DNA from: a virus
IMG/VR virus record: IMGVR_UViG_3300028283_000171
Coordinates: 1 to 38,568 of that record
Direction: 5' to 3' (one strand)
Length of the DNA: 38,568 nucleotides
Part shown: one piece after another, positions 1 through 38,568 of the stretch
Position numbering within the stretch: position 1 is the first letter of the stretch
Layout of the letters: the number at the start of each line of letters is the position of its first letter
Position numbers and translations under genes: made by a program
Notes under the pieces: model-generated
Databases searched by the model: none
Seen by the model: the letters and a program-made list of their open reading frames with translations, nothing else
Told to the model about the DNA's origin: nothing

Positions 1-67
1 ATGAGTTCTTTAGCATATATGCTTATATTCAAGGGTTGAATCGAAGTCAAAGGATATTTTCATTAGG

Positions 68-92
68 CAAAGATACAAAAAATATTTATATA
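68..92 (-). promoter_or_regulatory. Possible promoter reading off the left edge
   Basis: On the minus strand TATATAAATA (83-92), which contains the T4 late box TATAAATA, is followed by TATCTTTG (68-75), a match to the TAnnTTTG -7 box of Bacteroidota promoters. It lies just downstream of the glycosyltransferase terminator, so it would begin a new unit whose gene starts left of about position 16. Short AT-rich motifs arise easily by chance and no -33 element is clear. Confidence 0.3.
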
Positions 93-97
93 AAAAA

Positions 98-119
98 AGC
101 CCCAAAAAATTCTGGGGCT
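98..119 (-). terminator. Rho-independent terminator of the glycosyltransferase gene
   Basis: A 7-bp stem (AGCCCCA at 98-104, TGGGGCT at 113-119) has an 8-base loop and is followed on the minus strand by a run of Ts. A second T-run on the plus side means it could also act in the other direction. It starts 6 bases after the stop codon of the adjacent minus-strand gene. Confidence 0.9.
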
Positions 120-124
120 ATTTT

Positions 125-1396
125 TTATGGTTGAACTAATAATTCTATTGGAATTATATAGTTCGCTATTGTTTCAATTTCTGGATTAGTCATCATTAAA
201 TCAAATCCTGTTTCAGTCCAACAGAAGTCGTCTGCACCGAGTTCAATTAATCTATCTCTTATAAGATTATTGTAATAACTAGCAAAATAATTTACTAATC
301 TTTGTATTTCACCGTTTCTTGTGAATTGTGAATTAGACGCGTCCTTTTCGAAATATTGTATATAACTAAGAACTGGCATTTTTGCCATTTTTGTGTAAAG
401 GAAAGTTCTTATCATTAACTCGTAATCATCAGCAACGTGTACATATTTATTATGTCCACCAATAGCTTGATATACTTCTTTTCTCCAACTTCTAACGTGA
501 TTAGGTGCACCAACAATATGTCTAATAGTTTTAGAATTTATATTTGGGGCCAAAGCGGTCTTGTAATATTTATCTTTATATGTGTAGTCCATATAACCAC
601 CGTAACCAAATGCCCAACTATTACCGTAATCTACTATATCTGTACTATCTTCGTATTGTTCACAAACTAAACCGTAAACAAATCCGATATCATCAGAGTA
701 TAGGTAAGATCTACATAAATTATCAAGACAACTATCAACGAGTTCGTCGTCGTGATCAACTTCTACCAAAATATCACCGTTGGCTAAACCGAAGGCAAAT
801 TTTTTGACTTCCCCAATAACACCACTAGGTTTATTTCTTCTGAATAATTGGATTCTATTATCTTTTTTAGATAATTCATTTATATAGTTATATGAAGTCA
901 TATGATCAATAGGGGAATCGTCTACTACAATCCATTCCCAATTTGTATTTGTTTGTTTTAAAATAGATTCATATAATCTTTTCAATTTAAAAATTGGTGT
1001 CATGTATAGTGTAGTGATTACAGAAAATAACATATGTGATTTATGAACAGTTACTTTTAAGAACATTCCCATTAACTCTTCTGCAATTTCTTCTGGTGAT
1101 AAAGTTACAGGTAAAGATAACCATCTCCTATTTTCTTCTATTCTAGCGTTGTAAAGATTTGGAAATCTTTTCCCCGGTATGAGATGTTGAGTCTCTAAAG
1201 GATCTGATGTTATATGCTTATCTTCAAGAAAAGTCAATATAATCTGAGGGTTAAATGTAGAAAGAACCTCTTTTAGATTTGAATCGTCTTTCATTTGTAA
1301 AAATTCAAAATCTCTATTACTAGCATATATCTCTCTGGATTTTATTAAGCTGGTATCTATTTCATTTTCGTTAATTATTAGTACTCTTATAAACAT
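125..1396 (-). CDS. Family 2 (GT-A) glycosyltransferase with N-terminal extension
   Basis: The 423-aa protein is probably a nucleotide-sugar-dependent glycosyltransferase. Residues 121-360 look like a GT2 domain. They start with the FSVITTLY strand and continue with VVDDS (158-161, nucleotide binding) and a DxD-type metal site DHDD at 214-217. A later ADDYEL (322-327) sits where the catalytic acid is expected. The first 110 residues look like a separate domain that I cannot name. The gene is a single unit, with a T/A promoter motif 19 bases before the ATG and a terminator behind it. Lying next to the capsid genes, it could modify virion glycans, host surface sugars or modified DNA bases; the sequence does not say which. 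Confidence 0.85.
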   Translation of the reverse strand: MFIRVLIINENEIDTSLIKSREIYASNRDFEFLQMKDDSNLKEVLSTFNPQIILTFLEDKHITSDPLETQHLIPGKRFPNLYNARIEENRRWLSLPVTLSPEEIAEELMGMFLKVTVHKSHMLFSVITTLYMTPIFKLKRLYESILKQTNTNWEWIVVDDSPIDHMTSYNYINELSKKDNRIQLFRRNKPSGVIGEVKKFAFGLANGDILVEVDHDDELVDSCLDNLCRSYLYSDDIGFVYGLVCEQYEDSTDIVDYGNSWAFGYGGYMDYTYKDKYYKTALAPNINSKTIRHIVGAPNHVRSWRKEVYQAIGGHNKYVHVADDYELMIRTFLYTKMAKMPVLSYIQYFEKDASNSQFTRNGEIQRLVNYFASYYNNLIRDRLIELGADDFCWTETGFDLMMTNPEIETIANYIIPIELLVQP

Positions 1397-1415
1397 AGCG
1401 CGATTTTTTTATTTT

Positions 1416-1425
1416 TATATATTAA
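1416..1425 (-). promoter_or_regulatory. Putative late promoter TTAATATATA
   Basis: Minus-strand TTAATATATA ends 19 bases before the ATG of the glycosyltransferase gene. It belongs to a motif set (TWWATATATA, 18-25 bases before starts) found in front of nine units in this window. Confidence 0.6.
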
Positions 1426-1447
1426 ATCATTGTGGTTCGAAGTGATT

Positions 1448-2200
1448 TTAAAAATTACAAAATCTTAAAATTTTGTGTTCATTTAAGGAAAGGAAATCTT
1501 TTATTAAAAATTCTATCTTATTTTTATCTAAATAACTTATATTCAATAGTCTAATGTCGTTCTTTTTACAATATAATTTCTTTAATTCGTCTCTCTGTTG
1601 TATTATTTTAAAAGCTTCTTCGCCCCCAAATATATCATATGATGCAAAATGCTGTTCACCATCAAACTCTATACAAACGTTATAGACAGGAAGATAGAAA
1701 TCAAAAGATAAACAGTTCTTAAATTTTAAATCACAAAACTTTTTTTCTTGGATGAAATTTATATTAAATTTTTTGAGAATAATTCCAATTTCTCTCTCAC
1801 CCTTGGACTCACTACAAATTGGACAGCCTTGTTTTCTATTTACGTGATCTCTTGGTTTTTGTGGAAAATCTCCGTGTTCTGGACAATTTATGATAACTTT
1901 TATTCTACCAGTGATGTAATCTACTTTATCGTAATTATATTTATCACCATGTATAATTCTAGCTTTTCTTATGAAATCTTCTTTTGTATCTGTAATTTTT
2001 TCTAGTGCACAATATTTACATCCTCTTTTTTTATGTGTATGTGAATGTAAAGTCATATGAAATGGACCGTGTTTTGGACAAATAATATCAACATAATCGT
2101 TCATAGATTTATGTTTTTTTATCAAAGAATAATCATAGGCATTATTATGAATTTTATTTGCTTTATCTATAATATCTTGTAAATTGTTTCTCTTAGACAT
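1448..2200 (-). CDS. Free-standing homing-type endonuclease (zinc ribbons plus PD-(D/E)XK-like nuclease)
   Basis: The 250-aa protein has two zinc-ribbon repeats. The first uses C41-x2-H44 and C61-x2-C64, the second C106-x2-H109 and C126-x2-C129; each begins with a CPxHG signature of the DUF723 type. A C-terminal nuclease core follows (SFDFYLP at 166-171, IEFDGEQH at 177-184), like Vsr/PD-(D/E)XK enzymes. This arrangement is typical of selfish endonucleases next to conserved phage genes, and here it follows the capsid gene. I start it at 2200 because the 14 upstream codons run into the capsid terminator. A TTAATATATA motif lies only 5 bases before this ATG, so the transcript may be nearly leaderless, or the motif may not be its promoter. 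Confidence 0.8.
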   Translation of the reverse strand: MSKRNNLQDIIDKANKIHNNAYDYSLIKKHKSMNDYVDIICPKHGPFHMTLHSHTHKKRGCKYCALEKITDTKEDFIRKARIIHGDKYNYDKVDYITGRIKVIINCPEHGDFPQKPRDHVNRKQGCPICSESKGEREIGIILKKFNINFIQEKKFCDLKFKNCLSFDFYLPVYNVCIEFDGEQHFASYDIFGGEEAFKIIQQRDELKKLYCKKNDIRLLNISYLDKNKIEFLIKDFLSLNEHKILRFCNF

Positions 2201-2205
2201 ACAAT

Positions 2206-2215
2206 TATATATTAA
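2206..2215 (-). promoter_or_regulatory. TTAATATATA motif before the endonuclease
   Basis: This is the same decamer as at other late units, but only 5 bases separate it from the ATG instead of the usual 18-25. It may be fortuitous or give a nearly leaderless mRNA. Confidence 0.3.
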
Positions 2216-2230
2216 AAAATAAGAACAAAA

Positions 2231-2262
2231 AAAGACCCCCAATCACATTGTCGGGGGTCTTT
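2231..2262 (-). terminator. Rho-independent terminator of the capsid gene
   Basis: A perfect 10-bp stem (AAAGACCCCC at 2231-2240, GGGGGTCTTT at 2253-2262) with a 12-base loop is followed on the minus strand by a T-run. It ends transcription about 40 bases after the capsid stop codon and before the endonuclease ATG, so the endonuclease would need its own promoter. Confidence 0.93.
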
Positions 2263-2303
2263 AGAGTCACTATGATAATTAGATTATCACTAGTTAGATT
2301 AGA

Positions 2304-4055
2304 TTAGATAAGTACACCGTTTGTGTCGGTAACTTTAATAGCCATAAATTGCTTCTCGGGAAAGAATCCGATATCAGCTACTGCATATCTTGATCTTATT
2401 AACATGCGTGGTGCCCATGTAGCTTCTGAAATTAAGCTGATAGACTGAGCCATCAAATAAGGGATAAAGAGAAGACCTGGTTGGTCAACTGAGTTCTTTC
2501 TTCCTAAATAGATGTAGTTATCATCCCATCTCATGTAAGGATCTACATAGATTGCGATTTGTCCAACATTACCCATTGGGTAGAGTTGTCCGTTGGTGTT
2601 CAACTTACCAGCGTTAACTGGGTTGATTGTATAACCAGCGATATCTTGGATAACGGAAGCTAAGTTACCGTTTGTTACCAAATATTGAGCTGGTCCTATT
2701 CTACCATCTGTTGCGATGAAGTTAGAGGCATTGTTCAATTTAGCGATAAGCTTTCTTTGAACTGAGTGAGTTGTTTCACCCATACCTGTACCAAGGTGTG
2801 TTAAGTAATCATCAACGTTTAAGTCGAATTTGGATGTTACACCATCAACGGCCTTAGGAGCTGTGTAAGAAACTCTGTTCTTAAGAGCGAGGTTTCTAAT
2901 TTTACCAACGATTTCCTTAGAAATAACTTGGGTAAGTTCGTTAATAAGAACTCCTTCAAGTTTTTGAACGATATCCATACCAGTTGCGGCCTTGATATCT
3001 TCAATTTGGGTTCTCTTCAATGTTGAGGAGATTTCAATGTCACCAACTTGTACTGACTTGGTAAATACGTCAGGACCGATTACACCTGGGTAGGTTTTTT
3101 CATCTTGGTATCTGGTCATTGGACCTTCCCAACCATTTTCCATATTTGATTGCCAGCCTGCGCTGAAACCTGGAATGTGATCTTCGAGTAAGGATACTAA
3201 TTCAATTGAGAATGTAGCACCTGATGCTGTGATACCAGTTGTGGTTAAACCAGTTAAAGTAGCAATACCTGATGCTAAATAATCAGTAATTGCTCCAGTT
3301 TGTGGGAATGTATTGAGAGCTGCGTCCCAAATATTTCCTGTTCCTGATGCGTCTTGTGGAACTAATGATCCAACTGAGAAGCCAGCTTGTCTGTAAATTC
3401 TGAACATTGGGTGTCCATCAATTCTGGAGAATCCTAAGAATTCCATCCAGTTTGTGTAAGTTACAGGAGGTGTAGAGAAATAAGTTACTGCTCCACCTGC
3501 ACCAATATGTACCCAACATCTCTTGGTTAAACCACCAACTCTTTCTTGAATGCTCAATAAATTGAGTTGTAATTGGATAGCTTGTTTTAAAAGTAAATCT
3601 GTAGCTGTGCTAGTTGTTTTTACTTTGAAAACTAATGGTCTTTGTCTTGCTTCAGCGTCCTCACGGATACCATCACCATAAGCATTGTCATACTTAAAGT
3701 CAACAAAGAGTAATTCGATTCTTGGAGAAGCAGTTGGTTTAACAGCTACTAAGTCCAAACCGATAGTTTGAGCGGCAATCTTCATTGCTACTGGGAGTAA
3801 GTTTTGAGCTACGTCACCTGAACCAATTGTTCCATCAGCTTGCCAAGTTGCACCTGGAATTGTGGAGATTACTGGAGCAAGAACTCTACCCATACCATTT
3901 TGATTTAATGTGGCATAACCAACATTTTCATTCATCTGATGCATTTCTGCATACTCGGACATCCATGCTCTTTTTTCATCATCAACTACTCTGAGAGCGT
4001 CTAAGATTGGTGCCCATTTTTTCATTGCTTTCGCACTGTCAACTATAAAATTCAT
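2304..4055 (-). CDS. 23: Major capsid protein, T4 gp23-like
   Basis: This 583-aa protein forms the hexameric capsid lattice. Several blocks match T4 gp23 as I remember it. GDIEISSTLKRTQIEDIKAA with the following GMD and EL..VIS.EI corresponds to the gp23 E-loop/helix region. The C-terminal block with WAPRMLIRSRYAVA corresponds to the strand near the gp23 C-terminus. T4 gp23 is cut by gp21 after about residue 65; the best matching place here is after MNE (residue 43), before N-V-G-Y-A-T, so the first 43 residues may be a removable delta-domain. It is a single-gene unit with its own promoter motif and a strong terminator. GC at its third positions looks higher than in neighbouring genes, as expected for a highly expressed protein. 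Confidence 0.93.
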   Translation of the reverse strand: MNFIVDSAKAMKKWAPILDALRVVDDEKRAWMSEYAEMHQMNENVGYATLNQNGMGRVLAPVISTIPGATWQADGTIGSGDVAQNLLPVAMKIAAQTIGLDLVAVKPTASPRIELLFVDFKYDNAYGDGIREDAEARQRPLVFKVKTTSTATDLLLKQAIQLQLNLLSIQERVGGLTKRCWVHIGAGGAVTYFSTPPVTYTNWMEFLGFSRIDGHPMFRIYRQAGFSVGSLVPQDASGTGNIWDAALNTFPQTGAITDYLASGIATLTGLTTTGITASGATFSIELVSLLEDHIPGFSAGWQSNMENGWEGPMTRYQDEKTYPGVIGPDVFTKSVQVGDIEISSTLKRTQIEDIKAATGMDIVQKLEGVLINELTQVISKEIVGKIRNLALKNRVSYTAPKAVDGVTSKFDLNVDDYLTHLGTGMGETTHSVQRKLIAKLNNASNFIATDGRIGPAQYLVTNGNLASVIQDIAGYTINPVNAGKLNTNGQLYPMGNVGQIAIYVDPYMRWDDNYIYLGRKNSVDQPGLLFIPYLMAQSISLISEATWAPRMLIRSRYAVADIGFFPEKQFMAIKVTDTNGVLI

Positions 4056-4075
4056 TTTTTTAAGTTTTTTTTTAT

Positions 4076-4085
4076 TATATATTTG
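4076..4085 (-). promoter_or_regulatory. Putative late promoter CAAATATATA
   Basis: Minus-strand CAAATATATA lies 20 bases before the capsid ATG. The leader between them is almost only A, with no Shine-Dalgarno sequence, as is common in Bacteroidota. Confidence 0.6.
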
Positions 4086-4132
4086 ATTTAAAAAGTCATT
4101 TTTTCCAAAACGCTTGATCCATCAAACAATAA

Positions 4133-6556
4133 TTACCTTTGTAATCTTTTTAAATATGCTTCTATCTGATTATCACTAAGTTTGGTGTTATCAAATTTGT
4201 TATTACTTTCTTTTAACAAAGTCACCTTACCCATGTTTTTCTTTGCATATTCATGGAGATTTCTACTATTCCAGAAACTTTCCATTTTTTCCTCAGTCAA
4301 GTTTGTATAGAATTGTGCGCTACTTAAAATACTACCTTGTACTTCTGGTTTTAAGCTCTCCCAAATAGGTCTAAGATCGGCAGGGAGATTGTCGATCAAT
4401 GTTTCATTAAAGCTTCTTTCGGCTGTGGTTAATGCCTTAGCCATAATTGTTAACACTTCATTCTCGTTTGTATAATATTTGCTTTCGTTCATTGCAACTA
4501 CTACTTTTTCTTTATCTTCTTGTGAAAGGTTGTAATAAGCAGCCTTTTTTCTTTCAGATAAAAATTCTAAGAAATGAGGATTGTTGTCTTTAGAGGCCTC
4601 ACGTTTTTTGGACTCATTTATTTGCTTTAAGATCAATTTCTTTAATGTGTTTTCTGAATCATAAATTCTGTCACCAATGATTGATAACCTAGATTCTTGG
4701 ATTTCTTGAACTTCGCCAGTATCAGATAATTTAACAACAGCGATTCCATTATCAGCATTCATAGCTAAAATTTCACCTGTTTTATCATCATCTATTTTCA
4801 CAACTTGACCTGGAGTTAATTCAGATTTACTTTCCTCATCTTGGATTTCTTGTGCATTTACTCCTTCTACGTCAATATCCTCATCCTCTTCACCTTCAAG
4901 ACCTTGAGCCTGACCCTGAACTTGACCTTGGGCTTGTGCCTGTGGTTGTGCTCCTGGTTGTGCTTGACCTTGTGCTTGTGCTGGTTGAGCTTGAGTCATA
5001 TCATCCATAGTTTCGTCTTCATCGTAATATTTCGCAACTGAATCAGTTTTAAAATTACCCATTTTTTGTTCTGGTGAATCGATACCTTCTTTTATCATGG
5101 TTCCTTTTGAATTTAGTTTTTCAGCGATATACTTATTGTATTCGATGTTTTTATCTATTGCTTCAGCTAAATAATTACCGTAAGCGATGTTGTCTGTTAA
5201 ATTTTCAGCGATGTATTCTGAATACTTAATACTGTTATCAAGTTGTTCACCTACATATTCTGTGTATTTAATACTGTTATCAACGTGTTCGGCGATATAT
5301 TCAGCATATTTGATATTGTTATCAACATGTTCTGCAATGTATTCAGCGTACTTAATGTTGTTATCAACGTGTTCTGCGATGTATTCTGCGTAAGCGATAT
5401 TCTTTTCAAGATTCTCAGCTACATATTGTGAATAATCAATAGATTTATCAAGATTTTCAGCAATGTATTCTGAGTATTTGATAGTATTATCAACATTTTC
5501 AGCAATGTATTCTGAGAAATCAATTGATTTGTCTAATGTTTCAGCGATGTAATTTGCGTAATCGATAGATTTATCTACGGCTTCTGCAACGTATTCTGTG
5601 TAGTTAATTGCTTTTTCGAGCTCACCGGCTAAATAGTCGTTGTGTTCGATAATTTTCTCAGTCTTGTCTTTAGTTCTTTCCAATCTGAGTTCTAACTTTT
5701 CGTTGGTTTTTTTAATCTTTTTGTTTTCTTGGACTACTACCTGCATCGTTTCTGCTAAGTAATCAAGATAGGAGGCTATTTTCTGGAAGCCTTCTTGGAA
5801 GGAATCATACTTCTCATATAAATCATTCAACTTGGCTGGATCAAAGTCGCCCTTTGTAACGGCTTCATTGATTTCACTTTTTGCTTTTGTGATTTGGTCT
5901 GTTAAATAATTCGAGTACTTTTCCATCTGTTCTTTTGTTACAAATTCATTTTTATCCATATTGAACAAATCGTTTATTTTTGACTCGTCGGATATATCAT
6001 ATATCCTAAAGTTAGCACTCTCATTGAATCCCAACGATTCATTGATTGTGCGGAGTTCCATTTTAGCAGAACTAAATCCGGGATCAGCCACTGCATCATA
6101 GGTAAAAAGTTTTTTAATAGTTACTTCGCCATTAGACTCTGTTATACCTGCGGCGCGTGATGAAACAAAAATAGGGCATCCATCATCTATCAGCGCTTGG
6201 GCTTCTTTACCCCAGTGAGTATTTAGTAATCTAATTTCACCATCTACTCTATTCTTTTCTTTTACAAAAAAAGCACTTTCAACTGTATGAGATACCCTGC
6301 CTAAACTAGTATCAAAAACATCTGGATGATCAAATTCCCCATATACCACACCCAGTGTTTTCTTTCTCTCTAATAATTCTTCTAAATGGGGCAAAAATCT
6401 ATCAGCTTGATATATCCTGTCATTTCTATTTTTCACATTAAACTCTGTGAAAATACCACCAAGGATATACTGACGCTTCCCGGACGGAGCGACAGCTTCA
6501 TTTATTTTTTTTAAACCATTAATAGAATTTTCAACAATAAGAACGTTTTTTATCAT
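4133..6556 (-). CDS. 21: Fused prohead protease (gp21-like) and scaffold protein
   Basis: This 807-aa protein joins two jobs that T4 splits between gp21 and gp22. Residues 28-170 are the protease: NRNDRIY at 43-49, GEFDHP with the probable catalytic His77, FVSSR with Ser132/133, and YDAVADPGF (153-161) with the Asp. Residues 200-305 look coiled-coil. Residues 305-482 form about twelve 14-residue repeats. A Gln/Ala/Pro-rich linker (about 515-560) follows, then a small basic/acidic domain starting LTPGQVVKI and a helical tail. LKKINE-A near residue 20 fits the gp21 self-cleavage rule. The scaffold would line the prohead interior and be digested on maturation. A late-promoter motif lies 24 bases upstream; no clear terminator follows. 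Confidence 0.88.
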   Translation of the reverse strand: MIKNVLIVENSINGLKKINEAVAPSGKRQYILGGIFTEFNVKNRNDRIYQADRFLPHLEELLERKKTLGVVYGEFDHPDVFDTSLGRVSHTVESAFFVKEKNRVDGEIRLLNTHWGKEAQALIDDGCPIFVSSRAAGITESNGEVTIKKLFTYDAVADPGFSSAKMELRTINESLGFNESANFRIYDISDESKINDLFNMDKNEFVTKEQMEKYSNYLTDQITKAKSEINEAVTKGDFDPAKLNDLYEKYDSFQEGFQKIASYLDYLAETMQVVVQENKKIKKTNEKLELRLERTKDKTEKIIEHNDYLAGELEKAINYTEYVAEAVDKSIDYANYIAETLDKSIDFSEYIAENVDNTIKYSEYIAENLDKSIDYSQYVAENLEKNIAYAEYIAEHVDNNIKYAEYIAEHVDNNIKYAEYIAEHVDNSIKYTEYVGEQLDNSIKYSEYIAENLTDNIAYGNYLAEAIDKNIEYNKYIAEKLNSKGTMIKEGIDSPEQKMGNFKTDSVAKYYDEDETMDDMTQAQPAQAQGQAQPGAQPQAQAQGQVQGQAQGLEGEEDEDIDVEGVNAQEIQDEESKSELTPGQVVKIDDDKTGEILAMNADNGIAVVKLSDTGEVQEIQESRLSIIGDRIYDSENTLKKLILKQINESKKREASKDNNPHFLEFLSERKKAAYYNLSQEDKEKVVVAMNESKYYTNENEVLTIMAKALTTAERSFNETLIDNLPADLRPIWESLKPEVQGSILSSAQFYTNLTEEKMESFWNSRNLHEYAKKNMGKVTLLKESNNKFDNTKLSDNQIEAYLKRLQR
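5111..5644 (-). repeat. About twelve tandem 42-bp repeats encoding Y-x-E-Y-I-A-E units
   Basis: The scaffold part of the fused protein has units of exactly 14 residues with consensus YxEYIAExxDxxIx, from HNDYLAGELEKAIN (residue 305) to YNKYIAEKL (ending near 481). Two adjacent units, YAEYIAEHVDNNIK, are identical in protein. The periodicity is kept at the protein level with scattered DNA differences, so the array is old or under selection. Each unit contains [IV]-A-E, which fits the T4 gp21 cleavage rule. Confidence 0.95.
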
Positions 6557-6580
6557 TATCGTTTTAACTTATTTTAGAGG

Positions 6581-6590
6581 TATATATTAG
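6581..6590 (-). promoter_or_regulatory. Putative late promoter CTAATATATA
   Basis: Minus-strand CTAATATATA lies 24 bases before the ATG of the protease-scaffold gene, downstream of the portal terminator. Confidence 0.6.
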
Positions 6591-6641
6591 TTAAAAAAAG
6601 CCTATTTTTTCCATTTCAAGGTTGTTACGATAATAGCAATA

Positions 6642-6669
6642 AAAAACCCCACTTAATAGTGAGGTTTTT
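6642..6669 (-). terminator. Rho-independent terminator of the portal gene
   Basis: A 12-bp stem with one C-A mismatch (arms 6642-6653 and 6658-6669, loop TAAT) is followed on the minus strand by Ts. It begins just after the portal stop codon at 6674. Confidence 0.85.
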
Positions 6670-6673
6670 ATAT

Positions 6674-8497
6674 TTAAAATGTAGGTGCTTGACCACCACC
6701 GCCTTGTGCTGGTGGGGCTTGTCCACCGCCCTGTGGTGGTGCTTGACCGCCTTGTGCACCGCCTTGTGCTCCTCCTTGAGCGCCGCCTTGTGCACCTCCG
6801 AATTGTGCTCCGCCGCCTGCTTGTGCTCCACCACCAAATTGAGCGCCGCCACCCATTTCAGCTCCACCTCCGAAGCCACCGCCTCCACCGAAGCCACCGC
6901 CTCCGCCACCAAATTCACCGCCACCAGCTTCACCTTCTGCTGCACCAGCTCCGCCCATTCTTTGACGTTCTAAAGCTTTATATTTATTGTTTTCTTCAAT
7001 ATCAGCGTCAGTAAATTTCATAATATGACGAACAATCCATTCAATACTTAAATAAGGTTTACCTTCAGCGTCTTGCAAAGATGAACTCAAAGTACTAGCA
7101 ATAGTTGCTCTTTCATTCATATTTTTTAAATGACGCCATTCTTCAAACATCGTATCAGAAATAAATTCCAATTTAAGAGCGTTATTAAAATCAATATCGT
7201 CTTTCAATTCTGGGAAATCCAAAATCATTTGAATCTTCAAAGGCTTAACTAAAATTTCTTTGAAAATTGTTCTAATTCTACAAATGAAATTCTTAAATTT
7301 AACTTCATCTCTTGTAATAGCTGCACTTGAATCATAAGCATATGAACCACCGCCATTATCTTCATCAAATCTTTGGAATGGTAATTTACTTGCTCTTTTT
7401 AAGATTTTATAAAACCATTGAAGAACAATATCTTCATTTAAATTTACTTGTGTTGGTTGTAAGATTTCAATATTTGGTGTTCCTGCAGTTCCATCTGGAA
7501 ACCAGAAGTCCTTGCTAAAAGGAATATTAGTTTGTCCATTAATAGATACAGTTCCCATTCTTTCATCCCATTGAACATCATCATGATATTCACTCATTAG
7601 TTCATAAATTTGTTGCTCAGCTTGTTGACGAGTTAACCCCCCTACTGGGATAACAAACTTTTTATAAATTGATGCTTGGTTAATATTATAAAGTAATCTT
7701 GCCTGCTCAATCATTTTTAACTGGTTGAAAGGTCTAATTAAATTTTCTACGTAAGAAGTTTCTCCGTATTCATTATTGTTAGAATAAGAAATATAAATAA
7801 TCTGCGAATCTAATAATATTCTTCTAAGAGCTGGATTATCAGGATGTTGAATCCATATCATTGTATTTGTATTTGGATCTGTAGCAACAATAAGAGTAAT
7901 AGGATCGATTGGTGCTAAGTCAATAATAGTTTTTTGTTTATCATCGTAGACTATTTCATATGAAATATAACCGTCTATAAGAAGATTTTTTAAATAATTC
8001 CAAGCAATTTGACCTTCGTTAAAATTAAAAGTATTTATAAGTTTGGAGAAATTTTCTTGATATTTTTGTCTTATAGTTTGTTCATAATTATCAGGTAAAT
8101 CTTTTACAAAACAGAATCTATTATTTTCGTCGTAAATTATACATTCATCCGCGATTTGCGTAATGAAATCTTTTATTTCATCTTTAATAGAATATTGTCT
8201 GAGAATTTTTCTTTTATCTAAATATGTTCTATCAAGATAAGCGATTGATTTTTTATCTAAGAATCTAGCGATAGTTTTCTTTGTAAATAAATCATACATA
8301 TTTGAACTATTAGGTTGGTAAAGAACATCTGTTGTTTCTTCATGTACACCAATAGAATAAGCATTTCTAATACGCATATCGTTATATTCTAATCCACCAA
8401 ACATAGTGGATAATCCTCTTAATATTCTGTTAAATAAACCAAAATTTGTTGTATTTGTTTGATTTTGATTTCCTCTATATCTATCATAGCTTGCCAT
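6674..8497 (-). CDS. 20: Portal vertex protein, T4 gp20-like
   Basis: This 607-aa protein forms the dodecameric ring for DNA entry and exit and starts prohead assembly. Its order of elements follows gp20: an N-terminal wing region with ADECIIYD; IDPITL near 197-202; LKMIEQARLLY (260-270); IYKKFVIPVGGLTRQQAEQQ (277-296) with the following LMSEYH; and DFWFPDGTAG (330-339). A helical stem follows with PFQRFDED (373-380). The last 80 residues (about 528-607) are a low-complexity Gly/Gln/Ala/Pro tail absent from T4 gp20. A late-promoter motif lies 22 bases upstream and a terminator follows. A shuffled partial copy of its middle part lies at 32837-33418. Confidence 0.92.
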   Translation of the reverse strand: MASYDRYRGNQNQTNTTNFGLFNRILRGLSTMFGGLEYNDMRIRNAYSIGVHEETTDVLYQPNSSNMYDLFTKKTIARFLDKKSIAYLDRTYLDKRKILRQYSIKDEIKDFITQIADECIIYDENNRFCFVKDLPDNYEQTIRQKYQENFSKLINTFNFNEGQIAWNYLKNLLIDGYISYEIVYDDKQKTIIDLAPIDPITLIVATDPNTNTMIWIQHPDNPALRRILLDSQIIYISYSNNNEYGETSYVENLIRPFNQLKMIEQARLLYNINQASIYKKFVIPVGGLTRQQAEQQIYELMSEYHDDVQWDERMGTVSINGQTNIPFSKDFWFPDGTAGTPNIEILQPTQVNLNEDIVLQWFYKILKRASKLPFQRFDEDNGGGSYAYDSSAAITRDEVKFKNFICRIRTIFKEILVKPLKIQMILDFPELKDDIDFNNALKLEFISDTMFEEWRHLKNMNERATIASTLSSSLQDAEGKPYLSIEWIVRHIMKFTDADIEENNKYKALERQRMGGAGAAEGEAGGGEFGGGGGGFGGGGGFGGGAEMGGGAQFGGGAQAGGGAQFGGAQGGAQGGAQGGAQGGQAPPQGGGQAPPAQGGGGQAPTF

Positions 8498-8519
8498 TTG
8501 TTAATAATTAATTTTTAAG

Positions 8520-8529
8520 TATATATAAA
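8520..8529 (-). promoter_or_regulatory. Putative late promoter TTTATATATA
   Basis: Minus-strand TTTATATATA lies 22 bases before the portal ATG, in the short gap after the upstream gene. Confidence 0.55.
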
Positions 8530-8548
8530 TCTTTTTATGTCATTTTTA

Positions 8549-9307
8549 TCATTTGGGATTTTCATAGATTTTATAATGATTCTCAAGTAATTTTAATTGT
8601 TGATAATATTCTTTTACGTCATTTTCGTAGTCTGAAGCAGTTTTATCGTAAATTTCTAAAATCTCTTTTAGTTTTTCTTTCTCTCTTTCAACATCAGAAT
8701 CTTTAATAGCATCCATCATAACTCTTTTGTTTATGATTTTTGTATCTATAAAAATAAACCTACTCATTATAGTTGTAGATATTCCGTATATTTGAGGATC
8801 TGCACCAATTCCAACTATCTTTGTAAAATCGTAAGCTGTTATAGCGTAATTGAAATTTCCATTATTTTTAAGAGATATGTACACAGACTCAAAATTTACT
8901 TTCATAGGTATTTCTTCGTTAACAGTATTTCCGTTATCGTTATTTGCTTTATTTCTTTCAATGACAGATGAGAACATTTTGAATAATTTATCTAAATAAA
9001 CTATTTTATAACGATAAGGAAGATAATCAAAATTTATAGCGTAAATAATTCTTTTTTGTAATTCTGTGCTATATCTATCGTCTATAACAAAAATTGGACA
9101 CCATATTTTATTACCGTTATAATTATATTGTATCATATAAAATTTACCAAGAGTAATAGTACCGTTCATTGTTCTTCTAACTTGTAGATTTGGATTTTTA
9201 AGGATGAGTTTAAAAATCATTTCAGTAGAATCTTCAACAAGTGGTTTCATGGCGTTGTTATATTGTCCCATTAACGCACTACAATATGAAGCGAATGTAT
9301 CTGCCAT
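8549..9307 (-). CDS. Hypothetical phage protein between gp4 and portal
   Basis: I do not recognise this 252-aa protein. It starts MADTFASY. Its middle part (about 50-180) is rich in beta-type stretches such as KFYMIQYNY and KIWCPIFVI. The last 50 residues are a charged helix, probably a coiled coil. It lacks a signal peptide and membrane segments. It starts 3 bases after the gp4-like gene and lies directly upstream of the portal unit, so it is co-transcribed with gp4. A neck, connector or other structural role is likely from context, but nothing in the sequence fixes it. Confidence 0.75.
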   Translation of the reverse strand: MADTFASYCSALMGQYNNAMKPLVEDSTEMIFKLILKNPNLQVRRTMNGTITLGKFYMIQYNYNGNKIWCPIFVIDDRYSTELQKRIIYAINFDYLPYRYKIVYLDKLFKMFSSVIERNKANNDNGNTVNEEIPMKVNFESVYISLKNNGNFNYAITAYDFTKIVGIGADPQIYGISTTIMSRFIFIDTKIINKRVMMDAIKDSDVEREKEKLKEILEIYDKTASDYENDVKEYYQQLKLLENHYKIYENPK

Positions 9308-9310
9308 ATT

Positions 9311-9835
9311 TTAAAATACTTTTACACTATGATCGTCGAAATATTTTTCAGTCATAACGAAAAAATCATATCCTCTCTTCTCACAAAATTTCTTTGCCGT
9401 AGTCCATTTAGCGAAATTTTTCAGAAACATTTTCATTCTATATTCGTGATTTTCCAAAGATTTGGCTGTGACTCTTTTTGGCATAACTGGTGGAATAGTT
9501 TCGGTGTAAGGTTTTATTTCTACAACTGTTTTAGATATAGATCCATCTAATTTTTGAATTTCACAATATGCATCCGGATGATACCTAAATGTTTCCCAAC
9601 GTTTGTTTCCCCTAGAATCAGTTACTTCCATTTCATACGGTATAGTTATACCTTCAACGTTCCATTTAAGAACTCTAGGCTCGTTATCTAAATAGAAATA
9701 TAACTTGTATTCCCAAGATGATCTAAAATAAATAACAGTCGGATCTCCTAAATATTTTTTAGGATTTAAAAGATTATATTGTCCTTGAGTGTATTTATCT
9801 GACTTATTTGGTTTGGCTCGATACCCCATGTTCAT
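9311..9835 (-). CDS. 4: Head completion protein, gp4-like (TnsA/PD-(D/E)XK fold)
   Basis: The 174-aa protein resembles T4-type gp4, which finishes DNA-filled heads before tail joining. The order of elements is QGQYNLLNPKKYLGD (18-32), IYFRSSWEYKLYFYLD (35-50), IPYEMEV, YHPDAYCEI with an Asp, VVEIKP with the E-x-K of a PD-(D/E)XK nuclease core, and a C-terminal KWTTAKKFCEKRGYDFFV block. The Glu of SSWE, the Asp of HPDAY and E-I-K together form a plausible metal site, so a DNA-trimming role is likely. It sits with the other head genes. The start used is the first of two ATGs (MNMGY); the second, two codons later, is equally possible. Confidence 0.82.
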   Translation of the reverse strand: MNMGYRAKPNKSDKYTQGQYNLLNPKKYLGDPTVIYFRSSWEYKLYFYLDNEPRVLKWNVEGITIPYEMEVTDSRGNKRWETFRYHPDAYCEIQKLDGSISKTVVEIKPYTETIPPVMPKRVTAKSLENHEYRMKMFLKNFAKWTTAKKFCEKRGYDFFVMTEKYFDDHSVKVF

Positions 9836-9884
9836 TTAATTTATTTTTAACTCTAATCATTTGTCCCAGTTGTTCTTTTTCCAT
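9804..9884 (-). CDS. Possible 26-aa ORF overlapping the gp4-like start
   Basis: A short reading frame (MEKEQLGQMIRVKNK...) fills most of the gap between the zinc-peptidase gene and gp4. It overlaps the start of gp4 by 32 bases in another frame. It could be a leader peptide coupling translation. It has no recognisable domain and may well be chance. Confidence 0.2.
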   Translation of the reverse strand: MEKEQLGQMIRVKNKLNEHGVSSQTK

Positions 9885-9910
9885 AACAGTTGAAGGTTTC
9901 CCAATTTTTA

Positions 9911-10795
9911 TCAATCTATATAGGAATCATAATCTATGACATGTTTAAACATTGTTGTTTCTATAATCTGTGCATCTTTACTTCTTTCAGTTTTTATTCT
10001 GAAAACGACTTTTTCCATTTTATTTTTATAATTTCTAATTTTTTTATTCAATTTCTTTATAACATCGTCTATAACAGTAATAGATTGTTCAAGATTATTT
10101 GGTTTTTTAAAATTAAAATTTTCACAAAAATTTTCAGTCAATTTTATAAAATCTTCGTCTGTATATTTTTTAATAAATCTTTTATAAAAAACATCTATTT
10201 TAAAATAATTTAAATAGAATAAACAATCTTTATAATTTTTAGATTTTAATATATCGATATCTATATTTTCGCTATTTTTTAAATCTGAATATATTTCAGA
10301 TACATGTGAGTTGGTTTCGTGTTTTAATGTTAAATAAATTAAATATGTAAAATCTTTCCATATATCGTTATTAATAGCGAATTTTTTATGTTCATTTAAT
10401 TTTTCTTGTAAATACCAAGATTTATTTAACTTAACATTATTTTTCAAACGTTTATAAAATTCTAAAGCGTGATTCAATTCGTGATTCACATTAGATTCTA
10501 ATATATTATCTATATTGGAAAATTCTAAATATAAAATAACATCATCTAAAAAATTATTATCAATCAATTTATCACTTAATTTTATATTAGCATAATCTTT
10601 ATTTTCAATATATTTTATCTTTATTATAAAATTTCTTAGTTTCAAATCATTACTAGATACTAGGTCCATAGTAATTTCGGATTTTCCAAAGTTATTTTTA
10701 ATTTCAGAAATTATTTGAGAAGTATATTTTATAACGGTGTCGTTAACACCTAATCTTTCCAAAATTAAGTTATCAAATAGAATCGATCTTTCCAT
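9911..10795 (-). CDS. Putative zinc metallopeptidase (HExxH)
   Basis: The 294-aa protein contains HELNH at 105-109, the HExxH zinc signature of gluzincin/metzincin-like peptidases, flanked by N and AL as in helical active sites. KHETNSHVSE near 158-167 offers possible third ligands. The rest is very rich in Lys, Asn and Ile and poor in recognisable motifs. It has no signal peptide, so it would act in the host cytoplasm or be packaged. It lies between the late sigma factor and gp4 in one minus-strand series with short gaps. The substrate is unknown; a head-maturation role is possible only by position. Confidence 0.6.
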   Translation of the reverse strand: MERSILFDNLILERLGVNDTVIKYTSQIISEIKNNFGKSEITMDLVSSNDLKLRNFIIKIKYIENKDYANIKLSDKLIDNNFLDDVILYLEFSNIDNILESNVNHELNHALEFYKRLKNNVKLNKSWYLQEKLNEHKKFAINNDIWKDFTYLIYLTLKHETNSHVSEIYSDLKNSENIDIDILKSKNYKDCLFYLNYFKIDVFYKRFIKKYTDEDFIKLTENFCENFNFKKPNNLEQSITVIDDVIKKLNKKIRNYKNKMEKVVFRIKTERSKDAQIIETTMFKHVIDYDSYID

Positions 10796-10815
10796 TTTTC
10801 TTTATCCTTTTTTAT

Positions 10816-11190
10816 TTAAAAATTATGGAATCCTTCACCGTCGTTACAAGAATCTAAACTGATCATTACAATTTTTTCTTGATTAGTCTTCTTATTTGTT
10901 AAATCATTATAACCTTGGGCCATGCCTCGCTTAAAGATTTCAGAAAAATAAGGAAGTGCTAATTTGTATTTTTTCTCGTTGAAGTTGGTCCATTTTTCAA
11001 ACATGAATAGTAACCCAGTTTGTAAACAGTCATTTTTATCGTCTTGGGTCTTGTACATATTATTCTTTTTACGAATCATGTTCTCACCAATCATTATAAA
11101 CATTCTTTCTGCTTTTTTGGTCAGGAAACCTTTGCCCTTCGATAACACAATTTCGTAGAATAACTCATTATCATCTAAGTAGTTAGCCAT
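10816..11190 (-). CDS. 55: Late-transcription sigma factor, T4 gp55-like
   Basis: The 124-aa protein matches sigma-70 region 2 in the reduced form of T4 gp55. The stretch DCLQTGLLFMFEKWTNFNEK (54-73), with the following KYKLALPYFSEIFKRGMAQG, lines up with the gp55 block in which a helix is followed by NFDETKY and a second DNA/core-binding helix. It is shorter than T4 gp55 (about 185 aa) and has no region 4, as expected for a factor that reads only a -10 box. Its C-terminus is acidic then aromatic (ending EGFHNF), which could be a sliding-clamp contact as in T4. It would direct host RNA polymerase to the T/A motifs before the structural genes. The first 190 bases upstream hold no late motif, so it is probably expressed earlier. 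Confidence 0.8.
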   Translation of the reverse strand: MANYLDDNELFYEIVLSKGKGFLTKKAERMFIMIGENMIRKKNNMYKTQDDKNDCLQTGLLFMFEKWTNFNEKKYKLALPYFSEIFKRGMAQGYNDLTNKKTNQEKIVMISLDSCNDGEGFHNF

Positions 11191-11387
11191 TTATCTTTAA
11201 TTATTTTTTGGAAATAATTTATTATTTGATTCTTTTAATCTATTTTTGTATCTTGTGGGATATTAGGCTTAGAATCTTATATGGCTTTATTTTGCTATGA
11301 TTGTATGTAGTTAAAAATGAGTGCCTCTAATGCTTTAGTAATCAAATCGAAACTTATACGCCCACTGAATATAAAAGTTTAAAAAAA
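11191..11387. other. Longest intergenic stretch; no gene seen
   Basis: Between the gp55-like gene and the terminator of the next gene there are about 200 AT-rich bases. I found no ORF with a credible start, no tRNA-like fold and no late-type motif. It probably holds the early or middle promoter of the sigma factor gene. Confidence 0.5.
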
Positions 11388-11418
11388 GTGCCCATATTTA
11401 TCATTAAAATATGGGCAC
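11388..11418 (-). terminator. Strong Rho-independent terminator
   Basis: A perfect 12-bp stem (GTGCCCATATTT at 11388-11399, AAATATGGGCAC at 11407-11418) with a 7-base loop is followed by seven Ts on the minus strand. It ends the unit of the 429-aa protein. Confidence 0.95.
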
Positions 11419-11438
11419 CCAGCTTAAACGCCTGATAA

Positions 11439-12728
11439 TTACTTCAATAAGGATTTCTTAAATTGAATTTTTTCGTCTTTTGTTTTATTAAATTCTTTGT
11501 ATAGATTGTGTCTGTGAACTAATAAATTATCAAAAGTTAATTTAAGAGATTTGTCTGATTCCAATAAAGCTTGTTCGTTCTTAAGTTCGTCAATTGCTTC
11601 GTTGATGTCTTTGATTTTAAGTTCAATTGATTTTTCTTTATCTTCTAAAGTCTTCAATTGTTTTAATTCCTTTGAAAGTTTGTTTTCGAAGAAATGTGTA
11701 AGATCGTAATCTAAATCTTTCTTTGTGTCGTTGATAAGTTCGTTAACTGATTCATAAGCGTAGAATGAACTGCCTGTACGAATATCTTTGTTATATAAAT
11801 ACATCTTATCTTTATAATTGAAAGCGTATGCTTCTAAATAAGGATTAAGAATATTTGTTACCTTCAAAGCTATATCTAATTCAACGAGGTTATTTAAGTT
11901 TTCTTTCAATGTGTTTAATAACATAAAATAGTCTCTCTTTAAATAAGGAATGATAGGCGAATTGAAAATGTTTTCCAAAGTTGTTTCTGGATCTAATTTT
12001 TCTTCGTTGATAAACATCGATTTGTCGTTCTTTGTTGATAAAGCCACAATAACGTTTTCGTCAATTTTAAAAGAAATTTTATCATTTTCGATTGTTGAAA
12101 GTTTCATACATTGCTCAAGGACTCTGATTTCTTTAATTTTATCTTCGTCTTCGATGTAGTCTTCTGCTAAAATTTGTTTTACTTCTTTATCGTCAATCAT
12201 AAACCATCTATCGCTTACAAATGCCATATAACCATTATCTACTTTTTCAACTATGGTGTAAACTTTTTCAGCTTTACCAGAGTTTGACATGTTTTGTCTT
12301 TCTAATGGTGATTTTGTTAAACCGAATACAAAGCTCTTAATTTGTGGTACCCAATCATACATACGAAGCTCATTAAGGATTGCTTCCATTCTTGCGTCAT
12401 CATCTGATTTATTGATAATTTCAAGAATAGTGTTCAAAGGTTGTCTGTATAACATGCCTTGATTTTCTCTTTCTACTCTTTTATACAAATCTTTCAATTC
12501 ATAAATCAAGGGGTAAGATTTCATTTCGCTATCTAATCCTTCTAAGAACATTTTTACATCTGTATCATAAGTGTATTTTAAAAGTTTTTCGTTAACAGTT
12601 TTAACAAGTTCTTTCTCAGAATATTGATCATAATTGATTATGAAACCTTCTACAAGACTTGAAATATCAGTCTGATCGAAAGTTAATCTGTTCTTGAAGT
12701 TAAATAATTCTAATTTAAAGTTTTTCAT
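11439..12728 (-). CDS. Hypothetical 429-aa protein with C-terminal coiled coil
   Basis: I do not recognise a family. Residues 1-330 are mixed helix and strand, including YTIVEKVDNGYMAFVSDRWF (about 158-177), which looks like a beta hairpin. Residues 345-425 are a long Lys/Glu/Leu helix, very likely a coiled coil. There is no signal peptide or membrane segment. It follows the 294-aa gene at 12749 with a 20-base gap and ends at a strong terminator, so the two are one operon. Its codons keep G/C at third positions more often than the neighbouring peptidase gene, which suggests good expression. A structural or scaffold-like role is a guess. Confidence 0.8.
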   Translation of the reverse strand: MKNFKLELFNFKNRLTFDQTDISSLVEGFIINYDQYSEKELVKTVNEKLLKYTYDTDVKMFLEGLDSEMKSYPLIYELKDLYKRVERENQGMLYRQPLNTILEIINKSDDDARMEAILNELRMYDWVPQIKSFVFGLTKSPLERQNMSNSGKAEKVYTIVEKVDNGYMAFVSDRWFMIDDKEVKQILAEDYIEDEDKIKEIRVLEQCMKLSTIENDKISFKIDENVIVALSTKNDKSMFINEEKLDPETTLENIFNSPIIPYLKRDYFMLLNTLKENLNNLVELDIALKVTNILNPYLEAYAFNYKDKMYLYNKDIRTGSSFYAYESVNELINDTKKDLDYDLTHFFENKLSKELKQLKTLEDKEKSIELKIKDINEAIDELKNEQALLESDKSLKLTFDNLLVHRHNLYKEFNKTKDEKIQFKKSLLK

Positions 12729-12748
12729 ATCGTTTATCTTTTTTTTTT

Positions 12749-13633
12749 TTATTTTATTTTAACTATACTATCGTAATTTGCCATGGTTAACATTTTACCG
12801 TCTGAACTCATATCAAGTATATTTTCAGTTACTTTATGTAAATCCATATCAGTTTTAGCGTCTTCCTTAGCGTATTCTAACATTCTTATAAATAAAGGTA
12901 CATCTAATGTAATCTTATTAACTGATAATCCTTCATTTAAAATATCTAAACCAACTTCAGTTCTTTTTGTTGCTTTTTGTTGTTTTGATTTTAAAGTTTT
13001 ATCAAAATCGTCGAACTCAATTAAGTTATTTAATTTCTTATCGATACCTTTCATTCCAAAAACATCCAAACCTGGCTCATTTGATTCTGTAACTCTTCTT
13101 CCCATTTCTCTTGTTCTAGCCTTTATACTATTTCTGACTTCCATTACCCAATTTACAGCGTCACCAGCATTAGTGAATCTTTTTTTATGAGATTTTTTAC
13201 AATCAACGAAATCTGGTGAACTAACAATAAAATCTTTTTCGGGTAAATAATATTTAAATGATATAGCGTATTCAGAGTTATGTAAACTAACATGACAAAC
13301 CCAAAAGTCTTCATCCTTGTTGTAATATGGATTACTTATAGATCCTAAAGTTTTTAATTTTTCAATATCTTCGCTAGTAAATCCAAATTCTTTCCATTTG
13401 GTTATTCCAATATTACTGTTTAATTCTCTTTGTTGTTTAATAACATCTGTGTACTTATCAGTAAAATATTTATTTTTATTTACACTAAAAAATGGTTCAT
13501 CTGGATCTTGTTTTGGACTCTTATCGTAATTCACGTCGTAATATGGAGTCTCATCAGATGGTGGTTTTAAATTAAACCTCTCTCTGGGTTTCTTTTTCCC
13601 TTGAAATAATTTGTATTCATTTACGTGGCTCAT
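12749..13633 (-). CDS. Hypothetical 294-aa protein
   Basis: The N-terminal 65 residues are rich in Lys, Pro, Asp and Tyr and look disordered. Residues 70-170 resemble a compact domain with FWVCHVSLHNSEYAISFKYY. The C-terminal 60 residues carry LDVPLFIRMLEYAKEDAKTD (about 238-257), a helical block I associate with small modules in marine phage proteins, but I cannot give it a function. It is first in an operon with the 429-aa gene. Upstream lie a late-type TTAATATATA and an overlapping Bacteroidota-type TATCTTTG, both about 55-60 bases before the ATG. That spacing is longer than elsewhere and gives a longer leader. Confidence 0.78.
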   Translation of the reverse strand: MSHVNEYKLFQGKKKPRERFNLKPPSDETPYYDVNYDKSPKQDPDEPFFSVNKNKYFTDKYTDVIKQQRELNSNIGITKWKEFGFTSEDIEKLKTLGSISNPYYNKDEDFWVCHVSLHNSEYAISFKYYLPEKDFIVSSPDFVDCKKSHKKRFTNAGDAVNWVMEVRNSIKARTREMGRRVTESNEPGLDVFGMKGIDKKLNNLIEFDDFDKTLKSKQQKATKRTEVGLDILNEGLSVNKITLDVPLFIRMLEYAKEDAKTDMDLHKVTENILDMSSDGKMLTMANYDSIVKIK

Positions 13634-13688
13634 ATATCTTTTTTTATTTTTACGTATCTTTTACATTTAGTAAAAAATTGATTCAATA

Positions 13689-13704
13689 CAAAGATATATA
13701 TTAA
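13689..13704 (-). promoter_or_regulatory. Overlapping late-type and host-type promoter boxes
   Basis: Minus-strand TTAATATATA (13695-13704) runs straight into TATCTTTG (13689-13696). The first fits the late motif of this phage, the second the TAnnTTTG box of Bacteroidota primary sigma factors. The pair could allow both early and late expression of the gene starting at 13633. Confidence 0.45.
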
Positions 13705-13728
13705 GAGAAAAAACTGATTTTTTTCCAA

Positions 13729-13965
13729 TTACGACATGTAATCGTCGATATCGTTATAAGATATCTCTTCGACGTAATCGTATTTGTTTCTGAGATCATC
13801 CATAATATCATCAATATCAAACTTATTGGAATAGGATATTATATCGTCTGGAAGGGTTCCAGCGATGAGCGTGATTTTCCAGTCGAAGTCTTGAACGAGT
13901 TTAATAGTACATTTTTCGTTCTGTTCATCGATGAAAATGTAAAAAATGTTGTCTGTGGTAGTCAT
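13729..13965 (-). CDS. Small acidic hypothetical protein
   Basis: The 78-aa protein is rich in Asp and Ile. A strand pattern in the first half (NIFYIFIDEQNEKCTIKLV) and an acidic helix at the end (DIDDIMDDLRNKYDYVEE) suggest a small alpha/beta fold. No family is recognised. A late-promoter motif lies 20 bases before the ATG, so it looks like its own unit. Confidence 0.65.
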   Translation of the reverse strand: MTTTDNIFYIFIDEQNEKCTIKLVQDFDWKITLIAGTLPDDIISYSNKFDIDDIMDDLRNKYDYVEEISYNDIDDYMS

Positions 13966-13985
13966 AAAATCAGCTTTTTTCCCAA

Positions 13986-13995
13986 TATATATTTA
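13986..13995 (-). promoter_or_regulatory. Putative late promoter TAAATATATA
   Basis: Minus-strand TAAATATATA ends 20 bases before the ATG of the 78-aa protein. Confidence 0.5.
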
Positions 13996-14007
13996 AAAAT
14001 ATATTGC

Positions 14008-14265
14008 TTATTTGGAAAAAAGTGACGGTGCTACGTAATTTAATGTAATGATATAATCTTGATCGTTTTTTCTAATACTATATTGATTGAATTTATAATT
14101 TTTCCAGTCAGTATTATTAAGGTACCTTATGATATTCATAATGCTTCTTCTGTCTGGATCACACTTGTAGTGTAATTTTAAACTCTTATCATCATAGTTG
14201 TTTTCCGTTTTGATTATATTATCAGCTATGTCCTTTAATCTGGACAAATTGATTTCACAACCCAT
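14008..14265 (-). CDS. Small hypothetical protein
   Basis: The 85-aa protein starts MGCEINLSRLKDIADNIIK. It has an N-terminal helix and a C-terminal strand pair (QYSIRKNDQDYIITLNYV). There is no signal peptide and no recognised family. It follows the paralogue block by 47 bases and may be its last cistron. Confidence 0.6.
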   Translation of the reverse strand: MGCEINLSRLKDIADNIIKTENNYDDKSLKLHYKCDPDRRSIMNIIRYLNNTDWKNYKFNQYSIRKNDQDYIITLNYVAPSLFSK

Positions 14266-14312
14266 GTGTGTTTGAATTAATTTTTTAAGAAATTTTGGAA
14301 ATTTTTAACAAT

Positions 14313-15320
14313 TTATTTATCTAATTTTGTAGCCCCGCCTTCTGCACTATTGAGGTTATAACGTGGATGTCCTTTAACGTAATTTCCAGCGTTACTTCCT
14401 AATCTGCCTGTGCTTGGAGTGTAATAAGCAAGAGTGTCCATTGATGGGTAATAATCAAACATTATAGGATTTAATTGAATGGCTACAGAGGCGTAAACTC
14501 TTTTACCATTTTCTAAATAAGACGCGTCGTGCATTACTTGTTGAGCTTTGTACAACCAATCGTGTTCGATTGCGTAATCAACATATAATTTCTGATCAGC
14601 GTAATTTAAAACGTAAATTCTATCCATGTAAATTTTACCAGTTGGTTTGCGTAATCCCATCCAAACCAATGCTCTTCCTTTAATCTTTTTATCGTTTTTA
14701 TCACTCATTAATATTAATAACTTACATCTTTCTGGATTCTTACAATAAATATCTAAATATTTTTGTGCGTAATCGTGTTTCATGCAAGAACTATTTAAAT
14801 CACCTTGACTTTGATTCTCATAATGATCCGAAAGATAATAATATCTTATTTCTTCCCCTTCAACTAATTTAAATTTAGCAGAAGCTTTACCCATTTCAGC
14901 CTTGAAATCATTTACAAACTTTTCAATTTCAACTTGTTTGTAAGTGTCTGGGAATAATCTGTTTACTATCTTACCAACAGACATTTCTTGTCTTAATTTA
15001 GAGTTATAACAATCTCCACACGGAATCATCATATCTTGTAAATAACCAGGAACTTCAGTAGCTTTAGCTGCAGGCATAAAAGATATTTTATCTTCTTTGT
15101 CTTTTTTTGATCTATCACAATCTAAATAAGATAGTTCAAATTTATTATGACCTTTTACTGTTGGTTGTTTAGAAGCATCTAATTCTAAAATTTTTTTAGC
15201 TATAGGTGAATCTATAACACTTAATATCTTAGCAAGAACCTCAGAAATAAAAAACGAGATTTTCTTTTTTTCTTTATCGTCTGCTTCAAATAAAAATCCG
15301 TTATAGTTATACAATGCCAT
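14313..15320 (-). CDS. Tandem paralogue 4: putative internal head protein
   Basis: The 335-aa member of a four-gene tandem family has unknown activity. Shared landmarks are LSYLDCD then SFMPA (79-84), GEEIRYYY (155-162), SSCM (177-180), YLDIYCKNPERCKLLIL (188-204), KGRALVW (214-220), YMDRIY (231-236), DWLYK (254-258) and a C-terminus with TGRLGS (304-309). The invariant Cys, Asp and Arg positions could be an active site, but I cannot name the enzyme. Residues 5-13, NYNGFLFEA, resemble the T4 capsid-targeting sequence and offer a gp21-type cut after LFE. I infer packaging in the head. It is last in the operon, 16 bases after paralogue 3. Confidence 0.8.
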   Translation of the reverse strand: MALYNYNGFLFEADDKEKKKISFFISEVLAKILSVIDSPIAKKILELDASKQPTVKGHNKFELSYLDCDRSKKDKEDKISFMPAAKATEVPGYLQDMMIPCGDCYNSKLRQEMSVGKIVNRLFPDTYKQVEIEKFVNDFKAEMGKASAKFKLVEGEEIRYYYLSDHYENQSQGDLNSSCMKHDYAQKYLDIYCKNPERCKLLILMSDKNDKKIKGRALVWMGLRKPTGKIYMDRIYVLNYADQKLYVDYAIEHDWLYKAQQVMHDASYLENGKRVYASVAIQLNPIMFDYYPSMDTLAYYTPSTGRLGSNAGNYVKGHPRYNLNSAEGGATKLDK

Positions 15321-15336
15321 TTAATAATAGTTTATT

Positions 15337-16398
15337 TTATTTGTCTCTAGCGAGTCTTTTTGTACCACCATTAGCTTTATGTAATTGGTATCTTTCCATT
15401 GTTTCACCAGTAAATGGACTTTTAGTGGGTTTGCCTCTAATTGTTGATAATCTTCCAGTATCGGGGGTGTAAAAACACATTGTATCAATATAAGGATAAC
15501 GAGCAAATATACCGTGATTTTTTAATCTTGTTGTAATACCTTTATCACAAACTTGTCCGTCTTTTACAAAGGTGTAAACTTCTTTAGATTGATTTGGTTT
15601 GTACCACCAACCGTGCTCTTTAGCGTAATCTATAAAAATATTTACATCTGATTCATTTGTATAATAAATTCTATCCATCAATACTCCCTTTGTTGGGTTG
15701 CCTGGTATATCAACGACAAAGCAATCAAACCAAATTATGGCTCTTGCCACTAATTTCCCTTCTTTGTTCAACATTATTAACATGCCAACCTGTTCGGGAT
15801 TTTGGCAATAAATATCAAAAAATGATTGTTTTTCTGGTTGTTTAAGACAAGACTTCATAAGAGGAGTTCTAACATCGAGTACTCCTTCATCGGGTGCTTC
15901 TTCCATACCTGGATGAGGATTGTAATAAGATTTAACGTGATACCATTTACATATCTCTTCTCCTCTTACCATTTTTAATTCGTAATTGCCTTGATCCAAT
16001 TTACCTTTGATAAGATGTACAAAATTTTCAAGGTCTTTTGATCCAGCGTATTTAGGTAAAGTTCTGGTAACAAAGGCACCAATTCTCATAGATTGTCTGC
16101 CTTTTTCTCCCCATACTGGACTATTTGGTTTTGGATTAACTAAATCTTCTTCTGTTATACCAGCTAATCTACCAACCCTGTTAGCTGGGAGAACACTAAT
16201 AGTATCAATATCGTTAGTTAAATCAGCGTAAGAATTTTGAAATTTAATATCAGACTTAGGTAGATCTAAAAGTTCTTTTGATATTTTGGAGTCTATCGAA
16301 TTTAATAGTTCAGTAAGTTTAGGTGAAAAAAACATTGGAAGTTCTTTCACGTTAATATCACTTTCATATACATAACCATTAAAATTTTTAAGTCCCAC
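15337..16398 (-). CDS. Tandem paralogue 3: putative internal head protein
   Basis: The 353-aa member has the same order of motifs: LPANRVGRLAG, GEEICKWYHVKSYY, LMKSCLKQPE (Ser-Cys-Leu where the others have Ser-Cys-Met), FFDIYCQNPEQVGMLIML, ARAIIW, LMDRIYYTNESD, GWWYK and YTPDTGRLS. It is the most divergent of the four, replacing GRALVW by ARAIIW. The N-terminus MGLKNFNGYVYES fits the targeting pattern F-x-x-Y-V-x-E-S. C-terminal residues are basic (RLARDK), as in the other copies. It lies 17 bases after paralogue 2. Confidence 0.8.
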   Translation of the reverse strand: MGLKNFNGYVYESDINVKELPMFFSPKLTELLNSIDSKISKELLDLPKSDIKFQNSYADLTNDIDTISVLPANRVGRLAGITEEDLVNPKPNSPVWGEKGRQSMRIGAFVTRTLPKYAGSKDLENFVHLIKGKLDQGNYELKMVRGEEICKWYHVKSYYNPHPGMEEAPDEGVLDVRTPLMKSCLKQPEKQSFFDIYCQNPEQVGMLIMLNKEGKLVARAIIWFDCFVVDIPGNPTKGVLMDRIYYTNESDVNIFIDYAKEHGWWYKPNQSKEVYTFVKDGQVCDKGITTRLKNHGIFARYPYIDTMCFYTPDTGRLSTIRGKPTKSPFTGETMERYQLHKANGGTKRLARDK

Positions 16399-16415
16399 TA
16401 TAATTAAATATTATT

Positions 16416-17501
16416 TTAGTCTACTCTACCAGCTTGTCCACCACCGCCTTCAAGTTTTAGTCTTTTCATACCTTCAACTGGATTACCTGGATCAGAACCT
16501 AATCTACCAGTTCCTGGATTGTAATATTTTAAACTATCCATAAAAGGGTAAGTTTTATATTCAGCAGGTTTTAATTGAAGAGCCACAGACTTATTTACTC
16601 TCTGTCCGTTTTCTATATATGAAGCGTCGTAAGCCTGTTGATCATATTTATATAACCAACCTTTTTCCATTGCGTATTTCTTAAACAATTCTGCGTCAGA
16701 TTGTTTGAAAACATAGATTCTATCCATGAAAGTTTTATCTGTTGGTTTTCTAAGGTTTGACCACACTAGTGCTCTTCCAAGAAGTTTATTTTGAGCATTT
16801 GTTAAAATTAACATAGCACATTTTTCTGGATTTTTAACATAAATATCAAAATATGGTTGGCAATTTTTGCCTTCTTTAGAATGAGGATCGTATCTCATAC
16901 AAGAGTTGTTAAGACCAGCGTCTTTACCACCACCTGGATCTTTATAGTAATTTGATTCAGCGTACCAGAATCTAATATCTTCACCAGTAACTAATTTGAA
17001 TCTATCATAGATCATGGTTGCTGCGATTTCAGCTCTGTATGACTTAACAAAACTATCTATTGCTTTATCTGAGAAATTATCAAATAATCTATTAATGAAT
17101 TTACCAACACCAAGAGATTGTCTACCAGCACCTGTCCACATTTCACAATTTGGTGCTGGTTTTTGATCTGCTTCAGCTTGATCTTTGAATCCCATTTTAA
17201 ACCAAGCTCTTTGAGCTGGCATAAAAGATAGAGAGTCGTCCTTATCATTATCAACATCAATATAAGATATATCAAAGAGATTTTCTTCAGGCTCTTGATC
17301 AATATTTAGAATTTTACTAGCTATAGCTTTAGCTTGAAAATCTGCTGTTTTCATCATCTTTTGAAGAAATCCTTCTAGCTTGGGTGAAATAAATAACTTC
17401 AAGAGTTTCTTTTTACCTTTAACGAATTTAGGTTTTTCTGGATCAATCACTGGTTCGTCTGCTTCATTAACAAAATTTTTATAATGTGATAACGTGCTCA
17501 T
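16416..17501 (-). CDS. Tandem paralogue 2: putative internal head protein
   Basis: The 361-aa member shows SYIDVDNDKDDSLSFMPAQR, GEDIRFWYAESNYY, NNSCMRYDP, PYFDIYVKNPEKCAMLIL, LGRALVW, FMDRIYVFKQSD, GWLYK and YNPGTGRLGS. The N-terminus HYKNFVNEADEP is the closest of the four to the T4 targeting sequence (Y-x-x-F-[IV]-x-E-A) and fits a cut after VNE. A basic stretch KGKKKLLK follows. It is 17 bases downstream of paralogue 1. Confidence 0.82.
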   Translation of the reverse strand: MSTLSHYKNFVNEADEPVIDPEKPKFVKGKKKLLKLFISPKLEGFLQKMMKTADFQAKAIASKILNIDQEPEENLFDISYIDVDNDKDDSLSFMPAQRAWFKMGFKDQAEADQKPAPNCEMWTGAGRQSLGVGKFINRLFDNFSDKAIDSFVKSYRAEIAATMIYDRFKLVTGEDIRFWYAESNYYKDPGGGKDAGLNNSCMRYDPHSKEGKNCQPYFDIYVKNPEKCAMLILTNAQNKLLGRALVWSNLRKPTDKTFMDRIYVFKQSDAELFKKYAMEKGWLYKYDQQAYDASYIENGQRVNKSVALQLKPAEYKTYPFMDSLKYYNPGTGRLGSDPGNPVEGMKRLKLEGGGGQAGRVD

Positions 17502-17518
17502 ATTTTAATTTTTATTTT

Positions 17519-18499
17519 TTATCTATCTACTGGTGATTTAGCACCGTTTTGATTTTTTAAACTGTAACGAGGAAAAACTCTCGAAGGATTGTTCGGATCC
17601 CTACCAGGATTACCAGGTGTTGAAGCCGCTCTACCCGTCGCTGGTGTATAATAAGCCATAGTATCCACATAAGGATAATATGTATAATCAATTGGTTTCA
17701 AACGTGTTGCGACAGAAGTTGTTTTTCTTACTCCGTCCATCATAAATGAATCACCTTTTTTATATAACCATTTATGGTCTATAGCGTATTTATGAAAAGC
17801 TGCTTCTATTTGTGGTCCTTGACTATTAAGATAATATACCCTATCTAATAATGTGTATGGGTTTTTATCTTCTGCTGTATCACCACTTGGTTTTAATAAA
17901 TTATTCCAAACAAGTGCTCTGCCTATAATTTTATCAGGATTCTTTTCGCTAAAATAAATTAACAATCCACATTTTTCTGGATTGTTGCAATACATATCGA
18001 AAAATGGTTGTGCATTAGATCCTTGCATACAAGAATTAAAAGGTCCATCCCATCTTTCACCAAGATACCAATATCTAATTTCTTCACCGTGAACGACTTT
18101 AAATCTTTCTTGTTCTTTTTGTTTTACGTCAATTTCTGGACGATATCTGTTATAGAAACGATCTATGTCCATGTTTGTAAATTCACCTGGAAATAATTTG
18201 TTAATCATTTTGCCCCAAGTCATAGTTTGTCTCATTCTACTCTTCCAAGGATCGTCACCAGATTCCTCCACTTTTTTCATTCTATCTATTGGAAGATAAG
18301 ACACTACTTTACTATCTTTATCTACGTCTAAAAAATTAACATCAGACTCTACTTTACTTAAAATTCTCTTAGCTATAGGTTCAGAAAGTATTTTACTCAA
18401 AATCGTAATCAGATTGTCGGAATATAATACTTTCACAACATCAGTAGTTTCGTTTGATTCTTTCATATATACATTAAACTTTAATACGTAATTGTTCAT
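17519..18499 (-). CDS. Tandem paralogue 1: putative internal head protein
   Basis: This 326-aa first gene of the operon has FLDVDKDSKVVSYLPIDR, GEEIRYWYLGERW, FNSCMQGSN, FFDMYCNNPEKCGLLIYF, GRALVW, LLDRVYYLN, KWLYK and YTPATGRAAS. The N-terminus reads LKFNVYMKES, which keeps the pattern F-x-x-Y-M-x-E-S of a targeting sequence. A late-promoter motif lies 25 bases upstream. A TAnnTTTG box 5 bases before the ATG is probably chance because it would leave no leader. I chose this start because the alignment with the paralogues begins here. Confidence 0.8.
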   Translation of the reverse strand: MNNYVLKFNVYMKESNETTDVVKVLYSDNLITILSKILSEPIAKRILSKVESDVNFLDVDKDSKVVSYLPIDRMKKVEESGDDPWKSRMRQTMTWGKMINKLFPGEFTNMDIDRFYNRYRPEIDVKQKEQERFKVVHGEEIRYWYLGERWDGPFNSCMQGSNAQPFFDMYCNNPEKCGLLIYFSEKNPDKIIGRALVWNNLLKPSGDTAEDKNPYTLLDRVYYLNSQGPQIEAAFHKYAIDHKWLYKKGDSFMMDGVRKTTSVATRLKPIDYTYYPYVDTMAYYTPATGRAASTPGNPGRDPNNPSRVFPRYSLKNQNGAKSPVDR

Positions 18500-18524
18500 T
18501 TTAGCAAAGTTAGTAATTTTTCGT

Positions 18525-18534
18525 TATATATAAA
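18525..18534 (-). promoter_or_regulatory. Putative late promoter TTTATATATA for the paralogue operon
   Basis: Minus-strand TTTATATATA ends 25 bases before the first ATG of the four-gene block and just after the last fibre gene. Confidence 0.55.
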
Positions 18535-18563
18535 TTTTTTTTTCCAAATAATTTAAATATTTT

Positions 18564-19655
18564 TTATACAAAAGTAGGTGGTGGAAAATGAATATAGATC
18601 GGAATAGGCACATTAGAATAACTTGGAAATTGATATTGTAAAACATTATAAGAGCATGTTGGCCAAGGTGTTACTATACCAAATTGAGCACCACCAGATC
18701 CTGTAGCCACAAGTGGATTTTGAAGTGTTGCATTTATCCATCCGACTGTTGTCGCTCCACTAAATTGAATGGAACCGTAAGATGATGGGTAACCAAGGAC
18801 TAGAACTTTATGTGAATTATTATCTGGTGTTATCCAGATAGTTTTATCCCCTTTTTGTTCTATCAATTTTCCGTTAAATGGTGTTGTTGGTTTTGGTGTT
18901 GATGACGCTTCGTAATAAAAATAACTATTACCAATCATTATAGTTGGATTAAAATATTGATTTGCTTGATAACCACTCTTCAACACCCACAAAAAAGGAA
19001 ATACAGCATCTATTGTGGTAGTTGCACTTATAGTATATTGTGGACTTCCACAATTATAATAAGGTTCTTGTCTCATAGACCAAGAACCTGGATCTAGTGC
19101 TATGGGTGAAAAATTCACCGTTATATTAGTTGGAGGAGGATTAGAATTCGGTGTTGTGATATATGTTGCTTGGTAACCAGTCCAATTCATGATAGTATTT
19201 GATCCAGGAGGAGGTGGACTACTTATTTGATTTAAATATCCATTTATAAATAAGTTCTCATCCCATTTTATCGTCTCGCCAGATACTACAAGATTTGAAC
19301 TAGTACCCATTTCGTAAACTGTTTGAGGTATTCCGTTGTTCGTGATACTTACTGATATTGTTGGGAAAATTACAATACCTGTTGTTTTTATCCAAACTGT
19401 TTGATTTGCTGCTGAATAAGACACTCCCAATGAATTGATAGCATATGCGTTAACATAATAATATGTAGCTTGAGTAAGACCTGTAATTGTGCCTTTATAA
19501 TTCCCATTTAGATCTACAGGGCCCGTTACACTCAATACAGAATCAGCTAACGTTGGATATGTAGTGGTCAGAGAATAACAAAACCCTTTATCTATTATTC
19601 CTAAAGATCCAGTGTCTGTGATTTTACCTTTACATGTTAAATTTTTTAATGCCAT
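18564..19655 (-). CDS. Tail-fibre/adhesin protein with partial FN3-like domain
   Basis: The 363-aa protein starts inside an FN3-like fold: residues 5-90 contain the later part of the domain (IDKGFCYS, ITGLTQATYYYVNAYAINS). The missing first strand is at the end of the upstream gene, in the same frame and separated by two stops. Residues 100-215 look like another beta domain. The last 150 residues share a module with the 1551-aa fibre (AVFPFL, PSSYGSI, then YQFPSYSN and PIYIHF near the end), probably the receptor-binding or trimer tip. No chaperone or enzymatic motif is seen. It is last of the fibre operon. Confidence 0.8.
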   Translation of the reverse strand: MALKNLTCKGKITDTGSLGIIDKGFCYSLTTTYPTLADSVLSVTGPVDLNGNYKGTITGLTQATYYYVNAYAINSLGVSYSAANQTVWIKTTGIVIFPTISVSITNNGIPQTVYEMGTSSNLVVSGETIKWDENLFINGYLNQISSPPPPGSNTIMNWTGYQATYITTPNSNPPPTNITVNFSPIALDPGSWSMRQEPYYNCGSPQYTISATTTIDAVFPFLWVLKSGYQANQYFNPTIMIGNSYFYYEASSTPKPTTPFNGKLIEQKGDKTIWITPDNNSHKVLVLGYPSSYGSIQFSGATTVGWINATLQNPLVATGSGGAQFGIVTPWPTCSYNVLQYQFPSYSNVPIPIYIHFPPPTFV

Positions 19656-19670
19656 TTTTTAATTTATTTT

Positions 19671-21764
19671 TTAATCTGCTGTAACTCCAAGAAGATCAAC
19701 TGATGGTAGAGTTCTTAAAGCTGTTGTTGTAAATGTAACTTCGTTACCGTACCCTGTTCCAGCACTATTAGTAGCATATGCTCTCACGTAATATAATGTA
19801 CTAGGTGTTAATCCGGTCATTAATGTGTTAAAATTATTTATTGTGAAAGCGTCAATAGTGTGTGAACCTGCTATAGTTGGATTTGGTGAAGTTGACCAAC
19901 AAGCACCTACGGTAGTTATTATAGCGTTACCAGCACTTGATATAACACCATATGTTACTGCACTTATATCAGCTATAGCTTCAATTGGTGATGTTGTAGT
20001 TAAAGTTGGTATTACCGCCGGACTTGTAATATCAGTATGGAAAGATTGAACTGTGGAACTATTATTTCTTCCGGATAAATTTTCAGCGTAAGCCCTAACC
20101 CAATATGTAGTATCAGGTGTTAAAGATGAAATGGTAACCGTAAATTGTCCTGTTCCAGGTGCTGGTAAAGGTACTACTCCAGGTGTAGGATTATCAGTTG
20201 GTCCTGGTAATGTATTTGTATCAGAATAATAAACACCACAAAGCGAAACATCACTACCGTTATTATTGCTTATAAAACAAGTAACATTTGTACTAACATC
20301 TAATTTATTAGGAAAATCTATTATAGATACAGAAGGAACACTACTGGATGATGTTTCTGTTGTAAACTGCATAAGATTACCGTAAGTTAAACCTGTTATG
20401 TTTCTGGCGTAAGCTCTGATATTATAATCAGTACCAACAGACAATCCGTTTAATAATATACTTATATTACCCATAGATCCACCGTCACTTACGCTCCAAT
20501 TACTTGAAGTGGTTCCAGTGAATGGGATATTAGGAGGAAATGCCCAACATACACCTCTGTCAAGTATAGTGGCTCCACCGTTGTTTGTCACTCTACCGTT
20601 ACCTATAACACTAGTAGACATTATAGTGGTAGCACTGTTTGTTATAACACTTGGTGCGACCACATTAGTTGCTAATATTTGTTGTAATAAAGGATTTTCC
20701 ACAGTGTTTGTAGATAAGTAACCATTTACAAATTGTCCATCTATCCACATTCCGTTATAGAAATGACCATCGTAGAATATGCCATTTATCCATAGTCCAT
20801 TATACCAATTACCATCGTACCATATACAAGCTGACGCGTTTGTAGTGCCAGTATCAGTATTAAATACTCCACCGTACCAATTACCAGTGTAAAATTTCCC
20901 GTTATGGAAATGTCCACCGTACCATTTACCGCTGTAGAAATTACCATTCATCCAATGCGTTTTATTGCAGTCTATACTTGGTATAGTATTACCACTAGCA
21001 TCTATATTTAAACCAGAATGGAATTCACCGTTGTAAAAATTACCGTTCCACCATGTTGTTCTAGATTTTTCTAAACTGGCTGTTCCAAATCTACTATTTA
21101 TACTAGAATTAATTCTATCGAATGTCCCGTAATACCAGTCGCCCTCTACAAAATCCCCACCGTACCATATTCCATCGTACCATTGATGATGATTGAAAGT
21201 TCCAGAATAAAATTTACCATTCAACCAATACGAATTAATCATACTACCGTAATAGAATATACCGTTATACCAAACTGAATTTATAAATATTCCATCGTGA
21301 TATTTACCGTCTTCCCAATAAGAACTAGAAAATGTTTTCCCTGTTAAATCACCGTAAGTCTTATTAGATATATCTCTTTCGTAACCAAATATACCATCGT
21401 AAAAATCTCCCTGTTTCCACAAACCACTTCTAAATTCAGAATATATTTCACTCTTATCAAGTATAACAAATCTATTAGATATAACCATAGCTTTATCAAT
21501 AAGATAGGAATACCATTTACCATTATCCCATATACCATCGTGCCATATACCAGAATACCATGTACCGTCGATCCACTCACCGCATACCCATTCACCCGAG
21601 TACCAAACTAATCCGTAATCATCTTCACCTATGATACAATCTTTAACACTGGCATTTAATACCCAATTATATTTGATTTTTAATCTTTCAATAGTTAAAC
21701 CACTGACTAATATAATATTATCAGCGTTTTCATTTATATTCACTATCTCAACTTTAAAAGCCAT
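19671..21764 (-). CDS. Tail-fibre protein: WxxG repeat stalk plus FN3-like domains
   Basis: The 697-aa protein has a short N-terminal strand region (1-50), probably for docking. Residues 54-350 carry about thirty MORN-like units of the type [WF]Y-x-G-x-[WF], which should form a flat beta sheet or solenoid. Two complete and one further FN3-like domain of Bacteroidota type follow (about 365-680; RGVCW, LTPDTTYWVRAYAENLSG, LTPSTLYYVRAYATNSAG). The chain stops at LPSVDLLGVTAD, the first strand of another FN3 domain that continues in the next gene. It presumably binds host surface glycans. It is translated 14 bases after the PKD/LRR protein gene. Confidence 0.82.
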   Translation of the reverse strand: MAFKVEIVNINENADNIILVSGLTIERLKIKYNWVLNASVKDCIIGEDDYGLVWYSGEWVCGEWIDGTWYSGIWHDGIWDNGKWYSYLIDKAMVISNRFVILDKSEIYSEFRSGLWKQGDFYDGIFGYERDISNKTYGDLTGKTFSSSYWEDGKYHDGIFINSVWYNGIFYYGSMINSYWLNGKFYSGTFNHHQWYDGIWYGGDFVEGDWYYGTFDRINSSINSRFGTASLEKSRTTWWNGNFYNGEFHSGLNIDASGNTIPSIDCNKTHWMNGNFYSGKWYGGHFHNGKFYTGNWYGGVFNTDTGTTNASACIWYDGNWYNGLWINGIFYDGHFYNGMWIDGQFVNGYLSTNTVENPLLQQILATNVVAPSVITNSATTIMSTSVIGNGRVTNNGGATILDRGVCWAFPPNIPFTGTTSSNWSVSDGGSMGNISILLNGLSVGTDYNIRAYARNITGLTYGNLMQFTTETSSSSVPSVSIIDFPNKLDVSTNVTCFISNNNGSDVSLCGVYYSDTNTLPGPTDNPTPGVVPLPAPGTGQFTVTISSLTPDTTYWVRAYAENLSGRNNSSTVQSFHTDITSPAVIPTLTTTSPIEAIADISAVTYGVISSAGNAIITTVGACWSTSPNPTIAGSHTIDAFTINNFNTLMTGLTPSTLYYVRAYATNSAGTGYGNEVTFTTTALRTLPSVDLLGVTAD
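20715..21605 (-). repeat. MORN-like aromatic/Gly repeat array
   Basis: This stretch encodes dozens of short units such as WYNGIF, FYSGTF and WYDGIW. The units are irregular in spacing and interrupted by loops at about residues 84-113 and 217-235. The DNA repeats are imperfect, so the array is maintained at the protein level. Confidence 0.85.
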
Positions 21765-21778
21765 TTTTATATCTTATT

Positions 21779-22456
21779 TTATGTGTTGTAGCTTAATGTC
21801 CACAACTTATTTATACTTAAACTATTTCTTGAAGCTAATGAATAAACAGATGGTTTACCATTATTTGTCCCAGTTGTAATCATGTTGCCACCAAAGGTTA
21901 AAAAAGTATCAGCTTCTATATATAAATCATCTATAACATCATTTGGGAAATAATTATCAGTCAATGTTATAGTGTTTAAATAAATTAAACCATCTAAACT
22001 AAATTTGGTTAATCTATTATTTGTTAAGTTTAAGTAAGATAAGGTTTTTATTTTACTGATTGAAGCGCTTGTTAATCCACCTGTTCCAGATGCTGGTAAT
22101 ATCATTAAACTAGTTATTTTTTCTATCCAACCTGTAGCTGTTATAGTATATGTAATTGCGCTAGCGTAAGTATGGGTGATAGACGTACCTCCTGTTGTTA
22201 TTAACCAGCTTTCAGTAACACCGTCACCGTAATCAAAAGATAAATTCATAAGATAACTAGATGTTATAGTAGATGAAAAAATCTTATTACTATAATTAGC
22301 GTCAAATGTTAAAACAAAAGAATCGCTTGGCACACCATTATCCATATCGAATGTAGATACCATGTTATCGTTTAATATGGGGACAGGTATTTTCGTGTGT
22401 TTATCTATTCCTATATCTAGTAATTCTATTGGTTTTAATTGTAGTTTTGGGTCCAT
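21779..22456 (-). CDS. Fibre/adhesin protein with PKD-like domain and LRR-like segment
   Basis: The 225-aa protein has a PKD-like fold at about 45-110, seen in FDYGDG (74-79) and ITHTYASAITYTI (93-105). It is followed by an LRR-like segment at about 125-180 (LSYLNLTNNRLTKFSLDGL, then LNTITLTDNYF). This combination is common in surface proteins of Bacteroidota and in their phages' fibres. There is no signal peptide, as expected for a virion protein. It lies between the two largest fibre genes with gaps of about 14 bases on each side and is surely co-translated with them. Confidence 0.78.
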   Translation of the reverse strand: MDPKLQLKPIELLDIGIDKHTKIPVPILNDNMVSTFDMDNGVPSDSFVLTFDANYSNKIFSSTITSSYLMNLSFDYGDGVTESWLITTGGTSITHTYASAITYTITATGWIEKITSLMILPASGTGGLTSASISKIKTLSYLNLTNNRLTKFSLDGLIYLNTITLTDNYFPNDVIDDLYIEADTFLTFGGNMITTGTNNGKPSVYSLASRNSLSINKLWTLSYNT

Positions 22457-22470
22457 TTTATATTTTTATT

Positions 22471-25400
22471 TTAAAATTCATAAACTATGTATATTGGTCC
22501 AGACATCGCTGGTACTTGGAAAGCATATACGTTATATAATATTCCTGTCCAATTATTAACTAACCCACTTGACGCCATTTCTACATTTAAATAAGTTGTT
22601 GGAATCTTATTTACACCGTTAGCTTTAATAGATGATATTATACCGTAACTTGATGGGTGAGCAAAATAAACTAAATTATCAGTAGCTCCAATTGTGTAAG
22701 CGTAAGTTTTAATAGACGAATAAGTTTCGACCTTTTTAAGCATTGGTTCGTTATTTGGTGGCATTGTGTCTAAATAAAAATTACCAGCCGCACAATATAT
22801 TCTCATATTTCTATCTGTTAATATAGGAGGAACACTTGGTACTCTGTTACACGTTAAGAAAGGATATACCGCACTTACTTGTACAGTTAAATCTTTTATT
22901 TCAGATGGTGTACCACAACTTTCTATGGCAACAAAGTTAGGAGTCTCTTCAATTACAGGTGTATATGTATATGGTGATGAAGCGTTATTCGCTGACGTTA
23001 TACCTAATCCCCAAGTTAATCCAGTTGTAGACGAAGCAGTGAATGTAGTATTACCACTCCATAGTTGATTTGTTGGCACATTACCTTGTAGAATAGCGAC
23101 AGTAGTAACTATATCAGTTGTAGATGTACCAATCTGGTAAACAAGAGGATCTACACTGGATACAGATGATATAAATAATTTAACGTTAGCGTCATTAAGA
23201 TATAATGCGCTAAAGTATATGTTATTACTCCAACCTGTTCCAACAGAGTTAATAGCATATGATTGTCCTGTATAAGCTGTCCCCGGCGTTAATCCAGTCA
23301 ATATTAATGAAAAAGCACCAACACCACCTGTTGCGTAAGGCCATAATCCAATAGTGTTACCAGTTGTACCTCTTGCTGTTACAGTAGCATACCCATCACT
23401 TATAACTTCACTATTTATAGTAGCTCCTGTTATTGAAATATCTGAAACACTATTTATAACAACAGCAGGAAGAACAGCAGATAATGTTGAAAAATTAACA
23501 GAAGGCGTGTATGTTGTTCCTTCACTATTTGTGGCGTGAGCAAAAACGTAATAATTTCCACCCAAAGTTAATCCTGTTAATGTAGAAGTCCAAGAACCTG
23601 TACCAGTTCCACCGTTCCAATTTAATAAAGAAGGAATAGTAGTGCCTGAGTACTGAAGACCCCTTGATGTTACAGACGCACCACCGTCACTGACTATCTG
23701 ACTTGTTACGTCAGCATTAACAGTTCCAATATTACTTATTACAGGACTACTTACACTAAATGATGGTTTTGAAAAACCAGAAGCAGTTGTAAACTGTATA
23801 TCTGCGCTGTAATTTGTTCCTATTGAATTTGTAGCGTAAGCTCTTACGTAATAAGTAGTTAGGTTTGTTAGGCCAGTAATTGTTGAAGTCCATGAAGCTG
23901 AACCAGTTCCTTCGTACCAAATTGGAGAAGTTGGAGTAGGTGAAGTAGAATAAAGTAAACCTTTAGATGTTATTATAGCGTTTCCGTCGCTTGTAATAAC
24001 TCCTCCAAATATTCCAGTACTAGAACCTGATGATATAAATGATAAGGTTACAGTTGGTAAAGTCTGAATTGGTAATGTTGTAAAACCAGATACAGATGAA
24101 TAACCAGTTAAGCCGTATAAATTTGTGGCAGCAGCCATTAAATAATATGATGTGTTTAGAGTTAACCCAGTTAAATTCGTGTGCCAATTGGTTGTTCCAG
24201 TTGCTGACCAGAATGGATCACTTATAGTTGGTGGATTTAATGTAGATATATATAAACCTTCCGATACTATTGGCGAATTACCATTAGATAATAATAAATT
24301 AGACACGTTGGCGTGATATGTTCCAAAAGATAAAACACTACTTATTTGAACAGTGGGTGTAACAGGTAAAGGTAGAGTGGCTACAGATTTCACAGGTCCG
24401 TAAGCTGTGGTAGAACCACTATATAATGTGTTTATGGCGTAAGCTCTAAAATAATAAGTTGTATTAAATGTTAATCCAGTTAAATAAACAATATATGGTC
24501 CAAGACTATAAGGATAAGGACCAAATGGTTGAACAGTGTTTCCAGTTGTTGGATCGTTATAAGGATCAGTTGACCAAACGACTCCTAACTCGTCTACTCC
24601 GTGTTCAGGATCAGTTAAAGAACCGTCGTTGTCTATCAAATTACACAACACATCTATACTATTATATGTAGTAGGGCTATTCCATCCAATTGTATCCAGA
24701 ACTGGAGCGTAAGGATATAAGGTTGATATACTATTACCAATACCATATGTTACACCACAAATATTTTCAGCGAAAGCGTTATAAGAATACATTTGATTAT
24801 GTGTTAATCCAGTTAAATCAAGAGTGTAAGAACCAATAGTGCCTGGTTCTGGTGTAAATACAACAACACTATCGGCAATGGTTGGAGCAGATATTCCAAT
24901 TTTATAAACTATACCTCTTGTTAATATTGTACAATATCCTCTATCTATAACAGAAGCGTCGACTGTTATTTTATGTGATGTGGCAGAAGCACTATTTGTA
25001 GTTACTGTAGCGCCTGTATAAACAGCAGTAGATGTGAAAAAAGAATAAGGTTCACCGTAAGAAGTTCCTTGAACGTTAGTAGCGTAAGCTTTATAATAAT
25101 ACCACGATTCAGGAGTCAAACCTGTAATATTACTTGAAAAAGGGCCAACTCCCGATGTATATGTCGAAGCTTGCACACAAATATTTTGTACAAAAGATGA
25201 AGTTGACCAACATATGCCTCTACCAGTTATATTTGTGCCTCCGTCACTAGTTATTTCTCCTGGTAAAATAGCAGATGTACTGGTGTGTGTTTCATTTAAT
25301 TTAGTTACAACAACTGGTTTTCTTGGTACTCCACCGTTAGAATAATTTTCTGGATCGTAAAGTTTTAAAATAAATTTGTGTTGTTCGTCCTGCATCAAGA

Positions 25401-27126
25401 AAGCAGTAACGTTACTAATTATACCAATATCTTGACTTATAAAATCAGCGTATCCGTTACAGATATTTCTTTTCATATCTTCGTCTCTAACCCTAAAATA
25501 ATCAGTATTACTTGGAGTTTCGTCGTTAATATAAACGTCATATAATATATCAGATATATCTTTTAATGTATATATGGTTTCTATTCCAGATATAGTCAAT
25601 CCAGAATTTGATTTATAAGTTTCTATTACAAAGTAATCATCTGGTAACAAATCAACTATCAATGTCTTATATTTACCTGTACTGTTTGTAATATTAACGT
25701 AAGTGTGATTTTTAAAATAATTCACAGTACTAGGAGTATATGGCTTTATCTTAATAAGAGTACCTTTAGTATCACCGTAAGTATCCGGATATACAATTGG
25801 GTTCCAAGACGTTAAATTTCTACCGTCGTAATATTCAGTTGAAAATTCGACAGCGTTCATTGGATAGTTGATTAAAAATGAATATCCTGAGTTGAACAAA
25901 TATGAATTGATTTCATTTAAATGTTCGTATAATTGATATTTAATATAATGGTTATTAGTGTTAAATATTCTTTGTGTAGAGTTTATAACGAATTTAAGCC
26001 CGTCATAATCAAAATACATATTATTAGGATTTGGTATAGGATATAAGAAATCAGAAGAATCTATATCAAAATATTTTGCGTAAAATGATTCCAGCGTCAC
26101 TTCTTTTGTGTTTCCTGTTGTAGCAAACATTAAATTTGTAAGTGTATATGTTGAAGTGTTACCAGTATAATAATCATTTAAAATATTATCTGGAATATAA
26201 TCTGATATTACAATAAAAGTGGTTCCAGTTTCTTTAATAAATGTTTTTAATGATAAACTTGTATCGCCAGATATTTCTAACTTAACGTAATCGTAAACAC
26301 TAGCGTTGCTACAAAAAGTCGCTCCCGCTTCAACGTGTGTTTCGTAACCAAACCCATCTAAAGGAAAATTGTTATAATTATAAATTGTAGTGCCTGATAC
26401 TATTCCAGTGGAAGTATAATTACTTTCTACGTTATCAATGTTTATTAAATAACTACCACCGTGATATTGAATATCAACTGTTGTGCCAGTTTCAAATAGA
26501 AAACCTTCGTATAGTTCGTAATTCTTATTAACTGAAATTCTAGCCAATTCATAGTCAGTGAATATTATTTTTGGTAATATAGGACCAGTATCAAATAAAT
26601 CGTAATTAAAAAGACTCTTAACTATATAACCATGACCATCTAAAAAATATTTTCTTTCACCTTTTAATGGAAATCTATTACCTGAATTTTTAAGGTGAAA
26701 TTGTTTACCTTTATTACCACCTAACTTAACATATGCTTTATATCTCCATGTTTTACCTGTGGTAGCTAATTCATCTGATAGATTAAGAAACCCCCTTGAA
26801 TCTACAACGTAAATATCATTATCTACTGGATCTGTTTGATTAACAAGTAATACTCTATGACCAGTTCTTAAATACGCGCCGTCAATATCGTAATACCTTT
26901 TAGTTAAATCTAAATTGATGGTACTGCAAACATCTACTTGGTAAAGGTTTATCATGAAATTGTTGATTATATCAAATTCATTATACATACAGTATATACA
27001 ATAATTTGTACCAACCATCAGATTTTTATCGTAGATGTTATCTAGTTGGTTAACAAATTGATATGTTATACCTGAAAGACATTTTTGGTATTTGAAATAT
27101 GTATCGTTTATATTAAAAACTTTCAT
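22471..27126 (-). CDS. Large tail-fibre protein with seven FN3-like domains
   Basis: The 1551-aa protein is the largest in the window. Its N-terminal 600 residues should attach to the tail; residues 86-108 (LRTGHRVLLVNQTDP then IYVV) match a strand-rich module common in phage fibres. About 602-1304 hold seven FN3-like domains of the Bacteroidota type, each about 95-110 residues with an I-x-x-[KR]G-[ILV] start and LTGLT-x-x-x-x-Y-Y-x-x-A-x-A-x-N end. The last 250 residues (AVYPFL, HPSSYGII, PIYIVYEF) repeat the C-terminal module of the 363-aa fibre. It acts outside the cell in host recognition. It heads the fibre block after the 47-aa ORF. Confidence 0.88.
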   Translation of the reverse strand: MKVFNINDTYFKYQKCLSGITYQFVNQLDNIYDKNLMVGTNYCIYCMYNEFDIINNFMINLYQVDVCSTINLDLTKRYYDIDGAYLRTGHRVLLVNQTDPVDNDIYVVDSRGFLNLSDELATTGKTWRYKAYVKLGGNKGKQFHLKNSGNRFPLKGERKYFLDGHGYIVKSLFNYDLFDTGPILPKIIFTDYELARISVNKNYELYEGFLFETGTTVDIQYHGGSYLINIDNVESNYTSTGIVSGTTIYNYNNFPLDGFGYETHVEAGATFCSNASVYDYVKLEISGDTSLSLKTFIKETGTTFIVISDYIPDNILNDYYTGNTSTYTLTNLMFATTGNTKEVTLESFYAKYFDIDSSDFLYPIPNPNNMYFDYDGLKFVINSTQRIFNTNNHYIKYQLYEHLNEINSYLFNSGYSFLINYPMNAVEFSTEYYDGRNLTSWNPIVYPDTYGDTKGTLIKIKPYTPSTVNYFKNHTYVNITNSTGKYKTLIVDLLPDDYFVIETYKSNSGLTISGIETIYTLKDISDILYDVYINDETPSNTDYFRVRDEDMKRNICNGYADFISQDIGIISNVTAFLMQDEQHKFILKLYDPENYSNGGVPRKPVVVTKLNETHTSTSAILPGEITSDGGTNITGRGICWSTSSFVQNICVQASTYTSGVGPFSSNITGLTPESWYYYKAYATNVQGTSYGEPYSFFTSTAVYTGATVTTNSASATSHKITVDASVIDRGYCTILTRGIVYKIGISAPTIADSVVVFTPEPGTIGSYTLDLTGLTHNQMYSYNAFAENICGVTYGIGNSISTLYPYAPVLDTIGWNSPTTYNSIDVLCNLIDNDGSLTDPEHGVDELGVVWSTDPYNDPTTGNTVQPFGPYPYSLGPYIVYLTGLTFNTTYYFRAYAINTLYSGSTTAYGPVKSVATLPLPVTPTVQISSVLSFGTYHANVSNLLLSNGNSPIVSEGLYISTLNPPTISDPFWSATGTTNWHTNLTGLTLNTSYYLMAAATNLYGLTGYSSVSGFTTLPIQTLPTVTLSFISSGSSTGIFGGVITSDGNAIITSKGLLYSTSPTPTSPIWYEGTGSASWTSTITGLTNLTTYYVRAYATNSIGTNYSADIQFTTASGFSKPSFSVSSPVISNIGTVNADVTSQIVSDGGASVTSRGLQYSGTTIPSLLNWNGGTGTGSWTSTLTGLTLGGNYYVFAHATNSEGTTYTPSVNFSTLSAVLPAVVINSVSDISITGATINSEVISDGYATVTARGTTGNTIGLWPYATGGVGAFSLILTGLTPGTAYTGQSYAINSVGTGWSNNIYFSALYLNDANVKLFISSVSSVDPLVYQIGTSTTDIVTTVAILQGNVPTNQLWSGNTTFTASSTTGLTWGLGITSANNASSPYTYTPVIEETPNFVAIESCGTPSEIKDLTVQVSAVYPFLTCNRVPSVPPILTDRNMRIYCAAGNFYLDTMPPNNEPMLKKVETYSSIKTYAYTIGATDNLVYFAHPSSYGIISSIKANGVNKIPTTYLNVEMASSGLVNNWTGILYNVYAFQVPAMSGPIYIVYEF
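23215..25325 (-). repeat. Seven FN3-like domain repeats
   Basis: Seven consecutive beta-sandwich domains of about 95-110 residues share the motif LTGLT...YY..AYA.N. They are divergent in DNA, and several align better with domains in the neighbouring fibre genes than with each other, which suggests domain shuffling between the fibre genes. Confidence 0.85.
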
Positions 27127-27143
27127 TCATGTAATTATCTTTT

Positions 27144-27287
27144 TTAAGATGTTGTTCCAGATGTTGTTCCGCTTATAGTGGTTAAAACAGTAGTACCGTC
27201 TGAGTCTAGTATTAATGCTCTCTCTTTTTTAATCCAAGTATTTAATTCAAGTGACCAGAAAAACTCTTGATTCCAAGTATCTTTCAT
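27144..27287 (-). CDS. Small 47-aa ORF at head of fibre operon
   Basis: The 47-aa product begins MKDTWNQEFFWSLELNTWIK and ends in a Thr/Ser/Gly tail with the repeat SGTTSGTTS. The helix-then-flexible layout could be a docking peptide or fibre cap. No family is recognised. It is supported by its position: a late-promoter motif lies 23 bases before its ATG, and it sits 17 bases upstream of the 1551-aa fibre gene in the same direction. Confidence 0.65.
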   Translation of the reverse strand: MKDTWNQEFFWSLELNTWIKKERALILDSDGTTVLTTISGTTSGTTS

Positions 27288-27310
27288 TTAAGAAATTTAG
27301 GTTTTTGTTC

Positions 27311-27320
27311 TATATATAAA
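27311..27320 (-). promoter_or_regulatory. Putative late promoter TTTATATATA for the fibre operon
   Basis: Minus-strand TTTATATATA ends 23 bases before the 47-aa ORF. It shares a short divergent intergenic region with the motif serving the M16 gene. Confidence 0.6.
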
Positions 27321-27351
27321 AAAACTTTTATCAAAAAGTCAATCACAAAAA

Positions 27352-27361
27352 TAAATATATA
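27352..27361 (+). promoter_or_regulatory. Putative late promoter TAAATATATA for the M16 gene
   Basis: Plus-strand TAAATATATA ends 23 bases before the ATG of the M16 peptidase gene. It mirrors the minus-strand motif 31 bases away. Confidence 0.55.
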
Positions 27362-27384
27362 AGGTTGAAAAAAGAAAATGTATA

Positions 27385-28494
27385 ATGATTCTAAATATTG
27401 AGAGCCAAACAGAACTTTCAGGATTCTACGTAGTTTACAATCGAACTGTTATCAACGAAAAAGAAGGAATATACGGCATATCACATTTAATAGAACACTT
27501 GATGAGTCATAATTTCAATGATACTTTAGTAGAAGAGTTCCAAAATTCAGGGTTAGCTTGGAATGCGTACACTTCACCAACTAATATAGTATTCTATTTA
27601 AGTGGTTTAGATAAATACGTTACCAAATATAAATATAAGTTTTTAAATAAGTTATCAAAAATAAACATAGAACAAAAAGATTTCGAATTAGAGAAAACTG
27701 TTCTTCTCGAAGAGTACACGTCTATATTCAATATGCAAAGTCCTTCACATCTTTTAAATTTGTATAGAAAGAAATTGAACTCTTATAATTCAATAGGAAA
27801 AAAGAAAGATATAGAGAAAATAACATTAGATAATTGTAAAGAATATTTTAACATATATTATAGTAAACCTTCTAAAATTATCAATGTTTCCAAAAATAAT
27901 CCTTTTGTGTCTGATATAGAATTTAACGATTTTAAAAATGATTATTATTACAATTATACTAATGGTTCTAATAAAGATATCGATAAACATAAAAGTCTTT
28001 TAAATAAATCATCAATAATATACTTATCACCAGTAATAGAAGATAACTGGGCCACCGTGTTTTTTATAAATTATTTGTTATCAAATGGTATCAGTTCTCC
28101 TTTATATAAAAATATAAGAAAAAAAGCAGGATTGGCTTATTATATAAGATGTACAGTAGATAGATTAAGTGATTATTCTGGAATTAATATAATATCAACC
28201 GAAACAGATGACGATAAAGTTGATAAATTAATGTTACTTTTAGACGAAACTTTATCAGATTTAAGTTTCTTGACAAAATCTAAATTTGATCAGGTTAAAA
28301 ACTCAATAATTAATAAAATTGATACAGTAGATATAAACAGACATAGTAATGTTGAAACCTATATAAAACCAGAAACTTGGGCAATAGAGAATAATATTCA
28401 CGATATAACATTAGATAAAGTAATAGAAACTTATAAAAAATATTACAATGTTGATAACTTCTATAAAAGTGTAGATAAAAGAGAATTTATGTAA
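27385..28494 (+). CDS. M16-family zinc peptidase
   Basis: The 369-aa protein has the inverted zinc motif HLIEH at 34-38 (HxxEH) inside ISHLIEHLM, followed by the distal Glu in LEKTVLLEEY (102-111), as in pitrilysin/insulinase/MPP enzymes. The C-terminal half carries RKKAGLAYYIR, the Arg/Tyr site of the second M16 domain. At 369 residues it is one M16 A+B half-unit, like bacterial PqqL-type or MPP-beta-like peptidases, and may dimerise. No signal peptide is seen, so it would be cytoplasmic or packaged. Its promoter matches the late type, which hints at a role in assembly or lysis-phase host control. An earlier ATG at 27378 opens only a 7-codon frame. Confidence 0.85.
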   Translation: MILNIESQTELSGFYVVYNRTVINEKEGIYGISHLIEHLMSHNFNDTLVEEFQNSGLAWNAYTSPTNIVFYLSGLDKYVTKYKYKFLNKLSKINIEQKDFELEKTVLLEEYTSIFNMQSPSHLLNLYRKKLNSYNSIGKKKDIEKITLDNCKEYFNIYYSKPSKIINVSKNNPFVSDIEFNDFKNDYYYNYTNGSNKDIDKHKSLLNKSSIIYLSPVIEDNWATVFFINYLLSNGISSPLYKNIRKKAGLAYYIRCTVDRLSDYSGINIISTETDDDKVDKLMLLLDETLSDLSFLTKSKFDQVKNSIINKIDTVDINRHSNVETYIKPETWAIENNIHDITLDKVIETYKKYYNVDNFYKSVDKREFM

Positions 28495-28526
28495 AAATCT
28501 ACATATGGAAAAATCAGAAAAAAATA

Positions 28527-28536
28527 TAAATATATA
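28527..28536 (+). promoter_or_regulatory. Weak candidate promoter TAAATATATA
   Basis: The late-type decamer lies 108 bases before the ATG of the 51-aa ORF. The spacing is unlike the others, so its role is doubtful. Confidence 0.25.
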
Positions 28537-28644
28537 CACACAATTAACTAATAATAGGCTTTTTTTAATTCACTGATCTACAGGCTTCTAATTTTCTATT
28601 CAATTAAAAATTTAAACAAAATTAAAAAAAGAAGTTAAATAATA

Positions 28645-28800
28645 ATGGATAACAAAGAAAACAAAATCACTTTTGTATTGAGAAATTTCATAGATGAATT
28701 ATCAAAAGGATATGAAATGTCTGACGAAGAAAAAGAAGCCCTTGAGAGATTGGCTGAAGAAGAAACAACTAAATTATATAATCAAAAAGAAGTTGTATAA
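28645..28800 (+). CDS. Small 51-aa acidic helical protein
   Basis: The product begins MDNKENKITFVLRNFIDELS and continues as an acidic helix (MSDEEKEALERLAEEE). It is too short for confident family assignment; a helix-turn-helix-like regulator or antagonist protein is possible. It faces the broken LAGLIDADG gene and their 3' ends overlap by about 19 bases. Confidence 0.55.
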   Translation: MDNKENKITFVLRNFIDELSKGYEMSDEEKEALERLAEEETTKLYNQKEVV

Positions 28801-29720
28801 AATTTATCTTTTTTTCTTTCAATACTGATTGTAGAATTTTCATACAAGAAATCTCTGATTTTATTTACATTTAAGTTACCACAATAGGATAGCGTGTGGA
28901 TATTTCCTTTTTTATGTATTTTCACATTATTTAAATTAGCGTTATTTATTAATATTTTTTTGATATTCTTTTAAAAAATCATAGTTTCCAAGAATATACC
29001 AATTTTTTTGTTGTCCGTTATAAATAGATCCGTCACCGTCAAAGTATCCTCTCATAAAATGATGAATTAATTTTTGATTTATATTTGGAAATCGTAAAGT
29101 GAAAGTTTTATTCGGAAAACAACCGTGTTTTATCAAATCACTAACCATTTCCTTAGAAGTTATTCTAATTTGTGCTGAAAAAAATTCACCACCGAAAGAT
29201 CTCTCTTTTCTTATTTTTATTTTGTGAGGTAAATTAAAGTTAGATTTAAACAATTCTATATGATTTATATCTTTTTTAGATAATTTAATTGATACATGAT
29301 TACATTTATTATCATTAGATTTATAAATACAACCATCAGCATAAAGAAACCCCAACCAGTATGCCTTTTTTCGTTGTTTATCACATTGAAAATGTTTCTA
29401 TCAAAATCGTATATCTTATTACCTCTATTAATAATTTCGTAATTTTTTAAGATTGAAACAACTCTTCTATGACTTATCAAATATTTTTTTGATATCTCAT
29501 AAATTGGTATTTTGTTACCATATTCTTTTAATATAGATTGAATATCAATGTCTTTTGTTTTTATAAACGGTTCTCTATAAACACAATTTTCCATTAATAT
29601 CTTTTTAATATATCTTTTATCACATCCATATTTATCTGATAAATGTAACAATGTTACATTTCCTATATTACCTATATATTCTTTAATTAGTAATTTTTCA
29701 TCTATATACACTTTTTTCAT
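28782..29720 (-). pseudogene. LAGLIDADG homing endonuclease broken by two frameshifts
   Basis: Three pieces in different frames together make a complete LAGLIDADG enzyme. The N-terminal part (29720 to about 29362) holds helix-turn-helix-like segments. The middle part holds both dodecapeptide motifs, WLGFLYADGC and FMRGYFDGDGSI. The C-terminal part (about 28935 to 28782) ends KIRDFLYENSTISIERKK, typical for the family. The first break is at an A6 run (about 29367) where one more A restores the frame; the second is at an A7 run (about 28957) where one fewer A does. It is either a decayed selfish gene or two homopolymer sequencing errors. It lies between two plus-strand units. Confidence 0.8.
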
Positions 29721-29743
29721 TTTTTTATCTTATTTTTATTTAT

Positions 29744-29751
29744 TATCTTTG
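29744..29751 (+). promoter_or_regulatory. TATCTTTG box, Bacteroidota -7 type
   Basis: TATCTTTG matches the TAnnTTTG consensus of Bacteroidota primary sigma factors. It is about 90 bases before the cREC gene, which begins an early-looking cluster. No convincing -33 TTTG is present. Confidence 0.35.
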
Positions 29752-29822
29752 TATATATAAAAATAAATTTTCAGGATTTATCCGATGAACATAAAAATAT
29801 CAATATAAACAATATTCAAATA

Positions 29823-29832
29823 TTTATATATA
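29823..29832 (+). promoter_or_regulatory. TTTATATATA motif before the cREC gene
   Basis: This is the late-type decamer, but only 7 bases remain before the ATG, so it may be chance or give a very short leader. Confidence 0.3.
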
Positions 29833-29839
29833 AAATAAT

Positions 29840-30250
29840 ATGATAAACATATTCCTTGACGACATACGTCATCCATACGACGCCTATCCTTATACAAAGG
29901 ACACTAGATATTTACAGCTTAAATGGATTATTGTTAGATCATATAATGAATTCACGTCTTTGATAAAAAATTCATTAAAAATAGAAGGTGATGTGGGAAT
30001 CATAAGTTTCGATCACGATTTAGCAGACGAACACTATTTTAGTGATAATCAGCCGTGGTCGACTGAAAACTCTATTGATTATTTCTCATATAAAGAGAAG
30101 ACTGGTTACGAATGCGCTAAATGGTTATGTGATTATTGTTTGGATAACAATGTTAAATTACCAGAAACTTTAGTTCATTCCTTTAATCAAACAGGTTCGG
30201 CAAACATAAGACATTATATAAGAAATTTTAAAAAGCACACAGAATTATAA
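29840..30250 (+). CDS. cREC-type (cyclic-phosphate processing receiver-like) protein
   Basis: The 136-aa protein matches the receiver-like family often found in phages and linked to cyclic phosphate processing. It has FLDDIRHP at 5-12, W-I-I-V-R-S-Y-N-E-F near 29-38, ISFDHDLADEHY (55-66), KTGYECAKWLCDYC (86-99), and a late HSFNQTGSANI (113-123). The DD, DHD and HS positions would form the metal and phosphate site. It is likely a small enzyme acting on RNA ends or nucleotides. The start is fixed by the first strand, which begins at once. It heads a close-packed plus-strand cluster. Confidence 0.8.
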   Translation: MINIFLDDIRHPYDAYPYTKDTRYLQLKWIIVRSYNEFTSLIKNSLKIEGDVGIISFDHDLADEHYFSDNQPWSTENSIDYFSYKEKTGYECAKWLCDYCLDNNVKLPETLVHSFNQTGSANIRHYIRNFKKHTEL

Positions 30251-30266
30251 AAAATAATTAAACAAC

Positions 30267-30464
30267 ATGATGACAGTAGATGATTTTAAGTACCTAGTAG
30301 GTAGAACAATAGAAGCAGCAGTACCAGAACTTCCACCAAGATATTTCATTTTTGTAGCAGATGAAGACGGACAATCTTTTTATAGAACACAAGAATTTAA
30401 TCCATATAGAATTAATGTGTGGGTAAAAAGAGGAGTTATCAATAAAATTGACGGTGTAAACTAA
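30267..30464 (+). CDS. Small protein resembling I78/potato-inhibitor-I peptidase inhibitors
   Basis: The 65-aa protein has the layout of small serine-peptidase inhibitors: an N-terminal helix (VDDFKYLVGRTIEAAV), a loop with PPRYFIF, and a closing strand pair NPYRINVWVKRGVINKIDG (45-63). That pair resembles the R-[IVL]-N-V-x-V-x-x-x-G-x-I block of I78 and potato-I inhibitors. No cysteine or signal peptide is present, so the target would be intracellular. The similarity is modest and other small beta proteins are possible. It is 16 bases after the cREC gene. Confidence 0.5.
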   Translation: MMTVDDFKYLVGRTIEAAVPELPPRYFIFVADEDGQSFYRTQEFNPYRINVWVKRGVINKIDGVN

Positions 30465-30465
30465 T

Positions 30466-30666
30466 ATGATTATATTCAAGAAAGACGGTAAGTGCGTGAA
30501 TTTTAATAGTAACAACGACGGTCGTTGGGTACTATCTGATACTTTAGATTTAGAGATGGCTGAAGAAAACATTTACGAATTCGTAAATGAAATAGCCTGT
30601 GATCTAAAGTGTGATGTAGATGATATTAGAGTAATAAATTTTTCTAAATATAAATTAAAAAATTAA
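30466..30666 (+). CDS. Small hypothetical protein
   Basis: The 66-aa protein begins MIIFKKDGKCVNFNSN and continues with an acidic helix (LEMAEENIYEFVNEIA). It has two cysteines but no metal pattern. It starts almost directly after the inhibitor-like gene and ends just before infC, so all are one transcript. Function unknown. Confidence 0.65.
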   Translation: MIIFKKDGKCVNFNSNNDGRWVLSDTLDLEMAEENIYEFVNEIACDLKCDVDDIRVINFSKYKLKN

Positions 30667-30686
30667 AAAACAAATTGAAGAAAATT

Positions 30687-31205
30687 ATGAGCAAAAAAGA
30701 AGCAACTGAAAGAATTAACAAGCACATCAGAGGTGTTAATGAAGTGAGAGTTGTTGGCGAAGGGATAGAATCACAAGTGGTTACTATTCACGAAGCATTG
30801 AGAATGGCTGAAGATAGAGAACTAGATTTAGTAGAAATTTCACCAAACGCCGTTCCACCTATTTGTAAAATTGTTGACTACGGAAAACTCTTATACGAAA
30901 GAAAACAAAAAGAGAAAATCCAAAAAGCAAACAACAAGAAAGTTAAAGTAAAAGAGTTAAGATTTACCTACAATACAGGGGATCACGATTTCAACTTTAA
31001 GTTGAAACACGCTACAGAATTTCTCAAAGAAGGAAACAAAGTGAAAGCTTTTGTATTCTTCTCGGGTAGAGAGTGTAACTATGTTGAAATGGGAAATATT
31101 CTTTTGTTAAAATTTGTTGACGCTTTAACAGAGTACGGTAAACCTGAAGCTCTTCCTAAAATGGAAGGAAGAAGACTGTGGGTTATGGTGTCTCCTAAAA
31201 AATAA
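30687..31205 (+). CDS. infC: Translation initiation factor IF-3
   Basis: The 172-aa protein is a complete IF-3. The N-domain has RINKHIR and the long block LDLVEISPNAVPPICKIVDY followed by GK..YE. A Lys-rich linker contains KVKVKELRF. The C-domain has DHDFNFKLKHATEFL, GNKVKAFVFFSGRE, then GNILLLKF and a final MEGRRLWVMVSPKK. It binds the 30S subunit and checks start codons. The sequence looks like a Bacteroidota host gene acquired by the phage, though codon use is as AT-rich as that of its neighbours. I start at the ATG; a TTG four codons earlier is less likely. It may favour phage mRNAs lacking Shine-Dalgarno sites. Confidence 0.96.
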   Translation: MSKKEATERINKHIRGVNEVRVVGEGIESQVVTIHEALRMAEDRELDLVEISPNAVPPICKIVDYGKLLYERKQKEKIQKANNKKVKVKELRFTYNTGDHDFNFKLKHATEFLKEGNKVKAFVFFSGRECNYVEMGNILLLKFVDALTEYGKPEALPKMEGRRLWVMVSPKK

Positions 31206-31255
31206 ACTTCTTCAATTTTTTTTGATATAAAGAGTTCAAAAAATAATGTAATATT

Positions 31256-31474
31256 ATGTTCGAATTTGTATCAGAATATTTTAACAGACTCATCAATAGA
31301 AGAGTTACATACAAATGTATGGCCTATATTGATGATAAAAAGGGCGAAGACAAATTAGTTGACGCTCTTGAAATTAAAGAATTTTCAATACGTAGAGCTT
31401 ATAACGTTGCTTATGAAGTTCTTAAATTGAAATATCCAGACACTGGAATAGATATAAGAATTATTACTAAATAA
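31256..31474 (+). CDS. Small hypothetical protein
   Basis: The 72-aa protein starts MFEFVSEYFNRLINRRVTYK. A strand (RVTYKCMAYID) and two helices suggest an alpha/beta fold. No family is recognised. It lies 50 bases after infC and 6 before the next gene. Confidence 0.65.
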   Translation: MFEFVSEYFNRLINRRVTYKCMAYIDDKKGEDKLVDALEIKEFSIRRAYNVAYEVLKLKYPDTGIDIRIITK

Positions 31475-31480
31475 TTAAAT

Positions 31481-32053
31481 ATGAATATAGAAATTTGGAT
31501 TAAAGACGTATATCATAACTGGAGAAAAACCATTAATAAAAAAATGCACCCAGATGACGTACTAACAGATAGACAAAAATTAGTTTTTAGTATATTTGTT
31601 GACGCTCTTAACGACTCCAACTGTGTTAGATTTTTGGACGTTGAGGACGATAGAGGACTAGATAAAAAGTACATAGTTAGCAAGGATTATTTCGTTACAG
31701 GTGAAGCTGAATTATTCATAACCCTTATCACAAAGGGCATAGATGGGGATAGTAAATGTAATATAGTAAATCACCAATATTTATATGACGAAGATTTTTC
31801 TGTTAACACGACAAGAAAAATGAACAGAATGTTCAAATCTGCTGTCAGAAGAGATAGATCAAAAATGGAAGCATCAAGAATGAAAAATTCCACCAATACT
31901 CTTACTCAAATTCTTATAGAATTTAGAGAAAGAATGAAAAGCCAAATAATTCCATTTAGCGACGAAGAACTTATTAAAGACGAACAAACAGTCATAATAC
32001 CAGAAGTTGTAAAAATACCCAGAAAAAGAAACCAAGAACAAAAATCTAAATAA
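31481..32053 (+). CDS. Hypothetical 190-aa protein
   Basis: I do not recognise this protein. The first 110 residues look alpha/beta (NIEIWIKDVYHNW, FSIFVDALNDSNC). The rest is basic and helical (KMNRMFKSAVRRDRSKMEAS), and the C-terminus is lysine/arginine-rich (PRKRNQEQKSK), which suggests nucleic-acid contact. It is in the infC cluster. Confidence 0.7.
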   Translation: MNIEIWIKDVYHNWRKTINKKMHPDDVLTDRQKLVFSIFVDALNDSNCVRFLDVEDDRGLDKKYIVSKDYFVTGEAELFITLITKGIDGDSKCNIVNHQYLYDEDFSVNTTRKMNRMFKSAVRRDRSKMEASRMKNSTNTLTQILIEFRERMKSQIIPFSDEELIKDEQTVIIPEVVKIPRKRNQEQKSK

Positions 32054-32110
32054 TCAACACGTATTAAAAATCCATTAGTTAGGTGATTTTTCATTTGTGG
32101 ATTTTTGTTC

Positions 32111-32120
32111 TTAATATATA
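32111..32120 (+). promoter_or_regulatory. Putative late promoter TTAATATATA
   Basis: TTAATATATA ends 12 bases before the ATG of the T9SS-tagged protein and is followed by GGAAGAAAAA, a purine-rich leader. Confidence 0.45.
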
Positions 32121-32132
32121 GGAAGAAAAAAT

Positions 32133-32534
32133 ATGACGATGAAGAAACTTATTTTATCTATTTTATTTGCTTTAATAATATCAATTGCTCAATCGGCTAA
32201 ACCTTTTAGTGGTGGTATTGTTGTTATTGAGAGAGAACATTTTGATCAATACGGATATTCAAAAATATATGATTGTGATAAATGGGCGGAAATAAAAACA
32301 GAAAATTGTAACGTTGAAATTTATATGAAAATAAATCCAGGTAATATTGATTTTATGGTTAAATCTGATGCTTTTGGATATAAAATATTTTTATACGATA
32401 TATTTGGAAGAAAATTGATGGAGCAAGATTTAAAATGTAAAACAACAATTAAGAAAGAAGGATTGACTAATGGATTATATCTTATAAAAATAACAGACGG
32501 AACACAAGTATTCACAAAGAGAATAAATTTATAA
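32133..32534 (+). CDS. Secreted protein with type IX secretion (T9SS) C-terminal sorting domain
   Basis: The 133-aa protein has a clear signal peptide: Lys-Lys, then LILSILFALIISIAQS (5-21), with a likely cut near SA-K. The last 60 residues have the pattern of the T9SS type A sorting domain: YKIFLYDIFGRKLMEQ (83-98), GLTNGLYLIKITDGTQVFTK (110-129), ending in RINL. In Bacteroidota this domain takes proteins through the outer membrane and is often followed by anchoring. The stretch between (about 24-70) is short and has no known enzyme domain, so the cargo may be small. A start two codons later (MKK) is possible. It has a late-type promoter motif. Confidence 0.82.
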   Translation: MTMKKLILSILFALIISIAQSAKPFSGGIVVIEREHFDQYGYSKIYDCDKWAEIKTENCNVEIYMKINPGNIDFMVKSDAFGYKIFLYDIFGRKLMEQDLKCKTTIKKEGLTNGLYLIKITDGTQVFTKRINL

Positions 32535-32536
32535 AT

Positions 32537-32806
32537 ATGGCAAAGATTAAAAAAGTAGACGAATTATTCGAATATCCACATGATATTCCTATAAACCTGG
32601 ACAAAGATAGATTGTACGCATCAGGATTAAATTCTAAACCAGGCGAAAGGTTGAGGAATTTTCTATCACCATTCTTCGCTTATTTTGATATTATAGAAGA
32701 CGATGATATTTCCTATGAAGATAAAGAGAAACTCCTTAAAGGACTCACTAAAGAATGTAAAGAACTCTTGCCGTACATAAAGTATTGGTTAAGGAAAATA
32801 GAATAA
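32537..32806 (+). CDS. Small hypothetical protein
   Basis: The 89-aa protein contains the helical stretches ERLRNFLSPFFAYFDII and DKEKLLKGLTKECKELLPY. No signal peptide is present. It starts 2 bases after the T9SS-tagged gene, which suggests translational coupling, and ends at a strong terminator. Function unknown; it may act with the secreted protein, for example as an immunity or chaperone factor, but this is only context. Confidence 0.65.
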   Translation: MAKIKKVDELFEYPHDIPINLDKDRLYASGLNSKPGERLRNFLSPFFAYFDIIEDDDISYEDKEKLLKGLTKECKELLPYIKYWLRKIE

Positions 32807-32810
32807 AAAA

Positions 32811-32829
32811 AGAGGACTTTAAGTCCTCT
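32811..32829 (+). terminator. Bidirectional Rho-independent terminator
   Basis: An 8-bp stem (AGAGGACT at 32811-32818, AGTCCTCT at 32822-32829) is extended by A/T pairs and followed by Ts. It ends the plus-strand cluster and, on the other strand, the portal-like pseudogene. Confidence 0.9.
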
Positions 32830-32836
32830 TTTTTGT

Positions 32837-32971
32837 TTATTCTAAAATAGCGTGCCAATTACTAACTGGCACAACAAACTTTTTATATATCGCCGCATTA
32901 TTCTTTGAATACATCATTTTAGCTTGTTCAATTAAACTTTTTTGTCTTTTGGTAGGAAACCAATAATCTTT
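32837..32971 (-). pseudogene. Portal-like remnant downstream of an in-frame stop
   Basis: The 44 codons after the TAA at 32972 stay in frame and read KDYWFP, as in portal KDFWFP, then IEQAKMMYSKNNAAIYKKFV and VPV. The second part copies portal residues 263-285, which in the portal come before the KDFWFP block. So the sequence continues the upstream portal-like ORF but has a re-duplicated earlier segment attached to its end. It ends at a TAA at 32837-32839. Confidence 0.8.
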
Positions 32972-33418
32972 TTAATATGGAATATTTGTATTATTATCTT
33001 CGTTCCAATTTTCTTCACCGTAAGGATCTAAATCAGAATAAACCCTATTAATAGGTGTTTCTCCGAATGTATCTAATCCGCCATCACCTGCCCACTCAAC
33101 ATCTTCGTGGTACTCACTCATTAACTTTTTTATCTGATCTTCAGCTTCTTCTCTTGATAAACCGTTAACAGGAATAGTGAATTTTCTCACCTTTGGTCCT
33201 TCATAAGTCGAATTCCAATCTATTTTATCATCACCATCATATTCATGTATATCTTTTTTTACATCAATAGTCTTCTTAACAAATAAATCATACATATTAC
33301 TATGTAAAGCATTATAAGCTTTAGGAATTTCCATAATGGCTTCACCCAAAGGTGAAATAATAGGTTCCTTTTCTTTTTTAATAATTCCCATCTTCTTTAG
33401 AATATCTTTTATTTTCAT
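32972..33418 (-). CDS. Truncated, rearranged portal-like ORF
   Basis: The 148-aa product is built from portal pieces. Residues 34-51 (AYNALHSNMYDLFVKKTI) match portal 46-76 with a short deletion. Residues 77-109 (VRKFTIPVNGLSREEAEDQI and LMSEYHEDVEW) match portal 278-310, the likely clip-domain part. Residues 143-148 (NTNIPY) match portal 322-327, where a TAA now ends it. About 226 portal residues between the first two blocks are missing. An inserted LDPYGEENW (130-138) is a motif shared with unrelated ORFs. It overlaps the RNase H stop (ATGA) and has an AGGAGGT Shine-Dalgarno sequence, so it may well be translated. Decoy, regulator or dead gene are all possible. Confidence 0.75.
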   Translation of the reverse strand: MKIKDILKKMGIIKKEKEPIISPLGEAIMEIPKAYNALHSNMYDLFVKKTIDVKKDIHEYDGDDKIDWNSTYEGPKVRKFTIPVNGLSREEAEDQIKKLMSEYHEDVEWAGDGGLDTFGETPINRVYSDLDPYGEENWNEDNNTNIPY

Positions 33419-34380
33419 AAGTTTACCTCCTTTTTCATTAATTTATATAAATGCGGTGGCATAGACGTTTCATCCAACTTCACTAAAGTCAAATTTCTTG
33501 TTAATCTATCACTCATCATTTCGTTCATGCTATTATCTTTTAGTCTTTTATATAGTTTTATATGATCTATAATTCTATCTCTAAACTCGATTGAGTTAAA
33601 ATCAATAGGTTCAGAATGTGTTTCTTTATATGTGTCGTATATTTTAAGAATTCCACTTTTACCTATACCTCTATCACCTTTCATATAAACTGATTTGATA
33701 TTATCTTTGTTGTGTCCCATTATTTTCATAAAGAGTTCTAATTCAGAATTAATAAGAGAAGTCTTTCTCGTTCTTGTAAAATTATCAAGAAATGAAAGAA
33801 ATTCAGTTTCATTATTATCTTCAAACATATCGTCAACGTAAGTGTCCTTTACATATTTTGTGAAAATTTGATAGTGTTCGGGTATAAATACTCTATCATC
33901 AGTCATCTTATAGTTATACATTATATTAATATATCTCTTATCTAGGTCGTAATTAATAAGTTGTAAAAGGTCACTATCGTTAGACATTAAGAAATTTGAT
34001 TGTCCTTTGTTATTGAGGGTCTTCATGACGTAGGCGATAAGATCGTCGCCTTCGAGATTTTCCATTTGGAATTGTACGCAGTTCTTTTTAGTTTTGAGAT
34101 ATTCTTTAAGTTTAGTATATTCACCGAATACGAAGTCCCAATCTACTTTATCGTCTCGTTTTCTTGTCCCTTTGTATCCTTCGAAAAATTCTTTTCTCCA
34201 GTTTCTAAAACTATCTGATATGAAGTATATTTTATCGAAAGGGTATAATTTTGTAAGTGTGTGGTAATCTCTTTCTATAACGTTGTATAATTCTGATACT
34301 AATATTTTATTCTTGTGAAGTATGTGAACAGATTTCATTAATAAAAAATTTCCGTCCACGACGAGATTCAATTTGATCAT
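33415..34380 (-). CDS. rnh: FEN-family 5'-3' exonuclease / RNase H, T4 Rnh-like
   Basis: The 321-aa protein removes RNA primers and flaps during lagging-strand synthesis. The FEN/PIN-like acidic site is visible: VVDGNF with Asp9, ISDSFRNWRKEFFEGYKGTR with Asp56, ENLEGDDLIAY with Glu110, Asp112 and Asp113, and MSNDSDLLQ with Asp135 and Asp137. A helix-hairpin block KGDRGIGKSG follows near 235-244, as in flap nucleases. Length is close to T4 Rnh (305 aa). A late-type motif lies 18 bases before its ATG, which is unexpected for a replication gene. Its last codons encode the Shine-Dalgarno sequence of the portal-like ORF. Confidence 0.88.
   Translation of the reverse strand: MIKLNLVVDGNFLLMKSVHILHKNKILVSELYNVIERDYHTLTKLYPFDKIYFISDSFRNWRKEFFEGYKGTRKRDDKVDWDFVFGEYTKLKEYLKTKKNCVQFQMENLEGDDLIAYVMKTLNNKGQSNFLMSNDSDLLQLINYDLDKRYINIMYNYKMTDDRVFIPEHYQIFTKYVKDTYVDDMFEDNNETEFLSFLDNFTRTRKTSLINSELELFMKIMGHNKDNIKSVYMKGDRGIGKSGILKIYDTYKETHSEPIDFNSIEFRDRIIDHIKLYKRLKDNSMNEMMSDRLTRNLTLVKLDETSMPPHLYKLMKKEVNL
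33425..33430 (-). promoter_or_regulatory. Unusual strong Shine-Dalgarno sequence
   Basis: Minus-strand GGAGGT lies 6 bases before the ATG of the portal-like ORF. Almost all other genes here have A-rich leaders without such a site. It overlaps codons of the RNase H C-terminus (KKEVNL). Confidence 0.6.
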
Positions 34381-34398
34381 TTTGTAGTTTTTTTAATT

Positions 34399-34408
34399 AT
34401 ATATCATT
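34399..34408 (-). promoter_or_regulatory. Putative late promoter ATGATATATA for RNase H
   Basis: Minus-strand ATGATATATA ends 18 bases before the RNase H ATG. It differs from the consensus at the third position. Confidence 0.4.
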
Positions 34409-34424
34409 TTTGATTTTTAAAGTT

Positions 34425-34434
34425 TAATATATAC
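34425..34434 (+). promoter_or_regulatory. TTAATATATA motif in divergent region
   Basis: Plus-strand TTAATATATA is 54 bases before the endonuclease start. The divergent pair of motifs with RNase H resembles the arrangement at 27311-27361. Confidence 0.35.
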
Positions 34435-34488
34435 TTTATGTTATAATAGATGGTATTTATTTATTGTAAGAAAAAATAATTATAAATT

Positions 34489-35610
34489 GTGATAAAAGAT
34501 AATCGAATGGTAAATGTTAAAGTTGAAAAAAGGACTTTGGAACATTATTCCAAATTTGGAGAAATAAAAAACAATCATATAAATATAGAAGTTAAAAATT
34601 TATATAAAAGTTCAAAAGAAAAAATTGTTGTTGAATGTGATATTTGTCATATAGAAAAAACAATAATATTTTCATATTATTATAATAATGTACAGAATGG
34701 TGGATATTACACTTGTATAAAATGTAAAGATATTAAATCAAAAAAAACGCATATGAAAAAATATGGCAAATTCTTTAATAATAGAGATAAGTGTAAAATA
34801 ACAAATCTTGAAAAATATGGATGTGAAAATGTTTCTAGTTCACAATTAATCAAAGATAAGAAAAAAGAAACTAACTTAAAAAATTGGGGGGTTGAAAATG
34901 TTTTTCAATCGGATATTATAAAAGACAAATTGAAGCAAACTTGTTTAGATAAATACGACGTGGAGCATCCATTACAAAATGATGAATTATTTGAAAAATC
35001 GAGGAAAACATGTTTTATGAATAATGGGGTAGAATATCCAATGCAATCTGATAAAGTTATGAAAACCATGATGGATAATAATTTAGAAAAATATGGCAAA
35101 GAGTTTTATACTCAGACAGATAAATATAAGAATGATGTTAAGATAAGTAATACTGATAAATATGGAACTGAATGGTATATGTCATCTAAAGAATTCAAAA
35201 ATAAATCAAAAATTACTAATATGGAAAAATACGGCGTAGAATATAATATGCAGAATGAAAAAATATATATGAAAGCACAAATTAATGGATTTAAAGCAAA
35301 AATTCATAAGATGGCGGGTCTTTTTTACAGAGGAGAAAATGAAAATGATTTTTTAAACATGTGTTATGATAAAAATATCAAAATAAAACAAGGATTAAGA
35401 TTCTCTTACATATTTGATGGAAAAAATAGATTTTATTTTAGTGATTATTTTTTCCCAGAAAAAAATCTTATAATAGAAATTAAAAGTAGTTATTATTATA
35501 AAAAATATTACGATATGAATATAGAAAAAATGAATAGTGTTATAAAAGAAGGGTATGCTTTCATCTTTATAATTGATAAAAATTATCAGGAATTTAATAA
35601 TTATATATAG
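34489..35610 (+). CDS. Homing-type endonuclease with helical DNA-binding repeats
   Basis: The 373-aa protein has an N-terminal zinc finger (C50-x2-C53, C76-x2-C79). About eight 23-residue repeats follow (87-266), with units such as NLEKYGCENVSSSQLIKDKK (106-125) and NLKNWGVENVFQSDIIKDKL (129-148), ending each time in K-x-T or similar. A C-terminal PD-(D/E)XK-like nuclease contains FSDYFFPEKNLIIEIKS. The repeats probably track along DNA. It is one of three selfish endonucleases here and sits between RNase H and the 641-aa gene. It uses a GTG start; an ATG six codons later (34507) is an alternative. Confidence 0.78.
   Translation: MIKDNRMVNVKVEKRTLEHYSKFGEIKNNHINIEVKNLYKSSKEKIVVECDICHIEKTIIFSYYYNNVQNGGYYTCIKCKDIKSKKTHMKKYGKFFNNRDKCKITNLEKYGCENVSSSQLIKDKKKETNLKNWGVENVFQSDIIKDKLKQTCLDKYDVEHPLQNDELFEKSRKTCFMNNGVEYPMQSDKVMKTMMDNNLEKYGKEFYTQTDKYKNDVKISNTDKYGTEWYMSSKEFKNKSKITNMEKYGVEYNMQNEKIYMKAQINGFKAKIHKMAGLFYRGENENDFLNMCYDKNIKIKQGLRFSYIFDGKNRFYFSDYFFPEKNLIIEIKSSYYYKKYYDMNIEKMNSVIKEGYAFIFIIDKNYQEFNNYI
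34747..35286 (+). repeat. Eight approximately 69-bp repeats in the endonuclease gene
   Basis: Repeats of about 23 residues have consensus N-x-E-K-Y-G-x-E-x-x-x-Q-[ST]-x-x-x-K-x-K-x-K-x-T. They are diverged in DNA. They correspond to a DNA-reading helical array known in phage endonucleases of this kind. Confidence 0.8.
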
Positions 35611-35614
35611 ATTC

Positions 35615-37540
35615 ATGATTACGAAATACAATATTTTTGAGAGTGTCGATGGATGGATCGATCTTCTTGATTATTTAAATGAAAATGATTTAAAAAATTT
35701 AAATAAAGTAACTGACGCGTATAAATACCGTGATAGTATTGATAATAATATCGCTGTAAAAGAACATTTATCATATATGTTAAAAGGAAAACTTATAAAG
35801 ATTCATTATGATAATAATTATATAGAAGGAGAAGTGCCTTCTGAAATTAGTTTCGGATCAAATCAACCATTCATTAACATTAGTAATAAAGAAGATCGTC
35901 TTATGAGATTTAGAACTATTGATTTTTGTACAAATCCGAATATGATTCAGGTTTACTCTGAAATTGAAAAAAAACCAAGAGTGAGATGGTTTAAGCACGG
36001 TAAATTACAAAATGATACTTTAAATGAATACGTCGAATTTGTACCAGTTAAATACGAGTACGGTGGTTATTATGGAGGCAAAGATGTTTTTAGATTACAA
36101 AATTACGCCAAAATGGCCAGGATAGGGTTATTACAGAATTTCCTCAAAAGTGGCGATTGGTATAGAATAAGGTTCAATGATTATAAGCATATTGTTATTA
36201 AAATAGAACAAATTAGATACGGTGGTGATGTAGTATCGATAGGATATTTTATGGAATATAATAAAGGGGAAATTCGTGGATCAAAAAATGGACATAGTGT
36301 TATAGTTATAGATACATGGAAAGACGATAGAGATATAGTAATTGAACACATAGAACCAATGGATAATATATTAAATAGGAGAAAATTCAGAGAATTAAAT
36401 ATACAAGTTGGTGATAATGTTAAAGTTTCAAATCCTGGTTTAGAAGATAAGATATTTAAGATAACTAGTGTGAATAAAGAAGAACATAGTTATTTTTCCA
36501 AATCATGGACTGTTTCATATCCAGAATTAACAAAGAAAAATCATAAAATATTACCAATAGATATAGTTGAAAATTTAGGAAGAGATTTGATTAATAAAGA
36601 ACTAGATCCTTATGGTGAAGAAGTATGGGAAAGTAAAAAAAGTAAGAAAAGAAACGCTACTAGAATAAAAATGGCTGAGATAGATCCTTACGGTGAAGAA
36701 GACTGGGGATGGGACGTCAAAATAAATGACGACGACTTTAAAGACAAATATATAGTCTTCAAAAAGAAGTTTTTAGGTAGTTACGATTATTATTTTGCTT
36801 TTTTAACGAGTCATTATCAAATACTTTCCTTTGGGGGATCACAAGATTTGAACATAATTAAAAAACATCAAGTTTTATCACCTATATCAGAAAGAGAAAT
36901 AGAAAGAATTAAAAAAGATAAAATAGAATTAGTGCCTTATCATTGGGTAGGAAAATATAGTAAAAACGAGTTCGGAAATTCAGAAAGAATGCCATATTCA
37001 TCACTCAAAAAAGATGTTCTATTTCTAGATCAAGATTATATGGATAATTATTTATATATGAATGAGTCTGTTAACGAAGAATACGTCGAATTTAATAAAA
37101 CAGGTGAAGAATTGGAATTAAAACGTTGGCATAATTATTTTGAAGATTATATAGTTCCTTTTTTAAGAAAAGGTGAATGGTACAGAATAATATGTGAAAT
37201 ACCATATGATAAAAATGATTACGATGTACTTGAACGACCAGGAAAAGAAAATAAACTTATCACTAAAAGAAGAAAGAAAATGTTGTTATATGTTTTTAGA
37301 TTCCATTCTACTCATAGTGATTGGGCATGGGATATAATACAATGTGATAGAATGTACAAACATGGTGAGATCGAAGAAGTCAACCCATTCAAAGATTATA
37401 TACAAATGGATAGATTAAGAAATTATCAAAATGTAAAAATTCAACACATAGTCAATCCAGAGATAAATAGAAAAAGAGAAGAGATGAGATTGAGATTACA
37501 CCCTAACGATCCATACGGAGAGGAGGAATGGAATGATTAA
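35615..37540 (+). CDS. Hypothetical 641-aa protein with internal repeats and three DPYGEExW motifs
   Basis: I do not recognise a family. The start at 35615 follows the endonuclease stop by 4 bases; an upstream in-frame start at 35573 would overlap it and adds no conserved sequence. The N-terminus MITKYNIFESVDGW recalls a capsid-targeting sequence. Two related blocks, EYVEF with a later KSGDWYRIRF (first half) and EYVEF with RKGEWYRIIC (second half), show an internal duplication. DPYGEEVW and DPYGEEDW lie between the halves, and DPYGEEEW is almost at the C-terminus. The layout looks like two or three short genes fused. The last motif's codons supply a GGAGG-like ribosome site for the next gene. 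Confidence 0.72.
   Translation: MITKYNIFESVDGWIDLLDYLNENDLKNLNKVTDAYKYRDSIDNNIAVKEHLSYMLKGKLIKIHYDNNYIEGEVPSEISFGSNQPFINISNKEDRLMRFRTIDFCTNPNMIQVYSEIEKKPRVRWFKHGKLQNDTLNEYVEFVPVKYEYGGYYGGKDVFRLQNYAKMARIGLLQNFLKSGDWYRIRFNDYKHIVIKIEQIRYGGDVVSIGYFMEYNKGEIRGSKNGHSVIVIDTWKDDRDIVIEHIEPMDNILNRRKFRELNIQVGDNVKVSNPGLEDKIFKITSVNKEEHSYFSKSWTVSYPELTKKNHKILPIDIVENLGRDLINKELDPYGEEVWESKKSKKRNATRIKMAEIDPYGEEDWGWDVKINDDDFKDKYIVFKKKFLGSYDYYFAFLTSHYQILSFGGSQDLNIIKKHQVLSPISEREIERIKKDKIELVPYHWVGKYSKNEFGNSERMPYSSLKKDVLFLDQDYMDNYLYMNESVNEEYVEFNKTGEELELKRWHNYFEDYIVPFLRKGEWYRIICEIPYDKNDYDVLERPGKENKLITKRRKKMLLYVFRFHSTHSDWAWDIIQCDRMYKHGEIEEVNPFKDYIQMDRLRNYQNVKIQHIVNPEINRKREEMRLRLHPNDPYGEEEWND
36605..36706 (+). repeat. 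Two DPYGEExW-coding copies 54 bases apart
   Basis: Copies at 36605-36628 and 36683-36706 encode DPYGEEVW and DPYGEEDW. Further copies lie at 37508-37531 and 38341-38364, and on the minus strand at 33005-33028. Codons differ between copies at several third positions. Confidence 0.85.
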
Positions 37541-38132
37541 AGAATTCAGTAAATATAACTTTACGGACTTTATCAAAAGTTTAAATATAAACTTTAATGA
37601 TTTTAATTTATCTGACGATAATTTTAATCATAAATCTGATATTCACGGTATTAATCATACATTTAGAGTTATGTTCAATTGTCTTATGATTGGTAATGAA
37701 ATAGGGGACAAAATTAATACTAAAAGAGCATTTATGGCTGCATTTGTTCACGATATGGCAAGAAGAAACGACGATAATTGTAAAGTACACGGAAGAGACG
37801 CATCGATAGAAAAATTACCACTCTTTAAAGAACTCTTTATTAAAAATGGTATGAATGAAGAAGATTTAAAAGTTATAAAAGTAGCTATATCTAATCATTC
37901 AGAAAAATATGAAATAGAGAAGGAGAATCCATATTGGCAAACAGTTTCTATATTAAGAGACGCTGATGGTTTAGATTTATGTAGATTAGATTACGAAGTA
38001 AAACCACATAAATTGAGAAATAAGGAAAGTGTAGAATTAATAGATAAAGCTGAGGAATTATTTTTAAAAACAGAATGGAAAAAATATAATAGATTTTCAG
38101 ACTTCTTAAAAGACAATATAAACAATGATTAA
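37533..38132 (+). CDS. HD-domain phosphohydrolase
   Basis: The 199-aa protein has the HD metal-binding pattern. The first His is in HGINHTF (38 or 42), the His-Asp pair is in FVHDMAR (73-74), VHGRDA (85-90) follows, then ISNHSEKY (122) and the distal Asp in LRDADGLD (142-148). It is likely a nucleotide or cyclic-nucleotide hydrolase; the H-x-x-x-H and D-A-D-G combination resembles small HD proteins acting on (p)ppGpp-like or dNTP substrates. It overlaps the preceding gene by 8 bases and the next by 8 bases, so translation is coupled. It could deplete host signalling nucleotides, by inference only. Confidence 0.85.
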   Translation: MIKEFSKYNFTDFIKSLNINFNDFNLSDDNFNHKSDIHGINHTFRVMFNCLMIGNEIGDKINTKRAFMAAFVHDMARRNDDNCKVHGRDASIEKLPLFKELFIKNGMNEEDLKVIKVAISNHSEKYEIEKENPYWQTVSILRDADGLDLCRLDYEVKPHKLRNKESVELIDKAEELFLKTEWKKYNRFSDFLKDNINND

Positions 38133-38568
38133 AGTAGGAGACATAGTTAAATGTATTCTTCCAGCGGGAATTTTAATACAGGATAAAATTTATATTATCA
38201 CTGGAAAAAATGGAGCGTTATGTTTTGTTAATGAAATTCAAGGCGGATGGCTTCCAAAAAGATTTGAAAAAATTGAAGGTGAAGAACTAGAAGAAATTAG
38301 AAAAAAACAAGAATTATTGAAATCTGTTCATATGCAAGATGATCCATATGGTGAAGAAAATTGGGTAGGTGAATCTAGACTATTAACAGAATTTAAAGAT
38401 CATAGTGTTTTACTTGATATTATTCACAATAATATTCTAAAAAGTGAAGCTGAATTTGGTTTGATAATTAAACCAGAAGACGCTGAATTAGAGAAAAAAG
38501 TTATTATGTCTGTATTTAATGATTATAAATTCAAGAAATGGAACGAATATTCCAACGATGAATATATG
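38125..38568 (+). CDS. Hypothetical protein, cut by window edge
   Basis: The 148 codons visible stay open to the edge. The first 45 residues look like a small beta-barrel (KVGDIVKCILPAGILIQDK, then IYIITG and WLPKRFE), close to SH3/KOW-like folds. An acidic helix follows, then DPYGEENW (73-80), then residues with a possible targeting-like GESRLLTEF (82-90). The overlap with the HD gene suggests a common operon. Function unknown. Confidence 0.7.
   Translation, partial: MIKVGDIVKCILPAGILIQDKIYIITGKNGALCFVNEIQGGWLPKRFEKIEGEELEEIRKKQELLKSVHMQDDPYGEENWVGESRLLTEFKDHSVLLDIIHNNILKSEAEFGLIIKPEDAELEKKVIMSVFNDYKFKKWNEYSNDEYM

Follow-up and report, generated by a model that had tools for sequence, protein, structure and literature searches.

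Tandem units resembling the T4 capsid-targeting sequence in a giant-phage protease-scaffold protein and on other proteins of its lineage

What is a phage scaffold doing with a dozen copies of a short peptide that resembles the signal carried by internal proteins of the T4 head? The question is raised by an 807-residue prohead protease-scaffold fusion protein, P0001, encoded on the minus strand at positions 4133-6556 of a 38.5-kb IMG/VR record, the whole of which was analysed and is referred to here as the window. An earlier note on this DNA had read the repeats as tandem copies of the T4 capsid-targeting sequence (CTS), and had proposed that packaged proteins enter the head by imitating one of them and that such imitation would explain targeting in T4-like phages in general.

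The fusion protein and its repeat array

Genes were called as longest open reading frames (ORFs) from the first ATG. The fusion gene sits between a T4 gp20-like portal gene, its upstream neighbour (6674-8497, minus strand; Pfam PF07230, 1.1e-69), and a T4 gp23-like major capsid gene (2304-4055, minus strand; Pfam PF07068, 2e-25), which is the place of genes 21 and 22 in T4. The protein is composed of a protease, a helical region, 12 repeats, an acidic linker rich in Gln, Ala and Pro, and a C-terminal domain, in that order. The T4 gp21-like protease domain (residues 4-250; 5807-6547, minus strand) was assigned from its match to the head maturation protease family PHROG 207 (E 4.3e-26) and from an alignment of relatives, in which the GEFDHP and SSRAAG protease blocks are mostly at least 90% conserved. 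The Pfam Peptidase_S77 match scores 22.2 bits, under the cutoff of 27. A search for gp22 families in Pfam, PHROGs and NCBIfam returned no match to the fusion, and we treat the likeness of its scaffold part to gp22 as a functional analogy only.

Orthologues, which together with PHROG 207 identify the fusion, are present in phages of 735, 642, 635, 636 and 462 kb and in IMG/VR contigs, and the counterpart in LR756501.1 (735,411 bases) is 99.4% identical. These genomes are called W01 (LR756501, 735 kb), W02 (LR756502, 642 kb), W03 (LR745206, 635 kb), W04 (LR756504, 636 kb) and W05 (LR756500, 462 kb) below. The scaffolds of W02, W03 and W04 carry the same array, and in W05 the array is degenerate. 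Genomes of 634-642 and 735 kb have been assigned to the Mahaphage clade, for which Bacteroidetes hosts are predicted (PMC7162821), and the accessions W01-W04 are probably those genomes.

Two further genes near the head locus are of separate note. An HNH/homing-endonuclease-like gene lies directly downstream of the major capsid gene (1448-2242, minus strand; PHROG 559, 1.3e-51), and a protein with a TnsA-like endonuclease fold (9311-9835, minus strand) matches PHROG 218, head closure. Elsewhere in W01, at ~623.9-624.4 kb (L073:19365-19910, minus strand), a terminase-like ORF shows a Walker-type SRQVGK followed directly by intein-like sequence, CIDFTSVLTVMDD..., and the large terminase encoded there may contain an intein.

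The 12 units of 14 residues are contiguous (residues 317-484; 5105-5608, minus strand), in agreement with the dozen or so counted in the earlier note, and have the consensus I-x-Y-S-E-Y-[ILV]-A-E-N-[LV]-D-K-[NS]; IKYSEYIAENLDKS is an example of a scaffold unit. A degenerate unit precedes the array and an isolated one, ASYLDYLAETMQVV, is found upstream (5735-5776, minus strand). The protein contains 13 copies of the core motif [YF]xx[YF][IVL][AG]E, against a maximum of two in 20,000 shuffles, which rules out a chance origin. The DNA copies show just 62-77% identity to the reference copy, and the codon for Tyr-6 differs in 35 of 66 unit pairs, the amino acid in none. Because the DNA copies have diverged and codons vary freely at invariant residues, the array appears to be old and kept by selection on the protein; the synonymous divergence between units rules out recent slippage as its origin.

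From all scaffolds fetched we gathered 118 distinct units, using a pattern that demands aromatic residues at positions 3 and 6, [ILV] at 7, [AG] at 8 and Glu at 9. Within this pattern-selected set, Tyr-6, Glu-9 and an aromatic residue at position 3 (Tyr in 113, Phe in 5) are each present in 118 of 118 units, and every unit contains [ILV]-[AG]-E, as the pattern demands; Ile-1 is found in 113, Glu-5 in 96, Ala-8 in 115 and Asp-12 in 108. An alignment of 18 scaffolds that is independent of the pattern gave a similar picture: nearly all of its invariant columns fall within the repeats, where they correspond to I, Y, Y, A and E of the unit.

Likeness to the T4 targeting peptide and to cleavage sites

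The CTS of T4 IPIII acts in targeting mainly via residues 4 and 7 and in processing via residues 8 and 10 (PMC9026906, section 2.6), and gp21 cleaves after L/I-x-E (PMC9026906). When the repeat is aligned with this peptide, the four residues (Y, F, I and E) fall on repeat positions 3, 6, 7 and 9, of which Tyr-6 and Glu-9 are invariant and aromatic-3 and [ILV]-7 are conserved in class. The proposed resemblance thus holds for IPII and IPIII at both the targeting and the processing residues. It does not extend to all the internal proteins to which the note had ascribed the start MKTYQEFIAEA, since only IPII and IPIII begin in this way and IPI begins MKTFKEFTSTT. A position-specific matrix of the repeat core ranked the YQEFIAE of IPII and IPIII first among 49,656 T4 7-mers, at 12.9 bits with the next at 9.4.

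Candidate cleavage sites of the same kind are seen in the capsid. In T4, cleavage removes a propeptide of 65 residues from gp23 (PMC9026906). In the giant-phage clade the major capsid protein shows [MLI]-N-E (in some cases LYE or IHE) with N or S as the next residue, a short distance ahead of the conserved mature part, and that of the window has QMNE at this putative site. The capsid x-x-E agrees with the [ILV]-A-E of the repeats and with the [IL]-[NK]-E of the N-terminal tags described below, and it is plausible that each scaffold unit is cut.

Targeting-like peptides and scaffold units on other proteins

The window itself holds a natural control for the modularity of such a tag. Four paralogues are encoded in tandem on the minus strand (14313-18499), and three of them are extended at the N-terminus by ~13-35 residues that include a CTS-like peptide: a 361-residue protein (16416-17501) starts with MSTLSHYKNFVNEA (peptide at 17460-17501), a 335-residue protein (14313-15320) with MALYNYNGFLFEAD, and a 326-residue protein (17519-18499), whose W01 orthologue has an additional residue, with the weaker MNNYVLKFNVYMKES. 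By alignment, the fourth (15337-16335) has neither extension nor CTS and begins exactly at the common domain. The family, with conserved blocks G-E-E-I-R, S-C-M, G-R-A-L-V-W and D-R-I-Y, has at least 45 members in W01-W04, 15 of them tagged. Searches of Pfam, PHROGs and NCBIfam found no match for it, and a structural model of low confidence has a likeness to GNAT acetyltransferases, with no match below E 0.001.

Peptides of this type recur across the genomes with a consensus of about M-I-K-K-[YF]-x-x-[FY]-[IL]-N-E, examples being MIKTFDEFINES, MIKKYIQFINEA and MVKRYKQFINEG. In W01, [FY]..[FY][ILVM].E is found within residues 2-24 of 53 of the 717 predicted proteins, as compared to a mean of 3.0 over 420 permuted motifs, among which it ranks first; the reversed motif has a count of 0 in this comparison and never exceeds two (0-2). 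These counts rule out a bias in N-terminal composition as the cause of the motif in W01. The first aromatic residue lies at residues 4-8 in most matches (background 0.12-0.18 per position), and the targeting aromatics are followed by I/L-x-E, a candidate cleavage sequence. Since one to four permuted motifs in W02-W04, some overlapping the true one, equal or exceed its count, the weight in these genomes is carried by a leave-one-genome-out test.

For that test an 11-column profile was trained on the other genomes and used at a threshold of at least 8 bits. It identified 68 carriers among 829 proteins in W01, 41 among 820 in W02, 34 among 789 in W03 and 30 among 758 in W04, and 13 among 292 in W05, of which about half of the genome was covered; shuffled N-termini yielded 1.2-2.8 per genome with the same profile. 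These 30-68 predicted CTS-like N-termini per genome in W01-W04 are a new finding. A profile built from giant phages only and run against 207 T4 ORFs returned IPII and IPIII as the top two (16.2 bits), with the third at 8.0. In GAP32 the single match (1/435) is GAP32_249, a gp22-like gene beside the protease. Tenacibaculum phage PTm1 (W08) has 3 carriers of 248, and Lak-A1, with TAG read as Gln and about half sampled, has 0 of 204; the alternative code was dismissed as the reason for this zero, which persisted after genes were re-called with TAG as Gln. The scaffolds of GAP32, PTm1 and Lak-A1 were examined and the array is absent in all three. An effect of host phylum was likewise rejected, as PTm1 and Lak-A1 infect Bacteroidetes and are without the N-terminal family. 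The scaffold-protease of PTm1 (217853-219547) has a different repeat, of ~16 residues with E-[KNS]-W-[IL] cores.

The tag is found on proteins that otherwise have little in common. With their first 25 residues removed, the 167 carriers of the first scan group into 123 clusters that are unrelated to one another, and 102 of these have a single member; the carriers make up as much as 8% of the proteins, are scattered over the genome without clustering, and include metabolic-looking PPK2 and radical SAM proteins. In W02 and W03 they also include homologues of T4 RnlA, an RNA ligase for tRNA repair in restrictive prr hosts; such homologues would be sensible cargo for injection. Carriers have fewer family matches than length-matched non-carriers (Pfam 24 vs 51, PHROG 15 vs 60), but we do not rely on this difference because a depletion of T4 homologues among carriers is not significant (4.1% vs 6.0%, p=0.66). 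Compared with the repeat, the tag has its upstream aliphatic residue one position further from the first aromatic, at -3 instead of -2. The column profiles of tag and repeat are most similar in the expected register, with r of 0.53 against 0.24 for the next best; the similarity is moderate, and 1.6% of column permutations reach it.

Full scaffold units also occur outside the scaffold. When every ORF of the four largest genomes (W01-W04) was scanned with a 14-column unit profile, three proteins stood out from reversed and shuffled ORFs, whose maximum was at most 9.5 bits. A 207-residue protein of W01 (619760-620380, plus strand), 94% identical in another contig, carries close to its C-terminus three full units that score 29-38 bits. 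A 228-residue protein of W01 (715658-716341, plus strand) has one unit near its N-terminus (25 bits) and a C-terminal membrane helix, and an 83-residue protein of W03 (460438-460686, minus strand) has an N-terminal array of ~four units. One more match, in W04 at 12.1 bits, looks like chance. The gene next to that of the 228-residue protein (W01 716346-716573, plus strand) encodes a small membrane paralogue that starts with MSAYDEYLREEMNKTRAYSEYVA, a CTS-like start with a second unit 14 residues on, and the same arrangement is seen at W04 145806. These two proteins form a link between the N-terminal tag and the repeats of the array. A second unit at this distance is not general among ordinary CTS peptides, being confined to a few such bridge proteins. 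The adjacent W01 pair (L078), both of them small, with scaffold-like units at the N-terminus and membrane helices at the C-terminus that are paralogous, might anchor the prohead core in a membrane or be ejected.

A second short peptide was encountered during this survey. D-P-Y-G-E-E-x-W is encoded ~104 times in W01, in dozens of proteins and often at the extreme C-terminus; in the window it is found at 33028 (minus strand) and at 36605, 36683, 37508 and 38341 (plus strand). It is absent (0 occurrences) from the other giant phages, T4, PTm1, GAP32 and Lak, and in IMG/VR it is common mostly to apparent close relatives. Since third codon positions vary and the flanks are unconserved, it looks like a tag at the peptide level and not a DNA element.

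Proposed scaffold-unit mimicry and its alternatives

We favour, at a probability of roughly 0.6, an explanation in which cargo gains entry to the head by mimicking a scaffold unit. The fusion would serve as the scaffold, or core protein, in a head of the T4 type, and its rod region would be a chain of 12 helical 14-residue modules, each offering a docking surface (Tyr-3 and Tyr-6) and a prohead-protease site ([ILV]-A-E). A cargo protein would bear one such module, in most cases a short peptide at its N-terminus like the CTS of T4 and less often two to four full units resembling those of the scaffold, and would be taken into the prohead by adding itself to the scaffold lattice as one more unit. 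Cleavage after x-x-E by the maturation protease would then act on scaffold and cargo alike, so that the scaffold fragments are cleared and the cargo is released. What we infer in this scheme is the docking, the packaging, the cleavage and the helical structure. The idea of mimicry is itself well supported by sequence within this lineage, where full units and CTS-like N-termini are present on other proteins, as would be expected if packaged proteins imitate a unit.

A wider formulation, to which we give slightly less than even odds, is that the T4-type packaging address is a single scaffold repeat unit, the scaffold of this clade being a 12-fold chain of addresses; dozens of tagged proteins would enter each head (~65 in the 735-kb phage) and would have the tag removed by the protease that dissolves the scaffold. 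The occurrence of a CTS without an array in T4 is counted against mimicry, as are the two differences in motif between tag and repeat, the moderate similarity of their column profiles and the presence of metabolic-looking enzymes among the carriers. The claim that the mechanism explains T4-like phages in general was not sustained: T4 gp22 has IAE/LAE sites without a Y-x-x-Y array, and GAP32, PTm1 and Lak-A1 combine the lack of an array with one, three and no members of the N-terminal family, respectively. As the positive genomes belong to one clade, the co-occurrence of array and tag amounts to about one evolutionary contrast.

It is conceivable, though in our judgement unlikely, that the array is an ordinary helical or coiled-coil rod, with cargo docking elsewhere and the likeness to the CTS arising only from shared protease sites ([ILV]-x-E) and helix-favouring aromatics. 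Fourteen residues correspond to two heptads with a plausible core of I1/S4/A8/L11, a common protease motif would be expected anyway, and the closest PDB sequence matches of the array are designed helical barrels (E 0.008). An AlphaFold model of the fusion also shows one long helix, but was left out as evidence because confidence in the array is low (pLDDT <50; mean of the model 56). In the most regular coiled-coil register of the unit, the core is made of I1/A8 and S4/L11, so that the invariant Y3, Y6 and E9 fall outside it and would face outward, which would fit a surface for recognition and cleavage better than a plain coiled coil. The T4 CTS has the same pair of aromatics, set at a fixed distance ahead of the cleavage motif, and this pair lies outside the protease motif (PMC9026906), and a mere rod would not account for full units in non-scaffold proteins. 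An unrelated coiled-coil family with no packaged protein sharing it, the outcome by which the earlier note would have its reading overturned, found no support: no coiled-coil or repeat family in Pfam, PHROGs, NCBIfam or the PDB gave a match to the array that was convincing or passed a curated cut-off.

The breadth of the N-terminal family invites another reading, namely that it is a real sorting or stability signal for a non-capsid target such as the membrane, a replication compartment or protein turnover. The tagging of up to 8% of scattered proteins, the metabolic look of some of them, and the C-terminal membrane helices of two multi-unit carriers all point this way. We nevertheless consider it quite improbable, as the profile made from giant phages only recovers exactly the two T4 proteins that are proven to be targeted to the capsid by this peptide, plus the scaffold gene of GAP32, and a general host signal is hard to reconcile with the counts for PTm1 and Lak-A1, Bacteroidetes phages without the array. 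Finally, the units might be serial cut sites and nothing else, their number reflecting clearance of the scaffold and not docking. Every unit does have [ILV]-[AG]-E, and in T4 the head is cleared by repeated cutting of the core proteins (PMC9026906, PMC5694885), but the invariant Tyr-6, aromatic-3 and I1 would then be needless, and we regard this account as very doubtful. Serial cutting is compatible with scaffold-unit mimicry and the two are not exclusive.

Relation to known head-packaging systems

The open-access papers searched contain no description of a scaffold as tandem CTS units. A scaffold made of a chain of CTS-like modules offers a concrete and testable answer to how a targeting tag works, in that the tag would imitate a scaffold unit. 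It also provides a rule, based on sequence, by which packaged proteins of the largest known phages can be predicted, and these proteins probably include some that are injected as infection begins; the phages are known from metagenomes, and most of their carriers have no recognisable family.

N-terminal head-packaging signals are also represented by the long propeptides of phiKZ and SPN3US and by the P1 DarB signal (PMC5694885, PMC9024508), for which a motif shared with a scaffold unit is not reported; in phiKZ/SPN3US-type giant phages no gp22 counterpart had been confirmed at that time (PMC5694885). T4 gp21 (Peptidase S77, PHROG 207) shares the protease domain, which is here fused to the scaffold and has a C-terminal extension of ~550 residues. 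T4 gp22, which begins MLKEQLIAEA, has in common with the scaffold part of the fusion the gene position between portal and capsid beside the protease and the repeated I/L-A-E sites, but it has no tandem Y-x-x-Y-[ILV]-A-E array, and in the giant phages scaffold and protease form one chain. The closest parallel is with the CTS of IPII and IPIII. Giant phages have tens of carriers per genome where T4 has two or three, and their tag prefers N or K before the Glu, where the T4 CTS and the scaffold repeat have Ala. Both peptides are N-terminal, place the first aromatic at residues 4-8, have an aromatic pair spaced by 3 and then [ILV]-x-E, and are carried by diverse, unrelated proteins.

Follow-up and report, generated by a model that had tools for sequence, protein, structure and literature searches.

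The closest described system is that of phage T4, in which the internal head proteins IPI, IPII, IPIII and Alt carry a short N-terminal leader in which two aromatic residues, spaced by three positions, precede an aliphatic residue, xE and a small residue. In the T4 capsid-targeting sequence (CTS; MKTYQEFIAEA), targeting depends on residues 4 and 7, and processing on residues 8 and 10 (PMC9026906). In the giant phages phiKZ and SPN3US, a gp21-related protease cleaves many head proteins after a Glu residue, and these proteins are ejected (PMC5694885, PMC9026906). GNATs are among the known tools of phage takeover (PMC7824862), examples being Rac of phiKMV-like phages and the GNAT domains that injected polyvalent proteins carry. 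The largest complete phages, of 735, 642, 636 and 634 kb, were assigned to the Mahaphage clade with predicted Bacteroidetes hosts (PMC7162821); the words inject and virion do not occur in the main text of that paper. The literature search found no papers on T4-like leaders in these phages and nothing usable on the virion proteomics of PTm1.

The window, a stretch of 38,568 nucleotides from the virus record IMGVR_UViG_3300028283_000171, is a close relative of part of the 735,411-bp genome LR756501 (W01), with paralogue 1 being 88% identical and the protease-scaffold protein 99.4% identical. Four tandem genes were located at 14313-18499, all on the minus strand and spaced by 16-17 bases. Paralogues 2-4 were 36-46% identical to paralogue 1 with alignment over the whole length, and the motifs GE[ED]I, SC[ML], D[IM]Yx(x)NP, RA[LI][VI]W and (M/L)DR[IV]Y were kept in all four, which confirms the observation behind the original prediction. 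Table 1 shows the features of the array and of the head genes.

Table 1. Positions of the paralogues, their leaders and the head genes in the window
Feature	Position	Strand	Remarks
Major capsid protein, gp23 type	2304..4055	-	PF07068 E=2e-25
Prohead protease-scaffold fusion, 807 aa	4133..6556	-	PHROG_207 head maturation protease E=4e-26; PF03420 below cut-off
Tandem 14-residue scaffold repeats, YSEYIAENLDKNIA type	5117..5602	-	Core motif same as leaders
gp21-type (S77) protease domain, residues 30-143	6128..6469	-	N-terminal part of 807-aa ORF; S77 Pfam match below curated cut-off
Portal protein, gp20 type	6674..8497	-	PF07230 E=1e-69
Paralogue 1	14313..15320	-	335 aa; leader and GNAT-like core
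Leader motif, paralogue 1	15282..15305	-	Residues 6-13, YNGFLFE/A; predicted cleavage after E12
Paralogue 2	15337..16398	-	353 aa; GTG start
Leader motif, paralogue 2	16360..16383	-	Residues 6-13, FNGYVYE/S; Glu is E12
Paralogue 3	16416..17501	-	361 aa
Leader motif, paralogue 3	17460..17483	-	Residues 7-14, YKNFVNE/A; Glu is E13
Paralogue 4	17519..18499	-	326 aa
Leader motif, paralogue 4	18455..18478	-	Residues 8-15, FNVYMKE/S; Glu is E14
Leader, example sequence			MALYNYNGFLFEA

Head genes and scaffold repeats

The capsid, portal and protease genes lie in the same window and on the same strand as the paralogues, and the region 2304-8497 supplies a gp21-type protease, a gp23-type capsid protein and a scaffold core, which are the set of a T4-type CTS system. 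The middle of the 807-aa ORF contained 10-13 repeats of 14 residues in the window and in four relatives, and similar runs were present in each IMG/VR contig from which a protease-scaffold ORF was recovered (6/6); the repeats of LR756500 are a degenerate version. The leader motif occurred inside the scaffold repeats of 12 of 12 protease-scaffold ORFs, in degenerate form in one. The repeats include YSEYIAEA and YTEYVAEA, while the T4 CTS contains YQEFIAEA. Among 3,709 proteins scanned, the scaffold ORFs of W01, W02 and W03 had the most internal leader-like sites (>=5 bits), and that of W04 had fewer than these three. The T4 capsid protein likewise has the motif, as FGSFLTE, ending at residue 65, its cleavage site. 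The fusion of the protease to a scaffold of leader-motif repeats is new here and sets these genomes apart from T4. The leader resembles one unit of this scaffold, and we infer that it binds through imitation of such a unit.

The capsid, protease-scaffold and 429-aa genes (2304-6556, 11439-12728) showed a synonymous divergence from LR756501 of 0.12-0.16, and neighbouring genes mostly 0.4-0.7, up to 2.3, suggesting recent recombination of head genes. Synteny with LR756501 was broken at 125-1396 (a glycosyltransferase with no LR756501 match), at 1448-2242 (an HNH-type endonuclease beside the capsid gene, with only a distant match, 43% identical) and at 9911-10795 (an ORF of unknown function with no LR756501 match). 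LR756501 also contained, at 21458-26533, a 1691-aa ORF with seven copies of a leader/scaffold-type motif.

Leaders of the paralogues and of other proteins

The N-terminal motif [YF]xx[FY][LVM]xE[AS] was present in all four paralogues, ending at residue 13-15, and the leader-profile scores of paralogues 1-4 were 15.1, 17.5, 18.5 and 15.0 bits. The leader length of 12-14 residues fits the T4-type CTS range of about 10-19 with its targeting and processing positions. Residues 4, 7, 8 and 10 of the T4 CTS correspond to the conserved aromatic, aromatic, aliphatic and Glu positions of these leaders, which are the positions known to matter in T4. The mature N-termini, first placed at residues 12-14, were corrected to a predicted position of 13-15 (A13, S13, A14 and S15). 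In the LR756501 copy of paralogue 4, the motif is longer by one residue (YMKKES), and the cleavage site is less certain there.

The census covered ORFs of at least 100 aa, in which the strict motif [YF]xx[FYW][LIVM]xE[ASG] had to start within the first 20 residues, and the expectation was derived from its internal rate; the ORFs were longest non-overlapping frames taken without a gene finder, and some starts are approximate. Four giant genomes (635-735 kb) showed 30, 10, 13 and 9 strict motifs against 0.99, 0.81, 0.97 and 0.34 expected, the first being LR756501 (735 kb, the nearest genome), where 30 of 720 ORFs had the motif at the N-terminus. A position profile tested leave-one-genome-out at a threshold of at least 10 bits gave 51, 21, 28 and 26 N-termini against 1.7, 2.0, 1.4 and 1.1 expected (a total of 126 against about 6 in the four complete 635-735 kb relatives). 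When T4 was scanned with the profile trained on giant phages, IPII and IPIII were recovered at 15 bits and no other protein was. There were zero matches in 220 kb of phiKZ and zero in 200 kb of Lak-A1, while PTm1 had two weak matches against 0.46 expected. The single match in GAP32 was the ORF adjoining its protease (2205-3332), which starts MSKLDKFLNESS and is probably its scaffold, as if the scaffold itself has the motif. Leaders were predicted for a fifth giant genome, LR756500, because its protease-scaffold aligned to the repeats, and the count of 14 against 1.0 expected bore this out; these leaders have the form MKYIKEYEDFINEA, and the core family of the paralogues is absent from that genome.

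Fifty-six leader proteins of LR756501 were otherwise unrelated (9-28% identity), and YxxFINE was their main common consensus. The cargo includes 2H-phosphoesterases matching the anti-CBASS protein Acb1, a T4-type RNA ligase 1 and PPK2, as well as methyltransferases, DHH, a DeoC-type aldolase and nucleotidyltransferases. Enzymes that blunt cyclic-nucleotide or tRNA-cleaving defences would be a natural injection payload. A leader-bearing 2H-phosphoesterase matching Acb1 was found at 473773-474312 of genome W03, and another, at 448257-449573 of genome W04, was fused to an RNase_T exonuclease domain. One leader match, a glutamyl-tRNA synthetase, may be due to chance and was left out of the cargo.

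As in T4, the genome encodes a gp21-type protease and a gp23-type capsid protein, and the cargo is unrelated beyond the leader; T4 differs in having a handful of carriers, against about 20-50 proteins per genome here. The phiKZ and SPN3US system is alike in that a gp21-related protease of a giant phage cleaves many head proteins after a Glu residue, with the cleavage here being predicted, and differs in its mostly long propeptides, its S/A-x-E or A-x-E motif and the lack of leader matches in phiKZ. The genome-wide N-terminal enrichment, together with the matching protease, capsid and scaffold in the window, argues for an N-terminal leader of the T4 capsid-targeting and gp21-type cleavage kind, in line with the original prediction, and the proposal of that prediction that the paralogues are packaged head proteins is likewise well supported at the sequence level.

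The core family and the history of the array

The core is a new family which, among the sequences searched, was found only in phages. Pfam, PHROG and PDB sequence searches gave nothing usable for the family; of 80 members, 5 matched PHROG_23053 (unknown function; best E 3e-5). Bacterial and archaeal genomes yielded no relative when scanned with strict peptide patterns, all taken from the four proteins of the window, and the C-terminal extensions of long members had no Pfam domain above cut-off. Seven residues (C179, R216, W220, D233, Y236, P292 and D295) were invariant in 80 of 80 aligned members at a mean identity of 20%.

The AlphaFold2 models of paralogue 1 and of a relative with 26% identity to it had pLDDT values of 92.3 and 93.8. 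The VIA-align lists of both models were all GNATs, with best Z of 6.3 and 6.5 (moderate, under 8), and the Foldseek lists were mostly GNATs at E of about 4e-3, which is below the level where a fold is certain. Among these GNATs are the tRNA-acetylating toxins AtaT and TacT, as well as the toxin KacT for the second model. The predicted strand and helix order is that of GNATs, and a GNAT acetyltransferase-like fold is probable on these models. The core differs from GNATs in having no sequence match to any GNAT family, and in an additional N-terminal region (about 120 residues) and an invariant Cys. The canonical Q/RxxGxG/A CoA pyrophosphate loop between strand 4 and helix 3 was absent; the segment after strand 4 reads MDRIYTxNDSDEE, and columns 237-245 are of TxNDSDEE type with no conserved glycines. 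Since the usual CoA loop is missing, the core was not filed as a canonical GNAT.

A possible but somewhat doubtful reading, compatible with packaging, is that the central sheet of the core only resembles that of GNATs and that the protein is some new enzyme, cysteine-dependent or other. The invariant Cys179, the missing loop and the modest structural scores speak for it, whereas two models only 26% identical in sequence both returned GNAT lists and the matching strand order. An enzyme-like shared core, which the original prediction had described as possibly catalytic, is supported. That prediction would have been contradicted by a core belonging to a known non-packaged family; the only likeness found was the moderate one to the GNAT fold.

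Family profile matches numbered 18 in LR756501, 11 in LR756502, 14 in LR756504 and 11 in LR745206, some being two pieces of one gene, and homologues were scattered through the giant genomes beyond the head cluster. No core-family match was found in T4 or phiKZ. A leader of at least 8 bits was present in 70 of 165 core-family members. A second cluster in LR756501, at 434121-440763, holds four distant family members that are not orthologous to the array of the window. One match was found in Cellulophaga phage phi38:1, where gp037 has a homologous core (hmm score 236) and differs in being leaderless, single-copy and encoded outside the annotated structural genes, in a phage where S77 protease and gp23 capsid were not detected. 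No virion data were found for gp037, which is not named in a paper on this phage, where the gene numbering is apparently different. The leaderless gp037 implies that the core is not packaged by nature and that the leader is modular.

In a 37-row tree of the window, LR756501 and IMG/VR contigs L001-L007, each array position formed its own clade (supports of 99/95, 100/98, 100/99 and 100/100), and the array gene order was identical across the seven contigs. The dN/dS values of paralogues 1-4 against LR756501 were 0.18, 0.03, 0.05 and 0.18. Purifying selection acts on the array, whose four copies are ancestral and keep their order. Family copy number does vary elsewhere in the giant genomes; at this locus, the earlier view that tandem expansion reflects an arms race was rejected by the own-clade tree, the stable order and dN/dS of 0.03-0.18.

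These features also bear on whether the paralogues are leader-packaged but structural, as an inner-head layer or morphogenesis factors with a non-catalytic GNAT-like fold, and not injected effectors. This is unlikely, although the genes lie within a late structural run, the stable array under purifying selection (0.03-0.05 for copies 2 and 3) would suit such a role, and T4 IPIII itself affects head assembly (PMC9026906): the seven invariant residues are largely polar or of catalytic type despite 20% mean identity, and homologues occur outside the head cluster, one of them in a non-T4-type phage.

Probable packaging of the paralogues and a possible payload of the largest phages

It is quite probable that the four proteins are internal head cargo and that the phage is a giant relative of T4. 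The N-terminal leader would imitate one scaffold repeat, and through this likeness the paralogue is proposed to co-assemble with the prohead scaffold core. Cleavage after [LVM]xE by the scaffold-fused gp21-type protease would then remove the leader, leaving a mature protein of 35-40 kDa free inside the head, to be delivered together with the DNA. The divergent GNAT-like protein, with its invariant Cys/Arg/Trp/Asp/Tyr set, would most likely modify a host or phage target covalently early in infection; an effector function is plausible. Against this explanation stand the many family members without a leader, including the phi38:1 homologue, the moderate GNAT scores together with the missing CoA loop, and the strong conservation of copies 2 and 3, to which a structural role would also be suited.

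That the motif is instead another localisation or stability tag, for example for an infection-stage compartment or protein complex, is very improbable: metabolic enzymes such as PPK2 and the DeoC-type aldolase are not obvious virion freight and the link from tag to head in these phages is read from sequence, but the motif is nearly identical to the experimentally defined CTS of T4, is co-encoded with a gp21-type protease and repeated in the fused scaffold, and is absent or near background in giants with a related protease and a repeat-less scaffold (Lak-A1 and PTm1, with the sole GAP32 match beside the protease).

For packaging by the leader, we see an even chance of a general rule, in which the packaging address of the largest phages is a detached scaffold repeat, any protein starting with one YxxFINE unit is built into the scaffold core, freed by the scaffold-fused protease and injected, and the T4 CTS is explained in the same way. 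The largest phages are known from metagenomes only, and if the rule is true, a payload of roughly 20-50 proteins per genome would be readable from sequence, giving a rule for their injected proteome. Dozens of proteins would be delivered at infection, including likely counter-defence enzymes (the Acb1-matching 2H-phosphoesterases and the T4-type RNA ligase). The rule also offers a testable answer to how the T4 CTS recognises the scaffold core, namely by likeness to one scaffold unit. Of these results, the scaffold-mimicking address tag, carried by dozens of proteins in the largest phages, is the one worth pursuing.

Follow-up and report, generated by a model that had tools for sequence, protein, structure and literature searches.

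The open reading frame at 32133-32534 (+) of the window, which is the whole 38,568-base IMG/VR record IMGVR_UViG_3300028283_000171, starts with ATG and encodes 133 amino acids (window ORF table). The sequence-only reading had described it as a phage gene whose product has a signal peptide and, at the C-terminus, a domain resembling type A sorting tags of the type IX secretion system (T9SS). The motifs quoted there (YDIFGRKL, GLYLIKITDG and the terminal KRINL) are all present in the translation, and both parts of the description agree with the sequence, the TIGR04183 and PF18962 profiles and the modelled fold. The following features were found at the locus:

32065..32107, plus strand: terminator-like hairpin, AAAAATCCA...TGGATTTTTG, with a T-rich tail, between the upstream 190-aa gene and the 133-aa gene
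32111..32122, plus strand: promoter-like motif TTAATATATAGG shortly before the ATG (TATATA enrichment; identity in LR756501)
32133..32189, plus strand: putative signal peptide, residues 1-19 (sequence; model helix 3-20; ortholog codons)
32190..32312, plus strand: short cargo region, residues 20-60 (model; dN/dS; genome search)
32313..32531, plus strand: type A T9SS C-terminal sorting domain, residues 61-133, seven strands (profiles, PDB sequence matches, fold)
32537..32806, plus strand: 89-aa companion gene, 2 bases past the stop of the 133-aa gene (ORF table, profiles, synteny)
32806..32834, either strand: bidirectional intrinsic terminator at the end of the two-gene unit (13-pair stem, T-run on both strands)

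The record is probably a fragment. It aligns with the 735-kb phage LR756501 at 85% identity over this region (LR756503, a further record, has an equal length and the same match) and contains T4-like capsid (Gp23), portal (Gp20) and IF3 genes. The window comes from a phage related to LR756501, which is a Mahaphage. The paper that describes the 735-kb phage assigns all its genomes above 634 kb to the Mahaphage clade, for which Bacteroidetes hosts are predicted (PMC7162821), and a Bacteroidota host of the window phage is predicted only from its kinship with LR756501.

The 133-aa gene has an ortholog in LR756501 in the same gene order, at 84% identity. The dN/dS ratio between the two is 0.21 overall, 0.31 for residues 20-65 and 0.146 for the tag. 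The ortholog has a two-residue insertion in the signal peptide, but the 19 aligned codons there carry no nonsynonymous changes. The synteny, the identity, the low dN/dS and the unchanged aligned signal peptide together indicate that the gene is under selection. In tblastn searches of phage records only LR756501 and LR756503 matched.

Several other genes of the window were also characterized. The IF-3 gene (30675-31205, +) is complete (TIGR00168, 178.7 bits) and 99% identical to that of the 735-kb phage, with a dN/dS of 0.01; IF3 in huge phages has already been published. An M16 (insulinase-like) peptidase gene at 27385-28494 (+) has both Pfam M16 domains and is 91% identical in the same phage, and a protein with a cyclic-phosphate processing receiver domain (PF20274, 70 bits) is encoded at 29840-30250 (+). 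At 28942-29720 (-) a 137-aa and a 151-aa ORF overlap in different frames; they resemble a single gene split by a frameshift, perhaps, as judged by eye, for a homing endonuclease, and LR756501 lacks them in the syntenic stretch from 2621 to 2988. At 14313-18499 (-) four successive genes for similar-looking proteins of 326-361 aa form an apparent tandem family; the single member scanned had no Pfam match. The peptide motif DPYGEExW occurs in several different proteins of the window phage and its 735-kb relative, often near the C-terminus. In the window it lies at 33028 (-) and at 36605, 36683, 37508 and 38341 (+), and elsewhere at positions 6179, 8865, 8943, 9591 and 10062 of L001 and 204 of L003. 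It might be a tag for processing, targeting or assembly, or reflect the spread of a repeat.

The 133-aa gene appears to have its own transcription signals. The upstream hairpin has a predicted RNA folding energy of -12.6 kcal/mol (z -2.87 against shuffled sequences) and is largely retained in LR756501, where the promoter-like motif at 32111-32122 is unchanged. In a gene list made by hand from the ORF table, 17 of 38 genes have TATATA in the 70 nt before them, where 3.1 would be expected; the exact 12-mer TTAATATATAGG, with two mismatches allowed, showed no enrichment across the window. Motifs of the TATATA type, found on both strands over 1396-34489, precede the capsid, protease and portal genes and also an exonuclease gene. 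The motif had been called a late-type promoter. The enrichment bears out the motif, but not the word late, as a copy also stands before the 5'-3' exonuclease gene (33415).

Downstream, the 89-aa gene is likely on the same transcript, which the bidirectional terminator would close; terminator-like sites of this kind numbered 3, against 0.3 expected. The 89-aa protein has no signal peptide, and profile scans gave no confident family for it. Its counterpart in LR756501 is syntenic and 91% identical, with a dN/dS of 0.05. Both genes occur together in LR756501 and in none of 8 other huge phages, a pattern of little weight since the window and LR756501 are close kin. Of the suggested pair, the two-base gap is correct; a functional pairing is backed by no more than a shared transcription unit and co-presence in two closely related phages.

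Judging by the sequence and the model, residues 1-19 resemble a type I signal peptide. Read by eye, the N-terminus is M-T-M-K-K (two lysines), followed by a hydrophobic core and SIA|Q, with no lipobox, and the AlphaFold model has a helix at residues 3-20. Cleavage is likely at A19|Q20, as predicted from the sequence. Glutamine right behind the cleavage site is typical for Bacteroidetes (the Q-rule, PMC5837995). The cargo region contains two cysteines (C48 and C59) and is mostly of low confidence in the model, with the stretch 22-58 poorly defined. In the modelled mature protein the tag makes up about 73 of 114 residues, leaving a cargo of about 40. No relative of the whole protein or of its cargo was found in 395 Bacteroidota genomes at the thresholds used, a search that shows little as it had no positive control. 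Peptide patterns detected no further relatives of the 133-aa protein, the 89-aa companion or IF3 in IMG/VR and GTDB contigs; the step requires short near-exact peptides, so this absence means little. The tag alone, used as a pattern on the same contigs, found two bacterial tags.

The profile search proposed with the sequence-only reading supports a type A tag. TIGR04183 (T9SS type A) matched residues 68-131 of 133 with 32.2 bits (cut-off 23, E 7.6e-8), and PF18962 matched with 27.0 bits, exactly equal to its cut-off of 27 (E 5.4e-6). The T9SS type C signal NF033708 scored 26.8 bits, below its cut-off of 40, and the type B sorting domain TIGR04131 was absent from the NCBIfam matches at E up to 1. 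A phmmer search of all PDB sequences returned 8glj and 8glk only (E 4e-4 and 8e-3), which, by their entry titles, show the tags of FspA and NucA in the T9SS translocon (PMC10994853). The tag has two weak points. The YPNP motif is degenerate (MKINPG, with NP kept and YP replaced by MK-I) while the GLY core is kept, and the near-invariant C-terminal lysine column, the importance of which has been described (PMC10994853), holds Arg130 next to Lys129 when aligned with bacterial and phage tags. Several bacterial tags of the sample also have arginine in this column.

The structural model was built from a four-row alignment and has a mean pLDDT of 72. It contains seven strands over residues 61-132 (block mean pLDDT 76-90), and VIA-align superposed it on the C-terminal domains of mirolase (Z 9.3, rmsd 1.7 over 70) and NucA (Z 8.8, rmsd 2.1 over 72). 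The best structural matches were the DUF3244 proteins 3sd2 and 3d33 (Z 10 over 81-84 residues), which extend further N-terminally than the tag matches. With such similar Z values the fold alone cannot decide between the two. The protein could accordingly be a periplasmic or surface-associated Ig-like protein of DUF3244-like build that is exported by Sec only and does not use the T9SS, as its size class is the same and the degenerate YPNP and lysine positions would fit. This is unlikely: the DUF3244 profile (PF11589) had no match in the window at E 10, nor in the Pfam scan at E 1, whereas the T9SS tag profiles match. In addition, identity is higher to the NucA and FspA tags (24-27%) than to DUF3244 (11-17%), and T9SS tags are the sole PDB sequence matches. 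Membership in DUF3244, the secreted Ig-like proteins of Bacteroides, was therefore rejected by profile, and a common Ig-like fold is insufficient for membership.

Ig-like folds are common among virion proteins, and the promoter-like motif is shared with the capsid and portal genes, so the domain might be in structural use in a virion or lysis component. Such a role is the least probable of the readings weighed here, given the putative Sec signal peptide with a Q-rule site, the sorting-tag profile matches and the non-structural neighbours (exonuclease, IF3, M16 peptidase). The evidence is good that this conserved phage gene, from a lineage whose predicted hosts are Bacteroidetes, carries a type A T9SS tag.

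Sorting tags also recur in other huge phages. The search of related phages that had been suggested placed TIGR04183 above its cut-off in 4 other huge phage genomes, namely LR756501 (in two places), LR756502 (642 kb), LR756504 (636 kb) and LR756500 (462 kb). LR756511, LR756508 and Lak-A2 have no tag over the TIGR04183 cut-off. Likewise, none of 11 comparison phages exceeded it, among them phiKZ, T4, G, Atu_ph07, Phosso, SPN3US, crAss001 and two Lak phages; the phage set was small and picked by hand. Whole proteins ending in a type A tag are found in LR756502 (184 aa, 46.3 bits), LR756500 (369 aa, 32.7 bits) and LR756504 (496 aa, 26.2 bits), all with signal peptides. In those of LR756500 and LR756504, and in the second tagged protein of LR756501, the signal peptide ends in a small residue followed by Gln. 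The cargos of these other proteins are not recognisably related to that of the 133-aa protein.

Two further candidates were set aside. A second LR756504 protein (329 aa, L017) was below reporting in the NCBIfam scan and was left out of the count. The second LR756501 protein is not a clear substrate, as its tag-like domain is internal and precedes a FISUMP domain. It is a 446-aa signal-peptide protein encoded at 625-1965 (-) of L003, and its neighbours, named by eye, are a cation-efflux-like and a PspC-like protein.

The patchy spread among huge phages, with unrelated cargos, could also mean that the gene was captured from a host and is a passenger without a phage role (a host-derived moron or drift). 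Capture would be easy, as tag proteins are abundant in Bacteroidota: T9SS tags were present in 33 of the 41 sampled genomes and absent in 8. However, purifying selection between the two phages, the fully conserved aligned signal peptide, the promoter-like motif and terminator belonging to the gene and the lack of a cargo relative in the 395 genomes make a mere passenger highly improbable.

The reading favoured here, with a rough probability of 0.66, is that the phage encodes a substrate for the T9SS of its host, exported through Sec and SprA/PorV, with its cargo anchored or released. Against it weigh the degenerate YPNP and lysine positions, a PF18962 score that does no more than equal its cut-off, the fold shared with DUF3244, the shallow alignment behind the model and the indirect host prediction, as 8 of 41 sampled Bacteroidota genomes lacked T9SS tags. 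The Sec signal peptide would carry the 133-aa protein to the periplasm, where signal peptidase I would expose Gln20. In the infected Bacteroidota cell, the SprA/PorV translocon would then bind the seven-stranded type A domain and export the protein. By analogy with published T9SS work, the tag would be removed as in other type A substrates, and the cargo of about 40 residues would either be attached to lipopolysaccharide at the surface or set free. Type A tags proved necessary for export by the T9SS and sufficient for it, fused proteins included, and PorV serves them all (PMC12618676), so the 133-aa protein most likely exits via the host T9SS. Proteins bearing the tag are destined to be anchored at the surface or released (PMC10994853). 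The phage thus probably places the protein on or outside the infected cell, as had been proposed from the sequence.

What the protein would do there is more tentative. The favoured guess, at well under even odds, is superinfection exclusion through a changed host surface, in which an altered surface of the infected cell would keep competing phages from adsorbing or infecting. In huge phages, genes for cell-surface proteins have been noted that might influence how other phages infect (PMC7162821). In Flavobacterium columnare, sprA and gld (T9SS/gliding) mutants resist phage V156 (PMC9233685), so an altered T9SS-dependent surface could exclude rivals. Blocking of receptors or altered gliding, the purposes named in the sequence-only reading, are a reasonable guess, to which these mutants lend indirect support.

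The same mutants can be read another way. As the mature protein is mostly tag, it might be a decoy: an abundant, nearly cargo-free tag that occupies PorV and the translocon, slows the host T9SS and thereby removes T9SS-dependent phage receptors. Tags contact the translocon via a very large interface (PMC10994853), which would suit such a role, but there seems to be more PorV than needed, or it is recycled, and cells cope with type A fusions made in large amounts (PMC12618676). Similar mini-tag proteins exist in bacteria, and in other huge phages the tags sit on proteins with larger cargo. A decoy is therefore very unlikely. A broader idea, that Bacteroidota Mahaphages routinely exploit the host T9SS with lineage-specific sets of tagged proteins, and that the near-cargo-free tag here covers the cell surface or occupies the translocon, excluding rivals that need T9SS-dependent surface proteins, is speculative and unlikely as a whole.

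Should the predicted export take place, the largest known phages would exert effects beyond the cell they infect via a secretion machine of their host, one found only in the phylum of the host and its close kin. Superinfection exclusion or remodelling of the surface in Bacteroidota would then have a concrete route open to testing, the protein would supply a minimal natural T9SS substrate, and the tag would serve as a host-phylum marker for orphan megaphages.

Among known systems, the closest in architecture are the T9SS type A proteins (the NucA, FspA, RemA and mirolase tags), which have a signal peptide and a seven-stranded C-terminal tag and are alike in profile and fold. The protein described here differs in being phage-encoded, with a very short cargo, a degenerate YPNP and Arg in the Lys column. 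Three small proteins consisting of signal peptide and tag (L047, L048 and L049; about 108-112 aa, with a linker of about 15-20 residues) were found in Bacteroidota genomes. They share with it the Gln after the predicted cleavage site, a short linker and a complete type A tag, but have a canonical YPNP/FPNP and a shorter linker, and their cargo region is unrelated.

Several viral proteins are also comparable. The BFVD proteins A0A6J5L910, A0A6J5M2J1 and A0A8D9CC94 are structural matches, alike by fold search only; two of the BFVD matches are named secretion system C-terminal sorting domain, and A0A8D9CC94 (120 aa, uncultured marine phage) has 28% identity in that search. T9SS sorting domains have been reported near BACON-domain genes of crAss-like phages (PMC6949934), and Q-rule signal peptides in Porphyromonas phages (PMC10367356). 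A limited search of the open-access literature found no earlier report of tags recurring across Mahaphages. Phage-encoded T9SS cargo is already known from the Cryophage described in 2020, which carries endoglucanase, GH39 and PA14 proteins and for which superinfection exclusion was among the suggestions (PMC7468147). Both phages encode proteins with type A tags. The Cryophage genes are variable and have enzyme or PA14 domains, whereas the gene described here is small, conserved and almost without cargo, and belongs to a Mahaphage relative. What is new is the near-absent cargo and the recurrence of tags in megaphages.

Follow-up and report, generated by a model that had tools for sequence, protein, structure and literature searches.

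Next to its RNase H gene, the 38,568-base stretch of viral DNA analysed here (the window, a complete IMG/VR record) carries a real accessory gene for a stand-alone, rearranged clip domain of the portal protein. This clip gene is one member of a set of mini-genes that are built from the phage's own virion proteins. The right part of the window (28-38.6 kb) is about 89% identical to LR756501, an uncultured huge phage of 735,411 bp (735 kb), in which the orthologue of the clip gene is intact, 173 aa long and found in the same position after RNase H.

Extent and architecture of the clip gene

The clip gene occupies positions 32837-33418 of the minus strand, 194 codons counting both of its stops, and aligns with the LR756501 orthologue end to end. 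An internal TAA (32972-32974, minus strand), which is present neither in LR756501 nor in a second orthologue on IMG/VR contig 3300042261_000976 (L114), leaves a 148-aa ORF in the window (32972-33418, minus strand, from the ATG to this TAA). The frame is identical on either side of the TAA and ends as ...HAILE-TAA at 32837. A strong terminator hairpin, consisting of an inverted repeat with flanking A/T runs (32806-32837; MFE -20.4 kcal/mol, z -5.9), abuts this full-length end and also serves the convergent gene at 32537-32806. As the frame runs through to 32837 and the terminator is located right there, the natural clip gene is 582 nt long, not 447 nt. The 148-aa product proposed in an earlier note on this DNA does exist as an ORF in the window, but it is not the natural gene.

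The upstream neighbour is an RNase H-like 5'-3' exonuclease gene (33415-34380, minus strand; phrog_107), whose stop overlaps the clip-gene ATG. The same arrangement is found in LR756501 and in L114, where the clip protein has 139 aa. The strong Shine-Dalgarno sequence that the earlier note had pointed out, AGGAGG at 33421-33430 (minus strand), is real, though it lies within the 3' end of the RNase H gene and doubles as coding sequence for it. AGGAGG is found upstream of only 13 of the 1,013 LR756501 genes, and the clip gene is one with the full motif, in the window as well as in LR756501. About 90% of the LR756501 genes have no Shine-Dalgarno-like motif at all, and such a scarcity would fit a Bacteroidota host. 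Beyond the RNase H gene lies a homing-endonuclease-like ORF (34489-35610, plus strand; phrog_12131, DUF7487). Elsewhere in the window, positions 27385-28494 (plus strand) encode a Peptidase M16 (insulinase-like) protein, in this case encoded by a phage.

The source of the segments is the full-length T4-type portal gene of the window (6674-8497, minus strand), whose product could be aligned to T4 gp20 (3ja7) with E = 2e-28. A tblastn search of the region with the window portal returned three separate stretches, and their E-values (3e-17, 7e-10 and 1e-4) place the resemblance far above chance. The minus strand does contain, in frame, every portal segment listed in the earlier note, and their order is indeed altered, being A-C-D-B where the portal has A-B-C-D; the similarity is clear in protein and weak in DNA, as had been claimed. 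Pfam (E 0.01) and PHROG searches with the window clip ORF gave nothing significant.

On the minus strand, segment A (AYNALHSNMYDLFVKKTI; 33266-33319; E 1e-4) resembles portal residues 60-76 in the N-terminal arm. Segment C (RKFTIPVNGLSREEAEDQIKKLMSEYHEDVEW; 33092-33187; portal 279-310) contains the first clip strand, the docking loop, the clip helix and the second strand. It is followed by DPYGEENW (33005-33028), a copy of the motif DPYGEExW at the place of the portal's inner clip loop, by NTNIPY (32975-32992) directly before the TAA, and by segment D, KDYWFP (32954-32971; portal 329-334), which is the end of the clip. Segment B (SLIEQAKMMYSKNNAAIYKKFVVPV; 32864-32938; portal ~258-285) has been moved to the C-terminus and comprises the stem helix and a second copy of the first clip strand, which is therefore duplicated and reads KFTIPV or KKFVVPV at the two ends of C-D-B. 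The reported second copy of the whole IEQAK..IYKKFVVPV stretch needs to be narrowed accordingly: the strand occurs twice, but the IEQAK stretch only once. The A-C-D-B order together with the repeated strand points to a partial tandem duplication that has lost its ends, i.e. to a circular permutation.

In T4 gp20, residues 255-278 and 359-377 form the stem and residues 279-358 the clip, which is the attachment site for the packaging ATPase and later for the neck; the clip-tip residues N291, M292, R295 and K296 probably contact the gp17 ATPase (PMC4493910). The alignment with gp20 assigns segment B to the first stem helix and C-D to the clip. The ATPase-contact residues align with GGLTRQQ of the portal, for which the mini-gene reads NGLSREE, and the clip loop and helix are kept in the mini-protein (GLSREEAEDQIKKLMSEY versus GLTRQQAEQQIYELMSEY in the portal). 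In its clip loop, helix, strands and stem helix the mini-protein is thus homologous to the T4-type portal (PF07230). However, it differs from gp20 in being encoded by a separate gene beside RNase H and in having no wing, crown or N-terminal domain, so that it amounts to the clip, one stem helix and a short piece of the N-terminal arm. It also differs in its permuted order, in its duplicated first clip strand and in the inner clip loop, which faces the DNA in gp20 and is here swapped for a linker with DPYGEENW. Structure prediction of the L114 copy gave a pLDDT of 46.5 from the single sequence and of 45.6 with a 29-row alignment that included portal pieces, both too low for the model to be used.

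Conservation of the clip gene and of other virion-protein fragments

A Pfam search with the L114 copy, which is 39-44% identical to the other orthologues, matched Portal_T4 (PF07230; model positions 207-264 of 433, E = 2e-11). Profile searches with the stand-alone clip copies returned mainly ordinary portals, and the set of orthologues is small. On contig 3300000230_000210 (L212) the RNase H gene is present and the clip gene is absent, which makes the latter accessory.

Between the window and LR756501, the dN/dS of the clip gene is 0.145 as a whole and 0.136 in the clip part. In the 44 codons past the window TAA it is 0.089, with 11.5 synonymous versus 7.5 nonsynonymous changes (Fisher p = 6e-6, calculated from rounded counts). 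For the same pair of sequences it is 0.019 in the RNase H gene and 0.006 in the portal gene, whose product is nearly identical in the two (dN 0.003). As the clip gene has about eight times the dN/dS of the RNase H gene, and frequent indels, the constraint on it is moderate. Nevertheless, the intact orthologues and the low dN/dS, which extends beyond the TAA, show that the gene is maintained and speak against debris. In the orthologues the frame is preserved, with no scatter of stops, contrary to the alternative that the earlier note had allowed for, and the conserved frame and purifying selection that it had suggested looking for were found in LR756501 and L114. Its description of the product as clip-domain-like is borne out by the same orthologues, their conserved synteny and the Portal_T4 match. 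The TAA in the window is either a recent loss in the window phage or a sequence error. Unless it is the latter, the window copy, which is deprived of segments D and B, may be crippled, and a premature TAA could point to a dispensable gene.

Other huge phages also have stand-alone clip genes, which are more distant from the window copy. LR756502 encodes a 153-aa clip copy, for which an IMG/VR search gave no relatives, and LR756500 has a 189-aa ORF that contains a clip-like stretch. A second clip mini-gene of LR756501 (668797-669096, 99 aa) retains GLTRQQAEQ in a form identical to that of the portal, and in the clip ORF of LR745206 (291877-292131, 84 aa) segment D comes before C. An IDWNSTYEGP-like stretch that is absent from the portal (IDWNSTYEGPKVR; 33185-33223, minus strand) precedes the first clip strand in the copies of the window and LR756501. 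Comparison with the other mini-genes revealed counterparts in the same place, LDWSKIGPQDR in LR756502 and IHWSSTTAQPRM in LR745206. These common stretches argue for common ancestry of the mini-genes and not for repeated accidents. In both LR756502 and LR745206 the clip mini-gene stands beside a gene for an N-terminal capsid fragment and a T5orf172 (GIY-YIG-like) gene, and this neighbourhood is conserved (LR745206 288966-296092; LR756502 313292-320894). We also considered a connection between the N-terminal capsid fragments and the Gol peptide region of T4 gp23, an idea that was dropped, as the alignment with solved capsids covered only residues 346-565.

The clip genes belong to a wider repertoire. 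When 1,015 mechanically called LR756501 genes were compared all against all, with the DPYGEExW tag masked, at least 17 short genes turned out to copy parts of virion proteins, among them capsid, portal, protease/scaffold and sheath. No protein has more short, distant, partial paralogues than the major capsid protein, with 6; the portal has 4 short partial paralogues and the head protease/scaffold has 3. Distant short partners were found for 5 of the 16 structural-module genes versus 27 of 383 genes from outside the module (200 aa or longer; p = 0.006). The capsid is again the top source of fragments in LR756502 (3) and LR745206 (2). In LR756501, stand-alone copies of parts of the portal, capsid, head protease and sheath are scattered through the genome; some are located at 142020-143048, 15148-15435, 668797-669096 and 276342-276932, and others, in a list that is not exhaustive, at 542326-542892, 552409-552918, 11314-11850 and 553796-554236. 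Most of the partial copies have orthologues in IMG/VR contigs, and the dN/dS of fragment genes with close relatives is 0.03-0.28.

Several fragments could be assigned to their parents: LR_553796 to the sheath, through its C-terminal domain (PF17482, 9e-8), LR_11314 to the prohead protease (2e-5) and LR_15148 to the C-terminus of the portal (9e-6). The L113 relative of LR_596429 is a tail sheath. On L126 (IMG/VR 3300027896_000352; 75-3256) there are nine mini-genes in a row, every one of them tagged. Six correspond to various regions of the capsid protein, with one of the six also matching the head protease, and a further one corresponds to the sheath C-terminus. In the window, the Gp23 capsid protein (PF07068, 2e-25) is encoded at 2304-4055 and the head maturation protease (phrog_207) at 4133-6556 (minus strand). 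The latter continues into a long region of scaffold-like character that is rich in YxEYIAExxDxxI repeats, which also occur in the tagged protein LR_619760.

The DPYGEExW tag

The earlier note had missed DPYGEENW in the clip gene (33028-33005), the phage-wide tag to which it belongs and the wider repertoire of virion fragments. LR756501 contains 109 copies of DPYGEE, where about 0.009 would be expected by chance, and 103 of them read DPYGEExW. The copies are situated near the C-terminus in 41 cases, near the N-terminus in 19 and internally in 49. In the non-overlapping gene set of this genome, 90 of about 1,015 genes (~9%) carry the tag. It is present on 6 of the 17 virion fragments (p = 0.002) and, as DPYGEENW, in the clip-gene copies of both the window and LR756501. 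Further window copies are located at 36605-36628, 36683-36706, 37508-37531 (+) and 38341-38364 (+), three of them in a 655-aa ORF (35573-37540; no Pfam match) and one in an ORF that starts at 38125.

The six residues are spelled by 49 different codon combinations and every match is in the coding frame, which makes an independent mobile repeat at the DNA level an unlikely source of the tag. One of the spellings is mildly favoured, however, which suggests that ancestry is shared to some extent. In relatives the tag is retained in 30 of the 32 aligned cases, several of which are just 26-57% identical overall. The likeliest reading of DPYGEExW is a docking signal that a putative shared partner recognises. 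The tag was not found in five other huge phage records (LR756502 and LR745206 are among the tag-less genomes). No description of it was found in the open-access literature, where the sole match to the string is an unrelated paper on a yeast peptide.

A scan of bacterial genomes produced 35 stretches with one match each, mostly lone ones, and no tag-rich bacterial genome. Three lake Bacteroidota MAGs (L217, L239 and L244) share an identical 3.3-kb contig with a tagged 96-aa ORF. This contig is probably misbinned phage DNA and, as such, a clue to the host.

Possible functions of the clip protein

The reading that we rank first, with a probability that we put slightly short of even, is that the clip protein is a soluble mimic of the portal docking surface and competes for the partners of portal clips. 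With the wing and crown missing, and with a tagged linker that would occupy the DNA channel, the mini-protein is expected to be soluble and to stay out of portal rings. Such a free clip would display the loop and the helix and compete with whatever docks on portal clips. The likeliest partner would be a host portal sensor of the SpbK type, and a packaging ATPase or neck protein, the phage's own or a competitor's, would be nearly as likely. In Bacillus, SpbK docks on the clip of the YonE portal by binding the clip helix, and it is the clustering of SpbK on the 12-fold ring of clips that turns on its NADase (PMC12847820; PMC11984713). A non-clustered clip might therefore occupy a sensor of this type without firing it. 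The clip loop and helix that SpbK or the terminase would use are retained in the mini-protein. SpbK-type sensing has been shown for Bacillus only and would be hypothetical in the host of the window phage. We rank this reading first because it would also give the capsid fragments a reason: in another case, a capsid protein is reported to be the direct activator of a bacterial immune system (PMC9712102). The virion-fragment mini-genes in general may be decoys. A broader proposal is that the dispersed repertoire, made up of conserved peptides from the capsid, portal, head protease and tail sheath, forms a modular decoy or interference system. The virion fragments would serve as bait, and the tag DPYGEExW, which many of them have in common in one clade, would be read by a common partner and recruit a shared effector; we regard it as possible but more doubtful than the competition by the clip protein itself.

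If the competition reading is right, the closest parallel is Nip of phage Phi3T, which prevents portal-triggered abortive infection and counters the portal-sensing SpbK by binding SpbK itself (PMC11984713). However, the clip protein has no sequence kinship with Nip, and the role of decoy would fall to the docking domain of the portal itself. The difference from phage satellites should also be considered. Small proteins of satellites redirect or block the assembly of the helper phage by acting on its structural proteins, whereas the mini-genes described here are encoded by a giant phage, derive from its own virion proteins, comprise many pieces and have a common tag.

A less probable alternative is that the free clip binds the large terminase or the neck, and so times the phage's own packaging or blocks the portals of a co-infecting phage. 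In the alignment with T4 gp20, the motor-contact loop corresponds to the loop that the mini-protein has kept, the change of the portal's QQ to EE in the mini-protein could shift affinity, and competitors would be within reach, as the stand-alone clip is 64% identical to its own portal and 68% to that of a related phage group. However, the capsid, sheath and protease fragments of the repertoire would then need separate explanations.

We give still less weight to the possibility that the tagged mini-proteins co-assemble with their parent virion proteins inside the prohead and are packaged, with the tag as a packaging or core-binding signal, although the retention of peptides could be useful for co-assembly into heads and the fragments do derive from head and tail proteins. 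An N-terminus resembling the T4 capsid-targeting sequence was found in 17 of the 90 tagged versus 42 of the 925 other proteins (p = 4e-6), an enrichment that is merely suggestive since the pattern was ad hoc and was written after some tagged proteins had been viewed. Against co-assembly, the clip sits outside the head, and such an N-terminus is missing from the clip protein as well as from many of the tagged proteins, which are enzymes or hypothetical proteins.

That the clip gene is functionless recombination debris tied to homing endonucleases, as the earlier note had considered, is improbable. Gene fragments are associated with homing endonucleases in T4-like phages, and here too nuclease ORFs lie near several of the fragment genes. 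DUF7487/homing-type ORFs are found near the clip gene in both the window and L114. L315 and L316 (both 1-3429) have a capsid gene, a 367-aa nuclease-like ORF (so called by eye, Pfam giving no firm match) and a 165-aa ORF for a capsid fragment one after the other, an arrangement that hints at a way in which fragments may form. In LR756501, the capsid fragment at 730457 is overlapped by a homing endonuclease, and another lies 1.7 kb from the protease fragment at 240978, in a genome about 10% of which is within 2 kb of a fragment. Nuclease-driven recombination is thus plausible as the origin of the fragments, and that part of the earlier proposal stands. It does not account for the maintenance of the frames. 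The TAA of the window copy would be in keeping with debris, but in contrast to the T4-like fragments the frames here are intact in relatives, with the same neighbours or parts, and the low dN/dS of the clip gene, also past the TAA, and of its sister fragments contradicts debris. Finally, a silent donor cassette that generates diversity by gene conversion of the portal was rejected as extremely improbable: one genome does hold several partial portal and capsid copies, but the DNA of the clip gene is far too diverged from the portal gene for homologous recombination, its pieces are reordered, and the copies are ORFs constrained at the amino-acid level.

Phage portal and capsid proteins are often what bacterial immune systems detect. 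Free-standing virion pieces under selection would, if the competition reading is true, be a novel kind of counter-defence or of phage-phage warfare, which the small size of the clip protein makes open to a direct test. The tag, which is retained while its flanks diverge, offers a handle for pulling out its reader, and it may indicate that the largest known phages have a system for targeting or assembly which has yet to be described.

What the first reader, a model, noticed from the sequence alone, without database searches (positions are those of the whole stretch)
33005..38364. DPYGEExW octapeptide recurs in three unrelated ORFs
Seen at 33005-33028 (minus), 36605-36628, 36683-36706, 37508-37531 and 38341-38364. 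Residues D-P-Y-G-E-E-x-W are invariant, while codons for Pro, Tyr, Gly and Glu vary and surrounding sequences differ. It is found in linkers or near a C-terminus and was inserted into the portal-like ORF. This looks like a short linear binding motif (for a phage hub protein, clamp or protease) or a spreading mini-repeat. I know of no described function.
Basis: seen in the sequence. Interest (0 to 1): 0.75.

Follow-up and report, generated by a model that had tools for sequence, protein, structure and literature searches.

The report
Private peptide tag of giant phage
One of the largest known bacterial viruses and its relatives carry the same eight-residue peptide at about a hundred places in otherwise unrelated proteins, which looks like a private address label for protein docking or packaging that has not been described.

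Summary
The five DPYGEExW copies are at the stated coordinates. The window belongs to the lineage of the 735-kb phage LR756501, which holds 103 exact copies, all in frame, in 89 ORFs. Near-misses are rare (10 single, 2 double). DNA information is confined to the motif codons and their near flanks. In orthologues the tag codons show 34 synonymous to 1 non-synonymous differences against one relative and 51 to 5 against the others. Bacterial genomes hold only 35 single hits. A relative uses DP[YFL]xEExW; other 634-642 kb phages lack it but carry their own recurrent C-terminal tails. Tagged ORFs are enriched for T4-type capsid-targeting-like N-termini and for pieces of the phage's own capsid protein, protease-scaffold, portal and tail sheath (OR 15.7). 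The window ORF 32972-33418 joins a portal piece to a tag. Best reading: a lineage-private docking/sorting tag read by one phage receptor, most likely in head assembly or packaging. The receptor is unknown; decoy/interference adaptors are the main rival.

The parts
33005..33028 (-). tag copy 1, DPYGEENW, near the C-terminus of ORF 32972-33418
   Evidence: conserved in the LR756501 relative 48028-48549
36605..36628 (+). tag copy 2, DPYGEEVW, mid-protein
36683..36706 (+). tag copy 3, DPYGEEDW, mid-protein, 78 bases after copy 2
37508..37531 (+). tag copy 4, DPYGEEEW, two residues before the stop
38341..38364 (+). tag copy 5, DPYGEENW
32972..33418 (-). 148-aa tagged ORF with a piece of the portal protein
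   Evidence: HMM and alignment against the portal family
33083..33190 (-). portal piece inside that ORF (ORF residues 77-112, portal model positions about 278-313)
   Evidence: domain E 1e-10; coordinates computed from residue numbers
35615..37540 (+). tagged ORF from its likely ATG (three tags); starts MITKYNIFE, resembling a capsid-targeting N-terminus; no Pfam or PHROGs family
38125..38568 (+). tagged ORF, cut by the window end
6674..8497 (-). intact untagged portal protein, source family of the piece in 32972-33418
   Evidence: phrog_213 E 1.7e-66
4133..6556 (-). untagged head maturation protease fused to a repeat region read here as scaffold; pieces of it occur in tagged ORFs of relatives
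   Evidence: phrog_207 E 4.3e-26
2304..4055 (-). untagged major capsid protein; pieces of it occur in tagged ORFs of relatives
   Evidence: phrog_138 E 2.1e-22

Best explanation
DPYGEExW is a lineage-private docking/sorting tag: a short linear motif in flexible ends or linkers that is read by one phage-encoded receptor and lets about 90 otherwise unrelated, fast-evolving phage proteins be gathered at one place. Shown here: genome-wide dispersal, protein-level conservation, lineage restriction, a dialect in a relative, and linkage to capsid-targeting-like N-termini and to pieces of head and sheath proteins. Inferred: that one receptor exists, that it is phage-encoded, and that the place is the assembling head, so that tagged proteins are packaged or virion-associated and perhaps delivered with the DNA, as T4 internal proteins are. 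I put about 0.85 on a protein-level docking tag of some kind; the figure below is for the whole statement, head assembly or packaging included.
For: 103 in-frame copies in 89 ORFs of LR756501, 10 with one change. Tag codons 34 synonymous / 1 non-synonymous against G001 and 51 / 5 against the others, rest of the same genes 951 / 694 and 877 / 2,454; 52 of 54 copies at the same aligned place. DNA flanks unrelated, third positions mostly weak. Absent from six other phages, dialect in G004; 35 single hits in bacterial and archaeal genomes. Capsid-targeting-like N-terminus in 24 of 86 tagged vs 58 of 978 untagged ORFs (OR 6.1, p 2e-9), also significant in G001, G002, G004, G005. Head/sheath pieces in 28 of 242 tagged vs 17 of 2,053 untagged short ORFs (OR 15.7); LR756501 alone 7 of 74 vs 10 of 873 (OR 9.0). 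Modelled tail with tag below pLDDT 50 after a folded body. T4 internal proteins are diverse with only the CTS conserved (PMC3012670, passages).
Against: No receptor identified and no virion proteomics. The core structural block of LR756501 has 0 of 24 tagged ORFs. In G003 and G006 the link to the N-terminal signal is not significant, and in LR756502 and LR745206 the C-terminal tails avoid ORFs with that signal (0 of 27 and 0 of 37). Head-protein pieces also occur without the tag, in LR756501 and in relatives that lack it. Tagged enzymes such as a CCA-adding enzyme and membrane-type ORFs (10 of 85 by a crude hydropathy count) need not be virion proteins.
Confidence: 0.42

Rival explanations
1. 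Adaptors or decoys in conflict: tagged pieces of capsid, protease, portal and sheath proteins bind a rival phage's virion proteins, or host defence sensors that recognise such proteins, and the invariant tag hands the catch to a common effector.
For: Tagged ORFs hold pieces of exactly such proteins; the tagged protease piece and its G006 relative lack the presumed catalytic signatures (catalytic roles recalled). The MCP-piece family is 31-47% identical between contigs while the intact MCP of G004 is 78% identical to the window's: variable bait, constant handle. That defence systems sense capsid or portal proteins is recalled, from no call.
Against: Only 28 of 242 tagged short ORFs have such pieces; untagged pieces exist too; no effector known.
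Confidence: 0.2
2. Docking tag for some other phage hub (replication or transcription complex, membrane site, compartment), with head assembly not involved.
For: Position-free motif on enzymes, membrane-type ORFs and unknowns.
Against: The capsid-targeting and head-piece links. The known phage-nucleus import of chimalliviruses uses surface residues of folded cargo, not a terminal signal (PMC12908238, passage). Presence of a nucleus shell was not tested.
Confidence: 0.22
3. Degron or adaptor tag for a phage-encoded Clp-type unfoldase.
For: LR756501, G004 and G008 encode one, and in LR756501 and G008 a small tagged gene adjoins it; the three 634-642 kb phages with private tails have one too, LR756500 has none.
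Against: No ClpP family match in LR756501; no [LIVM]G[FLIM] loop in the D2 region of its protein (docking role of that loop recalled); internal and N-terminal copies; tags are conserved rather than lost.
Confidence: 0.08
4. Proteolytic processing site: the prohead protease cuts at or next to DPYGEE.
For: Linker and near-terminal positions; G-x-E resembles the S/A/G-x-E sites of phiKZ-type giant phages (phiKZ SXE and SPN3US AXE motifs in PMC5694885, passages; G at P3 recalled).
Against: The phage's own protease-scaffold repeats carry Y[IV]AE, a T4-like hydrophobic-x-Glu site (rule recalled), unlike the tag; seven fixed residues exceed what such proteases need; many copies lie two residues before the stop.
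Confidence: 0.05
5. DNA- or RNA-level element (mini-repeat, ribosome-binding or coupling signal) that happens to be translated.
For: Codon bias CCT/TAC suggests a common DNA origin; in the G009 cluster the TGG-GAG-GA end also supplies a GGAGG for the next gene.
Against: All 103 copies in frame; low information at most third positions; synonymous excess; internal and N-terminal copies.
Confidence: 0.03

Closest known systems
Phage T4 internal proteins and their capsid-targeting sequence (CTS)
   Same: One short conserved peptide on a set of otherwise diverse phage proteins (PMC3012670, passages); many tagged ORFs here also start with a CTS-like N-terminus
   Different: DPYGEExW is not at a fixed N-terminal place, is acidic-aromatic, occurs up to four times per protein and on about 90 proteins, and is private to one lineage
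Encapsulin cargo-loading peptides
   Same: Short peptide at the C- or N-end of cargo that docks on the inside of an HK97-fold shell (PMC7355545, passages)
   Different: Receptor not shown here; internal copies are common; far more clients
Short linear motifs that bind a hub, such as clamp-binding motifs (recalled)
   Same: Position-free, in flexible ends and linkers, strict key residues
   Different: No known motif of this sequence found in the searched papers; carried by about 8% of predicted genes of one phage (85 of 1,064)
Inactive prohead-protease paralogue of giant Salmonella phage SPN3US
   Same: A diverged, truncated, presumably inactive protease copy in the genome (PMC5694885, passages)
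   Different: Here the copy carries the tag and is one of many head-protein pieces
Enolase loop IxIEDPYGEEDW
   Same: Same eight letters in 15 of 35 cellular hits, mainly lactobacilli (protein named by recall)
   Different: Part of one folded enzyme, single copy, flanks unlike the phage tag; taken as coincidence

Membership tests
T4-type capsid-targeting sequence | N-terminal peptide of 10-20 residues | tested here: not met
   16 of 103 LR756501 copies start within the first 20 residues, 41 end within 5 of the stop, 46 are internal
T4-type capsid-targeting sequence | Shared by otherwise diverse proteins | tested here: met
   78 unrelated clusters
T4-type capsid-targeting sequence | Directs the protein into the prohead and is removed by the prohead protease | not testable with these tools
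   needs assembly assay or virion proteomics
Encapsulin-type cargo-loading peptide | Terminal peptide of the cargo | tested here: inconclusive
   57 of 103 copies near an end, 46 internal
Encapsulin-type cargo-loading peptide | Binds the luminal face of an HK97-fold shell | not testable with these tools
   no complex prediction or binding assay available
Short linear motif | Lies in flexible, unstructured sequence | tested here: inconclusive
   tail with tag below pLDDT 50 after a folded body in one model; second model uninformative
Short linear motif | Conserved residues under selection while surroundings vary | tested here: met
Short linear motif | Known binding partner domain | not tested
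   no receptor found
Clp degron | Phage-encoded ClpP partner | tested here: not met
   0 matches to PF00574 in LR756501; 12 of 14 control genomes matched. Host ClpP not excluded
Prohead-protease cleavage site | Hydrophobic-x-Glu site as in the phage's own repeats | tested here: inconclusive
   own repeats carry Y[IV]AE (site rule recalled), DPYGEE does not match; no cleavage data
Dispersed DNA repeat | DNA similarity beyond the motif, independent of reading frame | tested here: not met

The most novel reading that the evidence does not exclude
The largest phages run private address codes: each lineage marks dozens to about a hundred unrelated proteins with its own short tag (DPYGEExW in the 735-kb lineage, DP[YFL]xEExW and EE[DN]IEW in a relative, R[KD]x[KR]I-type tails in the 634-642 kb phages), read by a co-evolving phage receptor, and use it to load or assemble large protein repertoires, including ones pieced together from their own capsid, protease, portal and sheath sequences.
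Probability: 0.35. Interest if true: 0.95.

Novelty: categorically new. Interest (0 to 1): 0.86.

Why it matters
Almost nothing is known of how phages with the largest genomes organise their hundreds of proteins. One invariant tag on about 8% of predicted genes (85 of 1,064 in the gene set) gives a handle: a single peptide pull-down could reveal a hub, and the tag sorts many unknown proteins into one functional class. If it is a packaging signal, it predicts the cargo of a giant head from sequence alone; if it is a decoy or interference tag, it would be a library-like weapon in phage-phage or phage-host conflict.

Tried and rejected
Host motif: rejected; genome contigs gave 35 single hits, 15 of them with enolase-like flanks (protein named by recall) and only three, near-identical 3.3-kb contigs in Bacteroidota bins, with phage-type flanks. 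DNA element: rejected on frame, third positions and flanks. ClpP degron: disfavoured. Nucleus import: weak; my recalled family accession for a nucleus-shell protein was wrong (one search returned a tail-assembly family), so a nucleus shell was not tested for. Fold searches of the one good model gave nothing significant in the PDB or viral libraries and at best Z 3.3 in the second look; that is no evidence of a new fold. The second AlphaFold job was uninformative. A PDB sequence search with the protease found only a designed helix bundle at E 0.25. PADLOC was not searched. Single copies in G011 and G012 (a 39% GC pair) and G013 (enolase-like flank) were judged coincidental. Literature: 'DPYGEE' occurs in 1 of 5.39 million PMC papers, an unrelated yeast peptide study (listing only); searches on huge-phage motifs, phage linear motifs and capsid-fragment decoys showed no description (listings only); 'motif' appears once in the main text of the huge-phage paper, about Shine-Dalgarno sites (passages). 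Subscription papers and supplements were not seen. The pooled enrichment counts orthologous ORFs of related contigs separately; the single-genome figure is. ORFs are mechanical calls with a greedy overlap filter that keeps 99 of the 103 copies. In one search I counted the enolase-like rows by eye.
Full report
What was claimed and what is there. The window's nearest named relative is LR756501, a 735-kb uncultured phage (84.7% identity over 72% of the 5.6 kb queried; portal identical over residues 1-514). The paper that reported the 735-kb genome places its largest genomes in the Mahaphage clade, with predicted Bacteroidetes hosts (PMC7162821, passages). G000 is a virus record of 38,568 bases, the window itself.

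Scale. The exact DNA pattern finds 103 copies in LR756501 and 35, 31, 23, 11, 18, 25, 14, 6, 15 and 7 in the ten IMG/VR contigs G001-G010; the reversed pattern finds none in the 15 records searched. An IMG/VR scan gave 93 stretches, 80 of them listed, concentrated in few contigs. Across the window, LR756501 and 14 contigs, 294 of 299 DNA matches lie in ORFs of at least 30 aa; the other five lie in short or interrupted frames. In LR756501 all 103 are in frame, in 89 ORFs, up to four per protein. 110 of the 294 copies end 0-5 residues before the stop, 67 exactly two. The wider consensus is roughly R-[IV]-[FY]-S-[ED]-[LIV]-DPYGEE-[DNE]-W-[ED]-[DE]. In a motif count that was told nothing, the tag is the top motif of LR756501: 78 unrelated clusters, 0.39 expected.

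Selection and origin. LR756501 has 103 exact copies, 10 with one change (6 at W, 2 at P, 2 at G) and 2 with two. In orthologue pairs that both carry a tag, the tag codons show 34 synonymous and 1 non-synonymous difference in 203 codons against G001, where the rest of the same genes shows 951 and 694 in 5,050; against the other contigs 51 and 5 in 161, rest 877 and 2,454 in 4,585; 52 of 54 copies are at the same aligned place. Choosing pairs in which both carry a tag favours conserved tags, but reciprocal-best pairs with a tag on one side only are few (8 against 50 with both). DNA information fades within about 30 nt of the motif and is low at most third positions. Codon choice is nearly as varied as independent draws (45 distinct 18-mers, 49.6 expected) but leans to CCT and TAC: probably an old common DNA source, then drift under protein constraint.

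Lineage and dialects. DPxxEExW is absent (0 matches) from LR756504, LR756502, LR745206, LR756500, Lak-B4 and Sphingomonas phage PAU, while G004 has 47 copies, mostly with Y, F or L at position 3 and G, N or D at position 4 (contexts). Bacterial and archaeal genomes give 35 single hits; 15 have enolase-like flanks (named by recall) and three near-identical contigs in Bacteroidota bins have the phage-type flank. The receptor is therefore more likely phage-encoded than a host protein with host clients.

Other private tails. The same unbiased count on the last 16 residues finds RK.RI in LR756504 (24 clusters, 0.10 expected), RD.KI in LR756502 (17, 0.12) and LR745206 (27, 0.12), NA..FG in LR756500 (7, 0.045), these three in their first 400 kb, and a second tail E..IEW in G004 (12, 0.011). 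The R[KD]x[KR]I-type tails lie within 12 aa of the stop in 64 of 75, 27 of 39 and 37 of 53 occurrences. They may not be equivalent to the tag: in LR756502 and LR745206 they avoid ORFs with the N-terminal signal (0 of 27, 0 of 37; p 0.02 and 0.04), in LR756504 the link is not significant (2 of 64), whereas in LR756501 tag and signal occur together (16 of 85 vs 47 of 979 by that definition).

Which proteins carry it. Most have no known family. Among 88 tagged LR756501 ORFs, Pfam and PHROGs name a CCA-adding enzyme fused to a deaminase, an acetyltransferase, a methyltransferase, a nucleotidyltransferase, a prohead protease piece, a sheath piece and a Gp23-like piece. Two patterns stand out. First, many start like MIKKFKxFE, resembling the T4 capsid-targeting sequence (resemblance from recall); tag and this N-terminus go together in LR756501 (24 of 86 tagged vs 58 of 978 untagged; OR 6.1, p 2e-9) and in G001, G002, G004 and G005, not significantly in G003 and G006. 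Second, tagged short ORFs are enriched for pieces of the phage's own MCP, protease-scaffold, portal and sheath: 28 of 242 tagged vs 17 of 2,053 untagged (OR 15.7, p 2e-17); LR756501 alone 7 of 74 vs 10 of 873 (OR 9.0, p 1.4e-4). With 195 long LR756501 proteins as possible donors and tags masked, 40 of 242 tagged vs 117 of 2,053 untagged short ORFs are partial matches; the tagged ones are led by MCP (14), protease-scaffold (5), a protein with KOW/SH3-like repeats (5; my reading, no family hit), a 333-aa protein (4), sheath (4) and portal (2). At domain E below 0.1, four tagged ORFs combine separate pieces, among them LR756501 48028-48549 (portal about 64-91, 279-313, tag, portal 259-285) and G009 5581-6036 (protease 143-168, tag, MCP 80-125, tag); residue-shuffled ORFs gave 2 hits in all. 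The window ORF 32972-33418 is one of the four, but its first piece is weak (portal 60-78, E 0.06) beside the sure one (278-313, E 1e-10). The tagged protease pieces of LR756501 and G006 have GELGYP or GQIGFP where the protease has GEFDHP, and lack its VSSR stretch, presumed catalytic signatures (recalled). Head-protein pieces without the tag exist in LR756501 and in its untagged relatives, so the tag does not explain the pieces by itself.

Structure. A model of the MCP-piece family (four IMG/VR sequences) has a folded body (block means 64-92) and a tail with the tag below 50. Fold searches gave no significant match. A model of an N-terminally tagged protein was poor throughout.

Mechanism. An invariant peptide in ends and linkers of unrelated, fast-changing bodies, private to a lineage and shifting in dialect, is what a docking tag for one co-evolving receptor would give. 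The place is inferred: the links to capsid-targeting-like N-termini and to head-protein pieces favour head assembly or packaging, in the manner of T4 internal proteins, which are diverse with only the CTS conserved (PMC3012670, passages), and of the large ejected protein mass in giant heads (PMC7411985, abstract in listing). The same facts allow decoy or interference adaptors. A Clp-type unfoldase occurs in LR756501, G004 and G008, next to a small tagged gene in LR756501 and G008, but no ClpP is found in LR756501.

Verdict. Real, strongly selected, genome-wide, and not described in the library searched. The class, a protein docking tag, is well supported; the receptor and the place of action are not shown.

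Noticed in passing
LR756504, LR756502, LR745206 (loci L237-L268, L297-L336): Each carries a recurrent C-terminal tail (RKx[RK]I or RDxK[IL]) on dozens of ORFs, a possible counterpart of the tag in other huge phages.
   Followed up: partly
G004 80406-106064 (loci L174-L175): A second recurrent C-terminal tail, EE[DN]IEW plus one residue; in part at gene overlaps where the next gene starts inside the tail.
   Followed up: partly
LR756500 and LR756504 (loci L277-L296, L237-L268): Many ORFs start MKYIKEYEEF- or MKYLKxF-like, resembling the T4 capsid-targeting sequence.
   Followed up: partly
G005 63585-64004; LR756502 316849; LR756500 255911; LR756501 668797-669096: The same portal segment (about 265-338) recurs as small untagged ORFs in several huge phages.
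   Followed up: no
window 4133-6556 (-): Head maturation protease fused to a region of about a dozen repeats with Y[IV]AE, looking like a self-cleavable scaffold.
   Followed up: no
window 1448-2242 (-) and 34489-35610 (+): Two homing-endonuclease-like ORFs, one beside the capsid gene, one beside the tagged genes.
   Followed up: no
window 27385-28494 (+) and 32133-32534 (+): A peptidase M16-like ORF and an ORF matching the Por secretion C-terminal domain at its Pfam cut-off.
   Followed up: no
LR756501 352240-354745; G008 35981-38229: A small tagged gene adjoins a Clp-type unfoldase gene; no ClpP match in LR756501, unlike LR756504, LR756502, LR745206, LR756500 and Lak-B4.
   Followed up: partly
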